NCBI RefSeq assembly: GCF_024609325.1
Contig: NZ_JANHMQ010000002.1
Location: 372,001 to 436,000 of the forward strand
Source: Geothrix fuzhouensis
GTDB lineage: Bacteria > Acidobacteriota > Holophagae > Holophagales > Holophagaceae
Reading direction: 5' to 3'
Length of the DNA stretch: 64,000 bases
Part shown: piece by piece, positions 1 through 64,000 of the stretch
Layout: each line of letters begins with the position of its first letter
Position numbering within the stretch: position 1 is the first letter of the stretch
Position numbers and translations under genes: made by a program
The notes under the pieces: model-generated
Told to the model about the DNA's origin: nothing
The model's database searches: none
Seen by the model: only the letters and a program-made list of their open reading frames with translations

Positions 1-63
1 CGAGAAGATGAGAGAGAGCGGAAGACAATGCAGGCGGGGTCCGAGTTGAGCGGAGGGTTAGGC
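1..63 (-). repeat. attC of cassette 24 (cut by window edge)
   Basis: Only the R'' half is present: the right arm (CAGGCGGGGTCC), the L'' box and the core ending at position 63 as GTTAGGC on the plus strand. It matches the same part of the other attC sites, so the array very probably continues to the left of the window. Confidence 0.9.
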
Positions 64-72
64 CGAATGGGC

Positions 73-960
73 TTATTTGAGGTGCTCATATTCTTTATCT
101 TCTAGAGTCCGGCCCACGAACGAGGTAGGGTCATCGGTCCAGCCAATGACGCCGGGGTGCGTCCGTATTTGTACCCACCATTCTGAGTTGGGCTCGCGGG
201 TATAGTGGCCTAGCCGATCCTTGCTGTAATCCGGATCGAAACCAAACTCGATTCGGCCTTCACACCAGAAATAGTAAGAGCCCTCACTGCCATAATCATA
301 GATATATAGAGTCTCCCCTGGTTGGTGAGTATGGTTTCCGGCAGCACAAGACCATGGTTGAGCCAGGACGAATAGTCCAGGGACCGTGCGCATGTCGCTG
401 TGAAGGGCTTCGACGACCTCGCCAACGTGGATGATGGCGACGGACGCTGGCCCCCGCTTCGAGTCCGCGTAGAGCTTCACTTCCTTTTGAGCCTTCCACT
501 GGCCGAGTTCGAAGTACTCCCCGGGGGCGGCATTCTCATGGAGATAGAGCATAGGTGGTTCTGGATAGGGCCCTTTCTTGATCACCTCGGGGTTAGGACT
601 ATACGGGATCTGGCTCTTGTTCACTTGAAGGAAATGGATCACTCGCTCACGCCCATCTGGCAGCCGTACAGCCATCGGATAGTGGTTACCTTGTATGGAG
701 TTAAACCGCAGCACAACGGCTCCAGGGAGGTTGCGCTGGACCCAATTGGTGGTTTCCTCTATCGACACGAACCTGATTGGTTGAGCGGGGTTCATGCCTT
801 CCAGGTCCGTGGCCATAGTTGGATCGGACTTCGCGAAGGTTGGGGCCAAAGTGATTTGTGTGGGCGAAGGTTGCGTCGCTGGAGATGAGGGCTTAGTGGA
901 CCTATCGCATGCCAGTGAGGTTAGTGCGAGCAAGGCGAACAAGGTGAGGAACGCTTTCAT
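73..960 (-). CDS. cassette 24: SH3-like lipoprotein of unknown function
   Basis: The 295-residue product starts at the ATG at 960 with a lipoprotein signal (hydrophobic stretch then LTSLAC, lipobox Cys near residue 18), so it should be exported and lipid-anchored. A Ser/Thr/Pro-rich linker follows. Residues about 160-290 resemble a bacterial SH3-type repeat pair (KLYADS..., then WWVQIR...GVIGWT). The TTG two codons upstream is a less likely start. It is the only gene of its cassette, in the usual orientation with attC downstream. No catalytic motif is visible and the role is unknown; SH3-like domains in exported proteins often bind cell wall, but that is only an inference here. Confidence 0.75.
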   Translation of the reverse strand: MKAFLTLFALLALTSLACDRSTKPSSPATQPSPTQITLAPTFAKSDPTMATDLEGMNPAQPIRFVSIEETTNWVQRNLPGAVVLRFNSIQGNHYPMAVRLPDGRERVIHFLQVNKSQIPYSPNPEVIKKGPYPEPPMLYLHENAAPGEYFELGQWKAQKEVKLYADSKRGPASVAIIHVGEVVEALHSDMRTVPGLFVLAQPWSCAAGNHTHQPGETLYIYDYGSEGSYYFWCEGRIEFGFDPDYSKDRLGHYTREPNSEWWVQIRTHPGVIGWTDDPTSFVGRTLEDKEYEHLK

Positions 961-978
961 GGACAACCTATGGATGCG

Positions 979-1102
979 GCCTAACGAATGAAGCTAACCG
1001 GCCCCGCCTGCACCGAGGTGCTGAACGGAGCCGAGGAAGCGAGAAGTTGAGAGAGAGCGAAAGGCAATGCAGGCGGGGTCCGAGTTGAGCGCAGGGTTAG
1101 AC
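979..1102 (-). repeat. attC of cassette 23
   Basis: A 124-bp site running from core GCCTAAC (979) to core GTTAGAC (1102), with inner complementary arms CCCCGCCTGCA and TGCAGGCGGGG. The outer R'' core has A in place of G (GTTAGAC). Confidence 0.95.
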
Positions 1103-1122
1103 CGCACCATAGCAAGCCTTGG

Positions 1123-1926
1123 TTATTTGGCATCTGGGGTAGGCATGGGAAGTAATGTGATTTGGCCTGTTGGTTCAATGCGGTAGTGCACACCTTTACC
1201 GAGGACGTGCCAACGGACATTAGGGAATAAAATTGCAACTGCCACATCGGTCTCAGTGGGGTAATCAGAATTAGCGTGGTTATGCCCGAACCCAGGGTCG
1301 TGAGCACCAGGAGGCAAAGACTTAATCAAATCTTTCGGGTGAACCTTATGAACGGTTTGATGAAAAGTCGTAACGACATAAGGTTTGGCCTCGCCTGGAA
1401 GGTAAGAGGACTTCAGGTCTTTGCCAATAATAATTTCATCCGGGTTGTCTTGCCTGGGCATTACGTACAGGGAAAACCCACCCGTTGGCTCGAGCATAGG
1501 AATCATGTACATCACGTACGATAATTCGCCGAATTGTTTCTTCCAGGAGGCAAAGTAATTTGCTAATTCAATAACGTCGGATGGCAATTTGATTGACTCA
1601 AGGACCCTGCCCAATTTTATATCCTTAACGTCACACTCAACGACTTTGTAGACGGTGAATTCTTTGTTGAAGGAGCCAGGTTTTTCGTAGAATACAAGCC
1701 AGCGGTTTCCATCACGAACAATGACAGGCGAGCCAATATTTTTGGGATTTTCTCCTGCCTGCTTCAGGATTGATTTGGTTGAATTTTCTATCAGGATTCG
1801 ATCAGCAAGATCTGCTCCTCGCTTTTCAAGCCAAACGACTCGGGCCAGTTCTGGACCAGTCGCGTTGGCTGCGGGTGCTTGATGTGTTGCGAGAAGTGAC
1901 CAAACCAACAATGGAAGAAAGGTCAT
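1123..1926 (-). CDS. cassette 23: secreted protein of unknown function
   Basis: The 267-residue protein begins at an ATG at 1926 with a short hydrophobic signal peptide ending near ATHQAPAAN, so it is probably exported. The rest is soluble, with alternating hydrophobic beta segments and a His-rich stretch near residues 190-222 (FHQTVHKVH, then GFGHNHAN) that could bind metal. I recognise no family. The attC follows 20 bp after the stop. It is a single-gene cassette in the usual orientation. Confidence 0.7.
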   Translation of the reverse strand: MTFLPLLVWSLLATHQAPAANATGPELARVVWLEKRGADLADRILIENSTKSILKQAGENPKNIGSPVIVRDGNRWLVFYEKPGSFNKEFTVYKVVECDVKDIKLGRVLESIKLPSDVIELANYFASWKKQFGELSYVMYMIPMLEPTGGFSLYVMPRQDNPDEIIIGKDLKSSYLPGEAKPYVVTTFHQTVHKVHPKDLIKSLPPGAHDPGFGHNHANSDYPTETDVAVAILFPNVRWHVLGKGVHYRIEPTGQITLLPMPTPDAK

Positions 1927-1948
1927 GTTGGATGTCTCCTAAAGTGCG

Positions 1949-2072
1949 GGCTAACGAATGAAGCTAACCGGCCCCGCCTGCACCGAGGCGCTGAGCGGAG
2001 CCGAGGAAGCAGGGAGTTGAGAGAGAGCGGATGGCAATGCAGGCGGGGTCCGAGTTGAGCGCAGGGTTAGGC
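1949..2072 (-). repeat. attC of cassette 22
   Basis: Full site; the R' core is GGCTAAC (one change from GCCTAAC) and the R'' end is GTTAGGC. The R'' core supplies the TAA stop of the GIY-YIG-like gene (TTA at 2067-2069 on the plus strand). Confidence 0.95.
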
Positions 2073-2504
2073 TGAAGAGTCATCGTGGAATTTTGATTGA
2101 TTGAAAGGCCATTCGCCAGTGCATTGAACCACCAAGCCAGGTCGAGAAATCCGTGTCTTTTTACTTTGGATGTTGCCCCATGGGGATACACGATGAATCA
2201 ACAGGCTCTCAACGTCGGCGAGTAGCTCACTAGAAAGCCTTCGCCCCTCAGGCAGATAGAGTTCACCCAGTAACGGGATGTGCTCTGTGATGCCACGATC
2301 TTTTTCGAGGTCGTTCCAGAAATGTTCCTTGGCTGCCCGAGTCCACCTTCCGCGAACACTCACGCCCCATGATTTCCCGATGTAAAGCACCTCAAGAGTC
2401 TTAGGGGCGAGATAGGCGTAAAGGCACTTGATGTTCTGCCAGGACTCATCCTGATGGCTTGTGAGACCACGCCAATCAACCCTGACAAGATATTTGTCGG
2501 TCAT
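2067..2504 (-). CDS. cassette 22: GIY-YIG-like nuclease domain protein
   Basis: The 145-residue protein has the layout of a GIY-YIG endonuclease domain: a first strand CLYAYLA (residues 28-34), a second strand VLYIGKS (39-45), a basic helix with RGRWTRAAKEH, and a later Glu in ADVESLLI followed by PWGN, matching the family's catalytic Glu and conserved Asn. Members are homing endonucleases, UvrC-type repair enzymes and restriction enzymes. A stand-alone domain in a cassette could be a small repair or defence nuclease. The start is the ATG at 2504; the stop codon lies inside the attC core. The family call rests on motif order only. Confidence 0.65.
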   Translation of the reverse strand: MTDKYLVRVDWRGLTSHQDESWQNIKCLYAYLAPKTLEVLYIGKSWGVSVRGRWTRAAKEHFWNDLEKDRGITEHIPLLGELYLPEGRRLSSELLADVESLLIHRVSPWGNIQSKKTRISRPGLVVQCTGEWPFNQSKFHDDSSA

Positions 2505-2511
2505 GTGTGAA

Positions 2512-2635
2512 GCCTAACGAATGGAGCTAACCGGCCACGCCTGCACCGAGGCGCTGAGCGAAGCCGAGGAAGCAGGGAGATAAGAGAGAGCGGAAGGCAA
2601 TGCAGGCGGGGTCCGAGTTGAGCTGAAGGTTAGGC
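2512..2635 (-). repeat. attC of cassette 21
   Basis: Full 124-bp site from GCCTAAC to GTTAGGC. The left arm reads GGCCACGCCTGC, giving one mismatch in the inner stem compared with most sites. Confidence 0.95.
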
Positions 2636-2650
2636 CGCACCAGGGTTTTT

Positions 2651-2911
2651 TCATGAATTCACCTTACGCCATAGCCAGAGAAGGCCAAAGGCGACAATGA
2701 ACGCAAGCTGGACGAAGTCGAGCCAAATCGGATTGTCATCGAATGGAACATCGATAGCCGTGGAAAGCTGGCTTCTACATGGGATGAAGGACCAAATTAG
2801 GGCAGAGAAGAATCCGCGTTTCTTCACCATGTAGGCGAAGGAGATCACAACGCTGACCCCAAACCCCACAAAGAGGGCTGAGTAGAGTGTCTCCGTGAAG
2901 GAAGCAATCAT
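2651..2911 (-). CDS. cassette 21: small two-helix membrane protein
   Basis: The 86-residue product has two predicted membrane helices (about residues 8-28 and 66-82) joined by a loop containing one Cys (SFIPCRSQL). The start at 2911 is an ATG nine bases inside the cassette edge. I know of no homologue and see no motif. Such small membrane proteins are common integron cassette cargo. Alone in its cassette, in the usual orientation. Confidence 0.6.
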   Translation of the reverse strand: MIASFTETLYSALFVGFGVSVVISFAYMVKKRGFFSALIWSFIPCRSQLSTAIDVPFDDNPIWLDFVQLAFIVAFGLLWLWRKVNS

Positions 2912-2919
2912 TCAGTGCG

Positions 2920-3043
2920 GCCTAACGAATGAAGCTAACCGGCCACGCCTGCACCGGGGCGATGAGCGGAGCCGAGGAAGCGAGATGAAGAGAAAGAGCG
3001 GAAGACAATGCAGGCGGGGTCCGAGTTGAGCTAAGGGTTAGGC
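2920..3043 (-). repeat. attC of cassette 20
   Basis: Full 124-bp site from GCCTAAC to GTTAGGC with arm GGCCACGCCTGC. The R'' core provides the TAA stop of the 86-residue gene of this cassette. Confidence 0.95.
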
Positions 3044-3298
3044 CGATGGCGGGTATTGGACCCATACGGACTCCCCTTCATGGTGTTCTTGAATGGTCCA
3101 AATGTCCTTCGTGATTGCCTGAAGATCCTCAGGATCACGATGCTCAGAGAACACAGTCACCACAATTCCGGCTTCTCTCAGTCGAGCCACTTCTTCCTTG
3201 GTGAGAACGCCCTCGTTCAACCAGATAGGCGAAGGCGTTCGACCTAGCTCCGCCACGAGGTCTTGGTATCCCGTTGTGGTTTGTACGTAGAAAACCAT
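3038..3298 (-). CDS. cassette 20: small soluble protein, unknown
   Basis: The 86-residue acidic protein has no signal peptide or membrane segment. The ATG at 3298 lies five bases after the cassette's own 5' core (GTTAGGCCTCC then ATG), so the AGG of the core is the only visible Shine-Dalgarno. The TAA stop is likewise inside the attC core, so the gene fills its cassette edge to edge. A helix followed by a strand (EEVARLREAGIVVTVFSE) suggests a small alpha/beta fold. Function unknown. Confidence 0.65.
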   Translation of the reverse strand: MVFYVQTTTGYQDLVAELGRTPSPIWLNEGVLTKEEVARLREAGIVVTVFSEHRDPEDLQAITKDIWTIQEHHEGESVWVQYPPSA

Positions 3299-3302
3299 GG
3301 AG

Positions 3303-3426
3303 GCCTAACGAATGAAGCTAACCGGCCCCGCCTGCACCGAGGCGATGAGCGGAGCCGAGGAAGCGAGAAGCTGAGAGAGAGCGGAAGGCAATGCAGGCGG
3401 GGTCCGAGTTGAGCGGAGGGTTAGGG
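3303..3426 (-). repeat. attC of cassette 19
   Basis: Full 124-bp site from GCCTAAC to GTTAGGG. The R'' core carries the TAA stop of the Mrr-type gene. Confidence 0.95.
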
Positions 3427-3963
3427 CTCAGACGCTGCAAGCCCGAGTGCTTGACGGGTGAACCGATTGAAGTCTTCGGACATGAGGCCGATCTGGCCGT
3501 CATGATGCCACCACCCAGCATATTTAAAAGTTCCAGCCCAATCTGGTCGAGTTGGGAGCGGTGCTTCGCTTCTTACGAACCAGGAGGTGTTGCCATCAGC
3601 AAGCTGAACAAGAGCGATCCCGTGTGATTTGGCAAACTCAATTGCCCCAGCTTGAAATCCGGCAGTCGAGAACAACATGCCTTTGTGAGCCCCGAGAGAC
3701 TGGAGTTTGCTGAGTAGAACTTGTACATCCTGTCTCTCGACCTTTCGTTTGTGGTGCTTGCACTCCACGAGCACGACAAATTCGGCATTGAGCGCAGAGA
3801 AACGTGCAACTACGTCGATCACGTAGTCACCATCTGGACCGCCTACCTTTTCCTGATGGGTAGATGTGTATGAGATGAGCGGCTCTCCAGTGGCATCGAG
3901 AATGCCCTTCACGGCCAACTCAAAATCCAGGGGCGACAATGAAATCGGTTGGTCAGAAAACAT
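3421..3963 (-). CDS. cassette 19: Mrr-type restriction endonuclease-like protein
   Basis: The 180-residue protein matches the Mrr_cat branch of PD-(D/E)XK nucleases: an N-terminal helix FELAVKGIL, a strand with YVIDVVA (Asp of the active site), then VVLVECKHH (Glu-x-Lys) and the typical GMLFSTAGFQAGAIEFA segment of Mrr-like proteins. These enzymes cut DNA, often modified or foreign DNA, so a defence role is plausible, although no methylase or helicase partner is present in the cassette. It starts at the ATG at 3963; AGGG in the cassette's 5' core is the likely Shine-Dalgarno. The stop lies in the attC core. Confidence 0.8.
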   Translation of the reverse strand: MFSDQPISLSPLDFELAVKGILDATGEPLISYTSTHQEKVGGPDGDYVIDVVARFSALNAEFVVLVECKHHKRKVERQDVQVLLSKLQSLGAHKGMLFSTAGFQAGAIEFAKSHGIALVQLADGNTSWFVRSEAPLPTRPDWAGTFKYAGWWHHDGQIGLMSEDFNRFTRQALGLAASEP

Positions 3964-3970
3964 TGCTGAG

Positions 3971-4094
3971 CCCTAACGAATGAAGCTAACCGGCCCAACC
4001 GCAGCCGGACGATGGGAGGAGAACGGAAATCCAAGTCCACACGGGAGCGCGGAAGGCACGTGCGGTTGGGTCCGAGTTGAGCGCGAGGTTAGGC
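3971..4094 (-). repeat. attC of cassette 18 (divergent arms with compensatory change)
   Basis: The cores are CCCTAAC and GTTAGGC. The inner arms differ from all other sites (CCCAACCGCA on the left, TGCGGTTGGG on the right), yet remain complementary to each other. The central spacer is also different. It belongs to the ORF-less cassette at 4095-4409. Confidence 0.93.
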
Positions 4095-4409
4095 CGAGCC
4101 CTAAGCAGTAGCGCCCCGAGCACGCGTTGCGCCTGGATTTGAGCCTGCTTGGCTGAGAGCGAAAGTTCATGCCGACGACTCCAAAAGGAAATTGCCGGAG
4201 TTATCGCGTGAGAGTGAAGGGCGAGACGCTGAAGTGACCTCGATGATGGCAGAAATCCATGGGCCGATGGTTGATGAGTAAGCGATAACCCTATTCCTTG
4301 ACTGCTGAAGACGGAGGAACGGCGGGGTTTTGCCGATGGAGCGGATCGGAAGGCTGAAGCCGAATCAGTGCCCCACCACCCAGCAGACAGAAAGAGAAGG
4401 GCGAACGAG
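4095..4409 (-). other. cassette 18 body: ORF-less, copy A of a duplicated 315-bp cassette
   Basis: There is no convincing gene in this 315-bp body. It aligns without a single gap to 9815-10129 (same length; about 84 percent identical by hand count). Identity is near complete over the first 220 bp, poor over about 80 bp (4311-4390) and high again at the end. An invariant inverted repeat, GTTATCGC at about 4200 and GCGATAAC at about 4282, encloses the best-conserved part. Short plus-strand frames (4169-4237 and 4243-4281) are shared, but nearly all changes in them alter amino acids. Possible roles are a structured RNA, a promoter or a regulatory DNA element. Confidence 0.7.
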
Positions 4410-4533
4410 GCCTAACGAGTGAAGCTAACCGGCCCCGCCTGCACCGAGGCGCTGAACGGAGCCGAGGAAGCGAGAAGCTGAGAGAGAGCAAATGGCAATG
4501 CAGGCGGGGTCCGAGTTGAGCGCAGGGTTAGGC
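4410..4533 (-). repeat. attC of cassette 17
   Basis: Full 124-bp site from GCCTAAC to GTTAGGC, with GAGTGAAG instead of GAATGAAG next to the R' core. Confidence 0.95.
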
Positions 4534-4560
4534 CGGGCTCAATCTGGCACCATTGGCAAT

Positions 4561-5064
4561 TCAAACAAGAGGAAGCCCGTCTCCATCATTCATTTTTTTG
4601 GTAATTATAGCGATTAAATCATAAACGGACCACCCAACTACAGCTAACATACAAAAAATGAAAAATGTATTGTCGGATTTTTTATCAATTGATGTGACAA
4701 TCAACCCAATAAAAGAAAATAGCGAAAATATTAACTTAATAAATCCAGAAGTTTTGTGTCCGAGGTATAGCCGGTCTAAACCTGATAAGATAATTCCTGC
4801 ACCGGTCAAAAGGCTGCCACCAGATAAAGCCATGGCGACAGTGCGAGATTTGGTCGAAAAAAGCAATGCCTCGTCTTTAGCTTGAAAATATGAACCGGAT
4901 TCAAATCGCAACTCAGTGCTAGGGCCAATTTCGTTTGAGTCTCTCATGTTAATTAATTGGTCAATTGAGTATGGGCCATATTCTTGGCCGCGAATTCGAA
5001 CATAATAATTGTCAGCGCCGGCAATAGAGGACGACCCAAACATGGGTGATTGAAAGGTTGTCAT
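4561..5064 (-). CDS. cassette 17: GYF_2-like plus TM2-domain membrane protein
   Basis: The 167-residue product (ATG at 5064, preceded by AGGAGG) joins two modules. The N-terminal half (residues about 20-70: YYVRIRGQEYGPYSIDQL... then ELRFESG) fits the GYF_2/DUF4339 pattern, a small domain often found in front of membrane domains. The C-terminal half has two or three hydrophobic helices with GLDRLYLGHKTSG, the turn typical of TM2 domains. The sequence is clearly AT-richer than the chromosome, consistent with acquisition from another genome. It is the second gene of a two-gene cassette. Cellular role unknown. Confidence 0.7.
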   Translation of the reverse strand: MTTFQSPMFGSSSIAGADNYYVRIRGQEYGPYSIDQLINMRDSNEIGPSTELRFESGSYFQAKDEALLFSTKSRTVAMALSGGSLLTGAGIILSGLDRLYLGHKTSGFIKLIFSLFSFIGLIVTSIDKKSDNTFFIFCMLAVVGWSVYDLIAIITKKMNDGDGLPLV

Positions 5065-5095
5065 ATCCTGCCTCCTAATGGTAGATGAAAAAAAA

Positions 5096-5308
5096 TTAAC
5101 ATAGTTCAATTAGAGGATGCCCTGGATCTTCAATCCATTGCTGTGCCGCTTCTCGTGAGTTGCATTGTCGGATTGTGCCATCGACGAATTTGGCTTCCCA
5201 GGATCTCTCGCTTACCTGCTCAATGCTACCTACCGGGAGATCGTTCTGATCATATGCGGTCCATTCCTCGAAAGCAGGACTGGCTTTTACCCAGCGTAAT
5301 TTCGGCAT
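5096..5308 (-). CDS. cassette 17: small soluble protein, first gene of a two-gene cassette
   Basis: The 70-residue acidic protein starts at the ATG at 5308, five bases after GGAGG; a TTG four codons upstream is possible but less likely. It has no signal or membrane segment. The pattern WVKASPAFEEWTAY...GSIEQVSERSWEAKF looks like a small beta-rich fold. It is followed after 31 bp by the GYF/TM2 gene, which has its own strong Shine-Dalgarno, so the two are probably co-transcribed. Function unknown. Confidence 0.6.
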   Translation of the reverse strand: MPKLRWVKASPAFEEWTAYDQNDLPVGSIEQVSERSWEAKFVDGTIRQCNSREAAQQWIEDPGHPLIELC

Positions 5309-5325
5309 TTCGACCTCCAAATAGG

Positions 5326-5449
5326 GCCTAACGAATGAAGCTAACCGGCCTCGCCTGCACCGAGGCGCTGAGCGGAGCCGAGGAAGCGAAGAGAAGAGAG
5401 AGAGCGGAAGACAATGCAGGCGGGGTCCGAGTTGAGCTGAGGGTTAGGG
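5326..5449 (-). repeat. attC of cassette 16
   Basis: Full 124-bp site from GCCTAAC to GTTAGGG; the left arm is GGCCTCGCCTGC. The R'' core supplies the TAA stop of the lipoprotein gene. Confidence 0.95.
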
Positions 5450-5806
5450 CTCACTTGGCATAGCGAAAGTTTTGCCATTCCAATTTGCAACCCAGACATG
5501 GTTTTCTGAATCTATGAATCTCATTTTGTTGAAGCCTTTGCGATGTGCGATCTCTGAAAGATGATTGGAGCCGTCAGCCTCAGAGGCAAGGATCACGCTG
5601 ACCATCACCCGGGAGATGTTTGAACCAGTGTGGACAAGGCAGGTTGAATCCCTTGGATCAATGGAAAGCCTGATTGGGTTTGGTGTGTTAGCAAGGGACT
5701 GATTAGTGCTGTCAACCCAGTGCTGGCGTGAAGCCAGGGAAGGCCGGCATCCGATCAGTAGAGAAAGAGAAAATCCCAAAACAATCGTGAAAATAGAATT
5801 GCTCAA
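5444..5806 (-). CDS. cassette 16: small lipoprotein, unknown
   Basis: The 120-residue product begins at a TTG at 5806, chosen because GGGAGG stands six bases upstream and no ATG or GTG occurs before the signal. The N-terminus (SLSLLIGC, Cys near residue 20) is a lipoprotein signal, so the mature part should be lipid-anchored. The mature part has a beta-rich look (FIDSENHVWVANWNGKTF) and two further Cys. The stop codon is the TAA of the attC core. Function unknown. Confidence 0.65.
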   Translation of the reverse strand: MSNSIFTIVLGFSLSLLIGCRPSLASRQHWVDSTNQSLANTPNPIRLSIDPRDSTCLVHTGSNISRVMVSVILASEADGSNHLSEIAHRKGFNKMRFIDSENHVWVANWNGKTFAMPSEP

Positions 5807-5831
5807 CTGATACCTCCCAGAATTGGGTGAG

Positions 5832-5955
5832 GCCTAACGAATGAAGCTAACCGGCCCCGCCTGCACCGAGGCGCTGAACGGAGCCGAGGAAGCGAGAAGG
5901 TGAGAGAGAGCGGAAGGCAATGCAGGCGGGGTCCGAGTTGAGCGGAGGGTTAGGC
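5832..5955 (-). repeat. attC of cassette 15
   Basis: Full 124-bp site from GCCTAAC to GTTAGGC with the consensus inner arms. Confidence 0.95.
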
Positions 5956-5961
5956 GCCCAG

Positions 5962-6585
5962 TCACCGACGACCAAAATGGAAAATGACTCCAAGCTGCAG
6001 CCATTGTGCCTTATCTAAAGGAAAGGGTTCCCCTTGCTCCTTACCGAGATTGACATGGTGGACTGAGCCCACAACACCCAGCCAGGGCTTGAATTGGTAA
6101 CCAGCGTTCGCACTGATTCCAAGTCTCCTATATTGCCGATAGCGTACAGTAGAAGCCCAAGTGCCACCGAAAGGGGACGGAGTCATAACGGTTAAATCAC
6201 GATTGAGTTCTGTATTATTTACACCGAGACCTGCATTCCAGCCATGATTACGCGAATTGAAGTAATGGCACCATTCAAGTCCAATTTGAAAATAGTGGTA
6301 CTCATTCCGAAGGGCTGTCGAGGGATCAATATTTTCGAATTCACCTGTGAACCCGACTGAGTTGACGGTTGCTCTCACATCGTCGAGGGCGGAAACCTGG
6401 TAGCTCAGATTGAGGCCAAGAGCCCCGGCTCCATTGAAGGATTTATGTGTGCCAGCGTATTGATCAGTGGATAAACCATTGAGCGGAATTCCAGAAGAAA
6501 GCTGAATACCCCAACTAATGTCTTGAGCATTCAAAAATGCTGAAGAAAAGAGAATCAAGGCGAGGCGATGAGCGAAGCGTTTCAT
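5962..6585 (-). CDS. cassette 15: outer-membrane beta-barrel protein
   Basis: The 207-residue protein has a cleavable signal peptide (start ATG at 6585 after GAGGAAA; processing near FLNAQD). The remainder alternates short amphipathic strands and Gly/Asn-rich turns and ends with WLQLGVIFHFGRR, a terminal strand with aromatic and hydrophobic alternation as in outer-membrane barrels. The size fits an eight-stranded barrel. Substrate or role cannot be inferred. An outer-membrane protein carried in a cassette would change the cell surface directly. Confidence 0.7.
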   Translation of the reverse strand: MKRFAHRLALILFSSAFLNAQDISWGIQLSSGIPLNGLSTDQYAGTHKSFNGAGALGLNLSYQVSALDDVRATVNSVGFTGEFENIDPSTALRNEYHYFQIGLEWCHYFNSRNHGWNAGLGVNNTELNRDLTVMTPSPFGGTWASTVRYRQYRRLGISANAGYQFKPWLGVVGSVHHVNLGKEQGEPFPLDKAQWLQLGVIFHFGRR

Positions 6586-6613
6586 TGAGTTTCCTCAGGA
6601 AAAGGGTTGGGGC

Positions 6614-6737
6614 GCCTAACGAATGAAGCTAACCGGCCGCGCCTGCACCGAGGCGATGAGCGGAGCCGAGGAAGCAGGGAGACGAGAAAGAGCGGAAGGC
6701 AATGCAGGCGGGGTCCGAGTTGAGCTGAGGGTTAGGA
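6614..6737 (-). repeat. attC of cassette 14
   Basis: Full 124-bp site from GCCTAAC to GTTAGGA; the left arm is GGCCGCGCCTGC. Confidence 0.95.
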
Positions 6738-6749
6738 GTTCCATGCGAA

Positions 6750-7229
6750 TCACTTGGGTGTGGAAGGCAAGGAACTTACATCGGCAATGTAGATGCGTGT
6801 TGTGCTTGAAGAACTGCTACTGCCCGTAGCCCTGGCTTCGAGCATTCCGCCACCGCCTGACGAACTGGTCGAAACGACCATTGCAACTTCCCATGGGCCC
6901 GTGTCGCCTTCGCGAGTAGGTAGGAATTTGATCTTCCTCCAAGCGCTACGGAAGGTGAACCAGAGTGGATTCGAACCCTCGATCTTTTCGAAATCGGAAA
7001 CTTCGCCGTTCGATTTCACCTTCAGACGTACTTCTAGTGTTCCTGAAGGGACATCACGGACTTCCTGAAAGATTCGAGAATAAGAGCCGGGTTCGATTTT
7101 CAGCCTGCCTGCTTCTTTGGTGATTTTCATGGGCTGGATTGGTTCCGTGGACTGCTGGAGATTAGCTGCTGTAGGAACAGGCGCAACAAGGGCCGATGAG
7201 CATAGGACGAATGAGGTGGTGAAGAACAT
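6750..7229 (-). CDS. cassette 14: exported TonB-C-like domain protein
   Basis: The 159-residue protein starts at the ATG at 7229 with a signal peptide (cleavage near ALVAPVPTAA). Residues about 60-118 resemble a TonB C-terminal domain (GTLEVRLKVKSNGEVSDF, then AWRKIKFLPT), which in TonB contacts outer-membrane receptors. There is no TonB transmembrane anchor or Pro-rich spacer, so it is not an energy transducer in itself. A Gly/Ser-rich tail follows. The Shine-Dalgarno AGGAG is created by the cassette's 5' core (GTTAGGAG) eight bases before ATG. Confidence 0.65.
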   Translation of the reverse strand: MFFTTSFVLCSSALVAPVPTAANLQQSTEPIQPMKITKEAGRLKIEPGSYSRIFQEVRDVPSGTLEVRLKVKSNGEVSDFEKIEGSNPLWFTFRSAWRKIKFLPTREGDTGPWEVAMVVSTSSSGGGGMLEARATGSSSSSSTTRIYIADVSSLPSTPK

Positions 7230-7237
7230 TGGGGGAC

Positions 7238-7361
7238 TCCTAACGGAAGAAGCTAACCGGCCCCGCCTGCACCGAAACGGCGAGCGGAGCCGGGATAGCG
7301 AAATGTTGAGAGAGAGCGGAAGGCAATGCAGGCGGGGTCCGAGTTGAGCGAGAGGTTAGGC
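7238..7361 (-). repeat. attC of cassette 13
   Basis: Full site; the R' core is TCCTAAC followed by GGAAGAAG instead of GAATGAAG, and the spacer contains CCGAAACGGCGAGC. R'' is GTTAGGC. Confidence 0.93.
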
Positions 7362-7385
7362 CGCCCTAAGTTGTTAGCTTGAATT

Positions 7386-8147
7386 TTAATTCACAACCCA
7401 TGTGGAAGCATATTCTCTATAAAGTCGCCTGCCAATTTTACTCAGATAACTCCGTAGTATAGATGAATAAACGCGAGATTCAAAAAGTGCCTGCCCGAAT
7501 CGATCATCTTCAGAGTATGATTGAATATAATATTTAAATTTAGAAGTAATATAATGTCGATTGATTAGGTGATGAGAAAGCATTGTCAATGTTGATATTA
7601 ACGCAAATTTAACCATGATTTGTTCAATTTCATGATTTGGATCGAGAGAGGCCTGCTGAGAGAATACACCAGAGTGGCTATATCCGTGAAAGGCCTTTAA
7701 TAATTCGCGAGTTTCAGGGAGTTCAGGTTTTTTAATTTTATTTAAAACGTGATTTGTTAAATTAATATTTTCACCATTAGACCATCGACTTAGGAGGGTG
7801 TCATCGTCAATTATTGCGCAATATTTTGCCAAATATAATGATTCGAAGACAGGCCTAAAGAATAATGCGGAAGATCCATGGAGCCCTCTTTGGTTGAGGC
7901 GGATAGCGGCATAGAAATTTAAACAATTTTTGTGTAATGTTGCAAAAAGTAAATTACTAGAATGATTGTGCCCGGTGAACTCATGTAACCTTCTTAAGCC
8001 GGCCGAAATTCTTAATATTTCAAAATGAGAATTAAGTACATTGATTGTCGGCTCAAGTATTCTTCGAGCTGGCTCCTTTATGAATATAGAAAGCTTCTCC
8101 GACCGTTCGTCCATCATGTCGAAGAATTCTCGATCAGAATCGTACAT
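7386..8147 (-). CDS. cassette 13: DUF5677-like helical protein
   Basis: The 253-residue, mostly helical protein resembles the DUF5677 type: a central stretch around residues 75-115 (RLNQRGLHGSSALFFRPVFE, then LAKYCAI) is the usual conserved core, with His/Arg-rich helices before it. No catalytic residues are established for the family. The gene is markedly AT-rich compared with the chromosome and even with neighbouring cassettes, pointing to an origin in a low-GC genome. The ATG at 8147 lies close to the cassette edge. Single-gene cassette. Confidence 0.6.
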   Translation of the reverse strand: MYDSDREFFDMMDERSEKLSIFIKEPARRILEPTINVLNSHFEILRISAGLRRLHEFTGHNHSSNLLFATLHKNCLNFYAAIRLNQRGLHGSSALFFRPVFESLYLAKYCAIIDDDTLLSRWSNGENINLTNHVLNKIKKPELPETRELLKAFHGYSHSGVFSQQASLDPNHEIEQIMVKFALISTLTMLSHHLINRHYITSKFKYYIQSYSEDDRFGQALFESRVYSSILRSYLSKIGRRLYREYASTWVVN

Positions 8148-8155
8148 GGGAAGCG

Positions 8156-8279
8156 GCCTAACGAATGAAGCTAACCGGCCCCGCCTGCACCGAGGTGCTG
8201 AGCGGAGCCGAGGAAGCGAGAAGCTGAGAGAGAACGGAAGGCAATGCAGGCGGGGTCCGAGTTGAGCTAGGGGTTAGGC
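8156..8279 (-). repeat. attC of cassette 12
   Basis: Full 124-bp site from GCCTAAC to GTTAGGC with consensus arms. Confidence 0.95.
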
Positions 8280-8299
8280 CGAAAGTAGAATTGCCCCGA

Positions 8300-8533
8300 T
8301 TATTCGTTGATGCAACGAGTCGCCCAGGTCGCGAACTGGCGCAGGGGAATGCTTTCTATTGCTGGGATTTGGATATCATTCAATGATTGCCACTTGATAA
8401 CGAACGGGGCTTCGCCGATGCCCCCAGGGCGGCTTGGAAGACAGATTGCTTCTTCATTGTCGATTAATAGAACGGTCATATTCCATTCAGAATCAGTTGG
8501 GCCTTCATAGGTTTTCCCACGTGCGATTTTCAT
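8300..8533 (-). CDS. cassette 12, second gene: small soluble protein, unknown
   Basis: The 77-residue protein (ATG at 8533) overlaps the end of the upstream gene by four bases, so translation is probably coupled. No signal or membrane segment. The content (MKIARGKTYEG...VLLIDNEEAICLP) suggests a compact beta-rich fold. With the neighbouring exported protein it forms a two-gene cassette. I see no toxin or antitoxin hallmark that would settle its role. Confidence 0.6.
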   Translation of the reverse strand: MKIARGKTYEGPTDSEWNMTVLLIDNEEAICLPSRPGGIGEAPFVIKWQSLNDIQIPAIESIPLRQFATWATRCINE

Positions 8534-9066
8534 TTATTGACCCCCTTATCGCTACGAGGATATTTGTAAGGTTTGATCATTCCACGTGATTTCATTATTT
8601 CAAATAATGATGTGGCTTCTTTGATGTAGTCTGAAACCAAACGTTTTCTTCCCCAGTCCCTAGAATTTCGTAATGATTGATTGGCAAGGAAGATGGTCAT
8701 TTCTTCTACTGAAACATTTTCCTTGTCTGCCATTGCTTGGGCACATCCAAGGTCGACACAGATTGATGATTCTGGGAATCCTAATTCGAGGCGATTTAGA
8801 ATGTACCTACCGATAATCGGATTCGGCTTATAGGCGCTCCAGCCTTGGGCATCCAGAAGTGGTGTTGGTGGAAGCCCATCCCATGACGTCAGTAGGTTTT
8901 TCGTTGAGGGTTCAGGAGATGGTGAGGGAGCAACAAATGGTTGGGCCAAAGGTTTGTCAGCCACTCCCCTCGCCCGCCCAGGCCCGTCACTTAACCTTGG
9001 GAGAGAGGCGATCGCACCAAGGAGAGCGACGGTGCCGATGCCGATATAGAGCGCTTTCCTATTCAA
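8530..9066 (-). CDS. cassette 12, first gene: membrane-anchored protein, unknown
   Basis: The 178-residue product begins at a TTG at 9066; AGGAGG five bases upstream supports this start. One N-terminal membrane helix (LYIGIGTVALLGAIASL) is followed by a Pro/Ser-rich linker and a soluble helical domain from about residue 75. Two Cys lie close together (SICVDLGCA). The TGA/ATG overlap with the next gene indicates an operon inside the cassette. Function unknown. Confidence 0.65.
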   Translation of the reverse strand: MNRKALYIGIGTVALLGAIASLPRLSDGPGRARGVADKPLAQPFVAPSPSPEPSTKNLLTSWDGLPPTPLLDAQGWSAYKPNPIIGRYILNRLELGFPESSICVDLGCAQAMADKENVSVEEMTIFLANQSLRNSRDWGRKRLVSDYIKEATSLFEIMKSRGMIKPYKYPRSDKGVNK

Positions 9067-9092
9067 CGATTCCTCCTAAATCTTCTGATGAG

Positions 9093-9216
9093 GCCTAACG
9101 AATGAAGCTAACCGGCCCTGCCTGCACCGAGGCGTTGAGCGGAGTCGAGGAAGCGGGAAGCTGAGAGAGAGCGAAAGGCAATGCAGGCGGGGTCCGAGTT
9201 GAGCGGAGGGTTAGGG
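9093..9216 (-). repeat. attC of cassette 11
   Basis: Full 124-bp site from GCCTAAC to GTTAGGG; the left arm is GGCCCTGCCTGC. The R'' core gives the TAA stop of the cassette gene. Confidence 0.95.
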
Positions 9217-9684
9217 CAGCTCGTGAAGCATGTTCGCTTGCGCATTCTGTATTTCGCGATGCACCTTGTGGACAAGGTTACTAAAATTTGTAATATCGTC
9301 AGTGCCTCGAAAGCATTTCCAGATTGAAAAAGGCATCGCTTGAATAACCAGAGTATCGGTGACACCTGTGGGATGGTATCGCCACTCAGCATGGGCAATG
9401 GCCTTATTTCTTAATGTTTTCAAATGCCTATGAAGTCGTAATTCATTTGTATCAAGACTGGCCAGCACAGTATTGGGGACTCTCGACTCGGATGGAGAAG
9501 GTGAGCCCTTCTTCTCATTCCCCGAAAAAGGGCGGATGTAAAAGATGATCGCCGAGATTAGAAGAGCCTCGTAGGCTTCACTGCTGTAGGCATGCTCACT
9601 CATGGCCTTAATGAACCGCAAGCAATTCTCTAGGTCCAGCGAGGCGCTAGTTAGCCGGTTGATCCTAGCTCGCGGACCGTTCAT
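9211..9684 (-). CDS. cassette 11: helical protein with a possible HEPN RNase motif
   Basis: The 157-residue, mostly helical protein contains RNKAIAH (residues about 92-98) at the end of a long helix, which fits the Arg-x(4-6)-His motif of HEPN RNases. These act in toxin-antitoxin, abortive-infection and CRISPR systems. The motif is short, so this is a suggestion, not an assignment. The start is the ATG at 9684, with AGGG of the 5' core six bases upstream; the stop is the TAA of the attC core. No partner antitoxin gene lies in this cassette. Confidence 0.55.
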   Translation of the reverse strand: MNGPRARINRLTSASLDLENCLRFIKAMSEHAYSSEAYEALLISAIIFYIRPFSGNEKKGSPSPSESRVPNTVLASLDTNELRLHRHLKTLRNKAIAHAEWRYHPTGVTDTLVIQAMPFSIWKCFRGTDDITNFSNLVHKVHREIQNAQANMLHELP

Positions 9685-9690
9685 TGAGTG

Positions 9691-9814
9691 CCCTAACGAA
9701 TGAAGCTAACCGGCCCCGCCTGGACCGAGGCGACGAGCGGAGCCGAGATAGCGAGAAGAAGAGAAGGAGCGGAAGGCAATGCAGGCGGGGTCCGAGTTGA
9801 GCGCGAGGTTAGGC
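9691..9814 (-). repeat. attC of cassette 10
   Basis: Full site from CCCTAAC to GTTAGGC. Unlike the site of the sister cassette 18 it has the common arms, but the R'' end (GCGCGAGGTTAGGC) is shared with it. Confidence 0.95.
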
Positions 9815-10129
9815 CGAGCCCTAGGCAGTAGCCCCCCGAGCACGCGTTGCGCTTGGATTTGAGCCTGCTTGAGCGAGAGCGAAGGTTCATGCCGACGAGC
9901 CCAAAAGGAGAACACCGGAGTTATCGCGTGAGAGTGAAGGCCGAGAAGCTGAAGTGACCTCGATGATGGCAGAAATCCATGGGCCGAAGGTTGATGAGTA
10001 AGCGATAACCCTATTCAATAGAACCAGAAAACTGAGGAACGACGCGGATCTTCCGCTGGAGCGGGCCAAGGCGACGAAGCTGGACCAGCACCCCACCACC
10101 CAGCAGACAGAAGGAGCCAGGCGAACGAG
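9815..10129 (-). other. cassette 10 body: ORF-less, copy B of a duplicated 315-bp cassette
   Basis: It is the same length as and aligns gap-free with 4095-4409. The invariant inverted repeat is GTTATCGC (about 9920) with GCGATAAC (about 10002). A minus-strand frame (9887-10099, GTG start) is open here, but copy A has a TGA four codons after the equivalent start and no replacement start, so it is probably not a gene. The divergent 80-bp block (10031-10110) contains the perfect palindrome GCTGGACCAGC, absent from copy A. Function unknown: structured RNA, promoter or DNA element. Confidence 0.7.
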
Positions 10130-10253
10130 GCCTAACGAATGAAGCTAACCGGCCCCGCCTGCACCGAGGCGACGAGCGGAGCCGAGGAAGCAGGAAGCTG
10201 AGAGAGAGCGAAAGGCAATGCAGGCGGGGTCCGAGTTGAGCGGAGGGTTAGGC
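10130..10253 (-). repeat. attC of cassette 9
   Basis: Full 124-bp site from GCCTAAC to GTTAGGC with consensus arms. Confidence 0.95.
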
Positions 10254-10280
10254 CGATCATTCGATACCTATTGAAAGAGT

Positions 10281-10520
10281 TTATGAATTTGATTTTTTCC
10301 ATTCTGCTAATCGCTGGGTATCTTCTTGGATTAGGGTTTCCAGCTGTTTTATTGCAATGTGTTGTGATTTTGATAACTCGGAAGGTTGCACGAATAAAAG
10401 CCATGGACCTTTACCCTGAGGCCACATGACGTCTGCCGTAAATGGAAGACCGGCTTCAAGCAGGGTATTTTTGGCTTTTTCGTATAGATCTGAAAATGAA
10501 AATTTATGCGAGATGTCCAA
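10281..10520 (-). CDS. cassette 9: small soluble protein, unknown
   Basis: The 79-residue protein starts at a TTG at 10520, chosen because GGAGG stands about six bases upstream and no ATG is nearby. It is soluble and mostly helical, with a short strand (PWLLFVQPS). No family recognised. Its upstream neighbour is the damaged attC at 10547, so it may now move together with the gene at 10593-11234 as one larger cassette. Confidence 0.55.
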   Translation of the reverse strand: MDISHKFSFSDLYEKAKNTLLEAGLPFTADVMWPQGKGPWLLFVQPSELSKSQHIAIKQLETLIQEDTQRLAEWKKSNS

Positions 10521-10546
10521 AGGGACCTCCAGGAATTAGGACCACG

Positions 10547-10576
10547 GCCTAACGAAAGGAATTATGCAGGCCTGGC
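10547..10576 (-). repeat. attC remnant of cassette 8 (internal deletion)
   Basis: The R' core GCCTAAC and the first bases of a normal site (GAA) are followed directly by GGAATTATGCAGGC, resembling the GGCAATGCAGGC of the right arm, and no R'' core follows. The pattern fits an internal deletion of about 90 bp that removed the left arm, spacer and R''/L'' boxes. Confidence 0.7.
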
Positions 10577-10592
10577 GCCATTGTGTTTATCC

Positions 10593-11234
10593 TCATTTAT
10601 TTAAAATAGTAAATGAGTTTAATATTAGATCGGATTCTTTTGCCTTATTTTCGTCAAAAACATTTGTTAGATACATAATTTCGTATGTCATTTTGTCTAC
10701 TATCATTGAATTACTGACCCCTTTAAATTTACCACCATTTAAGTCAAATGTTTGGTGCCTTGCATCATGCTTACCATTGAACACGAATAAATTATAAGAA
10801 ACGTTAGTAGCTTTTATTGCGCTCAATCCGCCATTAGCCATATTATGCATAACTTGTATTAACTGCTCTCTTGTTGTCCTTTTCTTGTCATAAATTATTG
10901 GGAAATATATTATTTTTACGATAGAAGCATCACGTGTAAAACTAATTTCTGTTAATAATACTTTTCCATTCGGTCCATCTAAAATAGATGATTTCCTTTC
11001 TGGGTCCGAAAATCCATATGGAATCTTGATTGTGAACAAATCGGTTTCAGTATAAACCCTGGGTTCTGAATATTTTTCTAAAATAGTATCGACTTTTTTT
11101 ATATCCTTTAGTCTTTGATTATTTTGATAGTCTAAAACCAATCCGATAATGATTTTAATAATAAAACCTACTATTAACCAGAATATAATTTTTACCAATA
11201 AAGGATACTTTCCATCAGCACCTTTTTTAAGCAT
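10593..11234 (-). CDS. cassette 8: membrane-anchored protein, unknown, AT-rich
   Basis: The 213-residue protein (ATG at 11234) has one strong N-terminal membrane helix (residues about 12-33, rich in Ile) and a soluble alpha/beta domain beyond residue 45 with FTIKIPYGF and VSYNLFVFNGKHD, so it is probably anchored in the membrane with the domain outside. Base composition is very AT-rich, the extreme of the array, suggesting recent arrival from a low-GC donor. Its own attC is reduced to a remnant, so excision as a single cassette should be impaired. No family recognised. Confidence 0.65.
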   Translation of the reverse strand: MLKKGADGKYPLLVKIIFWLIVGFIIKIIIGLVLDYQNNQRLKDIKKVDTILEKYSEPRVYTETDLFTIKIPYGFSDPERKSSILDGPNGKVLLTEISFTRDASIVKIIYFPIIYDKKRTTREQLIQVMHNMANGGLSAIKATNVSYNLFVFNGKHDARHQTFDLNGGKFKGVSNSMIVDKMTYEIMYLTNVFDENKAKESDLILNSFTILNK

Positions 11235-11270
11235 TTCTGTTTCTCCTATTCAGGACCCACTGGTGGAGCG

Positions 11271-11394
11271 GCCTAACGAATGGAGCTAACCGGCCACGCC
11301 TGCACCGAGGCGCTGAGCGAAGCCGAGGAAGCAGGAAGATGAAAGAGAGCGGAAGGCAATGCAGGCGGGGTCCGAGTTGAGCTGAGGGTTAGGC
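11271..11394 (-). repeat. attC of cassette 7
   Basis: Full 124-bp site from GCCTAAC to GTTAGGC; the left arm is GGCCACGCCTGC and GAATGGAG follows the R' core. Confidence 0.95.
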
Positions 11395-11403
11395 GCGGTT
11401 GGT

Positions 11404-11775
11404 TCATTGGGGTGTGAGGCGTTGTTGAGCCAAGGGGATGATATTTTGCCGACACTGTGGGCACCTACCAGTCCTGTTCAGATAGAAATCAGGTTTGTAA
11501 AGAGGTTTGGAGCAGAGGGGGCAGGTGAATCCGAATTTTTGGCACAACCAGTTATCCAGTTTATAGATTGCGAATATGCCAAGCCCAACGAAGATGAACA
11601 ATCCGCCAGCCAGGTAAATCAAGATTGCGTTTTTTGAGAGATTGTTGGGTATCAGAAAGGCCAAAAACCACATGAACGGATTTAGGAGGATAAGTAGAAG
11701 GATCACTGCCAGGTTGTGAAACCGGGCAATTTTCTTTCGCGTTCCAGCGAGGGGTTCTGGAAGGACCGTGTGCAT
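11404..11775 (-). CDS. cassette 7: two-helix membrane protein with zinc ribbon
   Basis: The 123-residue protein has two membrane helices (about residues 22-42 and 50-72) and a C-terminal zinc-ribbon-like knuckle pair: CPLC (near 85) and CPQC (near 104). Such ribbons on short membrane proteins are seen in many unstudied families; metal binding is likely, function unknown. The ATG at 11775 is only four bases from the cassette core (GTTAGGCGCC then ATG), so AGG of the core is the only Shine-Dalgarno candidate. Confidence 0.65.
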   Translation of the reverse strand: MHTVLPEPLAGTRKKIARFHNLAVILLLILLNPFMWFLAFLIPNNLSKNAILIYLAGGLFIFVGLGIFAIYKLDNWLCQKFGFTCPLCSKPLYKPDFYLNRTGRCPQCRQNIIPLAQQRLTPQ

Positions 11776-11778
11776 GGC

Positions 11779-11902
11779 GCCTAACGAAAGAAGCTAACCG
11801 GCCCCGCCTGCGCCGAGGCGACGAGCGGAGCCGAGGAAGCGGGAACAAGAGAAGGAGCGGAAGACAATGCAGGCGGGGTCCGAGTTGAGCGGAGGGTTAG
11901 GC
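11779..11902 (-). repeat. attC of cassette 6
   Basis: Full 124-bp site from GCCTAAC to GTTAGGC, with GAAAGAAG next to the R' core and CGCCTGCGCCG in the left arm. Confidence 0.95.
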
Positions 11903-11910
11903 GCGTGAAT

Positions 11911-12480
11911 TTACATACCTGCTAGGAATTGGCCAAAGTCATGTTCAGACCCGGCCAAATCATAAGAGGCCTGTAAGACCACGGCTGGATTTTTGAAGTC
12001 GCGGAGGCGGAGGGAGAGTTGGCCTTTGCCCTGCGAGGCGGATTTCACGAGATTCAGGAGGAGATTTGGTGAGCCTATTCTGAGGGCACTGAAATTGAAC
12101 CCGTCTTTTGGCTGACTCACATACCCACCTGCAGGACAGAACGAGAATCGGGCGGGTGTTGGCGTTCCAATGGTTTCCAGTGTTAGTAACTCGCCAGAAG
12201 CTTGGCTATCTGGACCTTCAAAATCATCGAAGGTGAACCCCTTGATTGTAGAAACTGAGTCGATGACAAGATCGAAGGACCAATAGACCTTGGGCCCGGT
12301 AGACCGCACGAATCTAATCTGAGAGTTTCTTACGCCACTTGGGGTTGAAATTGGGCCCATGAACTCAATGATCCGCGCCCCTTGTGAGTTGACGTGGTAG
12401 GACCAATGTGAAGAAGTCTGGGCGCTGGCTATCGTGGCCACTAGGGCTAGGAAGCACGATTGAAGATTTGTTGATTTCAT
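11911..12480 (-). CDS. cassette 6: secreted protein of unknown function
   Basis: The 189-residue protein starts at the ATG at 12480 with a cleavable signal peptide (processing near TIASAQ). The mature part is predicted to be mainly beta-strand (SHWSYHVNSQGARIIEF, SFDLVIDSVSTI, GQLSLRLRDF) and has a single Cys (FSFCPAGG). It looks like a periplasmic or secreted beta-sandwich. I recognise no family and see no catalytic motif. Single gene in its cassette. Confidence 0.65.
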   Translation of the reverse strand: MKSTNLQSCFLALVATIASAQTSSHWSYHVNSQGARIIEFMGPISTPSGVRNSQIRFVRSTGPKVYWSFDLVIDSVSTIKGFTFDDFEGPDSQASGELLTLETIGTPTPARFSFCPAGGYVSQPKDGFNFSALRIGSPNLLLNLVKSASQGKGQLSLRLRDFKNPAVVLQASYDLAGSEHDFGQFLAGM

Positions 12481-12507
12481 GCGGCTCTCGTATTGAGCAA
12501 TGCCAGC

Positions 12508-12633
12508 GCCTAACGAATGAAGCTAACCGGCCCCGCCGCGGCTGAATGGCTGAGTGGATCGGTTAGATGGGATTGCCAGGGAGTGAGGACCCGGCCGCTT
12601 GCGGCGGGGTCCGAGTTGAGCGAGGGGTTAGGC
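12508..12633 (-). repeat. attC of cassette 5 (divergent spacer)
   Basis: The cores GCCTAAC and GTTAGGC and the flanking boxes are kept, but the stem continues as CCCCGCCGCGG on the left and CCGCTTGCGGCGGGG on the right. The arms still pair although both differ from consensus. Length is 126 bp. Confidence 0.93.
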
Positions 12634-12676
12634 GGAGATGGCACTTTGTTGCTGGGTGCTTTGAGAAGAAAGCCCC

Positions 12677-13087
12677 TCACGATGCAGCGATGAGAAAGAA
12701 AGAGATTGCGATAACTAAGCATAGAGGAGAGAACAACCAAGTATCCCATGTGGCAAAGGTGGTACCGCGCAGACGTTTGAAGAAGCCAATGAGGCGGAAT
12801 TCTCCGATAGATCGAAGGAGAAAGACAAACCCAATCGCAATGGTTCCCCAATGAATAGGTGAAGCAAGGGAAAAGGAGAGGAGGATGGACCCATGAAGTA
12901 AGGCAACGCAAGCTGCGACAGTTAGAGCCAGAGCCACGGCAACAGTAATGAGGCGTGAGGGTTCGAAAGCAGGTTTGCCATCAACTTCGGGAATCACATT
13001 GCGCTTGCCCCAAGGGCCACCAGCAGCCCAATAGATATGTAGGCCGGCTAGGCAGAGCAGGGTGGAGGCGAGGAACACTGGGAGCAT
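12677..13087 (-). CDS. cassette 5: DUF3995-type membrane protein
   Basis: The 136-residue protein has four predicted helices and the hallmarks of DUF3995: LHIYWAAGGPWG near the N-terminus, FLLRSIGEFRLIGFFKR in the third segment and TWLFSPLCL near the end. The family is widespread and uncharacterised. I place the start at the ATG at 13087, about ten bases after GAAGG; a GTG at 13099 would add four residues. The gene is GC-balanced and is the only one of its cassette. Confidence 0.8.
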   Translation of the reverse strand: MLPVFLASTLLCLAGLHIYWAAGGPWGKRNVIPEVDGKPAFEPSRLITVAVALALTVAACVALLHGSILLSFSLASPIHWGTIAIGFVFLLRSIGEFRLIGFFKRLRGTTFATWDTWLFSPLCLVIAISFFLIAAS

Positions 13088-13109
13088 GGTTTGGCGCACC
13101 TTCGTTGAC

Positions 13110-13233
13110 GCCTAACGAATGAAGCTAACCGGACCCGCCTGCACCGAGGCGATGAGCGGAGCCGAGGAAGCAAAATAATGAGAGAGAGCGGAAGACAATG
13201 CAGGCGGGGTCCGAGTTGAGCTAAGGGTTAGAC
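13110..13233 (-). repeat. attC of cassette 4
   Basis: Full 124-bp site from GCCTAAC to GTTAGAC; the left arm is GGACCCGCCTGC. The TAG stop of the cassette gene lies in the L'' side of the site (13221-13223). Confidence 0.95.
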
Positions 13234-13709
13234 CGCGCCGGAAGGGCAATTCCTTCAGCTGCGGCGCGAATCTCGAGTAGATGACGAGGGAGTGAGTGCA
13301 AAGGTTCAAGTGCAAGGGATTGTATTCTGCGTTTGCCAAGGCGTTGATCTAGAACTGCGAGGGACATAACGAGGGGGTCTGAGTCAGATAGGGCCTGCTC
13401 GATAGATAGTTCATGAATGAACCGCCAGCAGCTTTGATAGGCGTCCTGGCGGCTCATTTCGCCGTACTCGACAAATTGCGCTTCGTGCTTCTTAGTTGAA
13501 GAGGCGGGCGTTTGCCTACCAGCCCTTTCATCAGCCAACTTCAAGTAGTGAGCGCGAGTGCAGAAGTTCGCGATGACATCGCCATCGAGAGTGATCCAGG
13601 CATGTCCACAGGAACAATTCCCGTAGGCAGTGCTATGGATGGAGACTCTCTTGCCGAGTGACTCAGCGAACCGGGATTCAATGAGGCTTCGTAATTTGGA
13701 CCATTGCAC
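13221..13709 (-). CDS. cassette 4: protein resembling the SF0329 family, unknown
   Basis: The 162-residue protein begins at a GTG at 13709 (no ATG available before the conserved N-terminus). The start (MQWSKLRSLIESRFAESL) followed by RVSIHSTAYG and HAWITLDGD recalls the uncharacterised SF0329-type family; this is from memory of the pattern and not secure. A Cys pair (NCSCGHAW) could bind metal. The C-terminal half is helical. The stop codon lies within the attC. Confidence 0.55.
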   Translation of the reverse strand: MQWSKLRSLIESRFAESLGKRVSIHSTAYGNCSCGHAWITLDGDVIANFCTRAHYLKLADERAGRQTPASSTKKHEAQFVEYGEMSRQDAYQSCWRFIHELSIEQALSDSDPLVMSLAVLDQRLGKRRIQSLALEPLHSLPRHLLEIRAAAEGIALPARSNP

Positions 13710-13730
13710 GGGTAGGAGTCCCTGGAAGCG

Positions 13731-13854
13731 GGCTAACGAATGAAGCTAACCGGCCACGCCTGCACCGAGGCGCTGAGCGAAGCCGAGGAAGCGAGAAGTT
13801 GAGAGAGAGCGGGAGGCAATGCAGGCGGGGTCCGAGTTGAGCGGAGGGTTAGGC
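13731..13854 (-). repeat. attC of cassette 3
   Basis: Full 124-bp site from GGCTAAC to GTTAGGC. The R'' core holds the TAA stop of the nuclease-like gene. Confidence 0.95.
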
Positions 13855-14325
13855 CGGAACACCGAAAAGTTCGTGAATTCTGCTGCGTAGGAGATATGGA
13901 GCAAATTCTTGGCTGAACAAAAGGCGGGTGTTTTTCTTCGGGGAGTCGGATGAATCAAGGTACATATACAGGTGATAGCGACCCGAGGGATTTTGCTGAG
14001 CGAGGTTTTTGATCTGTTCCATTGAGAAGACCCAGATCAAATCAGAAGACAGGTCAACAAGAGCAACAAGCTGAGCGGGGCAATCCTCTGGAACCCACCA
14101 ATCTAGGCCTAGTCTCCCCTTACCGCCGCTTGGTTTGGCCTGTTGGTTTGTTTTTACCTGAATGGAGATCGGGCGCTCCAGGAAGGGAGAATAGGCCACG
14201 AGATCAACCCCTGAATCGGTGGTGAGCGGGGCTGATTCCACACCGCTTCGCAGGAGCTGAAGCTGAACCAGCAACTCTCCACATTTCCCGATCTGAGCTG
14301 TTGTGAGTTTGGGTGAATGATCCAT
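13849..14325 (-). CDS. cassette 3: PD-(D/E)XK nuclease-like protein
   Basis: The 158-residue protein has the order of motifs of a PD-(D/E)XK nuclease: a helix with GKCGELLVQLQLL (Glu), then SGVDLVAYS (Asp) and ISIQVKTN, where Gln replaces the usual Glu before x-Lys, as in some Mrr/DUF4365-like families. It could be a defence or repair nuclease. A second, unrelated Mrr-type gene is in cassette 19. The ATG at 14325 is five bases after the cassette core (GTTAGGCCGTC then ATG); the TAA stop is inside the attC core. Confidence 0.65.
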   Translation of the reverse strand: MDHSPKLTTAQIGKCGELLVQLQLLRSGVESAPLTTDSGVDLVAYSPFLERPISIQVKTNQQAKPSGGKGRLGLDWWVPEDCPAQLVALVDLSSDLIWVFSMEQIKNLAQQNPSGRYHLYMYLDSSDSPKKNTRLLFSQEFAPYLLRSRIHELFGVPA

Positions 14326-14329
14326 GACG

Positions 14330-14453
14330 GCCTAACGAATGAAGCTAAGCGGCCGCGCCTGCACCGAGGCGATGAGCGGAGCCGGGATAGCGAGATGCTG
14401 AGAGAGAGCGGAAGGCAATGCAGGCGGGGTCCGACTTGAGCGAGGGGTTAGGT
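14330..14453 (-). repeat. attC of cassette 2
   Basis: Full 124-bp site from GCCTAAC to GTTAGGT. The L' box is changed (GCTAAGCGGCC for GCTAACCGGCC), as is L'' (CCGACTTGAG for CCGAGTTGAG). Both changes are G/C swaps. Confidence 0.94.
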
Positions 14454-14473
14454 GCCGAGAGCGATGCTATGAG

Positions 14474-14938
14474 TTAGCGTGCACCATATATACCGACCAC
14501 CTTAATTGTCGAGCGGCCATTATTCGTATAGACGGTCATATTACCCTTGACCCACGAAACTTCGATACTTTCTTGGTCGGGATAATTCTTCAACTCTTCC
14601 GGAACAAATGAGCGGCAATAGATTTCTACCTTTGCGCCTTCGCTGACCCATTCCAGTCGACGTTGCCCCTGAAATTCACCCGTTCTGACGCCTTTATCAG
14701 ACACCAATTTTAGTGTGAGCAATTTTCCGTTGATGCGAAGGTAGCCAATTTTAGTGTCGTAATTGTAAGAAAAAATTATCGGACTTCTGCCCTTGGGATC
14801 CTGTCGTTCAAAATCGAAGCAGGTTCCATTCGTGATTTCAGAATTATTGAGAGGCTGGACCTCAAGCTTGGTGGCTTCTACCTGCGAATGCAGTGCCGCT
14901 GCAGTTGCCATGCTCAGGATGGGAAGCTGCGGAATCAT
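14474..14938 (-). CDS. cassette 2: secreted protein of unknown function
   Basis: The 154-residue product starts at the ATG at 14938, preceded by AGGTG formed by the cassette core (GTTAGGTGCCC then ATG); a GTG two codons upstream is also in frame. The signal peptide ends near AAALHSQVEA. The mature domain is beta-rich with two Cys (GTCFDFE and EIYCRSF) that could form a disulphide. Family unknown. It is the second cassette from attI, so it should be well expressed if a cassette promoter exists. Confidence 0.6.
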   Translation of the reverse strand: MIPQLPILSMATAAALHSQVEATKLEVQPLNNSEITNGTCFDFERQDPKGRSPIIFSYNYDTKIGYLRINGKLLTLKLVSDKGVRTGEFQGQRRLEWVSEGAKVEIYCRSFVPEELKNYPDQESIEVSWVKGNMTVYTNNGRSTIKVVGIYGAR

Positions 14939-14942
14939 GGGC

Positions 14943-15066
14943 ACCTAACGGATGGAGCTAACCGGACCCGCCTGCACCGAGGCACTGAACGGAGCCGAGG
15001 AAGCGAGTAGCTGAGAGAGAGCGAAAGACAATGCAGGCGGGGTCCGAGTTGAGCTGAGGGTTAGGC
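14943..15066 (-). repeat. attC of cassette 1
   Basis: Full 124-bp site from ACCTAAC to GTTAGGC; the left arm is GGACCCGCCTGC. R'' supplies the TAA stop of the first cassette gene. Confidence 0.95.
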
Positions 15067-15327
15067 GTGTGACGAAAAGATGAAATGTTTGAGTAAATAG
15101 ATTATTGCCGGAAGCCAAAGGAAGAGAGAGATGAGGCATAAGCCCAAACCCGCATAAATAGCTCCACTTCCACGATGGGTTACTAGTGGTGCGCCTCTGT
15201 TAGGCCTTAGACGGATCTCTCGTTTGATAATTGCCTTCATACCGACTACGAACAAAGTAATTCCAACCGCGCAACCGAGAAGCGCAAATCCAGGTGTAGG
15301 TGGGCTGGTGCTTGGAGTGTAGAGCAT
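15061..15327 (-). CDS. cassette 1: two-helix membrane protein, unknown
   Basis: The 88-residue protein has two membrane helices (residues about 14-33 and 59-80) separated by a basic loop (IKREIRLRPNRG), which should face the cytoplasm. The ATG at 15327 is four bases from the attI/cassette junction (GTTAGGCGTC then ATG). As the cassette nearest attI it is the most recently inserted and the first to be transcribed. No family recognised. Confidence 0.65.
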   Translation of the reverse strand: MLYTPSTSPPTPGFALLGCAVGITLFVVGMKAIIKREIRLRPNRGAPLVTHRGSGAIYAGLGLCLISLFLWLPAIIYLLKHFIFSSHA

Positions 15328-15330
15328 GAC

Positions 15331-15420
15331 GCCTAACTTTGAATTGGACGACTGGGGTGGGGGTGGGGGGAGGACGCCTAGGTCGGGGGTGGGGTGGGGG
15401 GTGGGGAGGTTGTGCTTAGG
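15331..15420 (-). other. attI recombination site region
   Basis: The core GCCTAAC at 15331-15337 (GTTAGGC on the cassette strand, preceded by AAA) is the only core not followed by L' and arm sequences of an attC. It lies between the first cassette and the divergent integrase gene, the position of attI. The extent of the accessory integrase-binding sites cannot be read from sequence; the end given is approximate. The cassette promoter expected here was not identified with confidence. Confidence 0.8.
15354..15409 (+). other. G-quadruplex-prone G-rich tract next to attI
   Basis: Two clusters of G-runs (runs of 4 to 6 G separated by single T) lie on the plus strand, 17 bp from the attI core and about 37 bp upstream of the putative integrase promoter. 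Single-base loops make this an unusually strong G-quadruplex candidate. On the cassette-coding strand it is C-rich. Confidence 0.75.
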
Positions 15421-15445
15421 GGAATGGGCGTACTGGGAGAGGGGC

Positions 15446-15473
15446 TTGACGGGCGAAAAAAAGGCGATAGATT
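15446..15473 (+). promoter_or_regulatory. putative integrase promoter
   Basis: TTGACG (15446-15451), a 16-bp spacer containing an A-tract, then TAGATT (15468-15473) fit a sigma-70 promoter pointing at the integrase gene. I see no LexA operator (CTGT-N8-ACAG) near it, so SOS control as in Vibrio is not supported. Confidence 0.5.
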
Positions 15474-15555
15474 GAGCCCAGTTCAGCGTGTTCGAGTCGA
15501 GGTTCTGAAGTCAGGTTAGCGCAATAGGCGGCTTGGGGCGATCGGAGCGGATGCC

Positions 15556-16569
15556 ATGCTCGAGGTGAATAGGCAGACCGGTGAAGGGCGGAACGCGGGG
15601 ACTGCGACACCGCCGCCCCGGTTCCTGGATCAGCTGCGGGACAGCCTGAGGGTCCGGCATTACAGCCTGCGGACGGAGGACGCTTATGTGGATTGGGTGC
15701 GGCGCTTCATCCTCTTTCACGGCAAGCGTCATCCGAAGGACATGGGGGCGTCCGAAGTCCAGGCGTTTCTGAATCACCTGGCGGTGGACCGGGGCGTGTC
15801 ACCGTCGACGCAGAACCAGGCGAAGGCGGCCCTGCTCTTCCTCTACCGGAACCTGCTGGAGGTGGACCTCCCATGGCTGTCCGAGGTCATCCAGGCCAAG
15901 CGCCAGTCGCGGCTGCCCGTGGTGCTCACACCGGGGGAAGTGCGGGCTTTGTTCGACCAGATGGAGGGCGGGATGGCCCTGCTGGCGCAGGTGCTGTACG
16001 GGACCGGACTGCGGTTGATGGAAGGGCTGCGACTGCGGGTGAAGGACCTGGAGTTCGAGCGGCGGGAGATCGTGGTGCGCGACGGGAAGGGGGGCAAGGA
16101 CCGGGTCACCATGCTCCCGGATCGTCTGGCTGGCCCGCTCCGGGCCCATCTGGACCGGGTGCGCGCCTTGCATGAACGGGATCTGGCGGAGGGGTTCGGG
16201 GAGGTCGCCTTGCCGGATGCGCTGGGGCTCAAGGCCCCCTTCGCGGCGCGGGCTTGGGGTTGGCAGTGGGTCTTTCCGTCGGCCCAGCGTTCGGCGGATC
16301 CCCGCTCGGACGCCTTCTTCCGGCATCACCTCCATCCAGAGAGCGTGCAGAAGGCCGTCCGGCTGGCCGGCCGGGCCGCGGAGCTGGTGAAGCCCGTCAC
16401 GCCGCACGTGCTGCGCCACAGCTTCGCGACCCACCTGCTTGCATCTGGCCACGACATCCGCACCGTGCAGGAGCTGCTGGGGCACAAGGACGTGGCCACC
16501 ACCATGATCTACACCCATGTGCTGAACCGTGGCGGCCGCGGCGTGCCCAGCCCGCTGGATGGGCTGTGA
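15556..16569 (+). CDS. intI: integron integrase IntI
   Basis: This 337-residue tyrosine recombinase inserts and excises cassettes by attI x attC recombination. Residues 20-115 are the SAM-like DNA-binding domain ([15 protein letters not shown]). Catalytic residues visible: Arg153 (GTGLRL), Lys near 181 (KGGKDR), His284 and Arg287 ([13 protein letters not shown]), His310 (LLGH) and Tyr319 (MIYTH). Residues 218-250 (ALPDAL...WQWVFPS) form the additional domain that separates IntI from XerC/XerD and lets it bind folded attC. The ATG at 15556 is the first start in frame. It is divergent from the array, as in standard integrons, and looks intact, so the array may still be active. Confidence 0.97.
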
Positions 16570-17228
16570 AGAAGCCTTCCGTGGTGAGCTGAAATGGCTT
16601 TTCTGATTATCGGCGGATCTCAGCCAGAAAAGCAGGAACACAGAAGGCACAGAAGCGCCCGTTGGGCGCACACAGAGGGCGCAGAAGGGGCCGGGCTCAC
16701 CGCGGACATCCCTCCTCGGGCGGCGGCTCCGGGCGGCTTCCAGGGGCCGCCGTGGCCGCCGCCCGCGAAGCAGGCCGCGCGAAGCGCGACCTGGGTCCGG
16801 AGGCCCGGATGTCCTGGCTGGAGCGCCAGGTGCATGGTCCTTTCCTCCGCTTTCCTCGGCTCCTCCGCAAACCTCCGCTTATGGACGTCTTTTCTGCGCT
16901 CATCTGCGGTTTCAGACTTTCAGGCGGAGGCTCGCCGATAAGCAAAAAAGCTTTTTTGCCACCGATTTCAGTGATTTCATGCTCAGCGCAGAATGGGCTC
17001 GTGGAGGGTCCCAGGGCCGCGCCGCTTCGGGAGCGTGGCCCTCGCACCCTCCGTGACTTCCGGCAATTCTGGAAGCCGCCTCCGGCGGGCCCCTGCCGAA
17101 TCAGCCGAGGCCCAATCACCGTCATCACCGTGCATCAGTGGCTGAAAAGCCTGTCTCTGAAAACCAGCCAAGCCGAAATCAGTGGCTGAATGGATCGTTT
17201 AGGAGCTCTGCGGCGGTACGATCGGGCC
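16570..17228 (+). other. gene-free spacer with decayed repeat words
   Basis: No credible gene. At 16627-16690 there is one arm of the CAGAGG/GCAGAAGG word repeat seen complete at 25604-25779. Words of other repeat classes are scattered through it (CTCATCTGCGG near 16900, CACCGAT near 16970, CAGTGGCTG near 17135 and 17180). The stretch looks like a graveyard of intergenic repeats separating the integron from the chromosome. An extra in-frame ATG for the following gene lies at 17190. Confidence 0.6.
16942..16959. repeat. 18-bp perfect palindrome
   Basis: GCAAAAAAGCTTTTTTGC is a perfect palindrome with an A6/T6 core. It could act as a bidirectional terminator downstream of intI, although the stem is AT-rich. 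Confidence 0.5.
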
Positions 17229-17600
17229 ATGCACATCTCCCATCTAAGATTCCGGCAGCTGGTGGACGAGGCGCTGGGGCTCGTGCCGGAGGAGTTCCGG
17301 CCGTACCTCGAAGGTGTGGCGATCGTCCTCGAGGACTGGGCACCCGATGCGCTGCTGGACGACTTGGGCGTGCCCGAGGACGAGACGCTCTATGGCCTCT
17401 ACTCGGGGCGGGCCCTGACGGAGGGGCGGGCGGAATCCGGCGACCTGCCACCCCGCATCACCCTCTACCGCGGGCCCTTGCTGGAGGACTGCCGGGACGA
17501 GGACGACCTGCGGGAGGAGATCGCCACCACCGTCATCCACGAGATCGCCCACCACTTCGGCATCAGCGAACAACGCCTAAGGGAGCTGGGCTGGGCCTAG
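17229..17600 (+). CDS. zincin-like metallopeptidase family protein (PF06262 type)
   Basis: The 123-residue protein ends in VIHEIAHHFGISEQRL, the HExxH zinc motif in the form typical of the 'possible zincin' family (formerly DUF1025). The N-terminal part (FRQLVDEALGLVPEEF) is also characteristic. Members are single-domain proteins of about 120 residues with no proven substrate. I chose the ATG at 17229 because it gives the usual family length; the ATG at 17190 would add 13 residues without family similarity. Stand-alone gene. Confidence 0.85.
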   Translation: MHISHLRFRQLVDEALGLVPEEFRPYLEGVAIVLEDWAPDALLDDLGVPEDETLYGLYSGRALTEGRAESGDLPPRITLYRGPLLEDCRDEDDLREEIATTVIHEIAHHFGISEQRLRELGWA

Positions 17601-17753
17601 GCTGGTTCTGCCTGAAGGTGGCTGGATCAGCAGAGCCTCTTGGAGATAGCTGAAAGGGCTGGGGGCGGGCTGTTTTTTCCCTCCCGCAGCCATTCCCATC
17701 CTCCGATAAACTGATTCATTGGGCTGAAACGTGCCTGGAAGCCCGGAGTGCTG

Positions 17754-18629
17754 ATGCTGAAACGCCTGTGGTCGACCTTCAAGGGCAGCGTCGCCGGCTC
17801 CGTGCTGGCGGCCAATGCCGTGGCCATCTTCTCGGGCATGATCCCCCTGGCCCTGCTGAAGCTGGCCTTGCCGGTCGGCGCCGTCCGCCGGGGCGCGGAC
17901 CGGGCGCTGAATGCCCTGGCGGAGGGCTGGATCGCCGTGAACGGCTGGTGGATGGCCGTGGTGCACCGCATCCGTTGGGATGTGCGGGGCCTGGAAGGCC
18001 TGCGGCGCAAGGGCTGGTACCTGGTGAGCAGCAACCACCAGAGCTGGGTGGACATCCTGGTGCTGCAGAAGGTCTTCCACCGCAAGGTGCCTTTCCTGAA
18101 GTTCTTCCTCAAGCGCCAGCTGCTCTACGTGCCCGTGATGGGTTTGGCCTGGTGGGCCCTGGACTTCCCTTTCATGCGCCGCCGCAGCGGCAGCCGGTCG
18201 AAGGACCTCGCCACGGCGCGCCGGGCCTGCGAGAAGTTCCGGCAGATCCCCACGTCGGTGATGAACTTCCTGGAGGGCACGCGCTTCAGCCCCGCGAAGA
18301 AGGAGGCCCAGCAGTCGCCCTACCGGCATCTGCTGAAGCCCAAGGTGGGCGGCCTGGCTACGGCGCTGAGCGCCATGGGCGAGCGCTTCGACGCCCTGCT
18401 CGACGTCACCATCGTCTACCCCGAGGGCGTGCCCAGCTTCTGGGACTTCCTTTCCGGCAAGGTGAAGCAGGTGGTGGTGCGGGTGCGAGAATTGGAGATC
18501 CCCAAGGAGCTGCTGGGGGGCGATTACGAGGGCGACCCTGCCTTCCGGGCCCGCATGCAGGCCTGGCTGCACGAGATCTGGACGGAGAAGGACCACAGGA
18601 TCGAGGAGATCGTCCTGGGCCTCGGTTGA
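17754..18629 (+). CDS. PlsC-type acyltransferase (YihG-like)
   Basis: The 291-residue protein has a hydrophobic N-terminus and the acyltransferase motif NHQSWVD (His-x4-Asp) near residue 97, followed by FPFMRR and FLEGTRFS, the order found in lysophospholipid acyltransferases of the YihG/LCLAT type. It should acylate a glycerophospholipid intermediate at the inner membrane. The ATG at 17754 is preceded by GGAG; a GTG two codons upstream is also possible. It ends at a strong bidirectional terminator shared with serC. Confidence 0.85.
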   Translation: MLKRLWSTFKGSVAGSVLAANAVAIFSGMIPLALLKLALPVGAVRRGADRALNALAEGWIAVNGWWMAVVHRIRWDVRGLEGLRRKGWYLVSSNHQSWVDILVLQKVFHRKVPFLKFFLKRQLLYVPVMGLAWWALDFPFMRRRSGSRSKDLATARRACEKFRQIPTSVMNFLEGTRFSPAKKEAQQSPYRHLLKPKVGGLATALSAMGERFDALLDVTIVYPEGVPSFWDFLSGKVKQVVVRVRELEIPKELLGGDYEGDPAFRARMQAWLHEIWTEKDHRIEEIVLGLG

Positions 18630-18664
18630 TGCAGAAAGGGCGCCATCCGGCGCCCTTTCTGCAT
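18629..18664. terminator. bidirectional hairpin terminator between acyltransferase gene and serC
   Basis: ATGCAGAAAGGGCGCC, a four-base loop (ATCC), then the exact complement give a perfect 16-bp stem between two convergent genes. A-rich and T-rich tracts lie inside the stem ends. Confidence 0.85.
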
Positions 18665-18684
18665 CGCGGGATTTCGTCCCGGAC

Positions 18685-19785
18685 CTACCCGTTCACCTTC
18701 ACGAACTGCTCCATGAAGTCCACCAGGGTCTTCACGTTGTCCACGGTGACGGCGTTGTAGGTGCTGACGCGGATGCCGCCGATGTCGCGGTAGCCCTTCA
18801 GGCCCACCATGCCGGCCTTCTTGGCCTCCTTCACGAACTGGTCGTCCAGCTCGGGGGTGGGCAGGAAGAAGTCCACGTTCATGACGCTGCGGTGGGCCTT
18901 CTCGGTGACGAAGCCGCGGTAGAAGCCGCTGTGCTTGTCGATGCAGCCGTAGAGCAGTTCGGCCTTCTTCAGGTTGTTGGCTTCGATGGCCTTCAGGCCG
19001 CCGATGCTCTTGTTGTAGGCGAGCACGTTGCGCAGGATGTAGATGCCGAAGGTGGGCGGGGTGTTGTAGAGGCTGTTCTTCTCGGCGTGGATCTTGTAGC
19101 GCAGGTAGCTGGGCAGGTCCTGGGCTTCGCACATCTCGAGGAAGTCCTCGCGGATGATGGTGAGCGTGACGCCGCTGGGGCCGAGGTTCTTCTGGGCGCC
19201 GCCGTAGATGAGGCCGAAGGGGCTCACATCAAACGGGCGCCACATGATGTCGCTGCTCATGTCGCAGACATAGGGCACGTCGCCCACCTTGGGGAACTCG
19301 TGCCACTGGGTGCCTTCCACAGTGTTGTTCGACGTGAAGTGCACGAAGGCGCTGTCGGGGCCGACCTTGATCTCATCGGCGTGGGGCAGGCGGCTGTACT
19401 TCAGCTCCTTGGTGCTGGCGGCGATGCGGACGTTGTCGCCGCCCACGAGCTTGGCTTCCTTGGTGGCCTTCTCCGCCCAGTTGCCGGTGTTGATGTAGTC
19501 GGCCTTCCGGCCGCCGCGCAGCAGGTTCAGGGGGATCATGCCGAAGCTGAGGTGGGCGCCGCCCTGGAGCAGCAGGACCGTGTAGTTGGAGGGCAGCCCC
19601 ATCAGCTCCTTGGTGAGGGCGATGGCCTCCTCGTGCACCGCGTCGTACTCCTTCGACCGGTGGCTGACTTCCATGACGGACATGCCGGTGCCTGCGAAGT
19701 CCAGCAGCTCGTCCTGCGCGCGCTCCAGCGCGGGCAGGGGCAGCCCCGCGGGGCCAGCGTAAAAGTTGATCACACGATGGGTCAT
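18685..19785 (-). CDS. serC: phosphoserine aminotransferase
   Basis: The 366-residue PLP enzyme converts 3-phosphohydroxypyruvate and glutamate to O-phosphoserine, the second step of serine synthesis. NFYAGPAGLP and MEVSHRS at the N-terminus, HFTSNNTVEG in the middle and the PLP lysine in GGAQKNLGPSG (Lys199) are diagnostic of SerC. The ATG at 19785 follows GAGGAG. It starts 11 bp after the stop of serA in the same direction, so the two are an operon. Confidence 0.97.
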   Translation of the reverse strand: MTHRVINFYAGPAGLPLPALERAQDELLDFAGTGMSVMEVSHRSKEYDAVHEEAIALTKELMGLPSNYTVLLLQGGAHLSFGMIPLNLLRGGRKADYINTGNWAEKATKEAKLVGGDNVRIAASTKELKYSRLPHADEIKVGPDSAFVHFTSNNTVEGTQWHEFPKVGDVPYVCDMSSDIMWRPFDVSPFGLIYGGAQKNLGPSGVTLTIIREDFLEMCEAQDLPSYLRYKIHAEKNSLYNTPPTFGIYILRNVLAYNKSIGGLKAIEANNLKKAELLYGCIDKHSGFYRGFVTEKAHRSVMNVDFFLPTPELDDQFVKEAKKAGMVGLKGYRDIGGIRVSTYNAVTVDNVKTLVDFMEQFVKVNG

Positions 19786-19796
19786 GGGGGATCTCC

Positions 19797-20669
19797 TCAC
19801 GCTTTGAAGTCTGACAGGATGGCCACCACCTCGTCGCCGATGCGGCCGAGGTTCTCTTTGGAGCTGGCGCCGAGGTGGGGGGCCATGAACACGTTGGGGG
19901 CGTGGAGCAGGGGGCAGTCGGCCGGGGGCGGGTCGCTGGGCCACACGTCCGTGCCATAGGCCCGCACCTTGCCGCTGTGGAGCGCGGCGGCGAGGTCGGC
20001 ATCCACCACGCACTTGCCGCGGCCGGTGTTGATGAGGACGACGCCGTCCTTCACCTTGGCGAGGAAGGCAGCGTTGATCATGCCCCGGGTCTCGTCCGTG
20101 AGGGGCGTGTGGATGCTGATGAAGTCAGCCTTGGCGGCCAGCTCATCGAGGCTCACCATCGTCGCGATGGGGTGCGCCTTGAGGAAGGGATCGAAGGCGA
20201 TCACCTCCATGCCGAAGGCCTGGGCGCGCTTGGCCACCTCGGTGGCGATGTTCCCGGCGCCGATGAGGCCCAGGGTCTTCTTGAAGAGCTCCGTCCGCTT
20301 CAGCTCGCTCTTGAGGAACTTCCCTTCCTTCATGGAGGTGTGGGCCTCGATCAGGCGGGCGGGGATGGCGACCATGAAGGCCATGGCCATTTCCGCCACG
20401 GCCACACTGCTGGCCCTGGGCGTGTTCATGGCCTTGACGCCCCGTTCGGCGCAGAGCTTCTTGTCCACGTTGTCCATGCCCACGCCGCCGCGGATGACGA
20501 GCTTGAGGGCGGGGGCCTGGGCCAGGAGGTCAGCGTTCACCTTGGTCTTGGACCGGACCAGGAGGACGTTGGCCCGGTCGAGGGTGGCCATGTCGGAGCT
20601 GGTGGTTCCGAAGGGCGTGAGGCGCTCCGGCAGCTTGGCGTCGAAGGCTTCGGCAATGAGGATGTGCAT
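19797..20669 (-). CDS. serA: D-3-phosphoglycerate dehydrogenase, short form
   Basis: The 290-residue enzyme oxidises 3-phosphoglycerate to 3-phosphohydroxypyruvate with NAD. The Rossmann motif GLIGAGNIATEVA (137-147) followed by an acidic residue (FDP, Asp160) indicates NAD preference. INTGRGKCVVD carries the catalytic Arg and PHLGASSKEN the catalytic His. It lacks the C-terminal ACT/regulatory domains of the E. coli type, so serine feedback through ACT is not expected. The ATG at 20669 gives the proper N-terminal strand. Operon with serC and probably the DUF1015 gene. Confidence 0.93.
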   Translation of the reverse strand: MHILIAEAFDAKLPERLTPFGTTSSDMATLDRANVLLVRSKTKVNADLLAQAPALKLVIRGGVGMDNVDKKLCAERGVKAMNTPRASSVAVAEMAMAFMVAIPARLIEAHTSMKEGKFLKSELKRTELFKKTLGLIGAGNIATEVAKRAQAFGMEVIAFDPFLKAHPIATMVSLDELAAKADFISIHTPLTDETRGMINAAFLAKVKDGVVLINTGRGKCVVDADLAAALHSGKVRAYGTDVWPSDPPPADCPLLHAPNVFMAPHLGASSKENLGRIGDEVVAILSDFKA

Positions 20670-20719
20670 GGACACTCCAGCGGGGCGTTGCGGGTCTAAA
20701 CAAACAAGCAAGGAATTGA

Positions 20720-20787
20720 AACCGCAGATGTCGCAGATAAAAGATCTCTTCTGTTTTTCATCTGCGAAATCTGCGTCATCTGCGGTT
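20720..20787. repeat. dispersed inverted repeat, CGCAGAT-word class
   Basis: Arms AACCGCAGATGTCGCAGAT and ATCTGCGTCATCTGCGGTT pair with one mismatch around an AT-rich loop. The same arms occur at 27407-27483. It lies between the DUF1015 gene and serA. Confidence 0.85.
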
Positions 20788-20817
20788 AATCCTTTAATGT
20801 TTTTCGTGTTGCCAGAA

Positions 20818-22059
20818 TCAGCCTTCGTACATCCGGACCAGCAGGCCGGAGCGCAGCTTGGGTTCGAACCAGGTGGACTTGGGGGGCATCACTTCGCCGG
20901 CATCGGCCACGCTCATGAGCTGCGTGAGCGAGGTGGGATACACCGAGAAGGCCACGGCGTAGCCTTCCTTCACGCGGCGCTCCAGCTCGTCCATGCCGCG
21001 GATGCCGCCCACGAAGTCGATGCGGGTGTTGGTGCGGGGATCGTCGATGCCGAGGATCGGGTCGAGCAGGTTCTCCTGGAGGATGCTGACATCCAGGCCG
21101 CGCACCGGATCACTGGCGGGGTAGGTGCCGGGCTTGGCCTTCAGCTCGTACCATGTGCCGCCGAGATACATGCCGAAGGTGGTGGGGGCCTGGGCCGCGC
21201 GGTGCGGCGAGACGGCCACGTCGAACGTCTCCTTTACCTTGGCGAGGAAGGCCTCGGGGCTGTGGCCGTTGAGGTCCTTCACCACCCGGTTGTAGTCCAT
21301 GATCTTCAGCTGGTTGTGGGGGAAGACCACGGCCATGAAGCTTTCGAAGGATTCGTCGCCCGTGGCGGCCGCCCCGGCGGCGGCGCGGCGGGCCTGGCCG
21401 TAGCGGATGGCGGCGGCGGTGCGGTGGTGGCCATCGGCGATGTAGAGGGCCGGCACGCCATTGAAGAGGTTCACCAGCTCGTAGATCACCGTCTCGCCGG
21501 TGACGACCCACACGGTGTGGCCGATGCCGTCCGGCGTGACCACGTCATAGACCGGCGGCAGCTTCCGGATGTCATCGACGATGTGATCGATGTAGGGCAC
21601 GGCCCGGTAGGTGAGGAAGACCGGCTCGGCGTTGGCGTTCTGCTCGGTGATGTGCCGGGTGCGGTCATCTTCCTTGTCCTTGCGGGTGAACTCGTGGCGC
21701 TTGATGAGGCCCGTCTCGTACTCCTGCACGGAGCAGAGGCCCACCAGGCCCGCCTGGACATGGTCGCCCATGCGCTGCTGGTAGACGTAGAGGGAGGGGA
21801 GGCCTTCGTGCATGAGCGTGCCCGTCTCGATCATGCGCATGAGGTTCGCCACGCCCTTGGCGTACACCTCGTCGGCGTGGACGTCCGTGCCCGCGGGGAG
21901 GTCGATTTCGGGCCGGCCCACGTGGAGGAAGGAGTGGGGGTTTCCCTTGGCCAGTTCGGCGGCCTCCTGGGTGTTCACCACGTCGTAGGGCACGGCGGCC
22001 ACCTGGGCCGCAAGCTCGGGCCGGGGGCGGTAGGCGCGGAAGGGCTTCAGCTGGGACAT
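20818..22059 (-). CDS. DUF1015 family protein of the serine cluster
   Basis: The 413-residue protein shows the DUF1015 signature: FRAYRP and VPYDVV at the N-terminus, NPHSFLHVGRPEID, HEFTRKDKEDDR and the strongly conserved YIADGHHRTAAA. The family has a ParB/sulfiredoxin-like fold and recurs beside serA and serC. A free-serine kinase activity has been proposed for some members as I recall, but I cannot confirm it. The ATG at 22059 follows CAGGTG. It is the first gene of the cluster; a repeat palindrome of 68 bp lies between it and serA. Confidence 0.88.
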   Translation of the reverse strand: MSQLKPFRAYRPRPELAAQVAAVPYDVVNTQEAAELAKGNPHSFLHVGRPEIDLPAGTDVHADEVYAKGVANLMRMIETGTLMHEGLPSLYVYQQRMGDHVQAGLVGLCSVQEYETGLIKRHEFTRKDKEDDRTRHITEQNANAEPVFLTYRAVPYIDHIVDDIRKLPPVYDVVTPDGIGHTVWVVTGETVIYELVNLFNGVPALYIADGHHRTAAAIRYGQARRAAAGAAATGDESFESFMAVVFPHNQLKIMDYNRVVKDLNGHSPEAFLAKVKETFDVAVSPHRAAQAPTTFGMYLGGTWYELKAKPGTYPASDPVRGLDVSILQENLLDPILGIDDPRTNTRIDFVGGIRGMDELERRVKEGYAVAFSVYPTSLTQLMSVADAGEVMPPKSTWFEPKLRSGLLVRMYEG

Positions 22060-22192
22060 GGACACCTGCCTGGAAAGGGCCCCCGTGGGGCCGCACACAC
22101 GCGCCATTATTCCCCGGCGGGTGCCCTTTGGTGGGCCCGTCTATCCGGTTTTGACGAAAGTCCCAGACTTGGGGCCTGGATGGCGCGATCTG

Positions 22193-22972
22193 TCAAATTC
22201 CGGACTGGACCGCAGACGGGTCGGTGCCGGGACTGGCTTCCGGGGTGGCTGCAGGATTGGGCCCCAGCGAGTCGGTGATCAGGGCCACGTTCAGCAGGAG
22301 CTCGGTAAGCGGGAGGTCCATGGTCCGCTCGACTCGGCAGGTCTCGACGAACTCGATGTCCGGATGGTCCCAGGTGAGGATCTCGTAGGCCGCGGGGAAC
22401 CCCTCCTGGTTGCGGTAGGCGGCGTGGATCACCTCGCCCCGGTGCAGGTAGAGGTGGCCCAGGCCGGCTTCGGATTTCACCGTGAGGGTGCAGGACTTCT
22501 GCTCCCAGGCCAGAAGCTGGAGGATGCTGCCGAGGCTCAGGCCGCGGATCAGCCCCACGGGTTCGGCCTGGACCGCCGTGCGGATCACCTCCATCAGGAA
22601 ACCCAGGCGGAGCGGCTTGCTGAGGATGCGGACCGCCCCCAGGTCCAGGGGGGTGTTCAGATGCTGGGTCTCGTCGAGGCCGGTCATGACGATCACGGGG
22701 ATCTGCGGGTAGAGCCGCCCCACTTTGGTGATGAGGTTGAAGCCATCCATGACGGGCATGTCGAGGTCCGTGACCAGCACGTGGACGGCTTCATGTTTGA
22801 GCACGTCCAGCGCCTCGTGGCCATTCTGGGCCGAGAGGATCCGGAAGCCCTGCAGGCCCTTCAGCCCAGCCCGGTAGAGGCTGAGGGTGGCCCGGTCGTC
22901 CTCCACCACGAGCAGAGTCCGGGAGGGGGCCTCGAAGTTGGGCAGGGGGCGGGAGCGGGGGGAGGCGTTCAT
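22193..22972 (-). CDS. response regulator with REC and PATAN (DUF4388) domains
   Basis: The 259-residue protein has an N-terminal receiver domain with acid pocket Glu24-Asp25-Asp26, phospho-acceptor Asp69 (VTDLDMPVMDG) and a KP motif near residue 118, all intact. Residues 138-230 form a PATAN/DUF4388 domain (GLIRGLSLGSILQLLAWEQK... GHLYLHRGEVIHA), common in deltaproteobacteria and acidobacteria and linked to gliding or surface behaviour. There is no DNA-binding domain and no adjacent histidine kinase. The ATG at 22972 follows GGAGG. Confidence 0.9.
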   Translation of the reverse strand: MNASPRSRPLPNFEAPSRTLLVVEDDRATLSLYRAGLKGLQGFRILSAQNGHEALDVLKHEAVHVLVTDLDMPVMDGFNLITKVGRLYPQIPVIVMTGLDETQHLNTPLDLGAVRILSKPLRLGFLMEVIRTAVQAEPVGLIRGLSLGSILQLLAWEQKSCTLTVKSEAGLGHLYLHRGEVIHAAYRNQEGFPAAYEILTWDHPDIEFVETCRVERTMDLPLTELLLNVALITDSLGPNPAATPEASPGTDPSAVQSGI

Positions 22973-22993
22973 GGGATGCCTCCGAGAATACCG

Positions 22994-24268
22994 TCAGTGG
23001 GCTTCCCCTTTTGGGATTTTACGCGCCGGGGTGGGTTCTTTCGCCAAAATCGCCAGGGCTTCGGCGGCGTCCCGGGGGTGCCGGGCCTCCCAGTCCAGCA
23101 CCCAGGGGGGCAGCTCTGCGTCCTCGTAGTCCCGCACCTTGCGATGCCAGCTCACGAGGGACTGCACCATGGCCTCGTGGAGGTTCTCCGCCTTGGGGGG
23201 GATGTGGCCCTCCCAGATGGGCTCGTGGAAGTAGGTGCGCAGGGTGGCCTCGGCAGGCTTGCCCCACACGGCGTAGGTGCGGTCGAGCGGGCCGCCGATG
23301 GGCTTCTGGTTGAGGTTCTCCCCATAAAGGTAATAGAACACGGCGTCGCCATCGCTCCAGTGGCGCAGCACGCCGAAGGCGCCCTTCAGCAGCAGGTCCT
23401 GGAGGGCGAGGTCCACGGGCTTGTCCGTGCGGAAGTCCCAGGGGCCCACATGGGCGTGGGCCACGCTGGGATAGCCAACCTCGGTGATCATCACGGGCTT
23501 GGGCCCCTTGGCGTCGGCGAAGCGGGCCGAGAGCGTGCGGGCCTTGTAGACGATCCACCACCAGGCGTCGCGGATCTGGATGGGCGTGGGGTATTCGTCG
23601 TACTTGGCGATGGGATCGTAGGTGTTGATGCCGATGACATCCAGGCAGTCGCCGAAGGTGAAGCTGTCGTGGCTATCGAAGTTCACGCTGTAGACCAGCT
23701 TGCCCTTGAAGACCTTGCGCACCTCGGCGGCGAGCGTCCGCCAGTGGTCGGGAAAGGCATGGGTGGAGGCCATCTCGGTGCCGAGGCTGTACCACTCCAC
23801 GCCGCCCTCCTGGGCCAGGGTCGCCAGGCGCACGTTGAAGTCCGTGTAATTGCGCCACCAGAGGTCCCAGTCTGAGGGCTCGATGTTGCCGCGCCACCAG
23901 TCGGCGTTGTCCGCCTCGTCCCGCAGGTTGATGGTGGGGAAGAACATCATGCGCAGGCCGCGCACCTTGGCCTGGTGGAAGGTGCGCCGCAGGCTCTCTT
24001 CCGTGGGGCTGGACGTGGGATGGCGGCGGATCTCGGTGCTGTGGCCCGTGTCCATGCGGTAGATGGCCTGGAGGCTCACGCAGGTGGCGCCGGTCGCCGC
24101 GATGCGATCCAGTTCCTCCCCGTAGTCGTAGTCCGGCACCCCGGCGTAGAGTCCCAGCACCATGCCGCGCGGCTGGGGCACCAGGGCCTTCCGCTGCGAG
24201 CGGCGGATGACCCAGAGGGCGAGGGGCAGGGCCAGGACGGCCATCAGGGCGAGGATGCGACGGGGCAT
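22994..24268 (-). CDS. GH113-like glycoside hydrolase, membrane-anchored or secreted
   Basis: The 424-residue protein has an N-terminal hydrophobic segment (ILALMAVLALPLALWVI), then a TIM-barrel glycosidase resembling family GH113. WYSLGTEMAS offers the acid/base Glu and MITEVGYPS the nucleophile Glu; ATCVSLQAIYRMD and NFDSHDSF are other recognisable parts. GH113 members act on beta-mannans, but substrate cannot be told here. The ATG at 24268 is chosen because it begins the signal/anchor; the longer reading adds 11 unlikely residues. Confidence 0.78.
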   Translation of the reverse strand: MPRRILALMAVLALPLALWVIRRSQRKALVPQPRGMVLGLYAGVPDYDYGEELDRIAATGATCVSLQAIYRMDTGHSTEIRRHPTSSPTEESLRRTFHQAKVRGLRMMFFPTINLRDEADNADWWRGNIEPSDWDLWWRNYTDFNVRLATLAQEGGVEWYSLGTEMASTHAFPDHWRTLAAEVRKVFKGKLVYSVNFDSHDSFTFGDCLDVIGINTYDPIAKYDEYPTPIQIRDAWWWIVYKARTLSARFADAKGPKPVMITEVGYPSVAHAHVGPWDFRTDKPVDLALQDLLLKGAFGVLRHWSDGDAVFYYLYGENLNQKPIGGPLDRTYAVWGKPAEATLRTYFHEPIWEGHIPPKAENLHEAMVQSLVSWHRKVRDYEDAELPPWVLDWEARHPRDAAEALAILAKEPTPARKIPKGEAH

Positions 24269-24312
24269 GAAGACTCCGGCTTCCAGGTTAGCGGGGGGCA
24301 TGGCGTCTGGAG

Positions 24313-25569
24313 CTATGTCCGCTCGACCCGTACCTGCACGATCCTCGTGCCTTCCATCTTCAGCACCGTGAGGCGGGCGCCTTCCACGTTCACGGATTCC
24401 TGGGGACGGGGCACGCGGCCGAGGCGGGCGAGGACCAGGCCGGCCAGGGTGTCGAAACCATCCCGCTCCCAGGTGAGACCCAGGCGCTGGGCCACGTCCT
24501 CCACATGGGCCTGACCGGAGACCAGGTAGACACCGGGGGACTGCACCACCAGGCCGGCGGGAGCCTCGTGCTCATCCTGGATCTCGCCAAAGACCTCCTC
24601 CAGCAGGTCCTCCATGGTGGCCAGGCCGGAGAGGCCGCCGAACTCGTCCACCACGATGGCGAGCTGGGTGCGGGTACGCTGCATTTCGCGGAGCAGGTCC
24701 ATGACCGGCTTGCTCTCGGGCACGAAGCGGGGGGGCTTCATGAGCGCAGACAGCGGGGGATGCTCGCCGTCAGGAAGCTGGATGAGGTCCTTGAGCAGCA
24801 GCACGCCGCGGATGTGGTCGATGCCACCCTCGTAGACAGGCAGCCGCGAATGGCGGGTCTGGGTGAAGGCCTGCCAGGCTTCCGGAATGGTGGCATCCAG
24901 GGGGAGTGCCGCGATGCGGGGGCGGGGGGTCATCACCTCGCGCACCAGGGTGTCACCGAAGGTCACGACGTTCCGGATGAGCTCCCGGTCTCCGGCCTCC
25001 AGGATGCCCTCGGCCTCGCCTTCCTCCAGCAGGGCGGTGACGGCCTCCTCGGTGGCGTCCTCAGGCTCGGCGTCCTTCGCGCGTTCCTGGGAACGCCGGT
25101 CGATGAGCCGGGCCACGGGTTCCACCAGAGGTCCAAGAAGGGGCTGGATGGGCGAATAGAGAGGGAAGAGGCGGATCAGCCAACGACCTGGATCGCCGGA
25201 CGTGAGGAGGGCGGGCAGGGCCAGGTCCAGCCCCCAGAGTCCCACCAGCACCAGGAAGCCGAGGCTCCAACCGCCGCCGGGGAGGGCGAGGCGGAAGGGC
25301 CAGAGCAGGCCCAGGAGGACCAGCAGGAGGGCCTTGTTCCAGAATTCGAGGCCCATGCCCAGGGCGCGGGGCCGCTCCAGCAGCGTCGCCAGGCGCGCAT
25401 CCCGGATGGCGCCCTCTTCGAGGAGCCGCCGGCGCTGCAGCGAGGGCAGGGCGTGGAACGCCGAGAGCAGAGCCGTGATCCCGATCCGGTAGAGGAGCAA
25501 GGCCAGGGCGGCGAGGAGAAGCCAGGATGGGGGGGCGTTGCCGCCAGGATCAGCCATTGTTCCATTCAT
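24313..25569 (-). CDS. CBS-pair/CorC transporter-associated protein (CNNM/HlyC-type)
   Basis: The 418-residue protein has several hydrophobic segments in the first 160 residues, a CBS-domain pair (about 210-330: [13 protein letters not shown], then SRLPVYEGG and [23 protein letters not shown]) and a C-terminal CorC/HlyC domain ending near residue 415. This is the layout of CNNM/hemolysin-C-type Mg2+/Co2+ transport proteins, although the membrane part is poorly conserved compared with the family. Inner membrane. The ATG at 25569 is the first of two close starts. Confidence 0.88.
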
Positions 25570-25603
25570 CTTAGATTCATTAGGTTATCCCGGGATGAAA
25601 AAG

Positions 25604-25779
25604 CGGAACACAGAGGACGCAGACGCCCACAGAGGACGCAGAGAAAAGCGCTGAAAAGGGGAGCACCCCCAGGACACTCGTGGCCGATAGGGCTTCGGAA
25701 TCATGAAGGTTCTCGACCACCGTCATGCAGCAATTCTCTGCGTCCTCTGTTGCTCTCTGTGCCCTCTGTGTTCCTGCCG
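25604..25779. repeat. dispersed inverted repeat, CACAGAGGACGCAG-word class
   Basis: The left arm has CGGAACACAGAGGACGCAG and a second copy of the word; the right arm has the reverse complement words CTCTGCGTCCTCTGT and CCCTCTGTGTTCCTGCCG. A half copy is at 16627-16690. It fills the 236-bp gap between two minus-strand genes. Confidence 0.8.
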
Positions 25780-25805
25780 TTTAAGAGGTCCAGAAGCAGG
25801 TCACC

Positions 25806-27269
25806 TCAAGGATGTTCCTGCCTCGCCAGGATCTGTCGGGCCACCGCGGCCTTCGCCCGCGGGCTGAGGTGCAGCTTCCGTCGTTCGGCTTCGCGAAAGT
25901 ATTCCTCCGGGTCGCGGCACAGACCGTCAGGCGTGGGAGGCAGTCCCTTGCGGGCCCGGGCGGCGTTCAGGAAACCGTAGGGTTCCTTCGCCAATTCGGG
26001 GCTTTGGAGGAAGTGGCGGAAGGTCCACCAGCCGCCCAGCACGAACCAGACGCCCAGCACGGCCACGGCCCGGTGCTGGAGTCGGCGCATGAGGTCCGGC
26101 GACTTCCGCACCTTCTGCCACCAGACGCCGGCGGTGAGGGTCAGGGCGATGAGGGTCGCCGTCATCAGCAGGGTGCCCGTCCAGCCCAGGCTGCCCCAGC
26201 CCCAGCCGGTGAGGGCGATGACCGCGGGGGCCAGCAGCACGCTGAAGATCAGGTTGAGGTGGAGCATGTAGAGCAGCAGCGATTCCCGGCTGGCGGCATC
26301 GATGGGGTTGGGGCCCTTCCAGCGGGGGCGGAGCAGGTCTACCGCGCCCATGACCGTGCCGCCGAGGAGGATCCAGCCCAGGCGGGCGGCCACACTGGGC
26401 AGGGTGGTGTTGGAGATGGCTCCGAGCTCGCTGTAGGTGAAGGCGCCGGAGCGGCTGTGCAGCAGCCATACGCCGTTCTCCTGGAGCCAGGTGCCGCCCC
26501 AGAGCCAGGCGTGCTGGGCCGAGGCGCCCCAGGTCAGCAGGAAGGCGCCGACGACCGCAAGCCCGGCGAGGAAGCGGGCTTCGCTCCAGCGGGCCTTCCC
26601 ATCGGCGACCTCGACGCGGAAGTGCCGGTACAGCCCTCCCAGGAAGGCGCCAAAAGCCGGGAAGGCGATCCAGGGGAACAGCGGGAACAGGGCCTGCACG
26701 CCGCGGTCGGCATTGCCGTTGAAGAGCCCGCGGATGGGCAGCCACATGCCGTCCGCCACGCCCGTGGCCCAGAGGTGGGGCGCGATCACCGGCACGAATA
26801 CGGCGATCGCCAGGGCGAGGGCAGTGAAGATCCGCGGGTTCCGCACCAGGCGAGCGAGCAACTGGAGGATGAGCAAGGAGAAGACGATGCACTGGAGCAC
26901 GTCGATCTTGAACAGCTCCCGGGCCTTCTGCGTGGTGTTGAGCACCGTCCAGTCCGCGGCCGTGAGGCCCGGTGCGTGCAAGGCATAGGCGCAGAGCAGG
27001 ATGAAGCCCAGGCGCCGGGCCGTATCGGGCCAGAAGGGCCGCAGCGTGCCATCCGTCCGGAAGGTGGAGATCGCCAGACTGTAGCCCGCGGCCATGGTGA
27101 AGCTGGGCGCCACCAGGCCGTTGAGGTAGTTCAGCCAGTCGGGACGCAACCCAGCGTGCAGCCACACATTCACCGCATGCACTTCGATCATCACGATCAC
27201 CGCCCAGCCCCGCAGCTGGTCGATCCAGTCGCAGCGCTTGGAGGGCGTCAGGTCATTCCAGAGAGACAT
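25806..27269 (-). CDS. multi-pass acyltransferase, HGSNAT/DUF1624-like
   Basis: The 487-residue membrane protein has ten or more helices and opens with DWIDQLRGWAVIVMIEVHAV, the pattern of HGSNAT/DUF1624-like and acyltransferase-3-like families in which the His near residue 30 is essential for acyl transfer. LLLYMLHLNLIF in the second half matches the later conserved His helix. It probably moves acyl groups to sugars across the membrane. The ATG at 27269 follows GAGGAAG and begins seven residues after an alternative ATG. Confidence 0.78.
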   Translation of the reverse strand: MSLWNDLTPSKRCDWIDQLRGWAVIVMIEVHAVNVWLHAGLRPDWLNYLNGLVAPSFTMAAGYSLAISTFRTDGTLRPFWPDTARRLGFILLCAYALHAPGLTAADWTVLNTTQKARELFKIDVLQCIVFSLLILQLLARLVRNPRIFTALALAIAVFVPVIAPHLWATGVADGMWLPIRGLFNGNADRGVQALFPLFPWIAFPAFGAFLGGLYRHFRVEVADGKARWSEARFLAGLAVVGAFLLTWGASAQHAWLWGGTWLQENGVWLLHSRSGAFTYSELGAISNTTLPSVAARLGWILLGGTVMGAVDLLRPRWKGPNPIDAASRESLLLYMLHLNLIFSVLLAPAVIALTGWGWGSLGWTGTLLMTATLIALTLTAGVWWQKVRKSPDLMRRLQHRAVAVLGVWFVLGGWWTFRHFLQSPELAKEPYGFLNAARARKGLPPTPDGLCRDPEEYFREAERRKLHLSPRAKAAVARQILARQEHP

Positions 27270-27406
27270 CGCATCTTCCTCATTTGGCATTCAAGGAACG
27301 CTTCGGTTGTTCGACCAGATCTCGAAAGAAAAACACTCGCCGAGATCGTAGGAGGAAACGGAGGTCCACTGAAAAAGCATGCCATGACTGATCTTGAAAA
27401 GTGTTT

Positions 27407-27483
27407 AACCGCAGATGTCGCAGATTTGCGCAGATGAAAAGCCCTGGGCTCACCCATCTGCGTCATCTGCGACATCTGTGGTT
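27407..27483. repeat. dispersed inverted repeat, CGCAGAT-word class (second copy)
   Basis: AACCGCAGATGTCGCAGAT on the left is matched by ATCTGCGACATCTGTGGTT on the right, with extra CAGATTTGCGCAGAT and CATCTGCGTCATC words inside. The left arm is identical to the copy at 20720. Confidence 0.85.
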
Positions 27484-27505
27484 TCTACTTTTCCATTGAT
27501 CGTGT

Positions 27506-29014
27506 TTAGGTGGCCTGCTTCCGCATCACGCTGTGCTTCTTGCCGTAGAGGAAGTAGATGATGAAGCCGATGGCCAGCCAGGTGATGAGCCGCCACCAGT
27601 TCGCCACGGGCAGGGAGAACATGAGCATGAGGCAGCTGAGGACGCCCATGACCGGCACGACGGGCACCCAGGGGCAGCGGAAGGGCCGCTCGGCATCGGG
27701 GTACTTCTTCCGCATGATGAGCACCGCGGCGCAGACGATGACGAAGGCCAGCAGGGTGCCGATGTTGGCCAGGTGCAGCAGGGCATCGATCGGCAGGAAG
27801 CCCGCCAGAATGCCCACGAAACAGCCGACGAGGATGGTGGACTTCCAGGGCGTGCGGAACTTCGGATGCACGTCGCCGAAGGTGGCCTTGGGCAGCAGGC
27901 CGTCCCGGGCCATGGCGAGGAACACGCGGGGGCCGCTCAGCATCATGACCAGCAGCACGGAGGTGATGCCCGCCACACCGGCGGTGGCGATGAGGCCCTC
28001 GGCCCAGCCCAGGCCCTTCTGGCTGAAGGCGATGGAGACCGGCGCGTTGATGTCGAGCTGGTCGTACTTGACCATGCCCGTGAGCACGGCCACCACGGCG
28101 ATGTAGAGCACCGTGCAGACCACCAGGGAGACGATGATGCCGATAGGTACGTCGCGCTGGGGATTCTTGGCCTCCTCGGTGTGGGTGGAGACCGAATCGA
28201 AGCCGATGTAGGCGAAGAAGATGATGGCCGCGCCGGCCATGGTGCCGATGGGCGCGCCGCCGCCGTCCACCTGGCCCGCCACGTGGTGGCCGAAGAAGCT
28301 GATGCCCGTCCAGCCGAAGGGGGCGAAGGGATGCCAGTTGGTGGTGTTGATGAAGAAGGCGCCGACGCCGATGACGAACAGCACGGCCGCAACCTTGATG
28401 GCCACCATGGCCGCGTTGAAGTTGGCGCTTTCGTGGATGCCCTTCACCAGCACGGCGGTGACCAGGGCCACGATGAGGAGGGCGGGCAGGTTCATGAAGG
28501 CGCCCGTGGACGCGAAGTGGCCCGTGAGGGGGTCGTACTTCCAGGGGGATTCGCTCACCAGCTTGGGCACATGGATGCCGATCTTGCTGATGGCGCTCTG
28601 GAAGTAGGCCGACCAGCCCGTGGCCACGGCCGCACTGGAGACGCCGTATTCGAGGATGAGATCCCAGCCGATGATCCAGGCGAACAGCTCGCCCAGGGTG
28701 GCGTAGGCGTAGGTGTAGGCCGACCCGGCCACAGGCACCATGGCGGCGAATTCCGCATAGCACAAGGCCGCGAAGATGCAGGTGATGCCGGCGATGACGT
28801 AGGAGAGCATCAGGGAGGGACCAGCGATGTTGTGGGCGGCGGCGCCCGTGGCGACGAAGATGCCGGCGCCGATGATGGCCCCCACGCCCAGAGCGGTGAG
28901 CTGCACGGGGCCGAGGATGCGGCGGAGGCGGTTCTCGCCCCTGGCCTCCTCGAGGAGGAGGGCCAGGGGCTTCCGCGCAAAAATCTGGGAGGCGGGACGT
29001 GGATCGTTCGACAT
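27506..29014 (-). CDS. APC-family amino acid permease
   Basis: The 502-residue inner-membrane transporter has about 12 helices. The first carries GAIIGAGIFVATG, the substrate-binding unwound segment of APC transporters; FIGFDSVSTHTEEAKNP (as FAYIGFDSVST then HTEEAKNPQRD) is the typical helix-6 region of the cationic amino acid transporter/YfnA branch. Substrate is an amino acid, identity unknown. The ATG at 29014 has GGAG upstream; upstream in-frame starts would add a Pro-rich tail without similarity. Confidence 0.92.
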   Translation of the reverse strand: MSNDPRPASQIFARKPLALLLEEARGENRLRRILGPVQLTALGVGAIIGAGIFVATGAAAHNIAGPSLMLSYVIAGITCIFAALCYAEFAAMVPVAGSAYTYAYATLGELFAWIIGWDLILEYGVSSAAVATGWSAYFQSAISKIGIHVPKLVSESPWKYDPLTGHFASTGAFMNLPALLIVALVTAVLVKGIHESANFNAAMVAIKVAAVLFVIGVGAFFINTTNWHPFAPFGWTGISFFGHHVAGQVDGGGAPIGTMAGAAIIFFAYIGFDSVSTHTEEAKNPQRDVPIGIIVSLVVCTVLYIAVVAVLTGMVKYDQLDINAPVSIAFSQKGLGWAEGLIATAGVAGITSVLLVMMLSGPRVFLAMARDGLLPKATFGDVHPKFRTPWKSTILVGCFVGILAGFLPIDALLHLANIGTLLAFVIVCAAVLIMRKKYPDAERPFRCPWVPVVPVMGVLSCLMLMFSLPVANWWRLITWLAIGFIIYFLYGKKHSVMRKQAT

Positions 29015-29125
29015 GAACAAGACTCCATACGATCCGGGTTCGTGAACCCGGAAGGGGATTCCAGGGGATGGTGCGCCAGGGGCTTCCGGCGATGCTACCA
29101 CCAGGGGCCGGGGCTATGATGGCCG

Positions 29126-29830
29126 ATGCTTCCGGCTGGTTCCCTTCCCCGCCTCGCGGCGGCCCGTGGTTATCTGCTCCTCTGCCGGGGCTGCCTGGGC
29201 CGCGTGGGAGAAGGCGCGGAGGCGGGGCTTTGCGCCCGCTGCTGGGAGGGCCTGCTGCCATTGCCCGAGGGGCGCTGTGCCTGCTGTGCCCTGCTGCATG
29301 CGGAAACGGACTGTCCCGAGGCCGTGGCCTGGGAGCACGGGGATGCCCTCTGGGACTACCACGGCGGCCGGCCACCCCTGGGCGCGCTCCTGTTGCCCGG
29401 CATCAAGCAGGGCGAAACGGGGTGGCGGGCGGCCCTCCTCCGGCGCTTGGCCCAGGCCCCGCTGCCGGACTGGGCCTCGGAGGTGGACCTGGTGACCTCG
29501 GCGCCGAGTGCCTGGCCGCGCCGCCTGCTGCGAGGGTTCGACCTGGGGGCCGAAGCCGGCCGGGCCGTGGCCGACCGGGTTGGCCGGCCGTTCGAGTCCC
29601 TGTTGACCAAGGCCTGGTTCAGCGGCCGTCAGGCCGCACGCACCGAAAGCGCCCGCCGCCGCCTCCCCCGGAAGGCCATCACCTTGCGGCCAGGCCTCGG
29701 GTTGGAAGGAACCGTGCTGCTCGTGGACGATGTGTGGACGACCGGCACCACCCTGCTTCGCTGTGCCCAGGCCCTGAAGGAGGGCGGTGCGGCTGAGGTG
29801 CGGGTGCTGACGCTGTTCCGGGCACTGTAG
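29126..29830 (+). CDS. comF: ComF family phosphoribosyltransferase-like protein
   Basis: The 234-residue protein starts with paired Cys motifs (CRGC, CARC, CACC) forming a zinc ribbon and ends with a PRTase domain whose PRPP loop is VLLVDDVWTTGTT (residues about 196-208). This is the ComF/GntX layout; ComF acts in DNA uptake for natural transformation. ComF in an integron-bearing genome is of interest because cassette pickup needs incoming DNA. Start ATG at 29126; divergent from the permease. Confidence 0.9.
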   Translation: MLPAGSLPRLAAARGYLLLCRGCLGRVGEGAEAGLCARCWEGLLPLPEGRCACCALLHAETDCPEAVAWEHGDALWDYHGGRPPLGALLLPGIKQGETGWRAALLRRLAQAPLPDWASEVDLVTSAPSAWPRRLLRGFDLGAEAGRAVADRVGRPFESLLTKAWFSGRQAARTESARRRLPRKAITLRPGLGLEGTVLLVDDVWTTGTTLLRCAQALKEGGAAEVRVLTLFRAL

Positions 29831-29851
29831 GGAAGCAGACTCCGGAGCGCT

Positions 29852-30946
29852 TTAGCTGAGCGCCTGCCTCATGGGCACGGCGCTTCCGGCGGCGCGCAGG
29901 TAGGACGCGGGCCAGGGAACGTCCACGCCCAGGGCCTGGGCGGCATGCAGGGGCCAGCGGGGGTCGCGGAGGAGTTCCCGACCCAGCAGAATCATGTCGG
30001 CGGATTCCTCAGTCAGGATCTGCTCGGCCTGCTCGGCACCGGTGATGAGGCCCACGGCGCCCGTGAGGAGGCCCGCTTCGGCGCGGATCCGGGCGGCGAA
30101 GGGCACCTGATAGCCGGGGCCCAGGGGGATGTTGGCGCGGGGTACCAGGCCACCGGAGGAGCAGTCCACCAGGTCCACGCCCAGGTCCTTCAGCTCCTTC
30201 GCCAAGGTCACGGACTCGTCCAGAGTCCAGCCGCCCTCCACCCAATCCGTGGCGGAGATCCGCGCGAAGAGGGGCAGCTCCTCGGGCAGGATGTTGCGCA
30301 AGGCGCCCACCACCTCGCGGACCAGGCGGGTCCGGTTCTCGAAGGAGCCGCCATATGCGTCGGTGCGGTGGTTCGACAGGGGCGACAGGAACTGGTGCAG
30401 CAGGTACCCGTGGGCGGCGTGGACCTCGATGACCCGGAAGCCCGCGGCCACGGCACGGCGCGCCGCGTCCATGAAGGCTTCGATGATGGCCAGGATCCCG
30501 GGCTCATCCAGGGCCGTGGGCACAGTCCAGCCGGCATCGAAGGGCAGGGCGCTGGGCGCCTCGGGCGTCCAGCCGCCCGAGGCCGGGGGGAGGCTCCCGC
30601 TGCCCTTCCAGGGGGCCGGGTTCGAGGCCTTGCGGCCCGCGTGGGCCAGTTGGATGCCCGGCACGGCGCCCTGGGAGGCGATGAAATGGACGATGCGGGC
30701 CAGCACTTCGGCCTGGTCATCGTCCCAGAGGCCCAGATCATCCGGGCTGATGCGCCCTTCCGGGACCACGGCGGTAGCCTCGGTGAACACCAGGCCCGCG
30801 CCCCCCTGGGCCAGGCCGCCCAGGTGGACCAGGTGCCAGTCGTTGGCCAATCCATCCTGGGCTTGGTACTGGCACATGGGCGAGACGGCAATGCGGTTGG
30901 GAAGTGTGAGGCCGCGGAGGGGAAGGGGCTGGAAAAGACGGGACAT
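29852..30946 (-). CDS. NADH:flavin oxidoreductase, old yellow enzyme (YqjM-like)
   Basis: The 364-residue FMN enzyme reduces activated C=C bonds. SPMCQYQA near residue 25 has the Cys typical of the YqjM (thermophilic-like) OYE class; HAGRKA, HAAHGYLLHQFLSPLSN (two active-site His, Tyr) and YGGSFENRTRL are standard family motifs. The ATG at 30946 follows AGGAG. Its stop is 21 bp from the end of the convergent comF. Physiological substrate unknown. Confidence 0.93.
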   Translation of the reverse strand: MSRLFQPLPLRGLTLPNRIAVSPMCQYQAQDGLANDWHLVHLGGLAQGGAGLVFTEATAVVPEGRISPDDLGLWDDDQAEVLARIVHFIASQGAVPGIQLAHAGRKASNPAPWKGSGSLPPASGGWTPEAPSALPFDAGWTVPTALDEPGILAIIEAFMDAARRAVAAGFRVIEVHAAHGYLLHQFLSPLSNHRTDAYGGSFENRTRLVREVVGALRNILPEELPLFARISATDWVEGGWTLDESVTLAKELKDLGVDLVDCSSGGLVPRANIPLGPGYQVPFAARIRAEAGLLTGAVGLITGAEQAEQILTEESADMILLGRELLRDPRWPLHAAQALGVDVPWPASYLRAAGSAVPMRQALS

Positions 30947-31015
30947 GGGCACTCCTGGAACCACGAGCGTAGCTGAATCGGGAGGGGCCCGAAGACCCCT
31001 CCCGGGGTGCGTTGC

Positions 31016-32335
31016 CTACACGTGAAGTGCCTTGCGCACCTCTGCTTCCAGCACCCCCTCCCGGATCTCCGCCAGGTCGTAGCGGACGCGGGTCATGGGT
31101 TTGGTGACCTTGAGGATGCGGGTGAGGTCGATGGGGGTGCCGCTGAGCACCACGTCACAGGGGGTGGCCTCGATGGTGGCCTGCAGGTCCTTCACCTGCT
31201 GCTCGCCGTAGCCCATGGCGGGCAGGATGCCCTGAGCGTTGGGGTACTTGCGGTAGGTGGCGGCGATGGAGGCCACGGCGTAGGGCGTGGGATCCACGAT
31301 CTCGTGCGCGCCCATGGCCTTGGCGGCGACCACGCCGGCGCCGTAGGTCATGGAGCCGTGGGTGAGCGTGGGGCCGTCCTCGATGACCAGGGCCCGCTTG
31401 CCCTTCACCATCTCCGGCTTGTCGCAGCTCACGGGGCTGTTCGCGCGGATGACGCGGGCCTTGGGGTTCACCAGGGCCGCGTTGGCCTCGATGGCCTTGA
31501 TGTCGGCTTCCTTGGCGCTGTCGCACTTGTTGATGAGGATGATGTCGGCCATGCGGAAGTTGGCTTCGCCGGGGTGATAGGCCATCTCGTGGCCGGAGCG
31601 CAGGGGATCGGCGATGCAGAGGTGCAGGTCGCTCTTGTAGAAGGGCAAATCGTTGTTGCCGCCGTCCCAGAGGATGACGTCGGCCTCCTGTTCGGCGCTG
31701 CGGATGATCTGTTCATAGTCCACGCCGGCGTAGACCACGAAGCCGTTGTCAATGTGCGGTTCGTACTCCTCGCGCTCCTCGATGGTGCATGCGTGCTTGT
31801 CCAGGTCGCTGTAGTCCGCGAAGCGCTGGCAGGCCTGCTTGGCCAGGTCGCCGTAGGGCATGGGGTGGCGGATGGCCACGACCTTCTTGCCGAGCTTCTT
31901 GAGGATGTTGCTGATGTAGCGGGTGGTCTGGCTCTTGCCGGCGCCCGTGCGCACGGCCGTGATCCCGATGACGGGTTTGGTGGACTGGATCATGGTCTTG
32001 TCCGCGCCCAGCAGCTCGAAGTCGCAGCCATGGGCGATGCAAAGGCTGGCCAGATGCATGACGGTGGCGTGGGGCACATCGGAATACGAGAACACCGCGG
32101 CGTCGATCCGTTCTCGCCGGATGAGGTTTACCAACTCCGATTCGTCGAAGATGGGGATGCCTTCCGGATAGAGCTTTCCGGCGAGCACGGCCGGGTAGCG
32201 GCGACCGGCGATGTCCGGGATCTGGGTGGCCGTGAAGGCCACCACCTGGTACGCGGGGTTGTCCCGGTACACGGTGTTGAAGTTGTGGAAGTCGCGGCCG
32301 GCGGCTCCCAGGATCACCACGCGTCGGATCGGCAT
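31016..32335 (-). CDS. cyclic 2,3-diphosphoglycerate synthetase-like GTPase
   Basis: The 439-residue protein has an N-terminal Rossmann-type segment (VVILGAAGRDFHNF) and a central P-loop, TAVRTGAGKSQTTRYI, followed by ILWDGGNNDLPF and IILINKCD. The order matches the bacterial relatives of archaeal cyclic 2,3-diphosphoglycerate synthetase. In methanogens the product is a thermoprotectant and phosphate store; the bacterial role is not settled. The ATG at 32335 begins the conserved part; the reading frame upstream is not conserved-looking. Confidence 0.82.
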   Translation of the reverse strand: MPIRRVVILGAAGRDFHNFNTVYRDNPAYQVVAFTATQIPDIAGRRYPAVLAGKLYPEGIPIFDESELVNLIRRERIDAAVFSYSDVPHATVMHLASLCIAHGCDFELLGADKTMIQSTKPVIGITAVRTGAGKSQTTRYISNILKKLGKKVVAIRHPMPYGDLAKQACQRFADYSDLDKHACTIEEREEYEPHIDNGFVVYAGVDYEQIIRSAEQEADVILWDGGNNDLPFYKSDLHLCIADPLRSGHEMAYHPGEANFRMADIILINKCDSAKEADIKAIEANAALVNPKARVIRANSPVSCDKPEMVKGKRALVIEDGPTLTHGSMTYGAGVVAAKAMGAHEIVDPTPYAVASIAATYRKYPNAQGILPAMGYGEQQVKDLQATIEATPCDVVLSGTPIDLTRILKVTKPMTRVRYDLAEIREGVLEAEVRKALHV

Positions 32336-32489
32336 GGTCCTATGCCTTTCGGTCCAGCGGTGCGCCGACACGCTCGGGGGTGGCAGTCCTGGCGGCACCG
32401 CGACCCAGGGAGGATAGCCCTCCCGGCTGTGTCTTGAGAACAGGCTTGTGGCTTGAATCACATGCCCGGGATAGGTCTATGCTTCTTCC

Positions 32490-35366
32490 ATGCCCATTCC
32501 AGCCCCCCTTTCGGCCTTCCTCCATCGGTGGCGCCGCCTGATCCTCGGACTGGCAGGGCTCTACGCGCTGTGGGTCCTGGCGGGCTTCTTCCTGATTCCG
32601 GCCCTGGCCAAACCCCGCCTCGAGCGGGCGGCCGCACAGGCCCTGAAGCGCCCCACCACCGTGGCCAAGCTGCGGTTCAACCCCTTCACCTTTGGCGTCA
32701 CCCTCGAAGGGCTGCGGGTGGCCGAGCGGGGCGGTGGCGACTGGATCACCCTGCGGCGCGCCTATGTGAACCCCTACGTCTGGCGGCTCCTGCGCCACAC
32801 GGTGGGCTTCGCCATCATCGAGGTCGACGGCCTGACGGTCCGGACCGTCCTGGATCATGAAGGCCGTCTCAACTTCCAGGATCTGCTCGAAGCGGAGGAC
32901 ACGGCCAAGGCCCCTGCCCAGGAGGCCCCACCCTCCGCGTGGATCCTGGACGTCCGCCGGTTCGAGCTTCGTGACGGGCGGGTGGAGTTCATGGACCGGT
33001 CCGCCTCGGCCCCCTTCCACTCGGAGCTGGGCCCCATCGCCTTCCGCCTGGATGGCCTGCGCACGGTGGTCGGCCACCGCAGCGGGGTCACCCTGGAGGC
33101 CTGGACGGAAGCCAAGGAGCACGTGGCCTGGAAGGGGGACCTGGGCTTCCAGCCCTTCGCCTCCAGGGGCACCCTGCTGCTGGAGAATCTGGCGCTGCCC
33201 AAGTACCGCCCCTACGAACAGGAGCAGGTCTCCAGCGAGATCCGCAGCGGCACGGGCACCGTGCGGGCGCAATACCGCTTCGAGTGGTCCAAGGGCCACC
33301 ACGTCGCGGAGCTGTCCGGGCTGGAGGTGGCGGTAAGGGATCTGAAGGTTGCCGAGCGCGGCGTCGCGGACCCCGTCATCGAACTGCCCTCCCTCGACAT
33401 CAAGGATGGCCGGGCCGATCTGCTGGCGCCTTCCGTGGAGCTGGGCTCCGTCACCGCGGACCAGGGCGTGCTCCGGGTCCAGGCCGCCAAGGACGGCGCC
33501 CTGAACCTGGCGCGTCTCTTCGCGCCGCCAAAGCCCAAGGAGAAGAAAAAGGACGAGAAGCCGCTCCAGCTCCTGATCCGCGACCTGGCCTTGAAGGGCT
33601 TCCGGGTGGGCTGGGGGGACCTGGGCCCCGCGCGGCCCGTGAAGATGGAGGCCACGGATGTGGCCCTGGGCTGGAAGGACCTGACCCTGGAACCGGAGAC
33701 CGCCAGCCCGATGGTCCTGGACCTGAAGCTCGGGACGGGGGCCCTCCACCTGGACGGCCGCGTGGCGCCGCTCAAGGCGTCCGGCGAGGTGCAGGTGAAG
33801 GCCGAGGGCCTGGAGCTGGCCCCCTGGGATCCCTATCTGGACACGGCCCTGGACCTGCGCATCGCCAGCGGGAAGCTGGGCGCCGATGGGCGCGTGCGCT
33901 TCGCCTTTGAGGGGCGCAAGAGCGATGGGATCACCTACCGGGGCGCCGCCTCCGTGCAGGGCTTCGAGGCCCGGGACGCGGCCCTGAACGAGCCCTTCGT
34001 GCGCTGGAAGGCGCTGCGCCTGTCGGGGGCGGAGATCCGCTCGGAGCCCCTGTCCGTGGTCATCCAGACTGTGGGCTGGACCGACCCCGAAGGTCGCGTC
34101 GTGGTGCAGCCCGACGGCAGCACCAACGTGGCCCGGGCCCTGCGGCTGGCCCCGGAAGGCAAGCCCACCGCCCCGACCGCCGCCGTCCTGCCCGCCACGC
34201 CCGCCGGCTCGCCGGATCTCACCATCGTGACCTTCGGCATCACCGGTGGCCGCCTCAGCTACATCGACCGTTCCCTGCAGCCGAACGCGGCGCTGGTGCT
34301 GAGCGACCTGGAGGGCAGCTACCTGGGCCTGTCCAGCCGCCCCGATGCCTCGTCGAAGGTGGACTTCAGGGGCCGGGCCGGCGGGCTGGCCCCCATCACC
34401 ATCACGGGCCACGCCATGCCCCTGCGCAGCGACCTGGACACGGACGTGCTCCTGAAGATCCAGGGAGCGGACCTCACGGACTTCACGCCCTATACCGGCA
34501 AGTACCTGGGCTACACCGTGCAGAAGGGCAAACTCGTCCTGGATTCCCGCCTGCGCATCGACCACCGCAACCTGAAGTCCGAGAATGCCGTGAAGCTCGA
34601 CCAGTTCTACCTGGGCGAGAAGGTGCCGAGCCCGGAGGCCACGGGCCTGCCCGTGAAGCTCGGCCTGGCGATCCTCCGCGACCGCAAGGGCGTCATCGGC
34701 TTCGACCTGCCCATCGAGGGCAGCCTCGACGATCCCAATGTGAAGTACGGCAAGCTGGTGTGGAAGGCCATCTTCAACCTGCTGGGGAAGATCGCCACCT
34801 CGCCGTTCACCCTCATCGGGAAGCTCTTCGGTGGCGAGGCGGGCGATCTCAGCAGCGTCGCCTTTGCTCCTGGCGAGGCGGCCCTGGATGCTGCCGCCAC
34901 GGTCAAGCTCCAGGCCCTGGCCAAGGCCCTCCAGGAACGGCCTGAGCTGAGGCTGGAGGCCGAGGGCGCCATGGATGAAGGCCAGGATGGCGGAGCCCTG
35001 CGCAAAGCCGCCCTGGAGGCCTTGTTGCGACGCACCCGGGCCCGAGGGTTGAAGCTCACCGAAGAAGCCCCGGTGCCCCCCTCTGAGCGGGAACGCTGGG
35101 TCAAGGCCGCCTTCGAGGCTGCCTTCCCCGCGCCAAAGGAGCTCAAGGGCGCCCAGCCGACCCCGCCTCCGCCGCCCGCGGAGATGGAGCAGCGCCTGCT
35201 GGGCGCGCAGAAGGTGGACCCCGCCGACCTCGCCCAATTGGCCGACACTCGCGCCAAGGCTGTCCTGTCCTGGCTGCTGGACACCGCCAAGGCCGATCCC
35301 ACCCGGGTCTTCCAGGTCAGGACCGGGCAGGCCAAGGGCGCCGTCGTGGCGTTCAGCCTCAAATAG
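32490..35366 (+). CDS. DUF748 (AsmA/YhdP-like) envelope protein
   Basis: The 958-residue protein has one N-terminal membrane helix (residues about 16-38) and a long periplasmic part of repeated beta segments. RFNPFTFGVTLEGLRV and EVDGLTVRT are typical of DUF748/AsmA-like proteins, and the C-terminal part (FAPGEAALDAAATVKLQALA then PELRLEAEG) is the conserved DUF748 tail. Large AsmA-like proteins span the periplasm and help move phospholipids to the outer membrane. Monocistronic. Divergent from the GTPase gene. Confidence 0.85.
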   Translation: MPIPAPLSAFLHRWRRLILGLAGLYALWVLAGFFLIPALAKPRLERAAAQALKRPTTVAKLRFNPFTFGVTLEGLRVAERGGGDWITLRRAYVNPYVWRLLRHTVGFAIIEVDGLTVRTVLDHEGRLNFQDLLEAEDTAKAPAQEAPPSAWILDVRRFELRDGRVEFMDRSASAPFHSELGPIAFRLDGLRTVVGHRSGVTLEAWTEAKEHVAWKGDLGFQPFASRGTLLLENLALPKYRPYEQEQVSSEIRSGTGTVRAQYRFEWSKGHHVAELSGLEVAVRDLKVAERGVADPVIELPSLDIKDGRADLLAPSVELGSVTADQGVLRVQAAKDGALNLARLFAPPKPKEKKKDEKPLQLLIRDLALKGFRVGWGDLGPARPVKMEATDVALGWKDLTLEPETASPMVLDLKLGTGALHLDGRVAPLKASGEVQVKAEGLELAPWDPYLDTALDLRIASGKLGADGRVRFAFEGRKSDGITYRGAASVQGFEARDAALNEPFVRWKALRLSGAEIRSEPLSVVIQTVGWTDPEGRVVVQPDGSTNVARALRLAPEGKPTAPTAAVLPATPAGSPDLTIVTFGITGGRLSYIDRSLQPNAALVLSDLEGSYLGLSSRPDASSKVDFRGRAGGLAPITITGHAMPLRSDLDTDVLLKIQGADLTDFTPYTGKYLGYTVQKGKLVLDSRLRIDHRNLKSENAVKLDQFYLGEKVPSPEATGLPVKLGLAILRDRKGVIGFDLPIEGSLDDPNVKYGKLVWKAIFNLLGKIATSPFTLIGKLFGGEAGDLSSVAFAPGEAALDAAATVKLQALAKALQERPELRLEAEGAMDEGQDGGALRKAALEALLRRTRARGLKLTEEAPVPPSERERWVKAAFEAAFPAPKELKGAQPTPPPPPAEMEQRLLGAQKVDPADLAQLADTRAKAVLSWLLDTAKADPTRVFQVRTGQAKGAVVAFSLK

Positions 35367-35689
35367 CAGCGGCCTTCCGGCTGGCGCAAAGGACTGCAGG
35401 CCAACCATCGCGGCATCGATGCCTGCTGCGAAAACTGGCAGAGCGCGGCCTGGTTCCATGTGCGGAAGTTGAAGGCGTTTGGTGCCATCGGCGTGCGAAG
35501 CCCAACTGGGTGTCGGTTGGAGCCCAAACGGCTTTACAGGGGGGTGAAACTCCCCGGCGCGCTCCGAGGTAGGCGCGCTTTGCCCGGGGGAGGGTAAAAG
35601 AACACCTCGAGGGCATTTTTTGTGGTTGAAATGGGCATTTGTTAATAATATTTTTCCATAGTCCAGTTCGCATATCCTCGGAGTTTTCC
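35367..35689 (+). promoter_or_regulatory. 323-bp leader of the protease gene with candidate structured RNA
   Basis: No gene fits here. A possible hairpin is at about 35391-35424 (GCAGGC...GCCTGC). At 35532-35600 CTTTAC can close with GTAAAAG around two alternatives: a small hairpin GGGG-TGAAACT-CCCC, or a longer one in which CTCCCCGG (35550-35557) pairs with CCGGGGGAG (35584-35592) and GCGCGC (35557-35562) with GCGCGC (35573-35578). These exclude each other, as in an attenuator or riboswitch. It matches no riboswitch class I know. Confidence 0.45.
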
Positions 35690-38600
35690 ATGTATAGACG
35701 TTTAATGCTTGCCCTTATGGCGGCGGTAGTCTCTGCGTCGCAGCCGGCAGACCGCGGAAAAACCGGGTCTCCAGCCTCAATCTCCAAATCGGAAGCGACC
35801 CCGGTCCTGGTCCCGGGCGAAGTGAAGACGGCCGTGATCACGCCACAGGGCAGGGTCGAGGAGGGCTCGGTTCAGGTGAGCGGGCCAATCTCCGTGATCA
35901 TCCAACTGCGGGATGAACCGATCCTGACCCGGAAGAAATCCATGGCGGCCTTGGGTGCACAGGAGCGGGCGCATCAGCTGAGGCAGCACCACGACCGCCT
36001 GGTGAACGCCCAGGCCCAGCTGAAAGCGTGGATCAAGACCCTTGAACCTGGCAAGCGGGACGAGGCCTTCAGGCACTACCGCTTCGCCTTCAACGGGCTG
36101 GCCACCACGGTGTCGTCCGAGACCCTGAAGAAACTGAGACAACAGCCCGATGTGGCGCGGGTGTTCCGTGATGGCGTTGTCAAGGCGACTCTCGCCGATA
36201 GCGTCCCCCTCATCGGGGCACCCCAAATGTGGGCAGATTACGGCGCCGATGGTCAGGGCATTCGTGTAGCCGTGATCGATACCGGCATCGATTACACCCA
36301 TCCGGACCTGGGGGGCGGTTTTGGCCCAGGGTTCAAAGTGATCGGGGGATACGACTTCATTAATGGGGATGGGGATCCCATGGACGACAATGGGCATGGC
36401 ACCCACGTGGCAGGGATCGTCGCGGCCAGTGGAATCATCAAAGGGGTGGCGCCTGGAGCCAAGCTTCTGGCCTACAAGGTTCTCGGCGCAAGCGGAAGCG
36501 GATCGCAAAGCACCATTATCGAAGGCATCGACCGAGCAGTGGATCCAGACCAGGATCCAGGCACGGACGACGGTGCCCAGGTCATCAACCTGAGTTTGGG
36601 AGGCACTGGCGATCCTGATGACGCGGTCTCGCAGGTCGTGGACATAGCCGTGAATGCCGGTGTTGTCTGTGTCGTAGCGGCGGGGAATTCTGGAAGTAAC
36701 TATTCGACCATCGGATCTCCCGCATGTGCACGCGAAGCTCTGACGGTGGGGGCCTCGGACAACCAGGACCTGATGGCTTATTTCAGTTCCCGCGGGCCAA
36801 GCCAGCCGGATCTGGCCATCAAGCCCGATCTCACCGCCCCAGGTGTCTCGATCCGTTCGACTTGGCCGGGCGGTGGCTACCAGGTCGAGAGTGGCACTTC
36901 TATGGCGGCGCCCCATGTGGCAGGCGCCGTGGCCTTACTCCTGCAACTCCATCCCACATGGACGCCCGACATTGTGAAGGCCGTGCTCTCTGAGAGGGCC
37001 AAAGACCTAGGGCAGGATGCCTTCACCCAGGGCAACGGCCGCGTCCAGGTGGTGAACTCTCATCTCGCCAAGGCGGCGATGATTCCAAACAACCTCAACT
37101 TCGGCAACGTGGCCGTGAGCCAGGGAATGTGGAGCAAGACCCAAACCCTGAATCTTAAAAACCTGGACTCCTCTTCGCGTACCTACACCCTGACCATGCA
37201 GGGGCAGACGGCGCCAGGGAGCACTTGGACCATTACCCCCTCTACGGTGGCTCTCAACCCAGGGCAATCCCAAGTTGTATCCGTGGTTCTCACCGTGGAC
37301 AGCAGCGTTCTCCCCTTTGGTCCATCACCCAACATGGCCTTCGAAGCCAAACTGGTGGCCAACTCGGGGGATGATGAGATCAGGATGCCAGTGGTGTTCT
37401 ACAAGGGATGCCTGTTGACAATCAACTTTGATCAAGTCCCCGAATCTGCCATTGTTTTTGATCAAAATAATGATCCTTTTGACGGCTTTGATTATAAGGT
37501 CATTGGCGGATTTGCTACATCGCTTAAACAGACTGTCACTATGATATTGCCACCACGTAAATATGACATCATGTGTCGTTATTTTAATAATGGACAACGT
37601 TATATAGTGAAAGAAAATATTGATTTAATTTTAAACAATAATTTAACAATAAATATTAACTATAATCAAGAAATATTTCATCATGTTTCATTAAAATCAT
37701 TGGATTCCAAAGGAAATGAAATCTGGCCTGCTGATCTTAAAGAGTCTGGCTCCGATTGTACCCTCACCCACCGTTCTGGAATGAAATACGTCTTGCGTGG
37801 AGGGCTTTATGATTTTTATTTTTCAGACATGTCAGATGCCTACACTTTCGACCTCCTTCAATATGGTTGGTCCAATTCATTAAGTGGAAGTAAATATTAT
37901 GAATTTAGACATTCTTTCAATGGGATTTTAAATGACCTAATCCTTATCAGCGCCCCTTCAAAATCAGTAAAGCTCGCATTCAATGTGGATCCGGCCATCG
38001 ATTCGATCTGGGTCGGATTTATGAGATACATGATGTTTTTCGGGGGGGGCCGCTATTGGGGGAATTTTAGCTATGGAAGCATCCAACCTGGTGACCAGCC
38101 GCCTTGGGTGCTGAAGCGACCCTTCAACCTGGAGGTGGACCTCTCTTCCCATCCGCGCCCAGGCTTTCTATCCAGTCAAAGCAGCCCTTATGTCATGGCT
38201 TACCGGGGCGGCAGCATGCCGGAAGAACTTCTTTATGAAGGGGGCCTTCTAAGCGCAGTTGATGGGAACACCATGGGAATCTACGACCATGGGGAGCCCT
38301 CGATCCCCTTCCGCACTACCCAGGGATCGCAGGTGGTGATGGGCGAATCTCCTTCCTTCTGGACGGGGCAGCTTACGGTGTCGCCTGGCTTGGCGACCTT
38401 GTCCAGTTCCAGGGGATATGCCCCTTTGTTCTACGGGCAATCCGCAGACACCGTCCCGGGCGGCCTTTCCTATGAATGGTTCCAAGGCACCTCGCTTCTC
38501 TCGAGTGGGAGTGTGGAATCCTTCATGAAACCGGACTGTCCTCCCCCCATGTTCGGGATTCCCTCGGGGCCTTGCAGCCTGAAAATTCCCTTCGATGGCT

Positions 38601-41479
38601 ACTTCATCAATGGGCAGCGGGGACATGCCGTGGCGACCCTGGCTTTCGACAGCAGTAAGACGGACCAGTCGCCCCCGTTTCTGAAACAGTTCGGCATTCT
38701 GAAGAATGGCGAGACTTCCTCCACGACGGCTGCGGGAGGAGTGAATCAGTTGAAGATCCAAGTGGAGGATGGGGTTTCCCTGGCCCAGTTCCAGGCCTTC
38801 TACCAGACGAGCGGTGATTGGCAGCCCATCGCGTTACCTCTGCCGACCGGACCCAGCGCGGATGTTCTGGTGGATCTGCCATCGAACCTGCCCCAGGGCT
38901 TCGTGAACCTGAAGTTCGTTGCCGCGGACGGAGATGGGAACAGCCTCACTCAAGAGATGACGCCCGCTTTCTACCATTCCGCCCTGCCTGCGCCGGGTAT
39001 GCCCTCTGGCCCCGTGGAGTCCCCAGTGGGGATTTCCAACACCTATACCAGTGCTCTCCCAGGAGCTTGGGGAACGGTGTACTACACCTTCGATTGGGGT
39101 GATGGCACAAGCGCCACCTCCGGTGCAACTCCTTCGGAAGTTCCTGTGAGTGCTTCCCATGTCTGGTCGACTGCGGGAATGTTCTCGGTTCGCGTCAGGG
39201 TGGCGGACGACCTCGGTCAAACCTCCGAGTGGTCTGAAGGCCTGACAGTGTTGGTTCCAGGCCCCCCCGTCATCACCACCCAACCGAGGAGTGGCACCAC
39301 CAACACCGGTGGCTATGGATGGATTCCTACGTTCACGGTGGAGGCCAGGGGAACTGCCCCCCTGTCATACCAATGGTGGAGGAATGGTGCGCCCATCGAA
39401 GGCGCCACGAGCAGTAGTTACACCCTCACCACCTTCACGGTGGCCGATGATGGGGCGCGGTTCTTTGCGGTGGTGAGCAACCCCTATGGAACGGTTGTTT
39501 CCAGCGAAGCCATCCTGACTGTGCTGGGACCTCCAGTCATTACCGCACAGCCCCAAAACATCAGTGTGCTATTGGGCCAACCTGCCACCTTCTCCGTGGA
39601 GGCTTCAGGGCCTGGACCACTGGGCTATTTCTGGTTCAAGAACGGGATTGCCGTTGGAGGCAATTCAAGCACCTACACCACCGCGCCGACTGCCGCCTCG
39701 GACGATGGAGGTTCATTCACTGTCGTAGTAAACAACGCCGTTGGTAGCACTGTATCTAACATTGCGACCCTGACGGTCCTGACCGCGCCGAGCATCGGCG
39801 CCCAACCGCAAAGCACCAGCGTGGTCGCGGGCCAGACGGCGACCTTCAGCGTGACGGCCACCGGCACCGGCCCGCTGACCTACCAGTGGCGGAAGAACAG
39901 CGCCGCCATCAGCGGGGCCACCTCCAGCAGCTACACGACGCCTCCGGTGACGGCGGCGGACAACGGCGCCACCTTCTCGGTGGTGGTGACCAATGCGCAG
40001 GGAAGCGTGCCTTCGGGTGAAGCGACCCTGACGGTCCTGACCGCGCCGAGCATCGGCACCCAGCCCCAAAGCACCAGCGTGGTCGCGGGCCAGACGGCGA
40101 CCTTCAGCGTGACGGCCACCGGCACCGGCCCGCTGACCTACCAGTGGCGGAAGAACGGCGCCGGCATCAGCGGGGCCACCTCCAGCAGCTACACGACGCC
40201 TGCGGTGACGGCGGCGGACAACGGCGCCACCTTCTCGGTGGTGGTGACCAATGCGCAGGGAAGCGTGCCTTCGAGTGACGCGACCCTGACGGTGCTCGTC
40301 GCGCCGAGTATCGGCACCCAGCCGCAAAGCAGCAGCGTGGTCGCGGGCCAGACGGCGACCTTCAGCGTGACGGCCACCGGCACCGGCCCTCTGACCTACC
40401 AGTGGCGGAAGAACAGCGCCGGCATCAGCGGGGCCACCTCCAGCAGCTACACGACGCCTGCGGTGACGGCGGCGGACAACGGCGCCACCTTCTCGGTGGT
40501 GGTGACCAATGCGCAGGGAAGCGTGCCTTCGGGTGACGCGACCCTGACGGTGCTCGTCGCGCCGAGTATCGGCACCCAGCCCCAAAGCACCAGTGTGGTC
40601 GCGGGCCAGACGGCGACCTTCAGCGTGACGGCCACCGGAACCGGCCCTCTGACCTACCAGTGGCGGAAGAACGGCGCCGGCATCAGCGGGGCCACCTCCA
40701 GCAGCTACACGACGCCTGCGGTGACGGCGGCGGACAACGGCGCCACCTTCTCGGTGGTGGTGACCAATGCGCAGGGAAGCGTGCCTTCGGGTGACGCGAC
40801 CCTGACGGTGCTCGTCGCGCCGAGTATCGGCACCCAGCCCCAAAGCACCAGTGTGGTCGCGGGCCAGACGGCGACCTTCAGCGTGACGGCCACCGGAACC
40901 GGCCCTCTGACCTACCAGTGGCGGAAGAACGGCGCCGCCATCAGTGGGGCCACCTCCAGCAGCTACACGACGCCTGCGGTGACGGCGGCGGACAACGGCG
41001 CCACCTTCTCGGTGGTGGTGACCAATGCGCAGGGAAGCGTGCCTTCGAGTGACGCGACCCTGACGGTGCTGACCGCGCTGGTGCCTACCGTGGAGGTCCA
41101 GCCGGCGGCCCTAGGCTGCTTCCCCGGGGAGGCGATCGCGTTCACGGCAAGGGTCACCAATGCCACCGACACCCGTGTGACCTGGACGGTCAGCGCCGGC
41201 ACCATCGACACTTCAGGTCGCTTCAATGCGCCCGGAGCGCCTGGCGTGGTGACGGTCACGGCCACCAGCTTGGCGGACCCCTCTCGAACGGGCATGGCGA
41301 CGATCACCGTGCGCGGGACTGATTTTGATGGCAACACGGCGCTGAATCCGAAGCTCCTGGGCCTGGCCCATGCCATGGGCAGCAACGCCCCTGCGGATCT
41401 GGCCAAGTACGATTTCAACGGCGATGGCTGGATCGATGATGCGGATCTGACCAAGCTTTACCTGAAGATGGGGTGGTGA
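35690..41479 (+). CDS. giant secreted subtilisin with PKD, Ig-like repeats and dockerin-like C-terminus
   Basis: The 1,929-residue protein has a signal peptide (RLMLALMAAVVSASQ), a propeptide and an S8 protease domain with Asp (VIDTGIDYTHPDL), His (GHGTHVAGIV), Asn (AAGNSGS) and Ser (SGTSMAAPHVAGA). A choice-of-anchor-like stretch and a PKD domain (FDWGDGTSA) follow, then seven Ig-like domains, the last five nearly identical 86-residue copies (39781-41070), a Big_2-like domain, and a dockerin-type EF-hand near the C-terminus (YDFNGDGWIDDADL). The ATG at 35690 follows GGAG; it is the start that leads directly into the signal. Coupled to the next gene. Confidence 0.93.
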   Translation: MYRRLMLALMAAVVSASQPADRGKTGSPASISKSEATPVLVPGEVKTAVITPQGRVEEGSVQVSGPISVIIQLRDEPILTRKKSMAALGAQERAHQLRQHHDRLVNAQAQLKAWIKTLEPGKRDEAFRHYRFAFNGLATTVSSETLKKLRQQPDVARVFRDGVVKATLADSVPLIGAPQMWADYGADGQGIRVAVIDTGIDYTHPDLGGGFGPGFKVIGGYDFINGDGDPMDDNGHGTHVAGIVAASGIIKGVAPGAKLLAYKVLGASGSGSQSTIIEGIDRAVDPDQDPGTDDGAQVINLSLGGTGDPDDAVSQVVDIAVNAGVVCVVAAGNSGSNYSTIGSPACAREALTVGASDNQDLMAYFSSRGPSQPDLAIKPDLTAPGVSIRSTWPGGGYQVESGTSMAAPHVAGAVALLLQLHPTWTPDIVKAVLSERAKDLGQDAFTQGNGRVQVVNSHLAKAAMIPNNLNFGNVAVSQGMWSKTQTLNLKNLDSSSRTYTLTMQGQTAPGSTWTITPSTVALNPGQSQVVSVVLTVDSSVLPFGPSPNMAFEAKLVANSGDDEIRMPVVFYKGCLLTINFDQVPESAIVFDQNNDPFDGFDYKVIGGFATSLKQTVTMILPPRKYDIMCRYFNNGQRYIVKENIDLILNNNLTININYNQEIFHHVSLKSLDSKGNEIWPADLKESGSDCTLTHRSGMKYVLRGGLYDFYFSDMSDAYTFDLLQYGWSNSLSGSKYYEFRHSFNGILNDLILISAPSKSVKLAFNVDPAIDSIWVGFMRYMMFFGGGRYWGNFSYGSIQPGDQPPWVLKRPFNLEVDLSSHPRPGFLSSQSSPYVMAYRGGSMPEELLYEGGLLSAVDGNTMGIYDHGEPSIPFRTTQGSQVVMGESPSFWTGQLTVSPGLATLSSSRGYAPLFYGQSADTVPGGLSYEWFQGTSLLSSGSVESFMKPDCPPPMFGIPSGPCSLKIPFDGYFINGQRGHAVATLAFDSSKTDQSPPFLKQFGILKNGETSSTTAAGGVNQLKIQVEDGVSLAQFQAFYQTSGDWQPIALPLPTGPSADVLVDLPSNLPQGFVNLKFVAADGDGNSLTQEMTPAFYHSALPAPGMPSGPVESPVGISNTYTSALPGAWGTVYYTFDWGDGTSATSGATPSEVPVSASHVWSTAGMFSVRVRVADDLGQTSEWSEGLTVLVPGPPVITTQPRSGTTNTGGYGWIPTFTVEARGTAPLSYQWWRNGAPIEGATSSSYTLTTFTVADDGARFFAVVSNPYGTVVSSEAILTVLGPPVITAQPQNISVLLGQPATFSVEASGPGPLGYFWFKNGIAVGGNSSTYTTAPTAASDDGGSFTVVVNNAVGSTVSNIATLTVLTAPSIGAQPQSTSVVAGQTATFSVTATGTGPLTYQWRKNSAAISGATSSSYTTPPVTAADNGATFSVVVTNAQGSVPSGEATLTVLTAPSIGTQPQSTSVVAGQTATFSVTATGTGPLTYQWRKNGAGISGATSSSYTTPAVTAADNGATFSVVVTNAQGSVPSSDATLTVLVAPSIGTQPQSSSVVAGQTATFSVTATGTGPLTYQWRKNSAGISGATSSSYTTPAVTAADNGATFSVVVTNAQGSVPSGDATLTVLVAPSIGTQPQSTSVVAGQTATFSVTATGTGPLTYQWRKNGAGISGATSSSYTTPAVTAADNGATFSVVVTNAQGSVPSGDATLTVLVAPSIGTQPQSTSVVAGQTATFSVTATGTGPLTYQWRKNGAAISGATSSSYTTPAVTAADNGATFSVVVTNAQGSVPSSDATLTVLTALVPTVEVQPAALGCFPGEAIAFTARVTNATDTRVTWTVSAGTIDTSGRFNAPGAPGVVTVTATSLADPSRTGMATITVRGTDFDGNTALNPKLLGLAHAMGSNAPADLAKYDFNGDGWIDDADLTKLYLKMGW
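39781..41070 (+). repeat. five tandem 258-bp repeats encoding Ig-like domains
   Basis: Units begin at 39781, 40039, 40297, 40555 and 40813, each 258 bp (86 codons) and almost identical at DNA level. Differences between units are a few bases (for example AGC/GGC at KNS/KNG). Two diverged Ig-like domains lie just before. Such an array can gain or lose units by recombination. Confidence 0.95.
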
Positions 41480-41482
41480 GAC

Positions 41483-42064
41483 ATGGGCATGACCCGATGG
41501 GTTTTCATGGCAGGCGCATTGGTGGTCCTGACGGCTTGTGGTGGTGGGGGAGGGGGCGGCACCAGCTCCCAGCCCTCACAGCCTGCAAAGGCCGTGGGGT
41601 TGGCGTACACGGATCCTGCAAGCGGAAGCTTCCGCCTGGTCAGGGATGCCAGCAGCACCAGCACCAAGCTCATCCTGCGACTGGTTGGGCCGGCGGCTTC
41701 CACGGGACGGGGTGTGGCCTTCACCTTCACGGTGGACCCGGCCCTGGCCGATTTGGTGAAGGTGGCGGATGCGGATGCCGAATACGTCCAGAACGGAGAT
41801 GCCTTCGTCCTCGGTGATGCACCCCGTTTCCTCAAGGGGATCAAGCAGAACGGGACGGTCAGCGTGACGGTCTCGCAGAAGGGGCAGGGCTCAGCCAGGG
41901 CCCTCGATGCCACGCTCCTGAAGGTGGCGGTCCAGTTCAAAGCCACTGCGGGCCTCAATGCCGGCACCGTGATACCCATCAGTGTGACGGAGGGGCAGTA
42001 CCTTCCGGCAATCGGCGGACCTGCGGCCATGAACGTAAGCACCGGTTCCCTCAAGGCGCAGTAG
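41483..42064 (+). CDS. lipoprotein with cohesin-like domain
   Basis: The 193-residue protein starts three bases after the protease stop. It has a lipoprotein signal (GALVVLTACGGG, Cys near residue 19), a Gly/Ser/Gln linker and a domain of about 150 residues with the cohesin-like order: a strand TKLILRLVG, GVAFTFTVDPALADLVKV (compare the YDP-type turn of cohesins), GTVSVTVSQ and LLKVAVQFKATAGLNAGT. Cohesins bind dockerins, and the protease next door ends in a dockerin-like motif. The cohesin call is from pattern, so it needs a profile search. Confidence 0.7.
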   Translation: MGMTRWVFMAGALVVLTACGGGGGGGTSSQPSQPAKAVGLAYTDPASGSFRLVRDASSTSTKLILRLVGPAASTGRGVAFTFTVDPALADLVKVADADAEYVQNGDAFVLGDAPRFLKGIKQNGTVSVTVSQKGQGSARALDATLLKVAVQFKATAGLNAGTVIPISVTEGQYLPAIGGPAAMNVSTGSLKAQ

Positions 42065-42123
42065 AGGCCTTTCCACGAGTCTGGCAGCTGACCCCTTGGG
42101 CGTCCGCTGCCACCATTTTCGGT

Positions 42124-42732
42124 TCAGGCCCGTTCCCGCAAACCATGCACGTCGCGGAACAGGGCCTGGATGTGGGGCAGGTCCGCCTCCAGATCACCGG
42201 TGGGCCGGAACACGGGCATCAGCTGAACCACATGCTGGCGGAAGTCGAAGCCCACAGGCCAGATGGGCACGTCGGCCGCGATCGCGATCCGGTAGAACCC
42301 TGACTTCCACTGGCTCACGCCCTTGCGGGTGCCTTCCGGGGCCAAGGCCAGCAGGCGGGCGGGCACGCCTTCAAAGGCCTTCACGCAGGCGTCCACCACC
42401 CCATGCGCGGCCCGGCGATCCACGGGGATGCCGCCCAGCCAGAAGAAGAAGCGCTTGAGCGGGCTCTGGAAGAGGGAGTGCTTGCCGAGCCAGGACACGC
42501 GCATTTCCAGGGCAAAGACCACGGCCACGCCCAGCGCGAAATCCCAGTTCGACGTGTGGGGGGCCACGATGGTGACGAACTTGGGTTCCGTGGGGAAGGC
42601 GCCTTCGATGCGCCAGCCGGCCAGCCGCAGGTAGGTCCGTCCAATCGCTCGCCACACCCATCCCCGAGGTTGGCGCAGCACGGGGGGAGTGCTTGGGTAT
42701 TCCGTGGGCTGGTGCAAGGGCTGCCTCGCCAA
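42124..42732 (-). CDS. lysophospholipid acyltransferase-like protein
   Basis: The 202-residue protein has the PlsC motif PHTSNWDFAL (His-x4-Asp), GGIPVDRR and LAPEGTRK in the right order and spacing, so it should acylate a lysophospholipid-type acceptor; small members such as this are often annotated 1-acyl-glycerol-3-phosphate acyltransferases. No ATG is available at the N-terminus: the start shown is a TTG at 42732, and a downstream GTG is possible, so the first 20 residues are uncertain. Confidence 0.8.
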   Translation of the reverse strand: MARQPLHQPTEYPSTPPVLRQPRGWVWRAIGRTYLRLAGWRIEGAFPTEPKFVTIVAPHTSNWDFALGVAVVFALEMRVSWLGKHSLFQSPLKRFFFWLGGIPVDRRAAHGVVDACVKAFEGVPARLLALAPEGTRKGVSQWKSGFYRIAIAADVPIWPVGFDFRQHVVQLMPVFRPTGDLEADLPHIQALFRDVHGLRERA

Positions 42733-42791
42733 AGTGGTCTCGTCCTAAAGGATGGGTCCCACAGCTTACCCGGGCCTCCCCTCAAAACACT

Positions 42792-42813
42792 GCGGGCGCC
42801 TGTCGGCGCCCGC
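42792..42813. terminator. GC-rich hairpin, probably part of the duplicated prx 3' end
   Basis: GCGGGCGCC, loop TGTC, GGCGCCCGC gives a nine-base-pair stem just beyond the peroxiredoxin remnant. It corresponds in position to the hairpin at 43209-43230 beyond the intact gene. Confidence 0.7.
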
Positions 42814-42833
42814 TCCGTGCATCATCTGCCGGT

Positions 42834-42880
42834 CTACTTGCCGGAGGCGTAGGCATTGAGACCTTCGAAGGTGGGCCTGG
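42834..42880 (-). pseudogene. 3' remnant of a second peroxiredoxin gene
   Basis: Read on the minus strand it encodes RPTFEGLNAYASGK and a stop, against KPTFDGLKAYASAK and a stop at the end of the intact gene (43251). The substitutions are mostly conservative and the DNA is diverged, so this is the tail of an old paralogue, with the remainder lost and hairpin-rich repeats now at the break. The downstream terminator hairpin is also kept. Confidence 0.75.
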
Positions 42881-42935
42881 CTCGGACCTCCGGTCCTCGG
42901 GGCTGCGCCCCCGCCATCGGCTGTGCCGATGCGGC

Positions 42936-43026
42936 CCTATCCTCCAGGTGTCGCACGCTGCGCGTGCTCCCGCTCGCAGGCTCGCGGACCTGGAGCCTCC
43001 ACTGCGCTGCGCTTCGGTCGGATGGT
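42936..43026. repeat. hairpin-rich 91-bp repeat, copy 1
   Basis: It is nearly identical to 43082-43172. The outer arms CTCCAGGT and ACCTGGAG enclose a hairpin GCACGC-TGC-GCGTGC and a GC-rich stretch. The flanks contain further small hairpins (GGGGCTGCGCCCC and CGGCTGTGCCG). Confidence 0.85.
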
Positions 43027-43081
43027 GACTCGGGGCTCCGCCCCTCGCCCTCCGGGCGGCAATCGCCTTCGGCGATTCCGT

Positions 43082-43172
43082 CCTATCCTCCAGGTATCGC
43101 ACGCTGCGCGTGCTCCCGCTCGCAGGCTCGCGGACCTGGAGCCTCCCCTCCGCTGCGCTTCGGTCGGATGGT
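43082..43172. repeat. hairpin-rich 91-bp repeat, copy 2
   Basis: It is separated from copy 1 by 146 bp start to start. The differences are single bases (GTGTCG/GTATCG; CCACTGC/CCCCTCC). It lies between the peroxiredoxin remnant and the intact gene's terminator. Confidence 0.85.
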
Positions 43173-43208
43173 CATGGCCTGCGGCCATTCCGCCTCTGCG
43201 TACGCGCC

Positions 43209-43230
43209 GGGGGCGCCTGATGGCGCCCCC
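43209..43230. terminator. hairpin terminator of the peroxiredoxin gene
   Basis: GGGGGCGCC, loop TGAT, GGCGCCCCC: a nine-base-pair GC stem 20 bp downstream of the stop codon of the minus-strand gene. Confidence 0.75.
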
Positions 43231-43250
43231 TTCGTGCGTTCTCTGCCGTC

Positions 43251-43832
43251 CTACTTGGCCGAAGCGTAGGCCTTGAGGCCGTCGAAGGTCGGCTTCATGG
43301 CCTTCTCGCCCTTGTGCCAGTTGGCGGGGCAGACTTCGCCGTGCTCTTCGGTGAAGTCCACGGCGTCGAGGAGGCGCAGGACTTCCTCCACGCTGCGGCC
43401 CAGGTCGTTGTGGTTCACCGTGATGTGCTTGAGGATGCCGTCCTTGTTGATGATGAACAGGCCGCGCAGGGCGATGCCGGCGGGCAGCAGCACGTTGTAG
43501 TCCTGGGCGATGGTCTTGTTCAGATCGGAGACCAGGGGGAAGGTCACACCCTGGATGCCACCTTCCTTGCGCGGGGTGTTGACCCACGCGTGGTGGCTGA
43601 ACTTGGAATCGACGCTCACCCCAATGACCTGGGTGTGGCGAGCCTCGAATTCCTTGATGGAATCGGCGAAGGCCAGGATCTCGGTGGGGCAGACGAAGGT
43701 GAAGTCGAGGGGATAGAAGAAGAGCACCACCTTCTTGCCCTTGTAGTCGCTGAGCGAGACCTGCTTGAACTCGCCATTAACCAGAGCGTCGGCCTTGAAA
43801 TCGGGAGCGGGCTGGGTGACAAATGCGGCCAT
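43251..43832 (-). CDS. typical 2-Cys peroxiredoxin (AhpC/Prx1 type)
   Basis: The 193-residue enzyme reduces hydrogen peroxide and organic peroxides. The peroxidatic Cys48 is in PLDFTFVCPTE and the resolving Cys168 in HGEVCPANW, so both are present. It uses thioredoxin or AhpF as reductant; neither gene is in the window. The ATG at 43832 follows GGAGG, and a longer in-frame reading upstream has no family similarity. Cytoplasmic oxidative-stress defence. Confidence 0.96.
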   Translation of the reverse strand: MAAFVTQPAPDFKADALVNGEFKQVSLSDYKGKKVVLFFYPLDFTFVCPTEILAFADSIKEFEARHTQVIGVSVDSKFSHHAWVNTPRKEGGIQGVTFPLVSDLNKTIAQDYNVLLPAGIALRGLFIINKDGILKHITVNHNDLGRSVEEVLRLLDAVDFTEEHGEVCPANWHKGEKAMKPTFDGLKAYASAK

Positions 43833-44031
43833 GGTGCCTCCAAATGGGGTCTTGCCCCGGGTTTCATTGGGAATAATCAGGCTAGGGCGACCCTCCAGCG
43901 CGTTCAAGGAAAATATCCGACCAAATCGGTAAAGTATACCGAACCCACGGGTCAACTGAAGCACGCAGATGCAGATGGGACAGGGCTTCCGTGGTAATCT
44001 GCGGGGTTTCTGGACCCCCGAGGCCCCCCGC

Positions 44032-45342
44032 ATGCACTCCATCCAGCCGATCCAGCTTTCCGTGTTCTCCGAGACCGCCCGGCTCCGGCAGGTGGTGGTC
44101 CACAACCCCGGCCCCGAAGTGGACCTGATGGTGCCCGGGATGATGGAGAAGCTGCTTTTCGACGACATCCTCTACGGCGATCTCGCCCGCCAGGAACACG
44201 CCCAGTTCCGCCAGGTGCTGGCCCGGGTGGCCGACGAGGTGCTGGACATCCAGGATCTCTTCGTCGAGGCCCTGCAGGACGAGGGAGTGAAGCTGGCCTT
44301 CGTCGAGGACCTGCGGCGGCTGGTGGGCCTGCCGGACGACACCTGCAATCTGCTGCGCGACATGGCCCCCGCGGACACAGCCCGCAGCGTCATCGGGGGC
44401 CTGCCCTGGGACGACATGCCCGGCCACACGCACTGGGAGGAGGAGTTCGACTACCGGGTGCGCCCCATCCCGAACCTGCTGTTCATGCGGGATCCGGCCT
44501 CGGTCATCGGCGACGGCTACAGCGTGAACTCCATGGCCACCTGGGCCCGGGAGCGCGAGCCGCTGATCCTGAGCTACGTGTTCCGGCACCACCCCCGGCT
44601 GCGGCACCACACCGAGCACGACAAGTGGTTCGATCAGGTGACGCCCCTCATCCGTGGCGAGATCAAGGCCCCGGTGAGCATGGAGGGCGGCGACATCCTG
44701 GTGCTGAGCCACAAGGTGCTGGTGGTGGGCTGCTCCGAGCGCACCCAGACCGATGCCATCCAGCTGCTGGCGGAGAACCTCCGTGCCCACCGGGCCGAAG
44801 ACGACAGCAGCTTCGACCACCTGCTCATGGTGCTCATGCCCAAGAAGCGCAGCGCCATGCACCTGGACACCATCTTCACGCGCACCAGCGAGAATGAGTG
44901 CCTGGTCTATCCCCCCTATTTCCTAGAAGGCAGCCGGGAGCTGCTCAACGTGACCAGCATCGACTTGCGCCACCCGGAGTTGCGCATGAGCACCCACCCG
45001 AGCCTGCTGAAGGCCCTGAAGGTCGTGGGCATCGATCTGCAGCCCATCTTCTGTGGCGGGAACGATTCCATCCTCCAGCAGCGGGAACAATGGACGGATG
45101 GTGCCAACGCCTTCTGCCTGGCCCCCGGGGTCATCACCAGCTATGGTCGCAACCTCGCCACCGCCGAGGCGCTGGACCGGGCGGGCTACCGCGCCCTGAC
45201 GGCCCGGGAAGTGCTGGCCGATCCAGCCCTGGACCTGCTGGATGGGAAGAAGTACCTCGTCCAGATCGAGGCCAGCGAGCTGAGCCGCGCCCGGGGCGGC
45301 CCGCGCTGCATGACGATGCCCCTGGCCCGGGAGGCCGGGTGA
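44032..45342 (+). CDS. arcA: arginine deiminase
   Basis: The 436-residue enzyme hydrolyses arginine to citrulline and ammonia. Family motifs are all present: LLFMRDPASV, MEGGDILVL, MHLDTIFT, GGNDSILQQREQWTDGAN and the catalytic Cys426 in GGPRCMTMP. The ATG at 44032 gives the usual N-terminus. It is followed with a four-base overlap by a glycosyltransferase gene. ArcB and ArcC, which would turn citrulline into ATP, are not next to it, so the pathway cannot be judged from this window. Confidence 0.96.
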   Translation: MHSIQPIQLSVFSETARLRQVVVHNPGPEVDLMVPGMMEKLLFDDILYGDLARQEHAQFRQVLARVADEVLDIQDLFVEALQDEGVKLAFVEDLRRLVGLPDDTCNLLRDMAPADTARSVIGGLPWDDMPGHTHWEEEFDYRVRPIPNLLFMRDPASVIGDGYSVNSMATWAREREPLILSYVFRHHPRLRHHTEHDKWFDQVTPLIRGEIKAPVSMEGGDILVLSHKVLVVGCSERTQTDAIQLLAENLRAHRAEDDSSFDHLLMVLMPKKRSAMHLDTIFTRTSENECLVYPPYFLEGSRELLNVTSIDLRHPELRMSTHPSLLKALKVVGIDLQPIFCGGNDSILQQREQWTDGANAFCLAPGVITSYGRNLATAEALDRAGYRALTAREVLADPALDLLDGKKYLVQIEASELSRARGGPRCMTMPLAREAG

Positions 45343-46436
45343 GCGCCGACGCTCGGCATCCGGCCCTGGCCCAGTTCGACCAGGCCCTGATCGGAGGGGC
45401 CGCCCCCGAGGTCTGGATCCGCTTCCCGCGTCAGCTGGGCGACGTGGTGATGACGCTCCCCTTCCTGCGGACCCTCCAGCACCATTGGAACGCCGTGGCG
45501 GCGGAGCGGGGCGTGCAACTCCGCTGGATCGCCGTGGGCCACCACATCGGCGCCGCCCTGCTGTCCGAGGCCGATCCCGCGTTCATCGCCGCGGCCCACA
45601 TCGAAGGCGGCGGCGCAGCCAAGCCCAACCCCTGGGCCCTGGTGCGGGGCTGGCGGAAGCGTCCCCCGGCGGCTTTCCTGAACCTGTCGCAGAGCGCCCG
45701 CCTGCCCTTCGCCGCCTGGCTGAGCCGGGTGCCGCTCCGGGCCGGCATCGCCGACAACCACTTGCGCCTGCTGTACCACCACGCCATCCGCTACCGCGAC
45801 CTGCCCCTGCACATCGCCGCCCGCATCCAGCCTCTGCTGGTGGCCCTCACGGGCGACGACCGGGCCCTGTGGCTGCCCCTCACGCCGGCGCTGTTGGGCG
45901 GCCACAAGGGGCCGGACAAGCTGCGGGCGGAAGGGTGGGGTGGCGAGCCTTACGCGACCCTGGCTTTCGGCACCCGCGGCTTCGGCAAGCGCTGGTTCCC
46001 GGAGGACCGCACCTGGCCGGAGTTGATGCGCCTGCTCCAGGGCCTGGGCATCCGCCCGGTGCTGCTGGGTGGGCCGGACGAGGTCACCTTGGGAGCGGCC
46101 CTGGCCGCGGCCGTTCCAGGGGCCCTGAACCTGGCCGGGAAGACCACGTTGCCCGAAGCCTGCGCCCTGCAGGCGGCAGCTTGGGGCAACGTGGCCATTG
46201 ATACGGGCCTGGCCCATACGGCCGCCGCCACGGGTCGGCCCACGGTGACCCTCTTCGGGCCCAGCCCCGAGGTTTGGGTGAACCCCATCGGCCCCCGGGC
46301 CCTGCCGCTGCGGGGGCCGGACGTGGACTGCGATGCCTCGGCCCCGGCCGGGTTCCCCACCTACGGCTCAAGCGCGCATCGCATTGCACCGATCAGGGTA
46401 GTGGAAATGTTGGAAATGCTGGTGAAAGAATCCTGA
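45339..46436 (+). CDS. glycosyltransferase family 9 (heptosyltransferase-like)
   Basis: The 365-residue GT-B protein has the GT9 features: IRFPRQLGDVVMTLPFL at the N-terminus (in place of the RxGDxxLxxP motif of WaaC/WaaF), and GGPDEV, AIDTGLAHTAAATGRPTVTLFGP in the C-terminal half, the ADP-heptose binding region. It probably adds heptose to the LPS core at the cytoplasmic face. The GTG start at 45339 overlaps the arcA stop as GTGA, so the genes are translationally coupled. Followed by a terminator and then the lipid A acyltransferase gene. Confidence 0.88.
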   Translation: MSADARHPALAQFDQALIGGAAPEVWIRFPRQLGDVVMTLPFLRTLQHHWNAVAAERGVQLRWIAVGHHIGAALLSEADPAFIAAAHIEGGGAAKPNPWALVRGWRKRPPAAFLNLSQSARLPFAAWLSRVPLRAGIADNHLRLLYHHAIRYRDLPLHIAARIQPLLVALTGDDRALWLPLTPALLGGHKGPDKLRAEGWGGEPYATLAFGTRGFGKRWFPEDRTWPELMRLLQGLGIRPVLLGGPDEVTLGAALAAAVPGALNLAGKTTLPEACALQAAAWGNVAIDTGLAHTAAATGRPTVTLFGPSPEVWVNPIGPRALPLRGPDVDCDASAPAGFPTYGSSAHRIAPIRVVEMLEMLVKES

Positions 46437-46463
46437 ACCCGGTTGCTGGTAGACTGACTTTCC

Positions 46464-46494
46464 GCGCCTCGCCAATCGAGGCGCCCCTTTTTTT
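46464..46494 (+). terminator. rho-independent terminator after the GT9 gene
   Basis: GCGCCTCG, loop CCAAT, CGAGGCGC followed by CCC and seven T. It ends nine bases before the start codon of the next gene, which must therefore be transcribed by read-through or from a promoter within the terminator region. Confidence 0.85.
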
Positions 46495-46503
46495 AGGGCC
46501 GAC

Positions 46504-47484
46504 TTGATCTCTACCCTCGCCCCGAACTCCCGGCCCAGCCTCAGACATCGTCTGGAGTACGGCCTGTTCCGTCTGCTGGATGGGGTCCTCGGCCACCTGC
46601 CCTGGACCACGGTGCAGACCCTGGGGGAAGGGGCCGGTTCGTTGTTCTACCTAGTGGACCCCCGGCACCGCCGCGTTGTTCGCGACAACATGCGCTCCGC
46701 GGACCTCGGCCTGTCCGAGGCCGAGACCCGGGCGCTATCCCGGGCCTGCTTCCGGCATTTCGGCGCCTTGTTCGTGAGCCTGCTGCGCCTGCGCCATGCC
46801 ACGCCCGAGGAGCTTGATCGGTGGATCAAAGTCGAGGGTCTGGAACACTTCGATGCCGTCCAGGCCGCGGGCAAGGGCTTCATCCAGCTTACGGGTCACT
46901 ACGGCAATTGGGAGGCCGTCGCCCTGGCCCAGAGCCGCCATGGCCGTACCATTGACGCCATCGGGCGGGAGCTGGACAACCCCCTGCTGGAACCCATCTC
47001 CCTGGCCTTCCGCACCCGGTTCGGCAACCGGGTGATCCTCAAGGACGGCGCCATGCGCGACACGCTGAAGGCCCTGAAGGCGGGGCGGGGCGTGGGTTTC
47101 CTGTTGGACCAGGACGCCCTCACCAGCGGTGTGTTCGTCCGATTCCTGGGCCAGTGGGCCTCCACCTTCGGCACGGCCGGCAGCCTGGCCGCCCGGTACG
47201 GCCTGCCGGTCCTGCCGGTCTTCAGCTGGCCCAATCCCGACGGCACCACCACGGTGCGCTTCGAACCCGCCTTCCAAGTACCGGTCACCGGGGACGCGGC
47301 CAAGGATGCCTGGGTGGCCACCCAACTCATGACCGCCCACATCGAGGCCCAGATCCGCAGGGATCCTCGCTGGTGGTTCTGGATGCACCGCCGCTTCAAA
47401 ACCCGACCGGGTACGGGCCACCCCCTCCCGGCTCCGCTTCCCCCCCCAGAGTGGGTAGAATCGATTCAACCACCCCTTGCCTGA
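46504..47484 (+). CDS. lipid A biosynthesis acyltransferase (LpxL/HtrB-like)
   Basis: The 326-residue inner-membrane enzyme has the LpxL-type motif TGHYGNWEA (His-x4-Glu) near residue 130, LDQDAL and the conserved Arg-rich C-terminus (DPRWWFWMHRRFKTRP). It adds a secondary acyl chain to lipid A. The TTG start at 46504 has AGGG upstream; no ATG occurs before the conserved region. It starts just after the terminator of the preceding gene and ends 1 bp before another. Confidence 0.92.
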   Translation: MISTLAPNSRPSLRHRLEYGLFRLLDGVLGHLPWTTVQTLGEGAGSLFYLVDPRHRRVVRDNMRSADLGLSEAETRALSRACFRHFGALFVSLLRLRHATPEELDRWIKVEGLEHFDAVQAAGKGFIQLTGHYGNWEAVALAQSRHGRTIDAIGRELDNPLLEPISLAFRTRFGNRVILKDGAMRDTLKALKAGRGVGFLLDQDALTSGVFVRFLGQWASTFGTAGSLAARYGLPVLPVFSWPNPDGTTTVRFEPAFQVPVTGDAAKDAWVATQLMTAHIEAQIRRDPRWWFWMHRRFKTRPGTGHPLPAPLPPPEWVESIQPPLA

Positions 47485-47485
47485 C

Positions 47486-47510
47486 CGGGCCCTTCGGCCC
47501 GCCTTTTTTT
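47486..47510 (+). terminator. rho-independent terminator after the lpxL-like gene
   Basis: CGGGCC, loop CTTC, GGCCCG, then CC and seven T. It separates the acyltransferase from greA. Confidence 0.9.
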
Positions 47511-47533
47511 GACCCCCTTTTCAGGACAGTCTC

Positions 47534-48004
47534 ATGCCCAAGCACGTGCTTGTGAAGCTCGAACAGGAACTCAAGGACATCAAGCAGGCCCTCCTGGTGG
47601 ACATCCCCCAGGAGATCGCCCGCGCGGCCGGCCAGGGCGACCTGTCCGAGAACGCCGAATACGAACAGGCCCTCGCCAAGCGGGACATGTTCCAGAACAA
47701 GCTGGTGACCTTGGAGAAGCGCATCTCGGAAGTGGCCAGCCTGGACATCAGCCGCCTGCCCAAGACTCGCGCCGCCTACGGCTCCAAAGTCACGATCCTG
47801 GACCTGGATTCCGAGGAGGAGTTCACCTTCAAGCTGGTGCTCCCCGAGGAACTCGATGGCCATCCGCAGCATCTCAGCATCAGTTCCCCCATCGGCATGG
47901 CGCTGGTGGGCCAGGAAGAGGGCAGCGAGGTGCGGGTCCAGATCCCCGCGGGGATCAGGCGCTTCGAGATTCTGGAACTGAAGACCATTCACGATGTAGC
48001 CTAA
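47534..48004 (+). CDS. greA: transcription elongation factor GreA
   Basis: The 156-residue factor has an N-terminal coiled coil with the tip acidic residues in [17 protein letters not shown], which restore backtracked RNA polymerase by stimulating transcript cleavage, and a C-terminal FKBP-like domain with [18 protein letters not shown]. Length and motifs are those of GreA/GreB. It starts at the ATG at 47534 and ends 25 bp before clpX, with which it may be co-transcribed. Confidence 0.93.
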
Positions 48005-48029
48005 GTCCGCACCGGTCGCGGGAGCGAAA

Positions 48030-49274
48030 ATGAACAAGTACAAGCGCGAGCAGAAATGCTCCTTCTGCGGCAAGGAGCCCCACGAGGTGGAGCAGCTCCT
48101 GGCAGGGCCGGAGGCCTTCATCTGCAACGAGTGCCTGGAGGCGGGGCAGCTGCAGCTGCGCATGAGTCGCCAGGGCAAACCCCTGGGCAAGCCGGACGCC
48201 CGGCTCAGCCGCCCCAAGGAGATCAAGGGCTTCCTGGATGACTACGTCATTGGCCAGGAATCCGCCAAGAAGCGCCTGAGCGTGGCGGTCTATAACCACT
48301 ACAAGCGCATCGTCACCCCCCGGAAGGCCTTGGGCGGCCCCGAAGTCGAGCTGTCCAAGAGCAACATCCTGCTGCTGGGCCCCACGGGCACGGGCAAGAC
48401 CCTGCTGGCCCAGACGCTGGCCCGCTTCCTGGACGTGCCCCTGGCCATGGCCGATGCCACCACGCTGACGGAAGCCGGCTACGTGGGCGAGGACGTGGAG
48501 AACATCCTCACCAAGCTGCTCCAGGCCGCCAACTACGACGTGGAGCGGGCCCAGCGCGGCATCGTCTTCATCGACGAGATCGACAAGGTGGGCCGCAAGA
48601 GCGAGAACCCCAGTATCACCCGCGACGTCAGCGGCGAGGGCGTGCAGCAGGCCCTGCTGAAGCTGGTGGAGGGCACCGTGGCCAACGTGCCGCCCCAGGG
48701 TGGCCGCAAGCACCCGCACCAGGAGTTCATCCAGCTGGACACCAGCAACATCCTGTTCATCTGCGGCGGCGCCTTCGTGGGCATCGAGGACATCATCAAG
48801 CAGCGCATCCGCGCCAAGGCCGTGGGCTTCGGCTCCACGCCTTCCTCGAAAGAGGACAAGGAGAACCTGCTGCGGCTGGTGGAGCCCGAGGACATCATCA
48901 AGTTCGGCCTCATCCCCGAGCTGGTGGGCCGCCTGCCCGTGGTGGCGGGTCTCACACCCCTGGACCGCGAGGCCCTGGTGGCCATCCTCACCCAGCCCAA
49001 GAACGCCATCACCAAGCAGTTCGTGAAGCTGTTCGACATGGACGACGTGGACCTGAGCTTCGAAGAGGGCGCCATCGACGCCATCGCCGAGCAGGCGCTC
49101 ACCCGCAAGCTCGGTGCCCGCGGCCTCCGCAGCCTCGTGGAGCAGATCCTGCTGGAACCCATGTACGAGCTGCCCTCGGACAAGCGCACCTCGCGCGAGT
49201 CCCTGCGCATCACCCGCCAGAAGGTGGAAGAAGTGCTGGGCCTGCCCTCGAGAGCCATCTCCGCCGCGGGCTGA
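48030..49274 (+). CDS. clpX: ATP-dependent Clp protease ATPase subunit ClpX
   Basis: The 414-residue unfoldase has the N-terminal zinc-binding domain (Cys10, Cys13, Cys32, Cys35), Walker A GPTGTGKT, Walker [11 protein letters not shown], and the pore loop GYVGEDVE. It feeds substrates to ClpP. ClpP and trigger factor, its usual upstream neighbours, are not here; greA takes that place. It is followed after 13 bp by lon, a common pairing. Confidence 0.98.
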
Positions 49275-49287
49275 AGAAGGGAAGACC

Positions 49288-51720
<2,433 letters not shown>

Positions 51721-51775
51721 GACAGTCCGGAGTCTGGACTCTGACCCGACCTCCCCCGCCTGCTACCCTGGTGCC

Positions 51776-51979
51776 ATGCGCTTTCTTTCCAGCCACGTCA
51801 TCCACTTCGTCGTTATGGGACTCGGCATTGCCCTGGTGCTGGGGCTCTTGCATCCCACGACGCGGCCAGAGCGGACGCGGGCCTCGATCCTCAAACATGC
51901 GGCTGGGCTACTCGGCATCGGGCTGGCGCTGGCCTGGTTGATGTACCTGCTGCCCCGGCACCCTCCTGCTGGCTTCTAG
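51776..51979 (+). CDS. small two-helix membrane protein
   Basis: The 67-residue protein has two membrane helices (residues 8-26 and 41-60) and a basic loop between them. Codon use is like that of the neighbours and it lies 55 bp after lon and 17 bp before the YihY gene in the same direction, so it is probably real. No family recognised. Confidence 0.6.
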   Translation: MRFLSSHVIHFVVMGLGIALVLGLLHPTTRPERTRASILKHAAGLLGIGLALAWLMYLLPRHPPAGF

Positions 51980-51996
51980 TCTCTGAGGGGGATTCC

Positions 51997-52953
51997 GTGG
52001 TCGAGAAGGTCCTGGGCCACTGGGCGAACCTGCTCGCCACTTTGGAGCGGCTCTGGCGGGTCCTGGCGATCTTGTGGCACAGGATCGCGCGGGCGGTACC
52101 GCTCCTGGGCCGGGCCGGGGCCTTCACGGTGGAAGTGCTTGGCAAGTACCACAAGGACGACTGCCTGAGTTACGCCGCGGGTCTCAGCTTCTGGCTCATC
52201 GTGAGCCTGGTGCCGCTGTCCACGCTGCTCTTCAAGCTGCTGGGGGCCGTCATCGGCAGCCGCGCCTACGGGTCCGCGACCCTGAGAACACTGCAGGAGA
52301 TCGTGCCGTACCTCCCCCGCGAGTTCGTGATGGATGCGGTAGCCAACAGCCAGAAGATCGGCGGCATGGGGCTGTCCTGGGGCGTGCTGCTGTTCGGCAG
52401 CTACTGGGGCATCAGCCAATTGGACACCAGCCTGGCCCATGTGTTCGGCCTGCGGATCAAGAAACACCGGCAGACCCGCAAGAACCACCTGCTTCGCCGG
52501 GTGGTCTTTCTGGTGGGCGGCCTGTTGTTGATGGTGCTCTTCCTGGCCATACTCATCGGCGGGGCGCTCCGGAAATTCCTGCCCGCCAAGCAGATGGAAT
52601 TGTTGCCTTATCTCGCGCCGATCCTGGGGCTGGTGGTGGTGACCATGGTGCTGCAGCACCTCCCCCGCCTCCACGTGAAGTTCCGCCATGCCCTCCTCGG
52701 TGCGGGCATCTCCACGAGCCTCTGGTGGCTGGCCAAGTGGGGCTTCGGCGTCTACCTGCGCCACACCATGACCTGGGGCATCATGTACGGCTCGCTGCTG
52801 GGCATCGTGGCCGGGCTCATCTTCCTCTACTACAGCTGCGCCATCCTGCTCCTGGGCGCCGAGATCACCGCCGCCTTCTACCGCCATGAAACCGGCGCCA
52901 CCACCGTACCTCCGTGGCTGCGGGCGAAGGCCGGAGAGCCGGCGAAACCGTAG
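51997..52953 (+). CDS. YihY/virulence factor BrkB family membrane protein
   Basis: The 318-residue protein has six helices and the YihY/BrkB pattern: LSYAAGLSFWLIVSLVPL, WGVLLFGSYWGISQLDTSLAHVFG, and near the end YGSLLGIVAGLIFLYYSCAILLLGAEITAAF. Once misannotated RNase BN, the family is now considered a membrane transporter or lipid-related protein. The GTG start at 51997 follows GAGGGGG. Probably cotranscribed with the small membrane protein. Confidence 0.92.
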   Translation: MVEKVLGHWANLLATLERLWRVLAILWHRIARAVPLLGRAGAFTVEVLGKYHKDDCLSYAAGLSFWLIVSLVPLSTLLFKLLGAVIGSRAYGSATLRTLQEIVPYLPREFVMDAVANSQKIGGMGLSWGVLLFGSYWGISQLDTSLAHVFGLRIKKHRQTRKNHLLRRVVFLVGGLLLMVLFLAILIGGALRKFLPAKQMELLPYLAPILGLVVVTMVLQHLPRLHVKFRHALLGAGISTSLWWLAKWGFGVYLRHTMTWGIMYGSLLGIVAGLIFLYYSCAILLLGAEITAAFYRHETGATTVPPWLRAKAGEPAKP

Positions 52954-53135
52954 GATTGCATCACTGCCGAGAGCACATAGGAAGGAAGTGTGGGTGGTTG
53001 GGGCGGCTCGAAATTTGTACAATTTCTTTGAATTTCTGACCCATCACAAGTCTGTATAGGAACATTGATGGAGTCGGCCTATCAATAGAAACGTTTTTAG
53101 CTTGGTATTCGGCTGGAATAGATCAGGGGGTCTTA

Positions 53136-54587
53136 ATGAACGTAGGTGAGATCACGCGGATAAGAGATCAGTTTCAGGGGGGGCAATGGCCCCATTTCCT
53201 TGAGCGCATTGAAATAGCAGGGCTTCGTGGCTGGCTGGGCCAGATCGTCCAATTTAAATTTCCTGTGGTTGCCATCGTTGGTGAGAACGGTGCTGGGAAA
53301 AGTACAGTCCTGAAGGTTGCTGCTGCTGCATACGAAAAGGTGGCGGAGGGAGGTTATTTCCCGTCTGACTTCTTTCTCGATACTCATTGGGACACTCTCA
53401 AAGATGTCGAACTGGGATATCAGATCAAGATTGGCGATCTCACACCGAGTTTTAAAATTCGTAAGCCTACCAAGCGCTGGAGTTTTCCCGAGAAACGCTA
53501 TAAACGTGGCGTGTTCTGGTTCGACGTTGCTCGAACGCTCCCCCTTGATGCGACGGCTGGATACGCGCGAGTAGCGCGTCTAGCTGCGGGTGAGATTTCA
53601 ACAGAGGCTTTATCCGATGACTTTCGGGATCATCTTTCCTACATCCTTGGCCGACAGTACCAAAATGCCAGATTTGCTGCGCCCGATGTTAATGCGAAGC
53701 GCCCAGTCGGCTTGCTCCAGCGAGAGTTCGGAGAGATATCTCAGTTCCATCAGGGCGCAGGCGAGGATACTTCACTTGACCTGATGCGGGCCTTGCAAGA
53801 GGTCCCCAACAACTCACTCATCATCATCGACGAGGTGGAAGCCTCGCTACACCCCAGAGCTCAGCGCCGACTCATCAATTTCTTGATTAATTTGAGTCGG
53901 CTGCGCCGCATCCAAGTAATTGTTTCCACGCACAGCCCGTATGTGCTCGAAGAGCTGCCACCAGAAGCACGAGTACTACTCCTGCCAACGGCCGATGGTC
54001 CAAATGTTGTTTACGGCGCAAGTCCTGAGTTCGCTCTGACCAAACTTGATGAGATGGTGCACCCCGAGGCGTTCGTCTATGTGGAAGATCGTTCCGCTGA
54101 GGTCTGGGTGCGAGAAATTATTGCGCGCCACCCAGAAGGACAGACGCTCATGTCCCGCATTCGGATCTCACCGGTTGGGCCAGCTAATGTCGTCGCCATG
54201 ATGGGCAAGCTAGCTGCTGCGGGAAAGCTACCTCAGCCCGGCCTGGGCGTACTTGACGGCGATCAAGCTGCCGCGGACGGATGTGCCAGACTGCCTGGAG
54301 AGGATGCACCCGAACGAGTTGTTTTCTTGGAGTTGCGTGATCGCAATTGGGGGAACCTGCACGACCGATTCGGGATCGGTGCCGGTGATCTTCACACGTA
54401 TCTAGAAGATGCGGTCCTTAGCCCCGATTTCCATCGCTGGCCTAGCTTGGTGGGGGATCGCATTCTTAAGAGTGCCACTAGCGTATGGGAAACGATGGCG
54501 ACTGAGTGGTGCCGAGAATGCCTTGCAGATGACGACCGAGATATGGTCGTTGATGCGGTCAAGACCATATTGCCTGCTGGGATCTGA
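53136..54587 (+). CDS. OLD-like ATPase with TOPRIM-like C-terminal domain (possible defence gene)
   Basis: The 483-residue protein has an ABC-type ATPase half with Walker A GENGAGKST (49-57), Walker B LIIIDEVEASLHP and an H-loop VSTHSPYVLEEL, then a TOPRIM-like half with AFVYVEDRSAE (Glu) and LGVLDGDQAA (Asp-x-Asp). The layout is like OLD-family nucleases, many of which act against phages (for example GajA and AriA-type proteins). No helicase or second subunit is next to it, so it would act alone. Base composition is lower in GC than its neighbours, suggesting transfer. The ATG at 53136 follows AGGGGG. Confidence 0.78.
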   Translation: MNVGEITRIRDQFQGGQWPHFLERIEIAGLRGWLGQIVQFKFPVVAIVGENGAGKSTVLKVAAAAYEKVAEGGYFPSDFFLDTHWDTLKDVELGYQIKIGDLTPSFKIRKPTKRWSFPEKRYKRGVFWFDVARTLPLDATAGYARVARLAAGEISTEALSDDFRDHLSYILGRQYQNARFAAPDVNAKRPVGLLQREFGEISQFHQGAGEDTSLDLMRALQEVPNNSLIIIDEVEASLHPRAQRRLINFLINLSRLRRIQVIVSTHSPYVLEELPPEARVLLLPTADGPNVVYGASPEFALTKLDEMVHPEAFVYVEDRSAEVWVREIIARHPEGQTLMSRIRISPVGPANVVAMMGKLAAAGKLPQPGLGVLDGDQAAADGCARLPGEDAPERVVFLELRDRNWGNLHDRFGIGAGDLHTYLEDAVLSPDFHRWPSLVGDRILKSATSVWETMATEWCRECLADDDRDMVVDAVKTILPAGI

Positions 54588-54661
54588 CGAGTGTCATTCG
54601 TGATTTGCTGATATCAAACCGAGCAATGTTACCGATGAGATTCAAAGACAAAGAATATGAG

Positions 54662-54733
54662 CCACCGATGCACACCGATGCACACCGATAAAAGAATTGA
54701 TCTTGATCGGAGTTCATCGGTGTTTATCGGTGG
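54662..54733. repeat. dispersed inverted repeat, CACCGATG-word class
   Basis: CCACCGATGCACACCGATG on the left is matched by CATCGGTGTTTATCGGTGG on the right around an AT-rich loop. It is a different word from the CGCAGAT repeats but of the same build. Decayed words of this class are at about 16960-16980. Confidence 0.8.
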
Positions 54734-54770
54734 TTCAAATGCTTTTCTGATCGAGTGAAACCGCCAGGTT

Positions 54771-56279
54771 TCACTCGTCGTCCCGGCCCCGCTGACTCGG
54801 CGGGATGGCGAACCCATCGGCCTTGTATTCGTTGATTTTGTTCCGCACGGTGCGCAGGGCGATGTCGAGCTTGGCGGCGCAGTGGGTGCGGTTGCCTTTG
54901 AGGGCGCTGAGGGTGGAAAGCAGCCAGAAGCGTTCCAGCTCCGGCAGGCTCAGGCCCAGCGGCAGTACCACGGGGGTGCCCAAGGGCAGGCCGACCAGGG
55001 GTTTGTGGTGATCGGCCGCGACGGCCCCGGCGGCGGGCGCCCCCTCGGACCGGGGGGAGGCCGCGGAAGCGGGAGCGGTCCGGGACGCCGGCGTCCCGGA
55101 TTCAGGCGGATCCCCAGGCAGGCCCGTGAAGGCCGTGGCAGGCAGGAGCCAGTTGAGGTCCTGCTGGGTGAGGCGGTGGGTCTGGCTCACCACCACACAG
55201 CGCTGGATCACGTTCTCCAACTCGCGAAGGTTGCCACGCCAGGGGTGGCGGGCCAGGGCGGCAAAGAAGCTGGGCATCAGCTCGGGCACGGCGCGGTCGT
55301 TTTCCCGGGCGTAGCGCTCGGCGAAGTGCGAGGCCAGCAATTCCAGATCGCCTGGCCGGTCGCGGAGGGGCGGCAGGTTCAGGGGGATCACGTTCAGGCG
55401 GTAGTACAGCTCCTCGAGGAAGCGGCCCGCCTTCACCTCTGCCAGGAGATCGCGACTGGTGAGCGAGATGAGGCGCACGTCCACGGGCCGGTTGGTGCCG
55501 GCACGTTCCACGGTGCGTTCCTGCAGGCTCCGCAGCAACCGGCCCTGCGTGCCCAGAGGTAGCGCGTCCACCGCGTCGAGCACCAGGGTGCCGCCGTCAG
55601 CCTGCTCGAACCCGCCGAGCTTCGTGGGTGCCCCGGGGGAGGCGACCTTCTCCTGGCCGAACAGTTCGGTTTCCAGCTGGTCCTCTGGGAGGGCCGCGCA
55701 GTTGATGGTCACCAGGGGGCCGCTGTGGCGGGGGCTCGAGCCATGGATGAGCCTGGCCAGCAGTTCCTTGCCGGTGCCGCTTTCGCCCTGGATGAGGATG
55801 GTGGCTCGGCTATCCGCGGCGCGGCGGGCTAGGGCCAGGGTCTCGCCCAGGGCCGGGTCCTGCGTGAGGATCAGCGGCGCTTCGGCGGGTTCCTTGGCCA
55901 TGAGGTGCTCCTCGGATTTCAAAGCCTTCTGCAGGGCGGCGGGGAGTTCCTCGGCACTGAAGGGTCTGGAGAGGACATCAAAAGCGCCCAGACGCGCGGC
56001 CTCCCGGGCCGTCTGCTGGTCGCTGGCGACCGTGATGAGCAGGATCGGCAGGGCAGGGTCCACGGCCTTGAGACGGGCCGTGAGCTGCAGGCCATCCATG
56101 CCGGGCATGCGGAAGTCCGCCACCACGGCATCGTAGCCGCCAGGGCGGACCATGCGCAGGGCCTCCTCGCCGTCCCGGGCCTGGTCCACCGACGACCCCG
56201 AGCGTTTCAAGCTCAAGGCCATGCCATCCCGCATGCCAGGATCATCGTCCACCACCAGAATCCGAAGAGGCGTCGCCAT
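54771..56279 (-). CDS. NtrC-like response regulator with degenerate sigma-54 activator domain
   Basis: The 502-residue protein has REC, AAA and Fis-type HTH domains. REC keeps the phospho-acceptor Asp55 (VADFRMPG), but the usual Lys-Pro is Arg105-Pro. In the AAA domain Walker A is intact (GESGTGKE, 165-172), while the sigma-54-contacting GAFTGA loop is replaced by VASPGAP (212-218) and the Walker B Glu is Ala236 (TLVLDAV). The HTH (NRTHCAAKLDIALRTVRNKI) looks functional. It may therefore bind DNA without activating sigma-54. It lies 41 bp downstream of another degenerate activator in the same direction. Confidence 0.88.
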   Translation of the reverse strand: MATPLRILVVDDDPGMRDGMALSLKRSGSSVDQARDGEEALRMVRPGGYDAVVADFRMPGMDGLQLTARLKAVDPALPILLITVASDQQTAREAARLGAFDVLSRPFSAEELPAALQKALKSEEHLMAKEPAEAPLILTQDPALGETLALARRAADSRATILIQGESGTGKELLARLIHGSSPRHSGPLVTINCAALPEDQLETELFGQEKVASPGAPTKLGGFEQADGGTLVLDAVDALPLGTQGRLLRSLQERTVERAGTNRPVDVRLISLTSRDLLAEVKAGRFLEELYYRLNVIPLNLPPLRDRPGDLELLASHFAERYARENDRAVPELMPSFFAALARHPWRGNLRELENVIQRCVVVSQTHRLTQQDLNWLLPATAFTGLPGDPPESGTPASRTAPASAASPRSEGAPAAGAVAADHHKPLVGLPLGTPVVLPLGLSLPELERFWLLSTLSALKGNRTHCAAKLDIALRTVRNKINEYKADGFAIPPSQRGRDDE

Positions 56280-56320
56280 GGTTCAACATCCGTACGGCGG
56301 CCATCTGACCGCACCCCCCG

Positions 56321-57040
56321 TTATCGGGTGCCAGGCGCCGGACTGGAGTTTTGTGCCGATCTTCGCTTTTTCAATCGCTGGGGGAGGTCGCCAGAGGCAG
56401 ATTCGCCCCGGACGGGATCGCCATGGCGGCGAATCAGCAGGTAGAGCTGGCGGCGGCTCACGCCCAGCCGGGCCGAGGCTTCCACCCGGTTGCCGTAGGC
56501 CCGGCGCAGGGCCCGGTGGAGGAGAAAGCGTTCCAGGTCATGCAGGTTGGTGGCCAGATCCTCGGCCTCGAAGCGGGGCGGGCCCGCGGGTTCTGGCCCG
56601 GGCAGCTGGCCCAGCAGCTTCCAACGCAGCAGGCGGTTGCGCAGCTCCCGCAGGTTGCCGGGGCAGGGCAGCGCCCCCAGCGCCGGGGGCCAGGGAGCCG
56701 GCACACCCTCTTCTTCCGCCAGCGCCGCCAGAACCCTGGGCATGCAGGCGGGGTCCTCCTCCAGGGACGGCAGGCGCAGTTCCAGGCAGGCCAGGGAGGT
56801 GGGCATGGGAGTCCGGGCAGCCACCACCCCCCCGGGGTGGCTGTCCAGCCAGGCAGCGCTTTCCTCCACAGAACCGGCCTCGGTCCAGTTACCTCCTCGG
56901 AGATGGGCAAATTTAGCCGCTAACGTCGAAACACCCGAGCCTGCCGGGCCGTGAATCCACAGCCCCTCGGGACGGGCCAGCAGGGCCTCCAGGTGGGCGC
57001 CCCATCGGTCAAAGCCGGGCAGGAGGGGAAGGGGGATCAC
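56321..57040 (-). CDS. degenerate sigma-54 activator-like protein with Fis-type HTH
   Basis: The 239-residue protein looks like a shortened AAA activator: a P-loop-like GPAGSGVST (31-39) in which the essential Lys is Val37, a segment PCPGNLRELRNRLLRW like the conserved PGNVREL helix of activators, and a Fis-type HTH (NRVEASARLGVSRRQLYLLI). The GAFTGA loop and most of the core AAA fold are missing. ATP hydrolysis is unlikely. It begins 28 bp after dnaE and precedes the degenerate NtrC-like gene, so the three may form one transcript. Confidence 0.75.
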   Translation of the reverse strand: MIPLPLLPGFDRWGAHLEALLARPEGLWIHGPAGSGVSTLAAKFAHLRGGNWTEAGSVEESAAWLDSHPGGVVAARTPMPTSLACLELRLPSLEEDPACMPRVLAALAEEEGVPAPWPPALGALPCPGNLRELRNRLLRWKLLGQLPGPEPAGPPRFEAEDLATNLHDLERFLLHRALRRAYGNRVEASARLGVSRRQLYLLIRRHGDPVRGESASGDLPQRLKKRRSAQNSSPAPGTR

Positions 57041-57068
57041 AACGGCTCCGCGTCCGGATTGCCGGGCA

Positions 57069-60000
57069 TCAATAGGTCCAGGTCAGGGTGCATCCAGCTT
57101 CCTTGGCCAGCTTTTCGGCCAGGTCGGGGTCGTGCTTCAGGCGCACGTCGCGGCCCGCCTTCACGCGAGCCAGTAGCCCCTCTTTTGAACGGTACTCGAA
57201 AGTCACGGGCAGGTCGCCGTGGTGGTCCCTGAGGATGCCTTCCAGCCGGGGCGGGCATTCGCCCACGGGCAGGCGCACGAGGGCCCCGGTGAAACCCTGG
57301 CCCTGGAAGGATTCCAGGGGTTCCAGCAGGGTGGCGAAGACCTTCACCACAGTCTGCTCTTCTTCTTCCTCGGCCTCGCTGTTGCCGTTGCCATTGCCCT
57401 GAAGGGTCTCCACCCGCAGCTCGCCAGTGATGCGCAGCATGGCCTCGGGCACGGCCAGGTGCCGGTAGCGGTCGAAGGGACGCAGGGCATCCTTCCGCTT
57501 GGTCACAGGATCCCACTTGCTGGCCATGAGCAGGACTTCCATCTTCCCGGCCAAGTCCTCCACCTGGAGGATGGCCCAGGGTTCGCCCTTCTGGTTGGTC
57601 TTGAAGGCCACGCTCGTCACCATGCCCCCGAGGGTGACCTCGTGGCGGTCCCGCAGGCGGCCGGCGCTCACTTCCTCCAGAATCTTGGCCAGGGTGCCGT
57701 GGGTGTGCACCTGGATGGCATCTGCGAACTCCTCCAGAGGATGCCCACTGACGAAGAGGCCCAGCACCTCGCGCTCGGCGGCGAGGCGGACCCGGCGATC
57801 CCAGGGCTCGATGCCTTCGGGCACGCGCCAGTCCTGACTGAGGCTGGCCAGTTCCGCATCGTCGAAGAGGCTGGTCATGCCCGTGTCGCCCCCCCCGCGG
57901 GAAGCTGCGGACACCGCGTCCGGCAGGCCCTGGAGCAGCGCGGCCCGGTTGGGTTCCAAGCTGTCGAAGGCGCCCGCCTTGATGAGTGATTCCCACACCT
58001 TGCGGTTGGCCTTCTGGAGATCCGTGCTCTTCAGCGCGTGGAACAGATCCTTGAAGCCGCCCTCGGCCTCCCGGGCCTCGAGAATGGCCTGCAGCGCGGC
58101 TTCGCCCAGCCCTTTGACCGCGGCGAAGCCGAACCGGATCTGCCGATCCGACGTCGCGGTGAAATCGAGCGCCGATTCGTTGATATCCGGCCCCAGCACC
58201 TCGATGCCCCGCTCGCGGCAGTTCTGCACGTACTTGGCCACATCATCCGTGCGGCCGGACTTGGTGGACAGCAGACCGGCCATGAATTCCACCGGGTAGT
58301 TCGCCTTCAGGTAGGCGGTCTCGTAGGCCACCATGGCGTAGGCGGCGCTGTGGCTCTTGTTGAAGCCGTAGCCGGCGAAGTACTCGATGAGGTCGAACAT
58401 CTCCGCGACCTTGGCTTTGTCGTAGCCGCGGGAGGCACCCTGTTCGATGAACTTGGTTTTCTCCTTCGCCATCTTCTCCTTGTCCTTCTTGCCCATGGCC
58501 CGGCGCAGCATATCCGCCTCGCCCAGGGAATACCCGGCGACGAGGCTGGCGATCTGCATGACCTGTTCCTGGTAGAGGATCACACCGTAGGTGGGCGCCA
58601 GGATGGGTTCCAGGTCCGGGAACATGTAGGTCACGGGCTCGCGACCGTGGCGCCTTTCGACATAGGTCGTGCCCATGCCCGCGCCCAGCGGGCCCGGCCG
58701 GAAGAGAGCGTTCAGGGCGATGAGGTCGTCGAAGCGGTCTGGCCCCAGCTGGCGCAGCAGCTGCTTCATGCCGCCGGACTCGAACTGGAAGACGCCGTCC
58801 GTGTCGCCCGCCGCGAAGAGTTCGAAGGTCTTCTTGTCGTCGAAGGTGCGGATGGTGGTCATGTCCTTGGGCGCCCCATGGCGCCGGGCGATGACCTCCT
58901 GCGTCTTGGCGATCTGGGTAAGCGTCTCCAGGCCCAGGAAGTCCATCTTCAGGAGGCCCGCCCGCTCGGCCTCGACCATGGTGTACTGCACCATCACCTT
59001 CTTGTCCTTGTCCATCGACAGCGGCGCGAACTGCGTCAGCTCGTCCGGGGCGATGATGACGCCCGCGGCGTGGACGCCGGTGTTGCGGGAGAGGCCCTCC
59101 AGCCGCGCGGAGATGTCGAGGATGTTCTTCACCTCGGGATCTGTCTCATACAACTCCCGCAGCTTGTCGCTCTTCTCCAGCGCTTCGCCCACGGTGATGG
59201 GCTTGCCGGGTTCCTGGGGCACCAGCTTGGTGAGGTTGTTGGCGAAGGCGAAGTCCTTCTCGAAGACCCGCGCCACGTCCTTGATGACAGCCTTGGTCTT
59301 GAGCTGGTTGATGGTGACGATGCTGCTGACCTTGTCCTGGCCGTACTTCTCGGTGACATAGTCGATGACCTTCTGGCGGCCATCCCGGCAGAAGTCGATG
59401 TCCACGTCGGGCATGGACACGCGCTCGGGATTCAGGAAGCGCTCGAACAGCAGGTCGTACTGCATGGGATCGATGTCCGTGATCTTCATGGACCAGGCGA
59501 CGATGCTGCCCGCCGCGGAACCGCGGCCTGGACCCACCGGCACGCCCATCTCCCGGGCCTTGCGGATGAAGTCCCAGACCAGCAGGAAGTAGCCGGGGAA
59601 CCCCATCTTGAGGATCATGTCCAGCTCGAAGGCCAGGCGCTCTCGGTACTTGCTCTCCGCATGCTTCAGCGTCCCCGCCTGCCAGAGGGGCCGGCATTCC
59701 ACGATGCGCTGCTCGAAGGCCTCCTTCGCCACATGCAGGAAGTACGATTCCAGGTCGTAGCCCTCGGGTACGGGAAACCGGGGTGTGACGGGCTTTCGCG
59801 TGATGGGGAACAGGTCCACCTTGGCGGCGATCTCCAGGGTGCGCTCCAGGTATTCCGGATGATCGGGGAAGACCGATCGCATCTCCTCGGGCGTCTTCAC
59901 GTAGAACTGGTCCGTGGAGAAGCGCATCCGCTTCTCTTTCGCCTTGGTCGTCTTGGTGCCGATGCACAGCAACGTATCGTGCAGGTCGGCGTCCTCGTGG

Positions 60001-60701
60001 TTGAGGTAGTGGGCGTCGTTGGTGGCCACCAGGGGGATGCGCAGCTTCGCGGCCAGGTCCATCTGGGAAGGGATGATCTCCTTCTCCTTGTCGAACCCCT
60101 GATCCTGGATCTCCAGGTAGAAGTCCTCGCCGAAGATGTCGCGGAAATCGCGGGCCACGCGCTCGGCCTGGTCCAGGCGGTTCTGGAGGATGCGGGCCTG
60201 CACCTCGCCGCCCAGGCAGGCCGACAGCCCGATGAGCCCCTCGCTGTGCTGGCGGAGCAGATCCTTGTCGATGCGGGGCTTGTAGTAGAAGCCTTCCGTG
60301 AAGCCCGCAGATACGAGCTTCGATAGGTTGGCGAAACCTACGGGGTTCTTGGCCAGCAGCACCAGGTGGTAGCCAGCATCCCGGGAGCCGCTGGGGTCCA
60401 CGCAGTCCTCCAGGCCCTCCTCGCCCGTGGTGTTCTTCGCCTCGAGCTTGCGGTCGAAGCGGGTCTTCGGGGCCACGTAGACCTCGCAGCCCAGGATGGG
60501 CTTCACGGCCCAGTTGCCTTCGGCGTCCTTCGTTTTCTCGCAGGCGTCGAAGAGCTTCATCATCCCGAACATGTTTCCGTGATCCGTGACGGCCACGGCG
60601 GGCATCCCCGAGGCCCGGCACTTCTTCACGAGATCAGGAATGCGTGTGAGGCCGTCAAGCAGCGAATGCTCGGTGTGCAGGTGAAGATGGGCGAAGCTCA
60701 T
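57069..60701 (-). CDS. dnaE: DNA polymerase III alpha subunit
   Basis: The 1,210-residue replicative polymerase has the N-terminal PHP domain (HLHLHTEHSLLDG, TDHGNMFG), the catalytic palm with the Asp pair in PDVDIDF, HAAGVII in the fingers region and a helix-hairpin-helix plus OB domain at the C-terminus. Length is in the normal DnaE1 range, and the Glu/Asp-rich insert near residue 1110 (SEAEEEEEQ) is a local feature. The ATG at 60701 gives the standard start MSFAHLHLH. First gene of a leftward cluster. Confidence 0.98.
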   Translation of the reverse strand: MSFAHLHLHTEHSLLDGLTRIPDLVKKCRASGMPAVAVTDHGNMFGMMKLFDACEKTKDAEGNWAVKPILGCEVYVAPKTRFDRKLEAKNTTGEEGLEDCVDPSGSRDAGYHLVLLAKNPVGFANLSKLVSAGFTEGFYYKPRIDKDLLRQHSEGLIGLSACLGGEVQARILQNRLDQAERVARDFRDIFGEDFYLEIQDQGFDKEKEIIPSQMDLAAKLRIPLVATNDAHYLNHEDADLHDTLLCIGTKTTKAKEKRMRFSTDQFYVKTPEEMRSVFPDHPEYLERTLEIAAKVDLFPITRKPVTPRFPVPEGYDLESYFLHVAKEAFEQRIVECRPLWQAGTLKHAESKYRERLAFELDMILKMGFPGYFLLVWDFIRKAREMGVPVGPGRGSAAGSIVAWSMKITDIDPMQYDLLFERFLNPERVSMPDVDIDFCRDGRQKVIDYVTEKYGQDKVSSIVTINQLKTKAVIKDVARVFEKDFAFANNLTKLVPQEPGKPITVGEALEKSDKLRELYETDPEVKNILDISARLEGLSRNTGVHAAGVIIAPDELTQFAPLSMDKDKKVMVQYTMVEAERAGLLKMDFLGLETLTQIAKTQEVIARRHGAPKDMTTIRTFDDKKTFELFAAGDTDGVFQFESGGMKQLLRQLGPDRFDDLIALNALFRPGPLGAGMGTTYVERRHGREPVTYMFPDLEPILAPTYGVILYQEQVMQIASLVAGYSLGEADMLRRAMGKKDKEKMAKEKTKFIEQGASRGYDKAKVAEMFDLIEYFAGYGFNKSHSAAYAMVAYETAYLKANYPVEFMAGLLSTKSGRTDDVAKYVQNCRERGIEVLGPDINESALDFTATSDRQIRFGFAAVKGLGEAALQAILEAREAEGGFKDLFHALKSTDLQKANRKVWESLIKAGAFDSLEPNRAALLQGLPDAVSAASRGGGDTGMTSLFDDAELASLSQDWRVPEGIEPWDRRVRLAAEREVLGLFVSGHPLEEFADAIQVHTHGTLAKILEEVSAGRLRDRHEVTLGGMVTSVAFKTNQKGEPWAILQVEDLAGKMEVLLMASKWDPVTKRKDALRPFDRYRHLAVPEAMLRITGELRVETLQGNGNGNSEAEEEEEQTVVKVFATLLEPLESFQGQGFTGALVRLPVGECPPRLEGILRDHHGDLPVTFEYRSKEGLLARVKAGRDVRLKHDPDLAEKLAKEAGCTLTWTY

Positions 60702-60774
60702 GACGCCATTCTCCGATGGATCCTGCGATCCGGGGCAAGTGCCCAGGACTCAATACCCGGCCTCCCTGCGGATA

Positions 60775-61989
60775 TCAGTGCCGGGAGAGCAGGTCCCGGA
60801 GCAGGGCCCTAAGGCTGGTGGCGTCCAGATCCAGGTCCAGGCGGGCATGGGGCCCGGCCGTGGCCGGGCCGCCCAATTGGACCCACCGGGGCCTGCGGCG
60901 CAGCAGGTCGTCCTCCCGCCAGACGGCCAGGATGCTGGGCTCCCGGGCCCAGATCAGCACGCTGGGGTAGGGGCCCTCCCGGGGCGGGACCGTGCCCCAC
61001 AGGTGCACATCCGCCCCCCAGCTGCGCAGCCACGCCTGGATCCGGGCGCTGGCGACGGGGTCGTCCATGCCCAGGGCCACGGTCCACCCGGCCAGGAAAC
61101 CCCGGGCGCCGGGCTGGGTGTCCTCCTCCCGCTCGTACCAGCCCAGGCGCTCGTGATGATGCAGCAGGCGGGTCCGCAGGCGGTAGGAGCCGCCATCCAG
61201 GGCCACCAGGGGCGCCTCAGGAGATTCGCGCACGCGGTTGGCCCAGCCGCTGCCGAAGAGCCCTTCCATCAACGCCGAAGGCCGATCCGTGCGGAAGGCA
61301 TTACCCGGCACGAGGCTGCGCCAGACCTCCACCTCGGTCTCGGCCCGGTGGATGCGGGATTCCATGGTTCGGACCACGAGCCACTGCCAGGATGTGCCGA
61401 TGGCCATGGCCAGGATCACGAGGCTGAAGCCGGAGAGGCGGATCTTGATCCCGAAGAGGCTCTGGGCGACGATCTCCACCACCACGGGAATGGTGAGGCC
61501 GAGGAAGCCGAGGAAGAGGCGGCGGCCCATGGGGTCGCCGTCCTGACGGGCCCGCAAGGACCAGTGGATGATGAAGCCACAGCCCACGAGGTAGGTGAGG
61601 TTGGAGACGTGATGGAGCCAGAGCTCCGCCAGGCTCGGGTGCGGCAGGAGGAGGTTGCGGATGTAGTTGGGAATCATGCCCAGGGCGATCCACCCGGGAA
61701 AGCGCCGGGGGATGTGCTTGGGGAAGAGCTCGGTGAGGGCGGTGCAGAGGGCGATGAACCCGAAGGCCACCAGCAGGCTCTGGGCCCGGTCCACCAGGTC
61801 AGGATTCCAGGTGGGCAGGGTGCCGACGGCCAGTACGCCGTGCCGCAGGCCCACCAGCAGGCAGGTGATGGCCATCCAGCCCATCATCCGATCCCGCCGG
61901 GACAGGGCGTCCGTACCGAAGCTGACGAACAGGGCCGCCAGGGCTCCGGTTTGGAGTGCGTCGAGGAAGGGCCAGTCCAGGAGTTGCAT
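60775..61989 (-). CDS. multi-pass membrane protein with soluble C-terminal domain, unknown
   Basis: The 404-residue protein has about seven helices in residues 10-215 and then a soluble domain of about 190 residues that is Trp/Arg-rich (EVEVWRSLVPGN, LRTRLLHHHERLGWYE). The layout resembles seven-helix sensor proteins whose output domain has diverged beyond recognition, but no signalling motif is visible. The ATG at 61989 precedes the first helix. It is separate from dnaE (73 bp upstream of it, same direction) and divergent from the ABC operon. Confidence 0.65.
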   Translation of the reverse strand: MQLLDWPFLDALQTGALAALFVSFGTDALSRRDRMMGWMAITCLLVGLRHGVLAVGTLPTWNPDLVDRAQSLLVAFGFIALCTALTELFPKHIPRRFPGWIALGMIPNYIRNLLLPHPSLAELWLHHVSNLTYLVGCGFIIHWSLRARQDGDPMGRRLFLGFLGLTIPVVVEIVAQSLFGIKIRLSGFSLVILAMAIGTSWQWLVVRTMESRIHRAETEVEVWRSLVPGNAFRTDRPSALMEGLFGSGWANRVRESPEAPLVALDGGSYRLRTRLLHHHERLGWYEREEDTQPGARGFLAGWTVALGMDDPVASARIQAWLRSWGADVHLWGTVPPREGPYPSVLIWAREPSILAVWREDDLLRRRPRWVQLGGPATAGPHARLDLDLDATSLRALLRDLLSRH

Positions 61990-62092
61990 GCGGAAGTCCC
62001 CGGGGGATGGGAGGATGGTTCCGTCCAGCCTAAGTCGCTTTCAATGAACAATCCATTCCGCAGCATTCCTGGGCGATCCAAGGAGCCGTAAC

Positions 62093-62122
62093 GGGATAAC
62101 CAGGAAATACGCTGGTCATCCC
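62093..62122. other. hairpin in the divergent intergenic region
   Basis: GGGATaACCAG and CTGGTcATCCC form ten base pairs with one A-C mismatch around an eight-base loop. It lies between the membrane protein gene and the ABC operon; it could be an operator or a repeat remnant. Confidence 0.4.
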
Positions 62123-62205
62123 GAAACACCCCCTAATCCATTCCCCGCAACGCTCGTAACAATCAACATCCTGGAGAATGCCGTGACCGTCATCTGGAGG
62201 CTCTG

Positions 62206-63222
62206 TTGATCGCCTTCGAGAACTTGGAAGTGCGCTATGCCGCCACCGCGGCGCCCGCCCTGAAGGGCCTGACCCTGACCTTGGACCGCGGCATCGTGGG
62301 TCTGCTGGGCCCCAACGGCGCTGGCAAGTCCACCCTGCTGAAGGCCCTGCTGGGCCTGTTGCAGCCGTCCGGTGGCGGCGGCACGGTGCTGGGGGTGCCC
62401 CTGGGAGCGCCCGAGGCCGCGAAGCTGCGGTCCCGCATCGGCTACATGCCGGAGTACGACGCCCTCATCGAAGATGCCTCCGCCTACGAACAGGTGGCCT
62501 TCTGGGGCGAGCTGAGCGGCCTGGCCCCGGAAGCGGCCCGGGATCGCGCCCACGAGGTGCTGTATTTTGTGGGGCTCGACGAAGCCCGCTACCGCCCCGT
62601 CAGCGGCTATTCGACGGGCATGCGCCAGCGGGTGAAGCTGGCCCAGGCGCTGGTGCACAGCCCCGAACTGATCTTCCTGGACGAACCCACCAACGGCCTC
62701 GATCCCGACGGCCGCCGCCGCATGCTCGATCTGGTGCTGCGCGTCCACGCGGAGCTGGGCACGGGCGTCATCCTGGCCTCGCATCTGCTGGGCGACGTGG
62801 AGCGCGTGGCGGACCAGCTGGTGATCCTCGATCAGGGTCAGATCAAGGCGGCGGGCTCCATGGCGGGGCTGCGCAGGGCCCTCGCGAAGCGCGTGGAGCT
62901 GCGATTCCTTGATCCGCTTGATGCGGCCCAGGAGGCCGCCCTGGTGGACCTGGGCACCGTGCTGGAAGCCCGCAACGGCCTCTACGATCTGGAACTGATC
63001 GAAGCCGATCCCGTGGCCACCTTCCGCTGGGCCGAAGGCCACGGCGCCACCCTGGTGCAGCTCACCCCCCGCCATGACCGCCTGGACGAAGTGCTCTTGA
63101 GAGCTCTGCATCCTGATGCTGTCCAGGGGATCGGCCTGCGGCCTACGCCCCCGGAACTCCCGACTTCAAATCAGGCGCAGCCTGATTTGAAGTCCTCTGC
63201 CGCGACCAACGGAGGGCGTTGA
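62206..63222 (+). CDS. ABC transporter ATP-binding protein
   Basis: The 338-residue ATPase has Walker A GPNGAGKST, the signature YSTGMRQRVKLA, Walker B LIFLDEPTNGLDPDGR and the H-loop His in ILASHLLGDVE. It is of the type that pairs with separate two-to-six-helix permeases for export. The TTG start at 62206 follows GGAGG. The last 22 residues are encoded by a stretch containing a perfect 33-bp palindrome (63162-63194) and look like an acquired tail. The next gene, a permease, starts one base after the stop. Confidence 0.93.
   Translation: MIAFENLEVRYAATAAPALKGLTLTLDRGIVGLLGPNGAGKSTLLKALLGLLQPSGGGGTVLGVPLGAPEAAKLRSRIGYMPEYDALIEDASAYEQVAFWGELSGLAPEAARDRAHEVLYFVGLDEARYRPVSGYSTGMRQRVKLAQALVHSPELIFLDEPTNGLDPDGRRRMLDLVLRVHAELGTGVILASHLLGDVERVADQLVILDQGQIKAAGSMAGLRRALAKRVELRFLDPLDAAQEAALVDLGTVLEARNGLYDLELIEADPVATFRWAEGHGATLVQLTPRHDRLDEVLLRALHPDAVQGIGLRPTPPELPTSNQAQPDLKSSAATNGGR
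63162..63194. repeat. perfect palindrome within the ABC ATPase gene
   Basis: GACTTCAAATCAGGC, loop GCA, then its exact complement (15-bp stem). It is AT-richer than the gene around it and is translated as part of the C-terminal tail. Confidence 0.9.
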
Positions 63223-63223
63223 G

Positions 63224-64000
63224 ATGCCCATCTACGCGCCCACCCTCCCTCCCGCGCCGGATCTCGGCCACGGTCATCCCCCGGCCCTGGTGCTGATCCG
63301 CTTCGACCTCGCCCGGCTCTGGCGCCAGAAGATCGGCCGTTTCTTCGGCTTCGCCTTCCTCATGCTGCTGCTCTGGAAGGTGGCCCGGATCTATGTGGAC
63401 CATCTGCTGCAGACCAACCAGACCTTCAAGCCCATGCAGGATTTCGCGAAGACCATCCTCACCCAGGGCGCGGACTTCCAGGCGGATCTGCTGAACCCCG
63501 CCAGCTACCTGCTCTGGTTCCTGGTGGCGCTGGTGGGCGGCGGCCTGGTGGCGCGGGACACGCTCTACCGCGTGCGGCCCCTGATGTACGCCCATCCCGT
63601 GGCGCCCAGGGATTACCTGCTCGCCAAGCTGGGCTTCGCCTCGGCCCTGCCCTTCGCCATCCTCCTGCCTTTCGCCTTGCTGCCCTGGCTGCTGTCCCTG
63701 ATCCTTGCCGGCGCGAGCGGCCCGGTGTGGGTGACGGCGCCCCTGCGGCTGCTCCCTGCCATGGCCATCAGTTCGGCGCTGATGGGCTCGCTGGCCGTGG
63801 GGGCTTCCAGCATGGCCGCCACGCCCCGGGCCGGCATCGGCTGGGTGCTGGGCCTGGTGCTGGGCGCCGCCACTCTGGCCTCCATGATCCAGGGCCTGAC
63901 CGGTTTCTCGCCCATCCAGGCTCTCAACCCGATTCTGCTGGCGGAGACTTGGCCCCAGCTCTTCGTGGGCGTGGACCATCCCCTGCTGGGCTGGGGCCCC
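63224..64000 (+). CDS. ABC transporter permease (partial, runs off the right edge)
   Basis: The frame is open for 259 codons to the end of the window, starting at an ATG one base after the ATPase stop. It encodes a membrane protein: RFDLARLWRQKIGRFFGFAF and LLLWKV near the first helix, a long loop, then helices containing YLLWFLVALVGGGLVARD, ASALPFAILLPFALLPWLL and GWVLGLVLGAATLASM. The RDTLY...RPLMYAHPVAPRDYLLAKL segment fits ABC-2-type permeases that lose or export components under control of their ATPase. Substrate unknown. Confidence 0.88.
   Translation, partial: MPIYAPTLPPAPDLGHGHPPALVLIRFDLARLWRQKIGRFFGFAFLMLLLWKVARIYVDHLLQTNQTFKPMQDFAKTILTQGADFQADLLNPASYLLWFLVALVGGGLVARDTLYRVRPLMYAHPVAPRDYLLAKLGFASALPFAILLPFALLPWLLSLILAGASGPVWVTAPLRLLPAMAISSALMGSLAVGASSMAATPRAGIGWVLGLVLGAATLASMIQGLTGFSPIQALNPILLAETWPQLFVGVDHPLLGWGP

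Follow-up and report, generated by a model that had tools for sequence, protein, structure and literature searches.

Integron cassettes of Geothrix that lack an open reading frame form a multi-copy family with a covarying stem and probably carry a structured noncoding RNA

Integron cassettes that carry no gene are usually regarded as filler or as promoters. In Vibrio, most of 29 gene-less cassettes tested showed promoter activity on the sense strand, from promoters stated not to be predictable in silico (PMC11014356). As for RNA, our search of the literature found a single integron-borne small RNA family, sRNA-Xcc1 (Rfam RF02221), which lies beside symE in a Xanthomonas integron cassette and points in the direction opposite to Pc (PMC12444791). 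If a second, unrelated family exists, backed by covariation and numbering up to 17 copies in a genome, integrons would seem to gather and exchange RNA genes besides protein genes.

Such a family is proposed here from an integron array of Geothrix fuzhouensis, in a window of 64,000 nucleotides (the whole stretch of DNA analysed). Its closest precedent is sRNA-Xcc1, in that both would be small noncoding RNA families which sit on integron cassettes and are passed between species. Unlike sRNA-Xcc1, the Geothrix element mostly has its cassette to itself, follows the direction of Pc and is found in several copies per array. The sRNA-Xcc1 covariance model gives no match to the six copies of this genome at E<=10, and an Rfam 15 search of the copies, their relatives and the whole window matched no family, so that the element would be a new RNA family among the known RNA-bearing, ORF-less cassettes. 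The closest functional rivals are the promoter-bearing gene-less cassettes of Vibrio and Treponema (PMC11014356, PMC6557892), which likewise lie ORF-less within integron arrays; those, however, are defined by measured promoter activity, whereas what defines the Geothrix element is a stem that covaries, within a family of recurring sequence.

The array is headed by an integron integrase gene, intI, whose 337-aa product matches NCBIfam TIGR02249 at 462 bits against a cut-off of 265. It extends leftward over positions 1-15100 of the window and some 13 kb past it, with about 42 attC sites in all, and its cassette genes are read on the minus strand; "sense" here means this strand, i.e. the direction of the cassette genes and of the integron Pc. 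The original prediction described two 315-bp blocks that align without a gap and are carried by the integron. Both points hold: the blocks are 84.1% identical over exactly the reported span, and the attC site on each border marks them as integron cassette bodies within the integrase-headed array. An 80-bp block was also said to be more divergent, differing at roughly a third of its positions; it is indeed the more divergent (21 of 80 positions, against 25 of the 216 before it), at a slightly lower 26%. The two copies are real but are not specifically a pair, as the genome holds six, every one within this array. They are spread over its 28 kb in the orientation of Pc, 5-28 kb away from attI, a distance at which Pc is probably weak. 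The coordinates are given in Table 1; the covariance-model matches listed there score 161.6 bits (copy A) and 160.9 bits (copy B), both copies belonging to the model's training set.

Table 1. Features of the two cassettes and their array (window positions unless a locus or genome is named), with the forms of the P1 stem among relatives
Feature	Position or genome	Strand	Basis or remark
ORF-less cassette body, copy A	4095..4409	-	alignment; attC edges; CM match 4152-4295
ORF-less cassette body, copy B	9815..10129	-	alignment; CM match 9872-10015
P1 stem 5' arm, copy A, sense GTTATCGC	4282..4289	-	covariation; sequence
P1 stem 3' arm, copy A, sense GCGATAAC	4200..4207	-	covariation; sequence
P1 stem 5' arm, copy B	10002..10009	-	covariation; sequence
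P1 stem 3' arm, copy B	9920..9927	-	covariation; sequence
Conserved stretch CTTTTGGAGTCGTCGGCATGAAC, 3' of P1, copy A	4165..4187	-	alignments and relatives
Conserved stretch CTTTTGGGCTCGTCGGCATGAAC, 3' of P1, copy B	9885..9907	-	alignments and relatives
P2 hairpin adjoining attC, copy A (weaker support)	4115..4137	-	covariation; unconstrained MFE fold
P2 hairpin adjoining attC, copy B (weaker support)	9835..9857	-	covariation
Variable 5' half of cassette, copy A	4290..4409	-	alignment; small ORF instead in G007
Variable 5' half of cassette, copy B	10010..10129	-	alignment
attC of copy A	3971..4094	-	read from sequence; repeat families D1-D5
attC of copy B	9691..9814	-	read from sequence; repeat families D1-D5
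Integron integrase intI	15556..16569	+	TIGR02249
41-aa membrane-segment ORF upstream of core, G007	L037:10248-10373	-	stands in for 5' half
P1 form GTTATCGC/GCGATAAC	window		
P1 form GTTATTGC/GCAATAAC	G038		
P1 form GTTACTGC/GCAGTAAC	G016, G048		
P1 form GTTGCTG/CAGCAAC	G016		terminal G-U in one copy
P1 form GTTGGTGC/GCACCAAC	G011, G001		
P1 forms GGTTGC/GCAACC and GATTGC/GCAATC	G009		

Close copies share the cassette over its full length, with GTTAGGC at one edge and GCCTAAC at the other. The genes that flank the element vary from copy to copy and are mutually unrelated, the cassettes being self-contained; a constant partner gene was looked for among the copies' neighbours and not found, which makes it unlikely that the element is the leader of one particular neighbour. 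The cassette adjoining copy A (window 3421-3963, minus strand) encodes a 180-aa protein in which a restriction-endonuclease-like motif, VECKHHKRK, can be picked out by eye, with no NCBIfam match. A weak covariance-model match at 15014-15155 was set aside, as it spans the end of another cassette's ORF together with its attC.

The evidence for structure centers on P1, a long-range stem of 8 bp that closes a loop of about 75-120 nt. Its arms had been noticed in the original prediction as an invariant inverted repeat. The repeat is present in both copies, but distant relatives show that it varies: what they keep is the pairing rather than the sequence. Seven forms of the arms occur across relatives, all complementary (Table 1), although in two G009 units the outermost one or two pairs are missing. 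Among close copies just one pair of the repeat varies, and covariation analysis of 29 close copies alone finds none of the pairs significant (best E above 1), so that P1 becomes decisive only once distant relatives are included. The covariation test across homologues that the original prediction had proposed was run on about 43 homologous units. In an alignment built from sequence only, P1 cells are paired in 99.5% of cases and four pairs have changed on both sides, whereas controls in which the partners are slid by 1-3 columns are 24-52% paired and show zero double changes. Adding five distant relatives brings both-side changes to six of the eight P1 pairs, and none of 500 shuffles reaches the observed covariation; because this larger alignment had been fitted to the stem, the sequence-only alignment is the cleaner test. 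Under a tree-aware null, five double events are seen against 0.54 expected. RNAalifold selects P1 unprompted, and the unconstrained MFE folds of copies A and B both contain it. P1 is therefore a real structure, maintained by the compensatory double substitutions in a helix that characterize a structured RNA or another pairing strand. A change of arm sequence under constant pairing points to strand pairing rather than to a double-stranded protein site, and a protein-binding palindrome is ruled out on the same grounds.

Less firmly, a second hairpin, P2, likely forms just before attC. Here 94.4% of cells are paired, seven of the eight pairs show double changes, and copy A forms the hairpin when its MFE structure is computed without constraints. 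P2 was, however, picked from the same alignment on which it was scored, and a slide of +2 still leaves 72.5% of cells paired; we grade it as likely for these reasons. Two stretches of conserved sequence accompany the helices, CGGCCCATGGATTTCTGCC within the P1 loop and CTTTGGGCTCGTCGGCATGAAC after P1, between P1 and P2. A near-complementary site for either was sought elsewhere in the element's own genome and not found; no trans target is thus visible, and contact through a short seed or through a protein becomes more likely. Over the whole cassette the folding energy is unremarkable (z near 0), and it is moderately low only across the P1 region of 90 nt (z about -0.5 to -2.5).

As to which strand folds, the minus (sense) strand is favored by its wobble pairs, G-U cells exceeding A-C cells by 3 to 0 in P1 and by 66 to 9 in P2, the latter hairpin having been selected on the sense strand. 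For the core, RNAalifold z-scores from column shuffling come to -2.6 on the sense and -1.8 on the antisense strand; in the 3' part the corresponding values are -0.9 and +0.4. By these energies neither strand stands out clearly.

Taken at its best fit, each block is an ORF-less integron cassette that probably carries one structured noncoding RNA module, some 200 nt long and read from the minus strand. The original prediction had offered a structured RNA, a promoter or another DNA-level function, a range that is supported as a whole and within which a structured RNA fits best; that RNA would most likely be new, small and mobile between Geothrix species. The module would be transcribed from the minus strand, through read-through or an internal start within the array. 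Counting against this reading, neither copy has an intrinsic terminator (a GC stem and then a T run) or a sigma-70-like site, and the folding energy of the whole cassette is ordinary. The RNA would fold as P1 plus P2, leaving the two conserved stretches exposed and available to a partner, and would work as a stand-alone RNA, on other RNAs or together with protein. Its spread as a cassette would proceed through IntI/attC recombination.

The cassettes are a multi-copy family of Geothrix integrons. A DNA search first turned up copies in further Geothrix genomes, and a covariance model then widened the family to relatives in 15 of the 47 Geothrix genomes and in one genome of another genus of the same family, nearly all of them inside integron cassettes; in one of the 15, G033, the match covers the 3' stretch only, with no P1. 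Every named genome with an exact match to the core is a Geothrix, and the genomes nearest to that of the window belong to one genus. The covariance model finds no element in the rest of the class, nor in a phylum-wide sample of 396 genomes, large genome sets having been searched with stricter filters that may miss weak relatives. Plasmids give no match to the element, nor do viral contigs in a scan for one exact 22-base pattern. On a tree of the copies, those of different species are interleaved and those of G038 group together, which fits cassette exchange along with local amplification. The G038 genome holds 17 copies on contigs C4 and C14-C17 (L041-L045), several of them cut by runs of N, which makes their true number and order uncertain. 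Culturable Geothrix offer natural variation in copy number, with one copy in G. fermentans DSM 14018 and four in SG200, together with stem alleles, and so make the element directly testable.

Two arrangements identify the conserved unit as the 3' core adjoining attC. In G007 the initial 113 nt are exchanged for an ORF of 41 aa that includes a membrane segment, with core and attC downstream. G016 has three successive cassettes with two tandem cores each (L022:297-1981, G016:C60), the tandem cores carrying different stem alleles, of the GTTGCTG and GTTACTGC forms. Such modular joining to attC is unusual. In a separate case, L102 (minus, ~1860-1770; G048:C171), sequence resembling the 3' end of a group II intron lies by an attC-like GTTAGGC upstream of the unit; it falls below the Rfam gathering threshold, and no attC is visible after that unit.

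The foremost alternative is that the cassette chiefly drives the cassettes downstream of it, as the gene-less cassettes of Vibrio have been shown to do. Here the Vibrio precedent and the hidden nature of its promoters (PMC11014356) carry weight, as does the probable weakness of Pc at the copies' distance from attI. A promoter, though, does not require the compensatory evolution of a long-range stem, and it is the half adjoining attC that is conserved, the 5' half being the variable one. A consensus scan, which is weak evidence and does not exclude a promoter, finds no sigma-70-like site in either copy. We consider this reading unlikely.

P1 might instead act as folded single-stranded DNA, aiding excision or integration beside attC or serving as a second site of recombination or replication. 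It pairs equally well on either DNA strand, folding energies are indecisive between the strands, and the module always directly precedes attC and travels together with it. P1 and attC are alike in being inverted repeats that fold as a strand around a variable loop. Their polarity is opposite, however: the outer arms of attC read RYYYAAC ... GTTRRRY, and P1 reads GTTATCGC ... GCGATAAC, i.e. GTT...AAC for AAC...GTT, in a cassette with a normal attC of its own adjoining. Since most cassettes of the same array recombine without P1, and the P2 wobble pairs favor a sense-strand RNA, a role as DNA seems quite improbable.

We give a similarly low rating to a cis-acting element whose folded RNA would alter the elongation, processing or stability of the array transcript in the manner of an antiterminator or insulator. 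Six copies across a 28-kb array in the direction of Pc, intergenic and with varied neighbors, would suit it, but the sequence bears no antiterminator sign and the element is absent from many Geothrix genomes. No better a prospect is a self-spreading RNA module, in which the core plus attC would join varied 5' sequences, such as the small membrane-peptide ORF of G007 or the second core of G016, to yield new cassettes that multiply in arrays, the RNA governing integron expression or shuffling.

Translation of the cassette itself is rejected in all six frames. As originally stated, no frame with coding character is intact in both copies; every frame is interrupted in one copy or another, by a stop or by an indel of a single base, and pN/pS in the core lies at 0.67-0.94, near-equal across the six frames (raw ratios, compared only between frames). 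This near-equality, and the absence of any conserved start codon among the copies, argue against translation, and an open frame with synonymous bias is not seen. That the conserved half nonetheless codes for a short peptide, such as ...VIAYSSTIGPWISAIIEVTS... on the minus strand, is very improbable: a few of its variable positions do fall at third or I/V/F/L positions, and copies without the 1-nt deletion share the column of its stop, but two copies have an in-frame stop and the P1 arms switch to unrelated codons while still pairing.

Outside the window, and about 53 kb from the integron array, an sRNA-Xcc1-like motif lies at L103:2072-2158 (G000:C2:306572-306658, minus), scoring 48 bits (E 1.4e-6), just under the Rfam gathering score of 53. 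It adjoins a 108-aa ORF whose product looks, by eye, like a small helical-bundle protein.

Follow-up and report, generated by a model that had tools for sequence, protein, structure and literature searches.

A secreted subtilisin with a dockerin-type tail and its neighbouring lipoprotein of predicted cohesin fold: a putative private membrane socket in Geothrix

Anatomy of the locus

We analyzed a stretch of 64,000 nucleotides from Geothrix fuzhouensis (RefSeq assembly GCF_024609325.1, contig NZ_JANHMQ010000002.1, positions 372,001 to 436,000), here called the window. It contains a gene for a secreted subtilisin-family (S8) protease that is directly followed by a lipoprotein gene. The features are as follows (window positions):

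35690..41479 (+), secreted S8 protease: signal-peptide-like start, I9-type propeptide, S8 catalytic domain, a middle part without Pfam domains, a PKD-like domain, seven Ig-like stretches and a C-terminal dockerin tail
36251..37036 (+), S8 catalytic domain (residues 188-449, Pfam Peptidase_S8 alignment limits)
39764..41078 (+), 258-bp tandem array of 5.1 copies with 97% matches, encoding near-identical Ig-like domains
41318..41476 (+), C-terminal dockerin-type tail (53 aa) with a degenerate first loop and the canonical second loop DFNGDGWIDDADL
41483..42064 (+), lipoprotein: signal peptide and lipobox (LTAC, Cys19), Gly-rich/Pro-Ser tether and a single domain of predicted cohesin fold
41537..41602 (+), lipid-anchor cysteine and flexible tether (CGGGGGGGTSSQPSQPAKAVGL)

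The protease ORF runs from the ATG at 35690 to the TGA at 41477-41479 (1929 aa) and ends with TDFDGNTALNPKLLGLAHAMGSNAPADLAKYDFNGDGWIDDADLTKLYLKMGW. This is followed by GAC and then, in frame, by the ATG at 41483 of the lipoprotein, which counts 193 aa and has Cys19 after LTA. Pfam identifies the S8 domain (E 2.4e-66, 224.4 bits), Inhibitor_I9 (E 1.4e-8) and seven stretches of Ig_3 (with I-set matches also in the tandem array, which was delineated with Tandem Repeats Finder), whereas PKD_4 remains below its cut-off. The catalytic motifs are intact (VIDTGIDYTHPDL, HGTHVAG, AAGNSGS and GTSMAAPHVAG), with the triad motifs at residues 195, 236 and 402. Notably, at E<=1e-20 none of the 37 other same-genus genomes searched has an ORF like the subtilisin over its length; the matches concern the catalytic domain and the best ones are found in other families. 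So the protease part is not shared with the genus, although the dockerin/lipoprotein part is.

The signal peptide and lipobox of the lipoprotein (MGMTRWVFMAGALVVLTAC) were read directly from the sequence, and 86 of 93 homologues have a located lipobox. Residue +2 after the cysteine is Gly in 77, Ser in 8 and Lys in 1 of these 86, and never Asp. A lipoprotein with Gly at +2 is predicted to reside in the outer membrane.

The dockerin-type tail

A preliminary description of the locus claimed that the subtilisin ends in an EF-hand segment with dockerin spacing, and that three bases after its stop a lipoprotein with a cohesin-like strand order begins. We confirm this observation with one correction: only the second loop is canonical (D-x-N-x-D-G-W-x-D-x-x-D), whereas the first (DFDGNTALNPKLL) is one residue shorter than in relatives and lacks the last Asp. 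Both loops are present in relatives, for example in the paralogue pair of the same genome.

Taken alone, the tail is a weak match. It scores 12.3 bits in the whole protein and 18.6 bits when only the tail is used, both below the Dockerin_1 (PF00404) cut-off of 22.9 bits. At the level of the family the evidence is strong: 37 of 39 aligned tails from the same gene position match Dockerin_1 at E<=1, many relatives pass the cut-off, and the best PDB matches of the tail profile are dockerins (2y3n_B, E 2.1e-10). A model of the dockerin alone has three helices and is closest to dockerin chains, though only weakly: 14 of 15 listed VIA rows are dockerin-bearing chains, but with Z at most 4.7, and Foldseek gives no match better than E 0.92.

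The lipoprotein domain

Single-sequence searches yielded nothing for the lipoprotein. Pfam, NCBIfam and phmmer against PDB sequences gave only chance-level matches, with no hit to Pfam Cohesin (PF00963), and hmmsearch with a profile of 55 homologues found no cohesin in the PDB. Nonetheless, the fold and profile-profile routes both point to a cohesin. Dockerin and lipoprotein were also aligned as in-frame fused rows with full signal peptides, which aligned correctly, in contrast to a first fused alignment in which MAFFT placed lipoprotein starts on the dockerin. The AF2 model has a pLDDT of 90-98 over the domain, and its best Foldseek PDB matches are cohesins (top 5nrm_A, E 1.8e-6; also the non-cellulosomal 2xdh of Archaeoglobus fulgidus and 2jh2/2vo8 of Clostridium perfringens). 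With VIA-align, 49 of the 50 listed entries are cohesins, with Z 8.4-11.7 over model residues 102-248 (highest for 4u3s_A: Z 11.7, 3.0 A, 138 residues).

Homology is also supported by sequence. One homologue, from another family of the phylum, hits Pfam Cohesin at 28.0 bits against a cut-off of 24.1, with 2 of 55 members matching at E<=1. Using hhalign, the 55 lipoproteins aligned with 16 Pfam-detected cohesins at P 4.3e-6 (probability 86.8, score 40.3), while 30 column-shuffled versions and one reversed version score at most 15.4.

Recurrence of the gene pair

A Dockerin_1 search of the whole genome (E<=10) gives four places in 3.3 Mb. The two best, at 36.6 and 16.8 bits, each lie directly before one of the genome's two homologues of this lipoprotein, such that the two clear dockerins and the two lipoproteins form two pairs (dockerins at C2:413375 and 260945, lipoproteins at C2:413483 and 260341; C2 is our handle for the contig).

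The same adjacency recurs. Of 93 lipoprotein homologues, 72 directly follow a gene with a dockerin-motif tail by a strict motif (79 with clear variants), and the stop-to-Cys distance is 47-82 bases in 71 of 73 measured. Before this count 18 weaker rows (E 3e-6 to 9.5e-4) were dropped, most of which cover only the lipobox region and two of which are second pieces of places that were kept. The 21 places failing the strict motif comprise four with a variant tail, three with a long N-terminal extension whose dockerin gene is nonetheless seen, one at a contig start, two with the dockerin gene downstream instead, four that are the first lipoprotein of a lipoprotein-protease-lipoprotein trio, one with a diverged tail, and six with no recognisable dockerin gene at the expected position (near one of these a Dockerin_1 hit lies within 1 kb, but not at the tail as parsed).

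In the reverse direction, 56 of 66 listed dockerins in the genomes of the family have the lipoprotein within 1 kb downstream; listed dockerins of other families, and any not listed, were not counted. Of the remaining ten, one has it at 1029 bases, one lies at a contig end, one has the lipoprotein on the other side, two are in proteins carrying their own cohesin, and five have no lipoprotein nearby for no visible reason. Among named assemblies the pair is found at 21 of 24 loci, including Geothrix fermentans DSM 14018.

We further compared the distances among dockerins with those among cohesins. Over 72 pairs these correlate with r 0.787, against an average of 0.481 and a maximum of 0.708 for 5000 within-genome re-pairings, although such co-variation is also expected from tight linkage without binding. 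It might be argued that the sockets are not private, and that all cohesin lipoproteins of a cell accept all its dockerins, such that neighbouring only sets dosage and the cell surface carries a mixed coat. All sockets belong to one family and all plugs to another, and with few pairs per genome promiscuity would cost little. Given that the observed pairing exceeds every re-pairing, however, we regard this as unlikely, even though linkage alone could have this effect.

Alternatively, there may be no binding: the tail would be an EF-hand module that stabilises the protein or contacts something else, and the lipoprotein a cohesin-fold protein with another ligand, the genes being merely co-transcribed. 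The degenerate first loop fits this view, as does the occurrence of cohesin domains in other kinds of ORFs in the phylum. Moreover, no interface could be read from a fused model of the two parts, which came without coordinates or inter-domain error and in which the dockerin part has a block pLDDT of only about 39-76. Nonetheless, both families co-occur again and again behind unrelated partner proteins, which is hard to explain without an interaction, and we consider this alternative very unlikely.

Partner proteins

Of 30 distinct upstream proteins scanned, 14 are proteases (S8 1, C1 2, M4 7, M6 1, C10 1, S53 2), 12 are Vps10/BNR propeller proteins and 4 are other. In the genome of the window the two clear dockerins are found on the subtilisin and on a Vps10-like protein. 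The large share of proteases, together with the directly following gene, might indicate that the lipoprotein is an inhibitor or immunity protein protecting the cell from its own protease. However, the catalytic domains are unrelated and the 12 Vps10/BNR partners have no detected protease domain. One inhibitor fold for all is unlikely, whereas the dockerin tail is what the partners share; this possibility therefore seems remote.

A further alternative is that the two proteins bind inside the envelope, where the lipoprotein would sit on the periplasmic side as an escort, chaperone or temporary retention factor for export of the large partner. The Gly at +2 gives no information on which face of the outer membrane is occupied, and the partners are large multi-domain secreted proteins of unrelated kinds, as a general export factor would need. 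On the other hand, each partner has its own private lipoprotein copy instead of one shared factor, and known cohesin-dockerin pairs work outside the cell (PMC9012536). We consider this reading unlikely, though it is the strongest of the alternatives.

Relation to known systems

Cohesin and dockerin are also used outside any cellulosome in A. fulgidus, and archaeal cohesin-dockerin binding has been reported (PMC9012536, PMC9705933). The lipoprotein model matches its cohesin 2xdh (Z 10.0, 2.5 A, 119 residues). To our knowledge the archaeal pair has no lipoprotein anchor and no protease partner, while here we observe a family-wide set of operons in bacteria. Non-cellulosomal use on secreted enzymes is found in the glycoside hydrolases of C. 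perfringens (2jh2, 2vo8, 2ozn): the cohesins 2vo8 and 2jh2 match the model (Z 11.3 and 11.1), and dockerin chain 2jnk/2ozn matches the tail profile (E 4.3e-7). There both modules appear to sit on enzymes, which would thus join each other; here the cohesin is on a lipoprotein with no enzyme domain.

In the cell-anchoring cohesins of cellulosomes a cohesin fixed to the cell holds a dockerin-bearing protein, and the structures of SdbA (2bm3), OlpA (3ul4) and ScaE (2zf9) cohesins match the model. Those systems are generally associated with Gram-positive S-layer or sortase anchors, scaffoldins and cellulases. Here we find a lipoprotein with one cohesin, with proteases and propellers as partners, and no multi-cohesin protein was found in this genome: the lipoprotein profile finds only the two lipoproteins plus one match at E 2.6, and Pfam Cohesin gives only one match at E 0.238. 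With two clear dockerins the genome also lacks the many dockerin-bearing polysaccharide-degrading enzymes of a cellulosome. Finally, an S8 subtilase of the same genus (G030:C243, our handle for genome and contig) combines Pfam Cohesin (44.4 bits) and a weak dockerin match in one chain, while no lipoprotein match was obtained on that contig.

Interpretation

Summarizing, the two genes probably form a plug-and-socket unit. The subtilisin would be exported with its C-terminal dockerin, and the next gene makes a lipoprotein, predicted to be in the outer membrane, whose only folded domain is a predicted cohesin on a short flexible tether. Cohesin-dockerin binding, presumably calcium-dependent, would hold the protease at the cell envelope, most likely at the outer face of the outer membrane, instead of losing it to the medium. 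The anatomy, the predicted fold and homology, the recurrent adjacency and the co-variation rest on computation, whereas physical binding, calcium dependence, surface location and the anchoring function are inferred from these, such that we hold this reading with fair but not full confidence. The proposal in the preliminary description, that such a pair would anchor a secreted protease to the cell surface outside any cellulosome, is thereby largely supported: the predicted fold matches almost only cohesins and the pair recurs in related genomes, though location on the surface remains an inference.

Non-cellulosomal cohesin-dockerin pairs are already known, but the operon of protease and lipoprotein described here appears to be new. 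Across Holophagaceae the same cassette is attached to proteases of unrelated families and to Vps10/BNR propellers, each with its own lipoprotein, pointing to one-enzyme/one-anchor tethering without a scaffoldin. Somewhat more likely than not, this represents a general, scaffold-free enzyme-display system: a portable cassette that evolution has attached to at least six unrelated protease families and to propeller proteins, giving each its own, perhaps mutually orthogonal, socket in the outer membrane of a Gram-negative-type bacterium.

The dozens of natural pairs, of unknown cross-reactivity, are useful for studying how binding specificity evolves and as building blocks for surface display. They also give the long-standing puzzle of non-cellulosomal cohesins and dockerins a concrete, testable setting in cultured strains such as G. 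fermentans DSM 14018. Cohesin-dockerin binding is known best from cellulosomes of Gram-positive plant-degraders; here it appears as a lineage-wide way for two-membrane soil and sediment bacteria (Geothrix, known for reducing insoluble iron) to keep proteases and propeller proteins at the cell.

Organization of the subtilisin and lipoprotein genes

The window corresponds to C2:372001-436000, where C2 is one of the six contigs of this 3.3 Mb genome. The relevant features, in window coordinates, are as follows.

35690-41479: subtilisin with an I9 propeptide, an S8 domain with intact catalytic motifs, seven Ig-like stretches and, at its very C terminus, a dockerin-like tail
37250-38000: AT-rich patch (GC 0.35-0.39 against 0.6-0.7 around it) inside the subtilisin ORF, in the part without Pfam domains
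39764-41078: five near-identical 258-bp Ig-domain repeats (97% matches)
41483-42064: lipoprotein with lipobox LTAC, a Gly-rich tether and one domain, starting in frame three bases after the stop of the subtilisin
42124-42732, other strand: downstream neighbouring ORF, acyltransferase-like on inspection of its sequence

Given the orientation of the downstream neighbour, the pair stands alone. The AT-rich patch may be a foreign insertion in the middle of the gene, whereas the Ig-domain repeats point to a recent expansion or to ongoing gene conversion.

Assignment of the C-terminal tail to the dockerins

On its own the tail of the subtilisin scores 18.6 bits against Dockerin_1, below the cut-off of 22.9. 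Its second loop is canonical but its first is degenerate, a property shared with the close tails found in genomes G047 and G057 (52-63% identity). Nonetheless, 37 of 39 aligned tails from the same gene position match Dockerin_1 at E<=1, and the tail profile finds dockerins as its best PDB matches (2y3n_B at E 2.1e-10, 6kg9, 5lxv, 6kgc and 2jnk), with EF-hand proteins mixed in below. The predicted three-helix fold is also closest to dockerins, though weakly, as expected for 53 residues. We take the tail as a dockerin with one worn repeat. We infer that such a tail could hardly bind in the two symmetric orientations of classical dockerins.

Assignment of the lipoprotein domain to the cohesins

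No database family matches the lipoprotein of the window, but three independent routes show cohesin. First, in an AF2 model of the fused chain (based on an alignment of 40 rows) the domain reaches a pLDDT of 90-98, and Foldseek and VIA-align return cohesins almost exclusively (for VIA-align 49 of the 50 entries listed, Z 8.4-11.7, model residues 102-248). Second, a homologue from another family of the phylum (locus L110 in genome G086), which is itself preceded by a dockerin gene, passes the Pfam Cohesin cut-off (28.0 against 24.1 bits). Third, profile-profile comparison with 16 Pfam-detected cohesins of relatives yields P 4.3e-6 and a score of 40.3, against at most 15.4 for 30 column shuffles and a reversal. 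Some lipoproteins (loci L064, L083, L102 and L219) carry an extra segment of about 75-90 aa between lipobox and cohesin, which appears Ig-like by sequence and represents a longer tether.

Coupling of dockerin and lipoprotein genes

Homologues of the lipoprotein are present in 57 of the 100 genomes searched (own genome included). After dropping 18 weaker rows we examined 93 places, of which 91 are in the family of the window and two in G086. In 72 of these a strict dockerin motif stands at the end of the ORF directly upstream, and clear variants bring this number to 79. The distance from the upstream stop to the lipidated Cys codon is 47-82 bases in 71 of 73 measured pairs (median 74), as in translationally coupled operons. 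At four loci (L070, L074, L078 and L087) we observe a recurrent trio in which a protease-like protein with a diverged dockerin-like tail is flanked by two lipoproteins, i.e. two sockets around one protein; in the one scanned (L070) the protein is an M4 thermolysin.

In the reverse direction, of 66 Dockerin_1 places listed for the 61 genomes of the family, 56 have the lipoprotein within 1 kb downstream on the same strand. In the window's own genome the two clear dockerins and the two lipoproteins make two pairs. The second of these, a Vps10-like dockerin protein with its cohesin lipoprotein, is followed on the same strand by a 1085-aa lipoprotein-like protein with TIG domains and an M66-type metalloprotease domain (C2 about 256978-260232, minus strand; L149:4979-8233). 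Of 24 loci from named assemblies, many of them the same genomes as those above, 21 show the motif upstream; locus L221, labelled a proteobacterial MAG, shows a diverged tail by eye, whereas L216 and L220 show none.

In the same genus an S8 protease carries Pfam Cohesin and dockerin-like stretches in one chain (L192:3-5252 on contig G030:C243, and L193 on G031:C403), and the G031 frame has two cohesin matches around a dockerin match. Notably, genome G091, from another family of the phylum, contains 54 Dockerin_1 matches but only one weak Pfam cohesin match, a large dockerin set whose sockets are not recognised.

Over the 72 pairs the distances between dockerins and those between cohesins correlate at r 0.787, whereas re-pairing within the 21 genomes that hold more than one pair gives a mean of 0.481 and a maximum of 0.708 in 5000 trials. 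Pairs are thus inherited as units. This agrees with private recognition, but tight linkage alone would produce the same outcome.

Proteins carrying the dockerin tail

To analyze the nature of the partners, we scanned 30 distinct upstream proteins. These were chosen for diversity, so the proportions are not natural frequencies: many raw pairs fall in two similarity clusters of Vps10/BNR-type proteins. Fourteen of the proteins have protease domains of six unrelated families: S8 (the window), C1 papain (L056, and partial in L084), M4 thermolysin (seven proteins), M6 (L060), C10 (L062) and the S53 activation domain (L077 and L107). Twelve are Vps10/BNR propellers, three of them just under the Vps10 cut-off, and four are neither (L061 with NPCBM domains, L067, L093 and L110). 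So the dockerin/cohesin cassette is what is shared, not the enzyme.

Proposed mode of action and relation to known systems

Most likely the protease is exported, its dockerin binds the cohesin of the lipoprotein made from the neighbouring gene, and the lipid anchor and flexible tether hold the enzyme at the envelope; binding, calcium dependence and surface exposure are inferred. The residue after the Cys is Gly (77) or Ser (8) in 85 of 86 homologues, which would fit outer-membrane sorting if the E. coli rule applies here.

Non-cellulosomal cohesins and dockerins are known in all domains of life (Peer et al. 2009), and archaeal pairs bind (PMC9012536, PMC9705933). For dockerins in Geothrix or Holophaga we found only a supplementary-figure legend that pools dockerin, cohesin and S-layer counts (PMC5900883). 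No description of the present protease/lipoprotein operon system was found in the literature searched, although prior description cannot be excluded since most subscription journals were not covered. The system appears to be a novel version of the non-cellulosomal cohesin-dockerin pairs already known.

Summarizing, the preliminary description, which proposed that a cohesin-dockerin pair would anchor the secreted protease to the cell surface outside any cellulosome, was right as far as it can be tested here, with the anchoring itself inferred. The real finding is larger than the single pair: a family-wide, scaffold-free plug-and-socket arrangement on unrelated secreted proteins.
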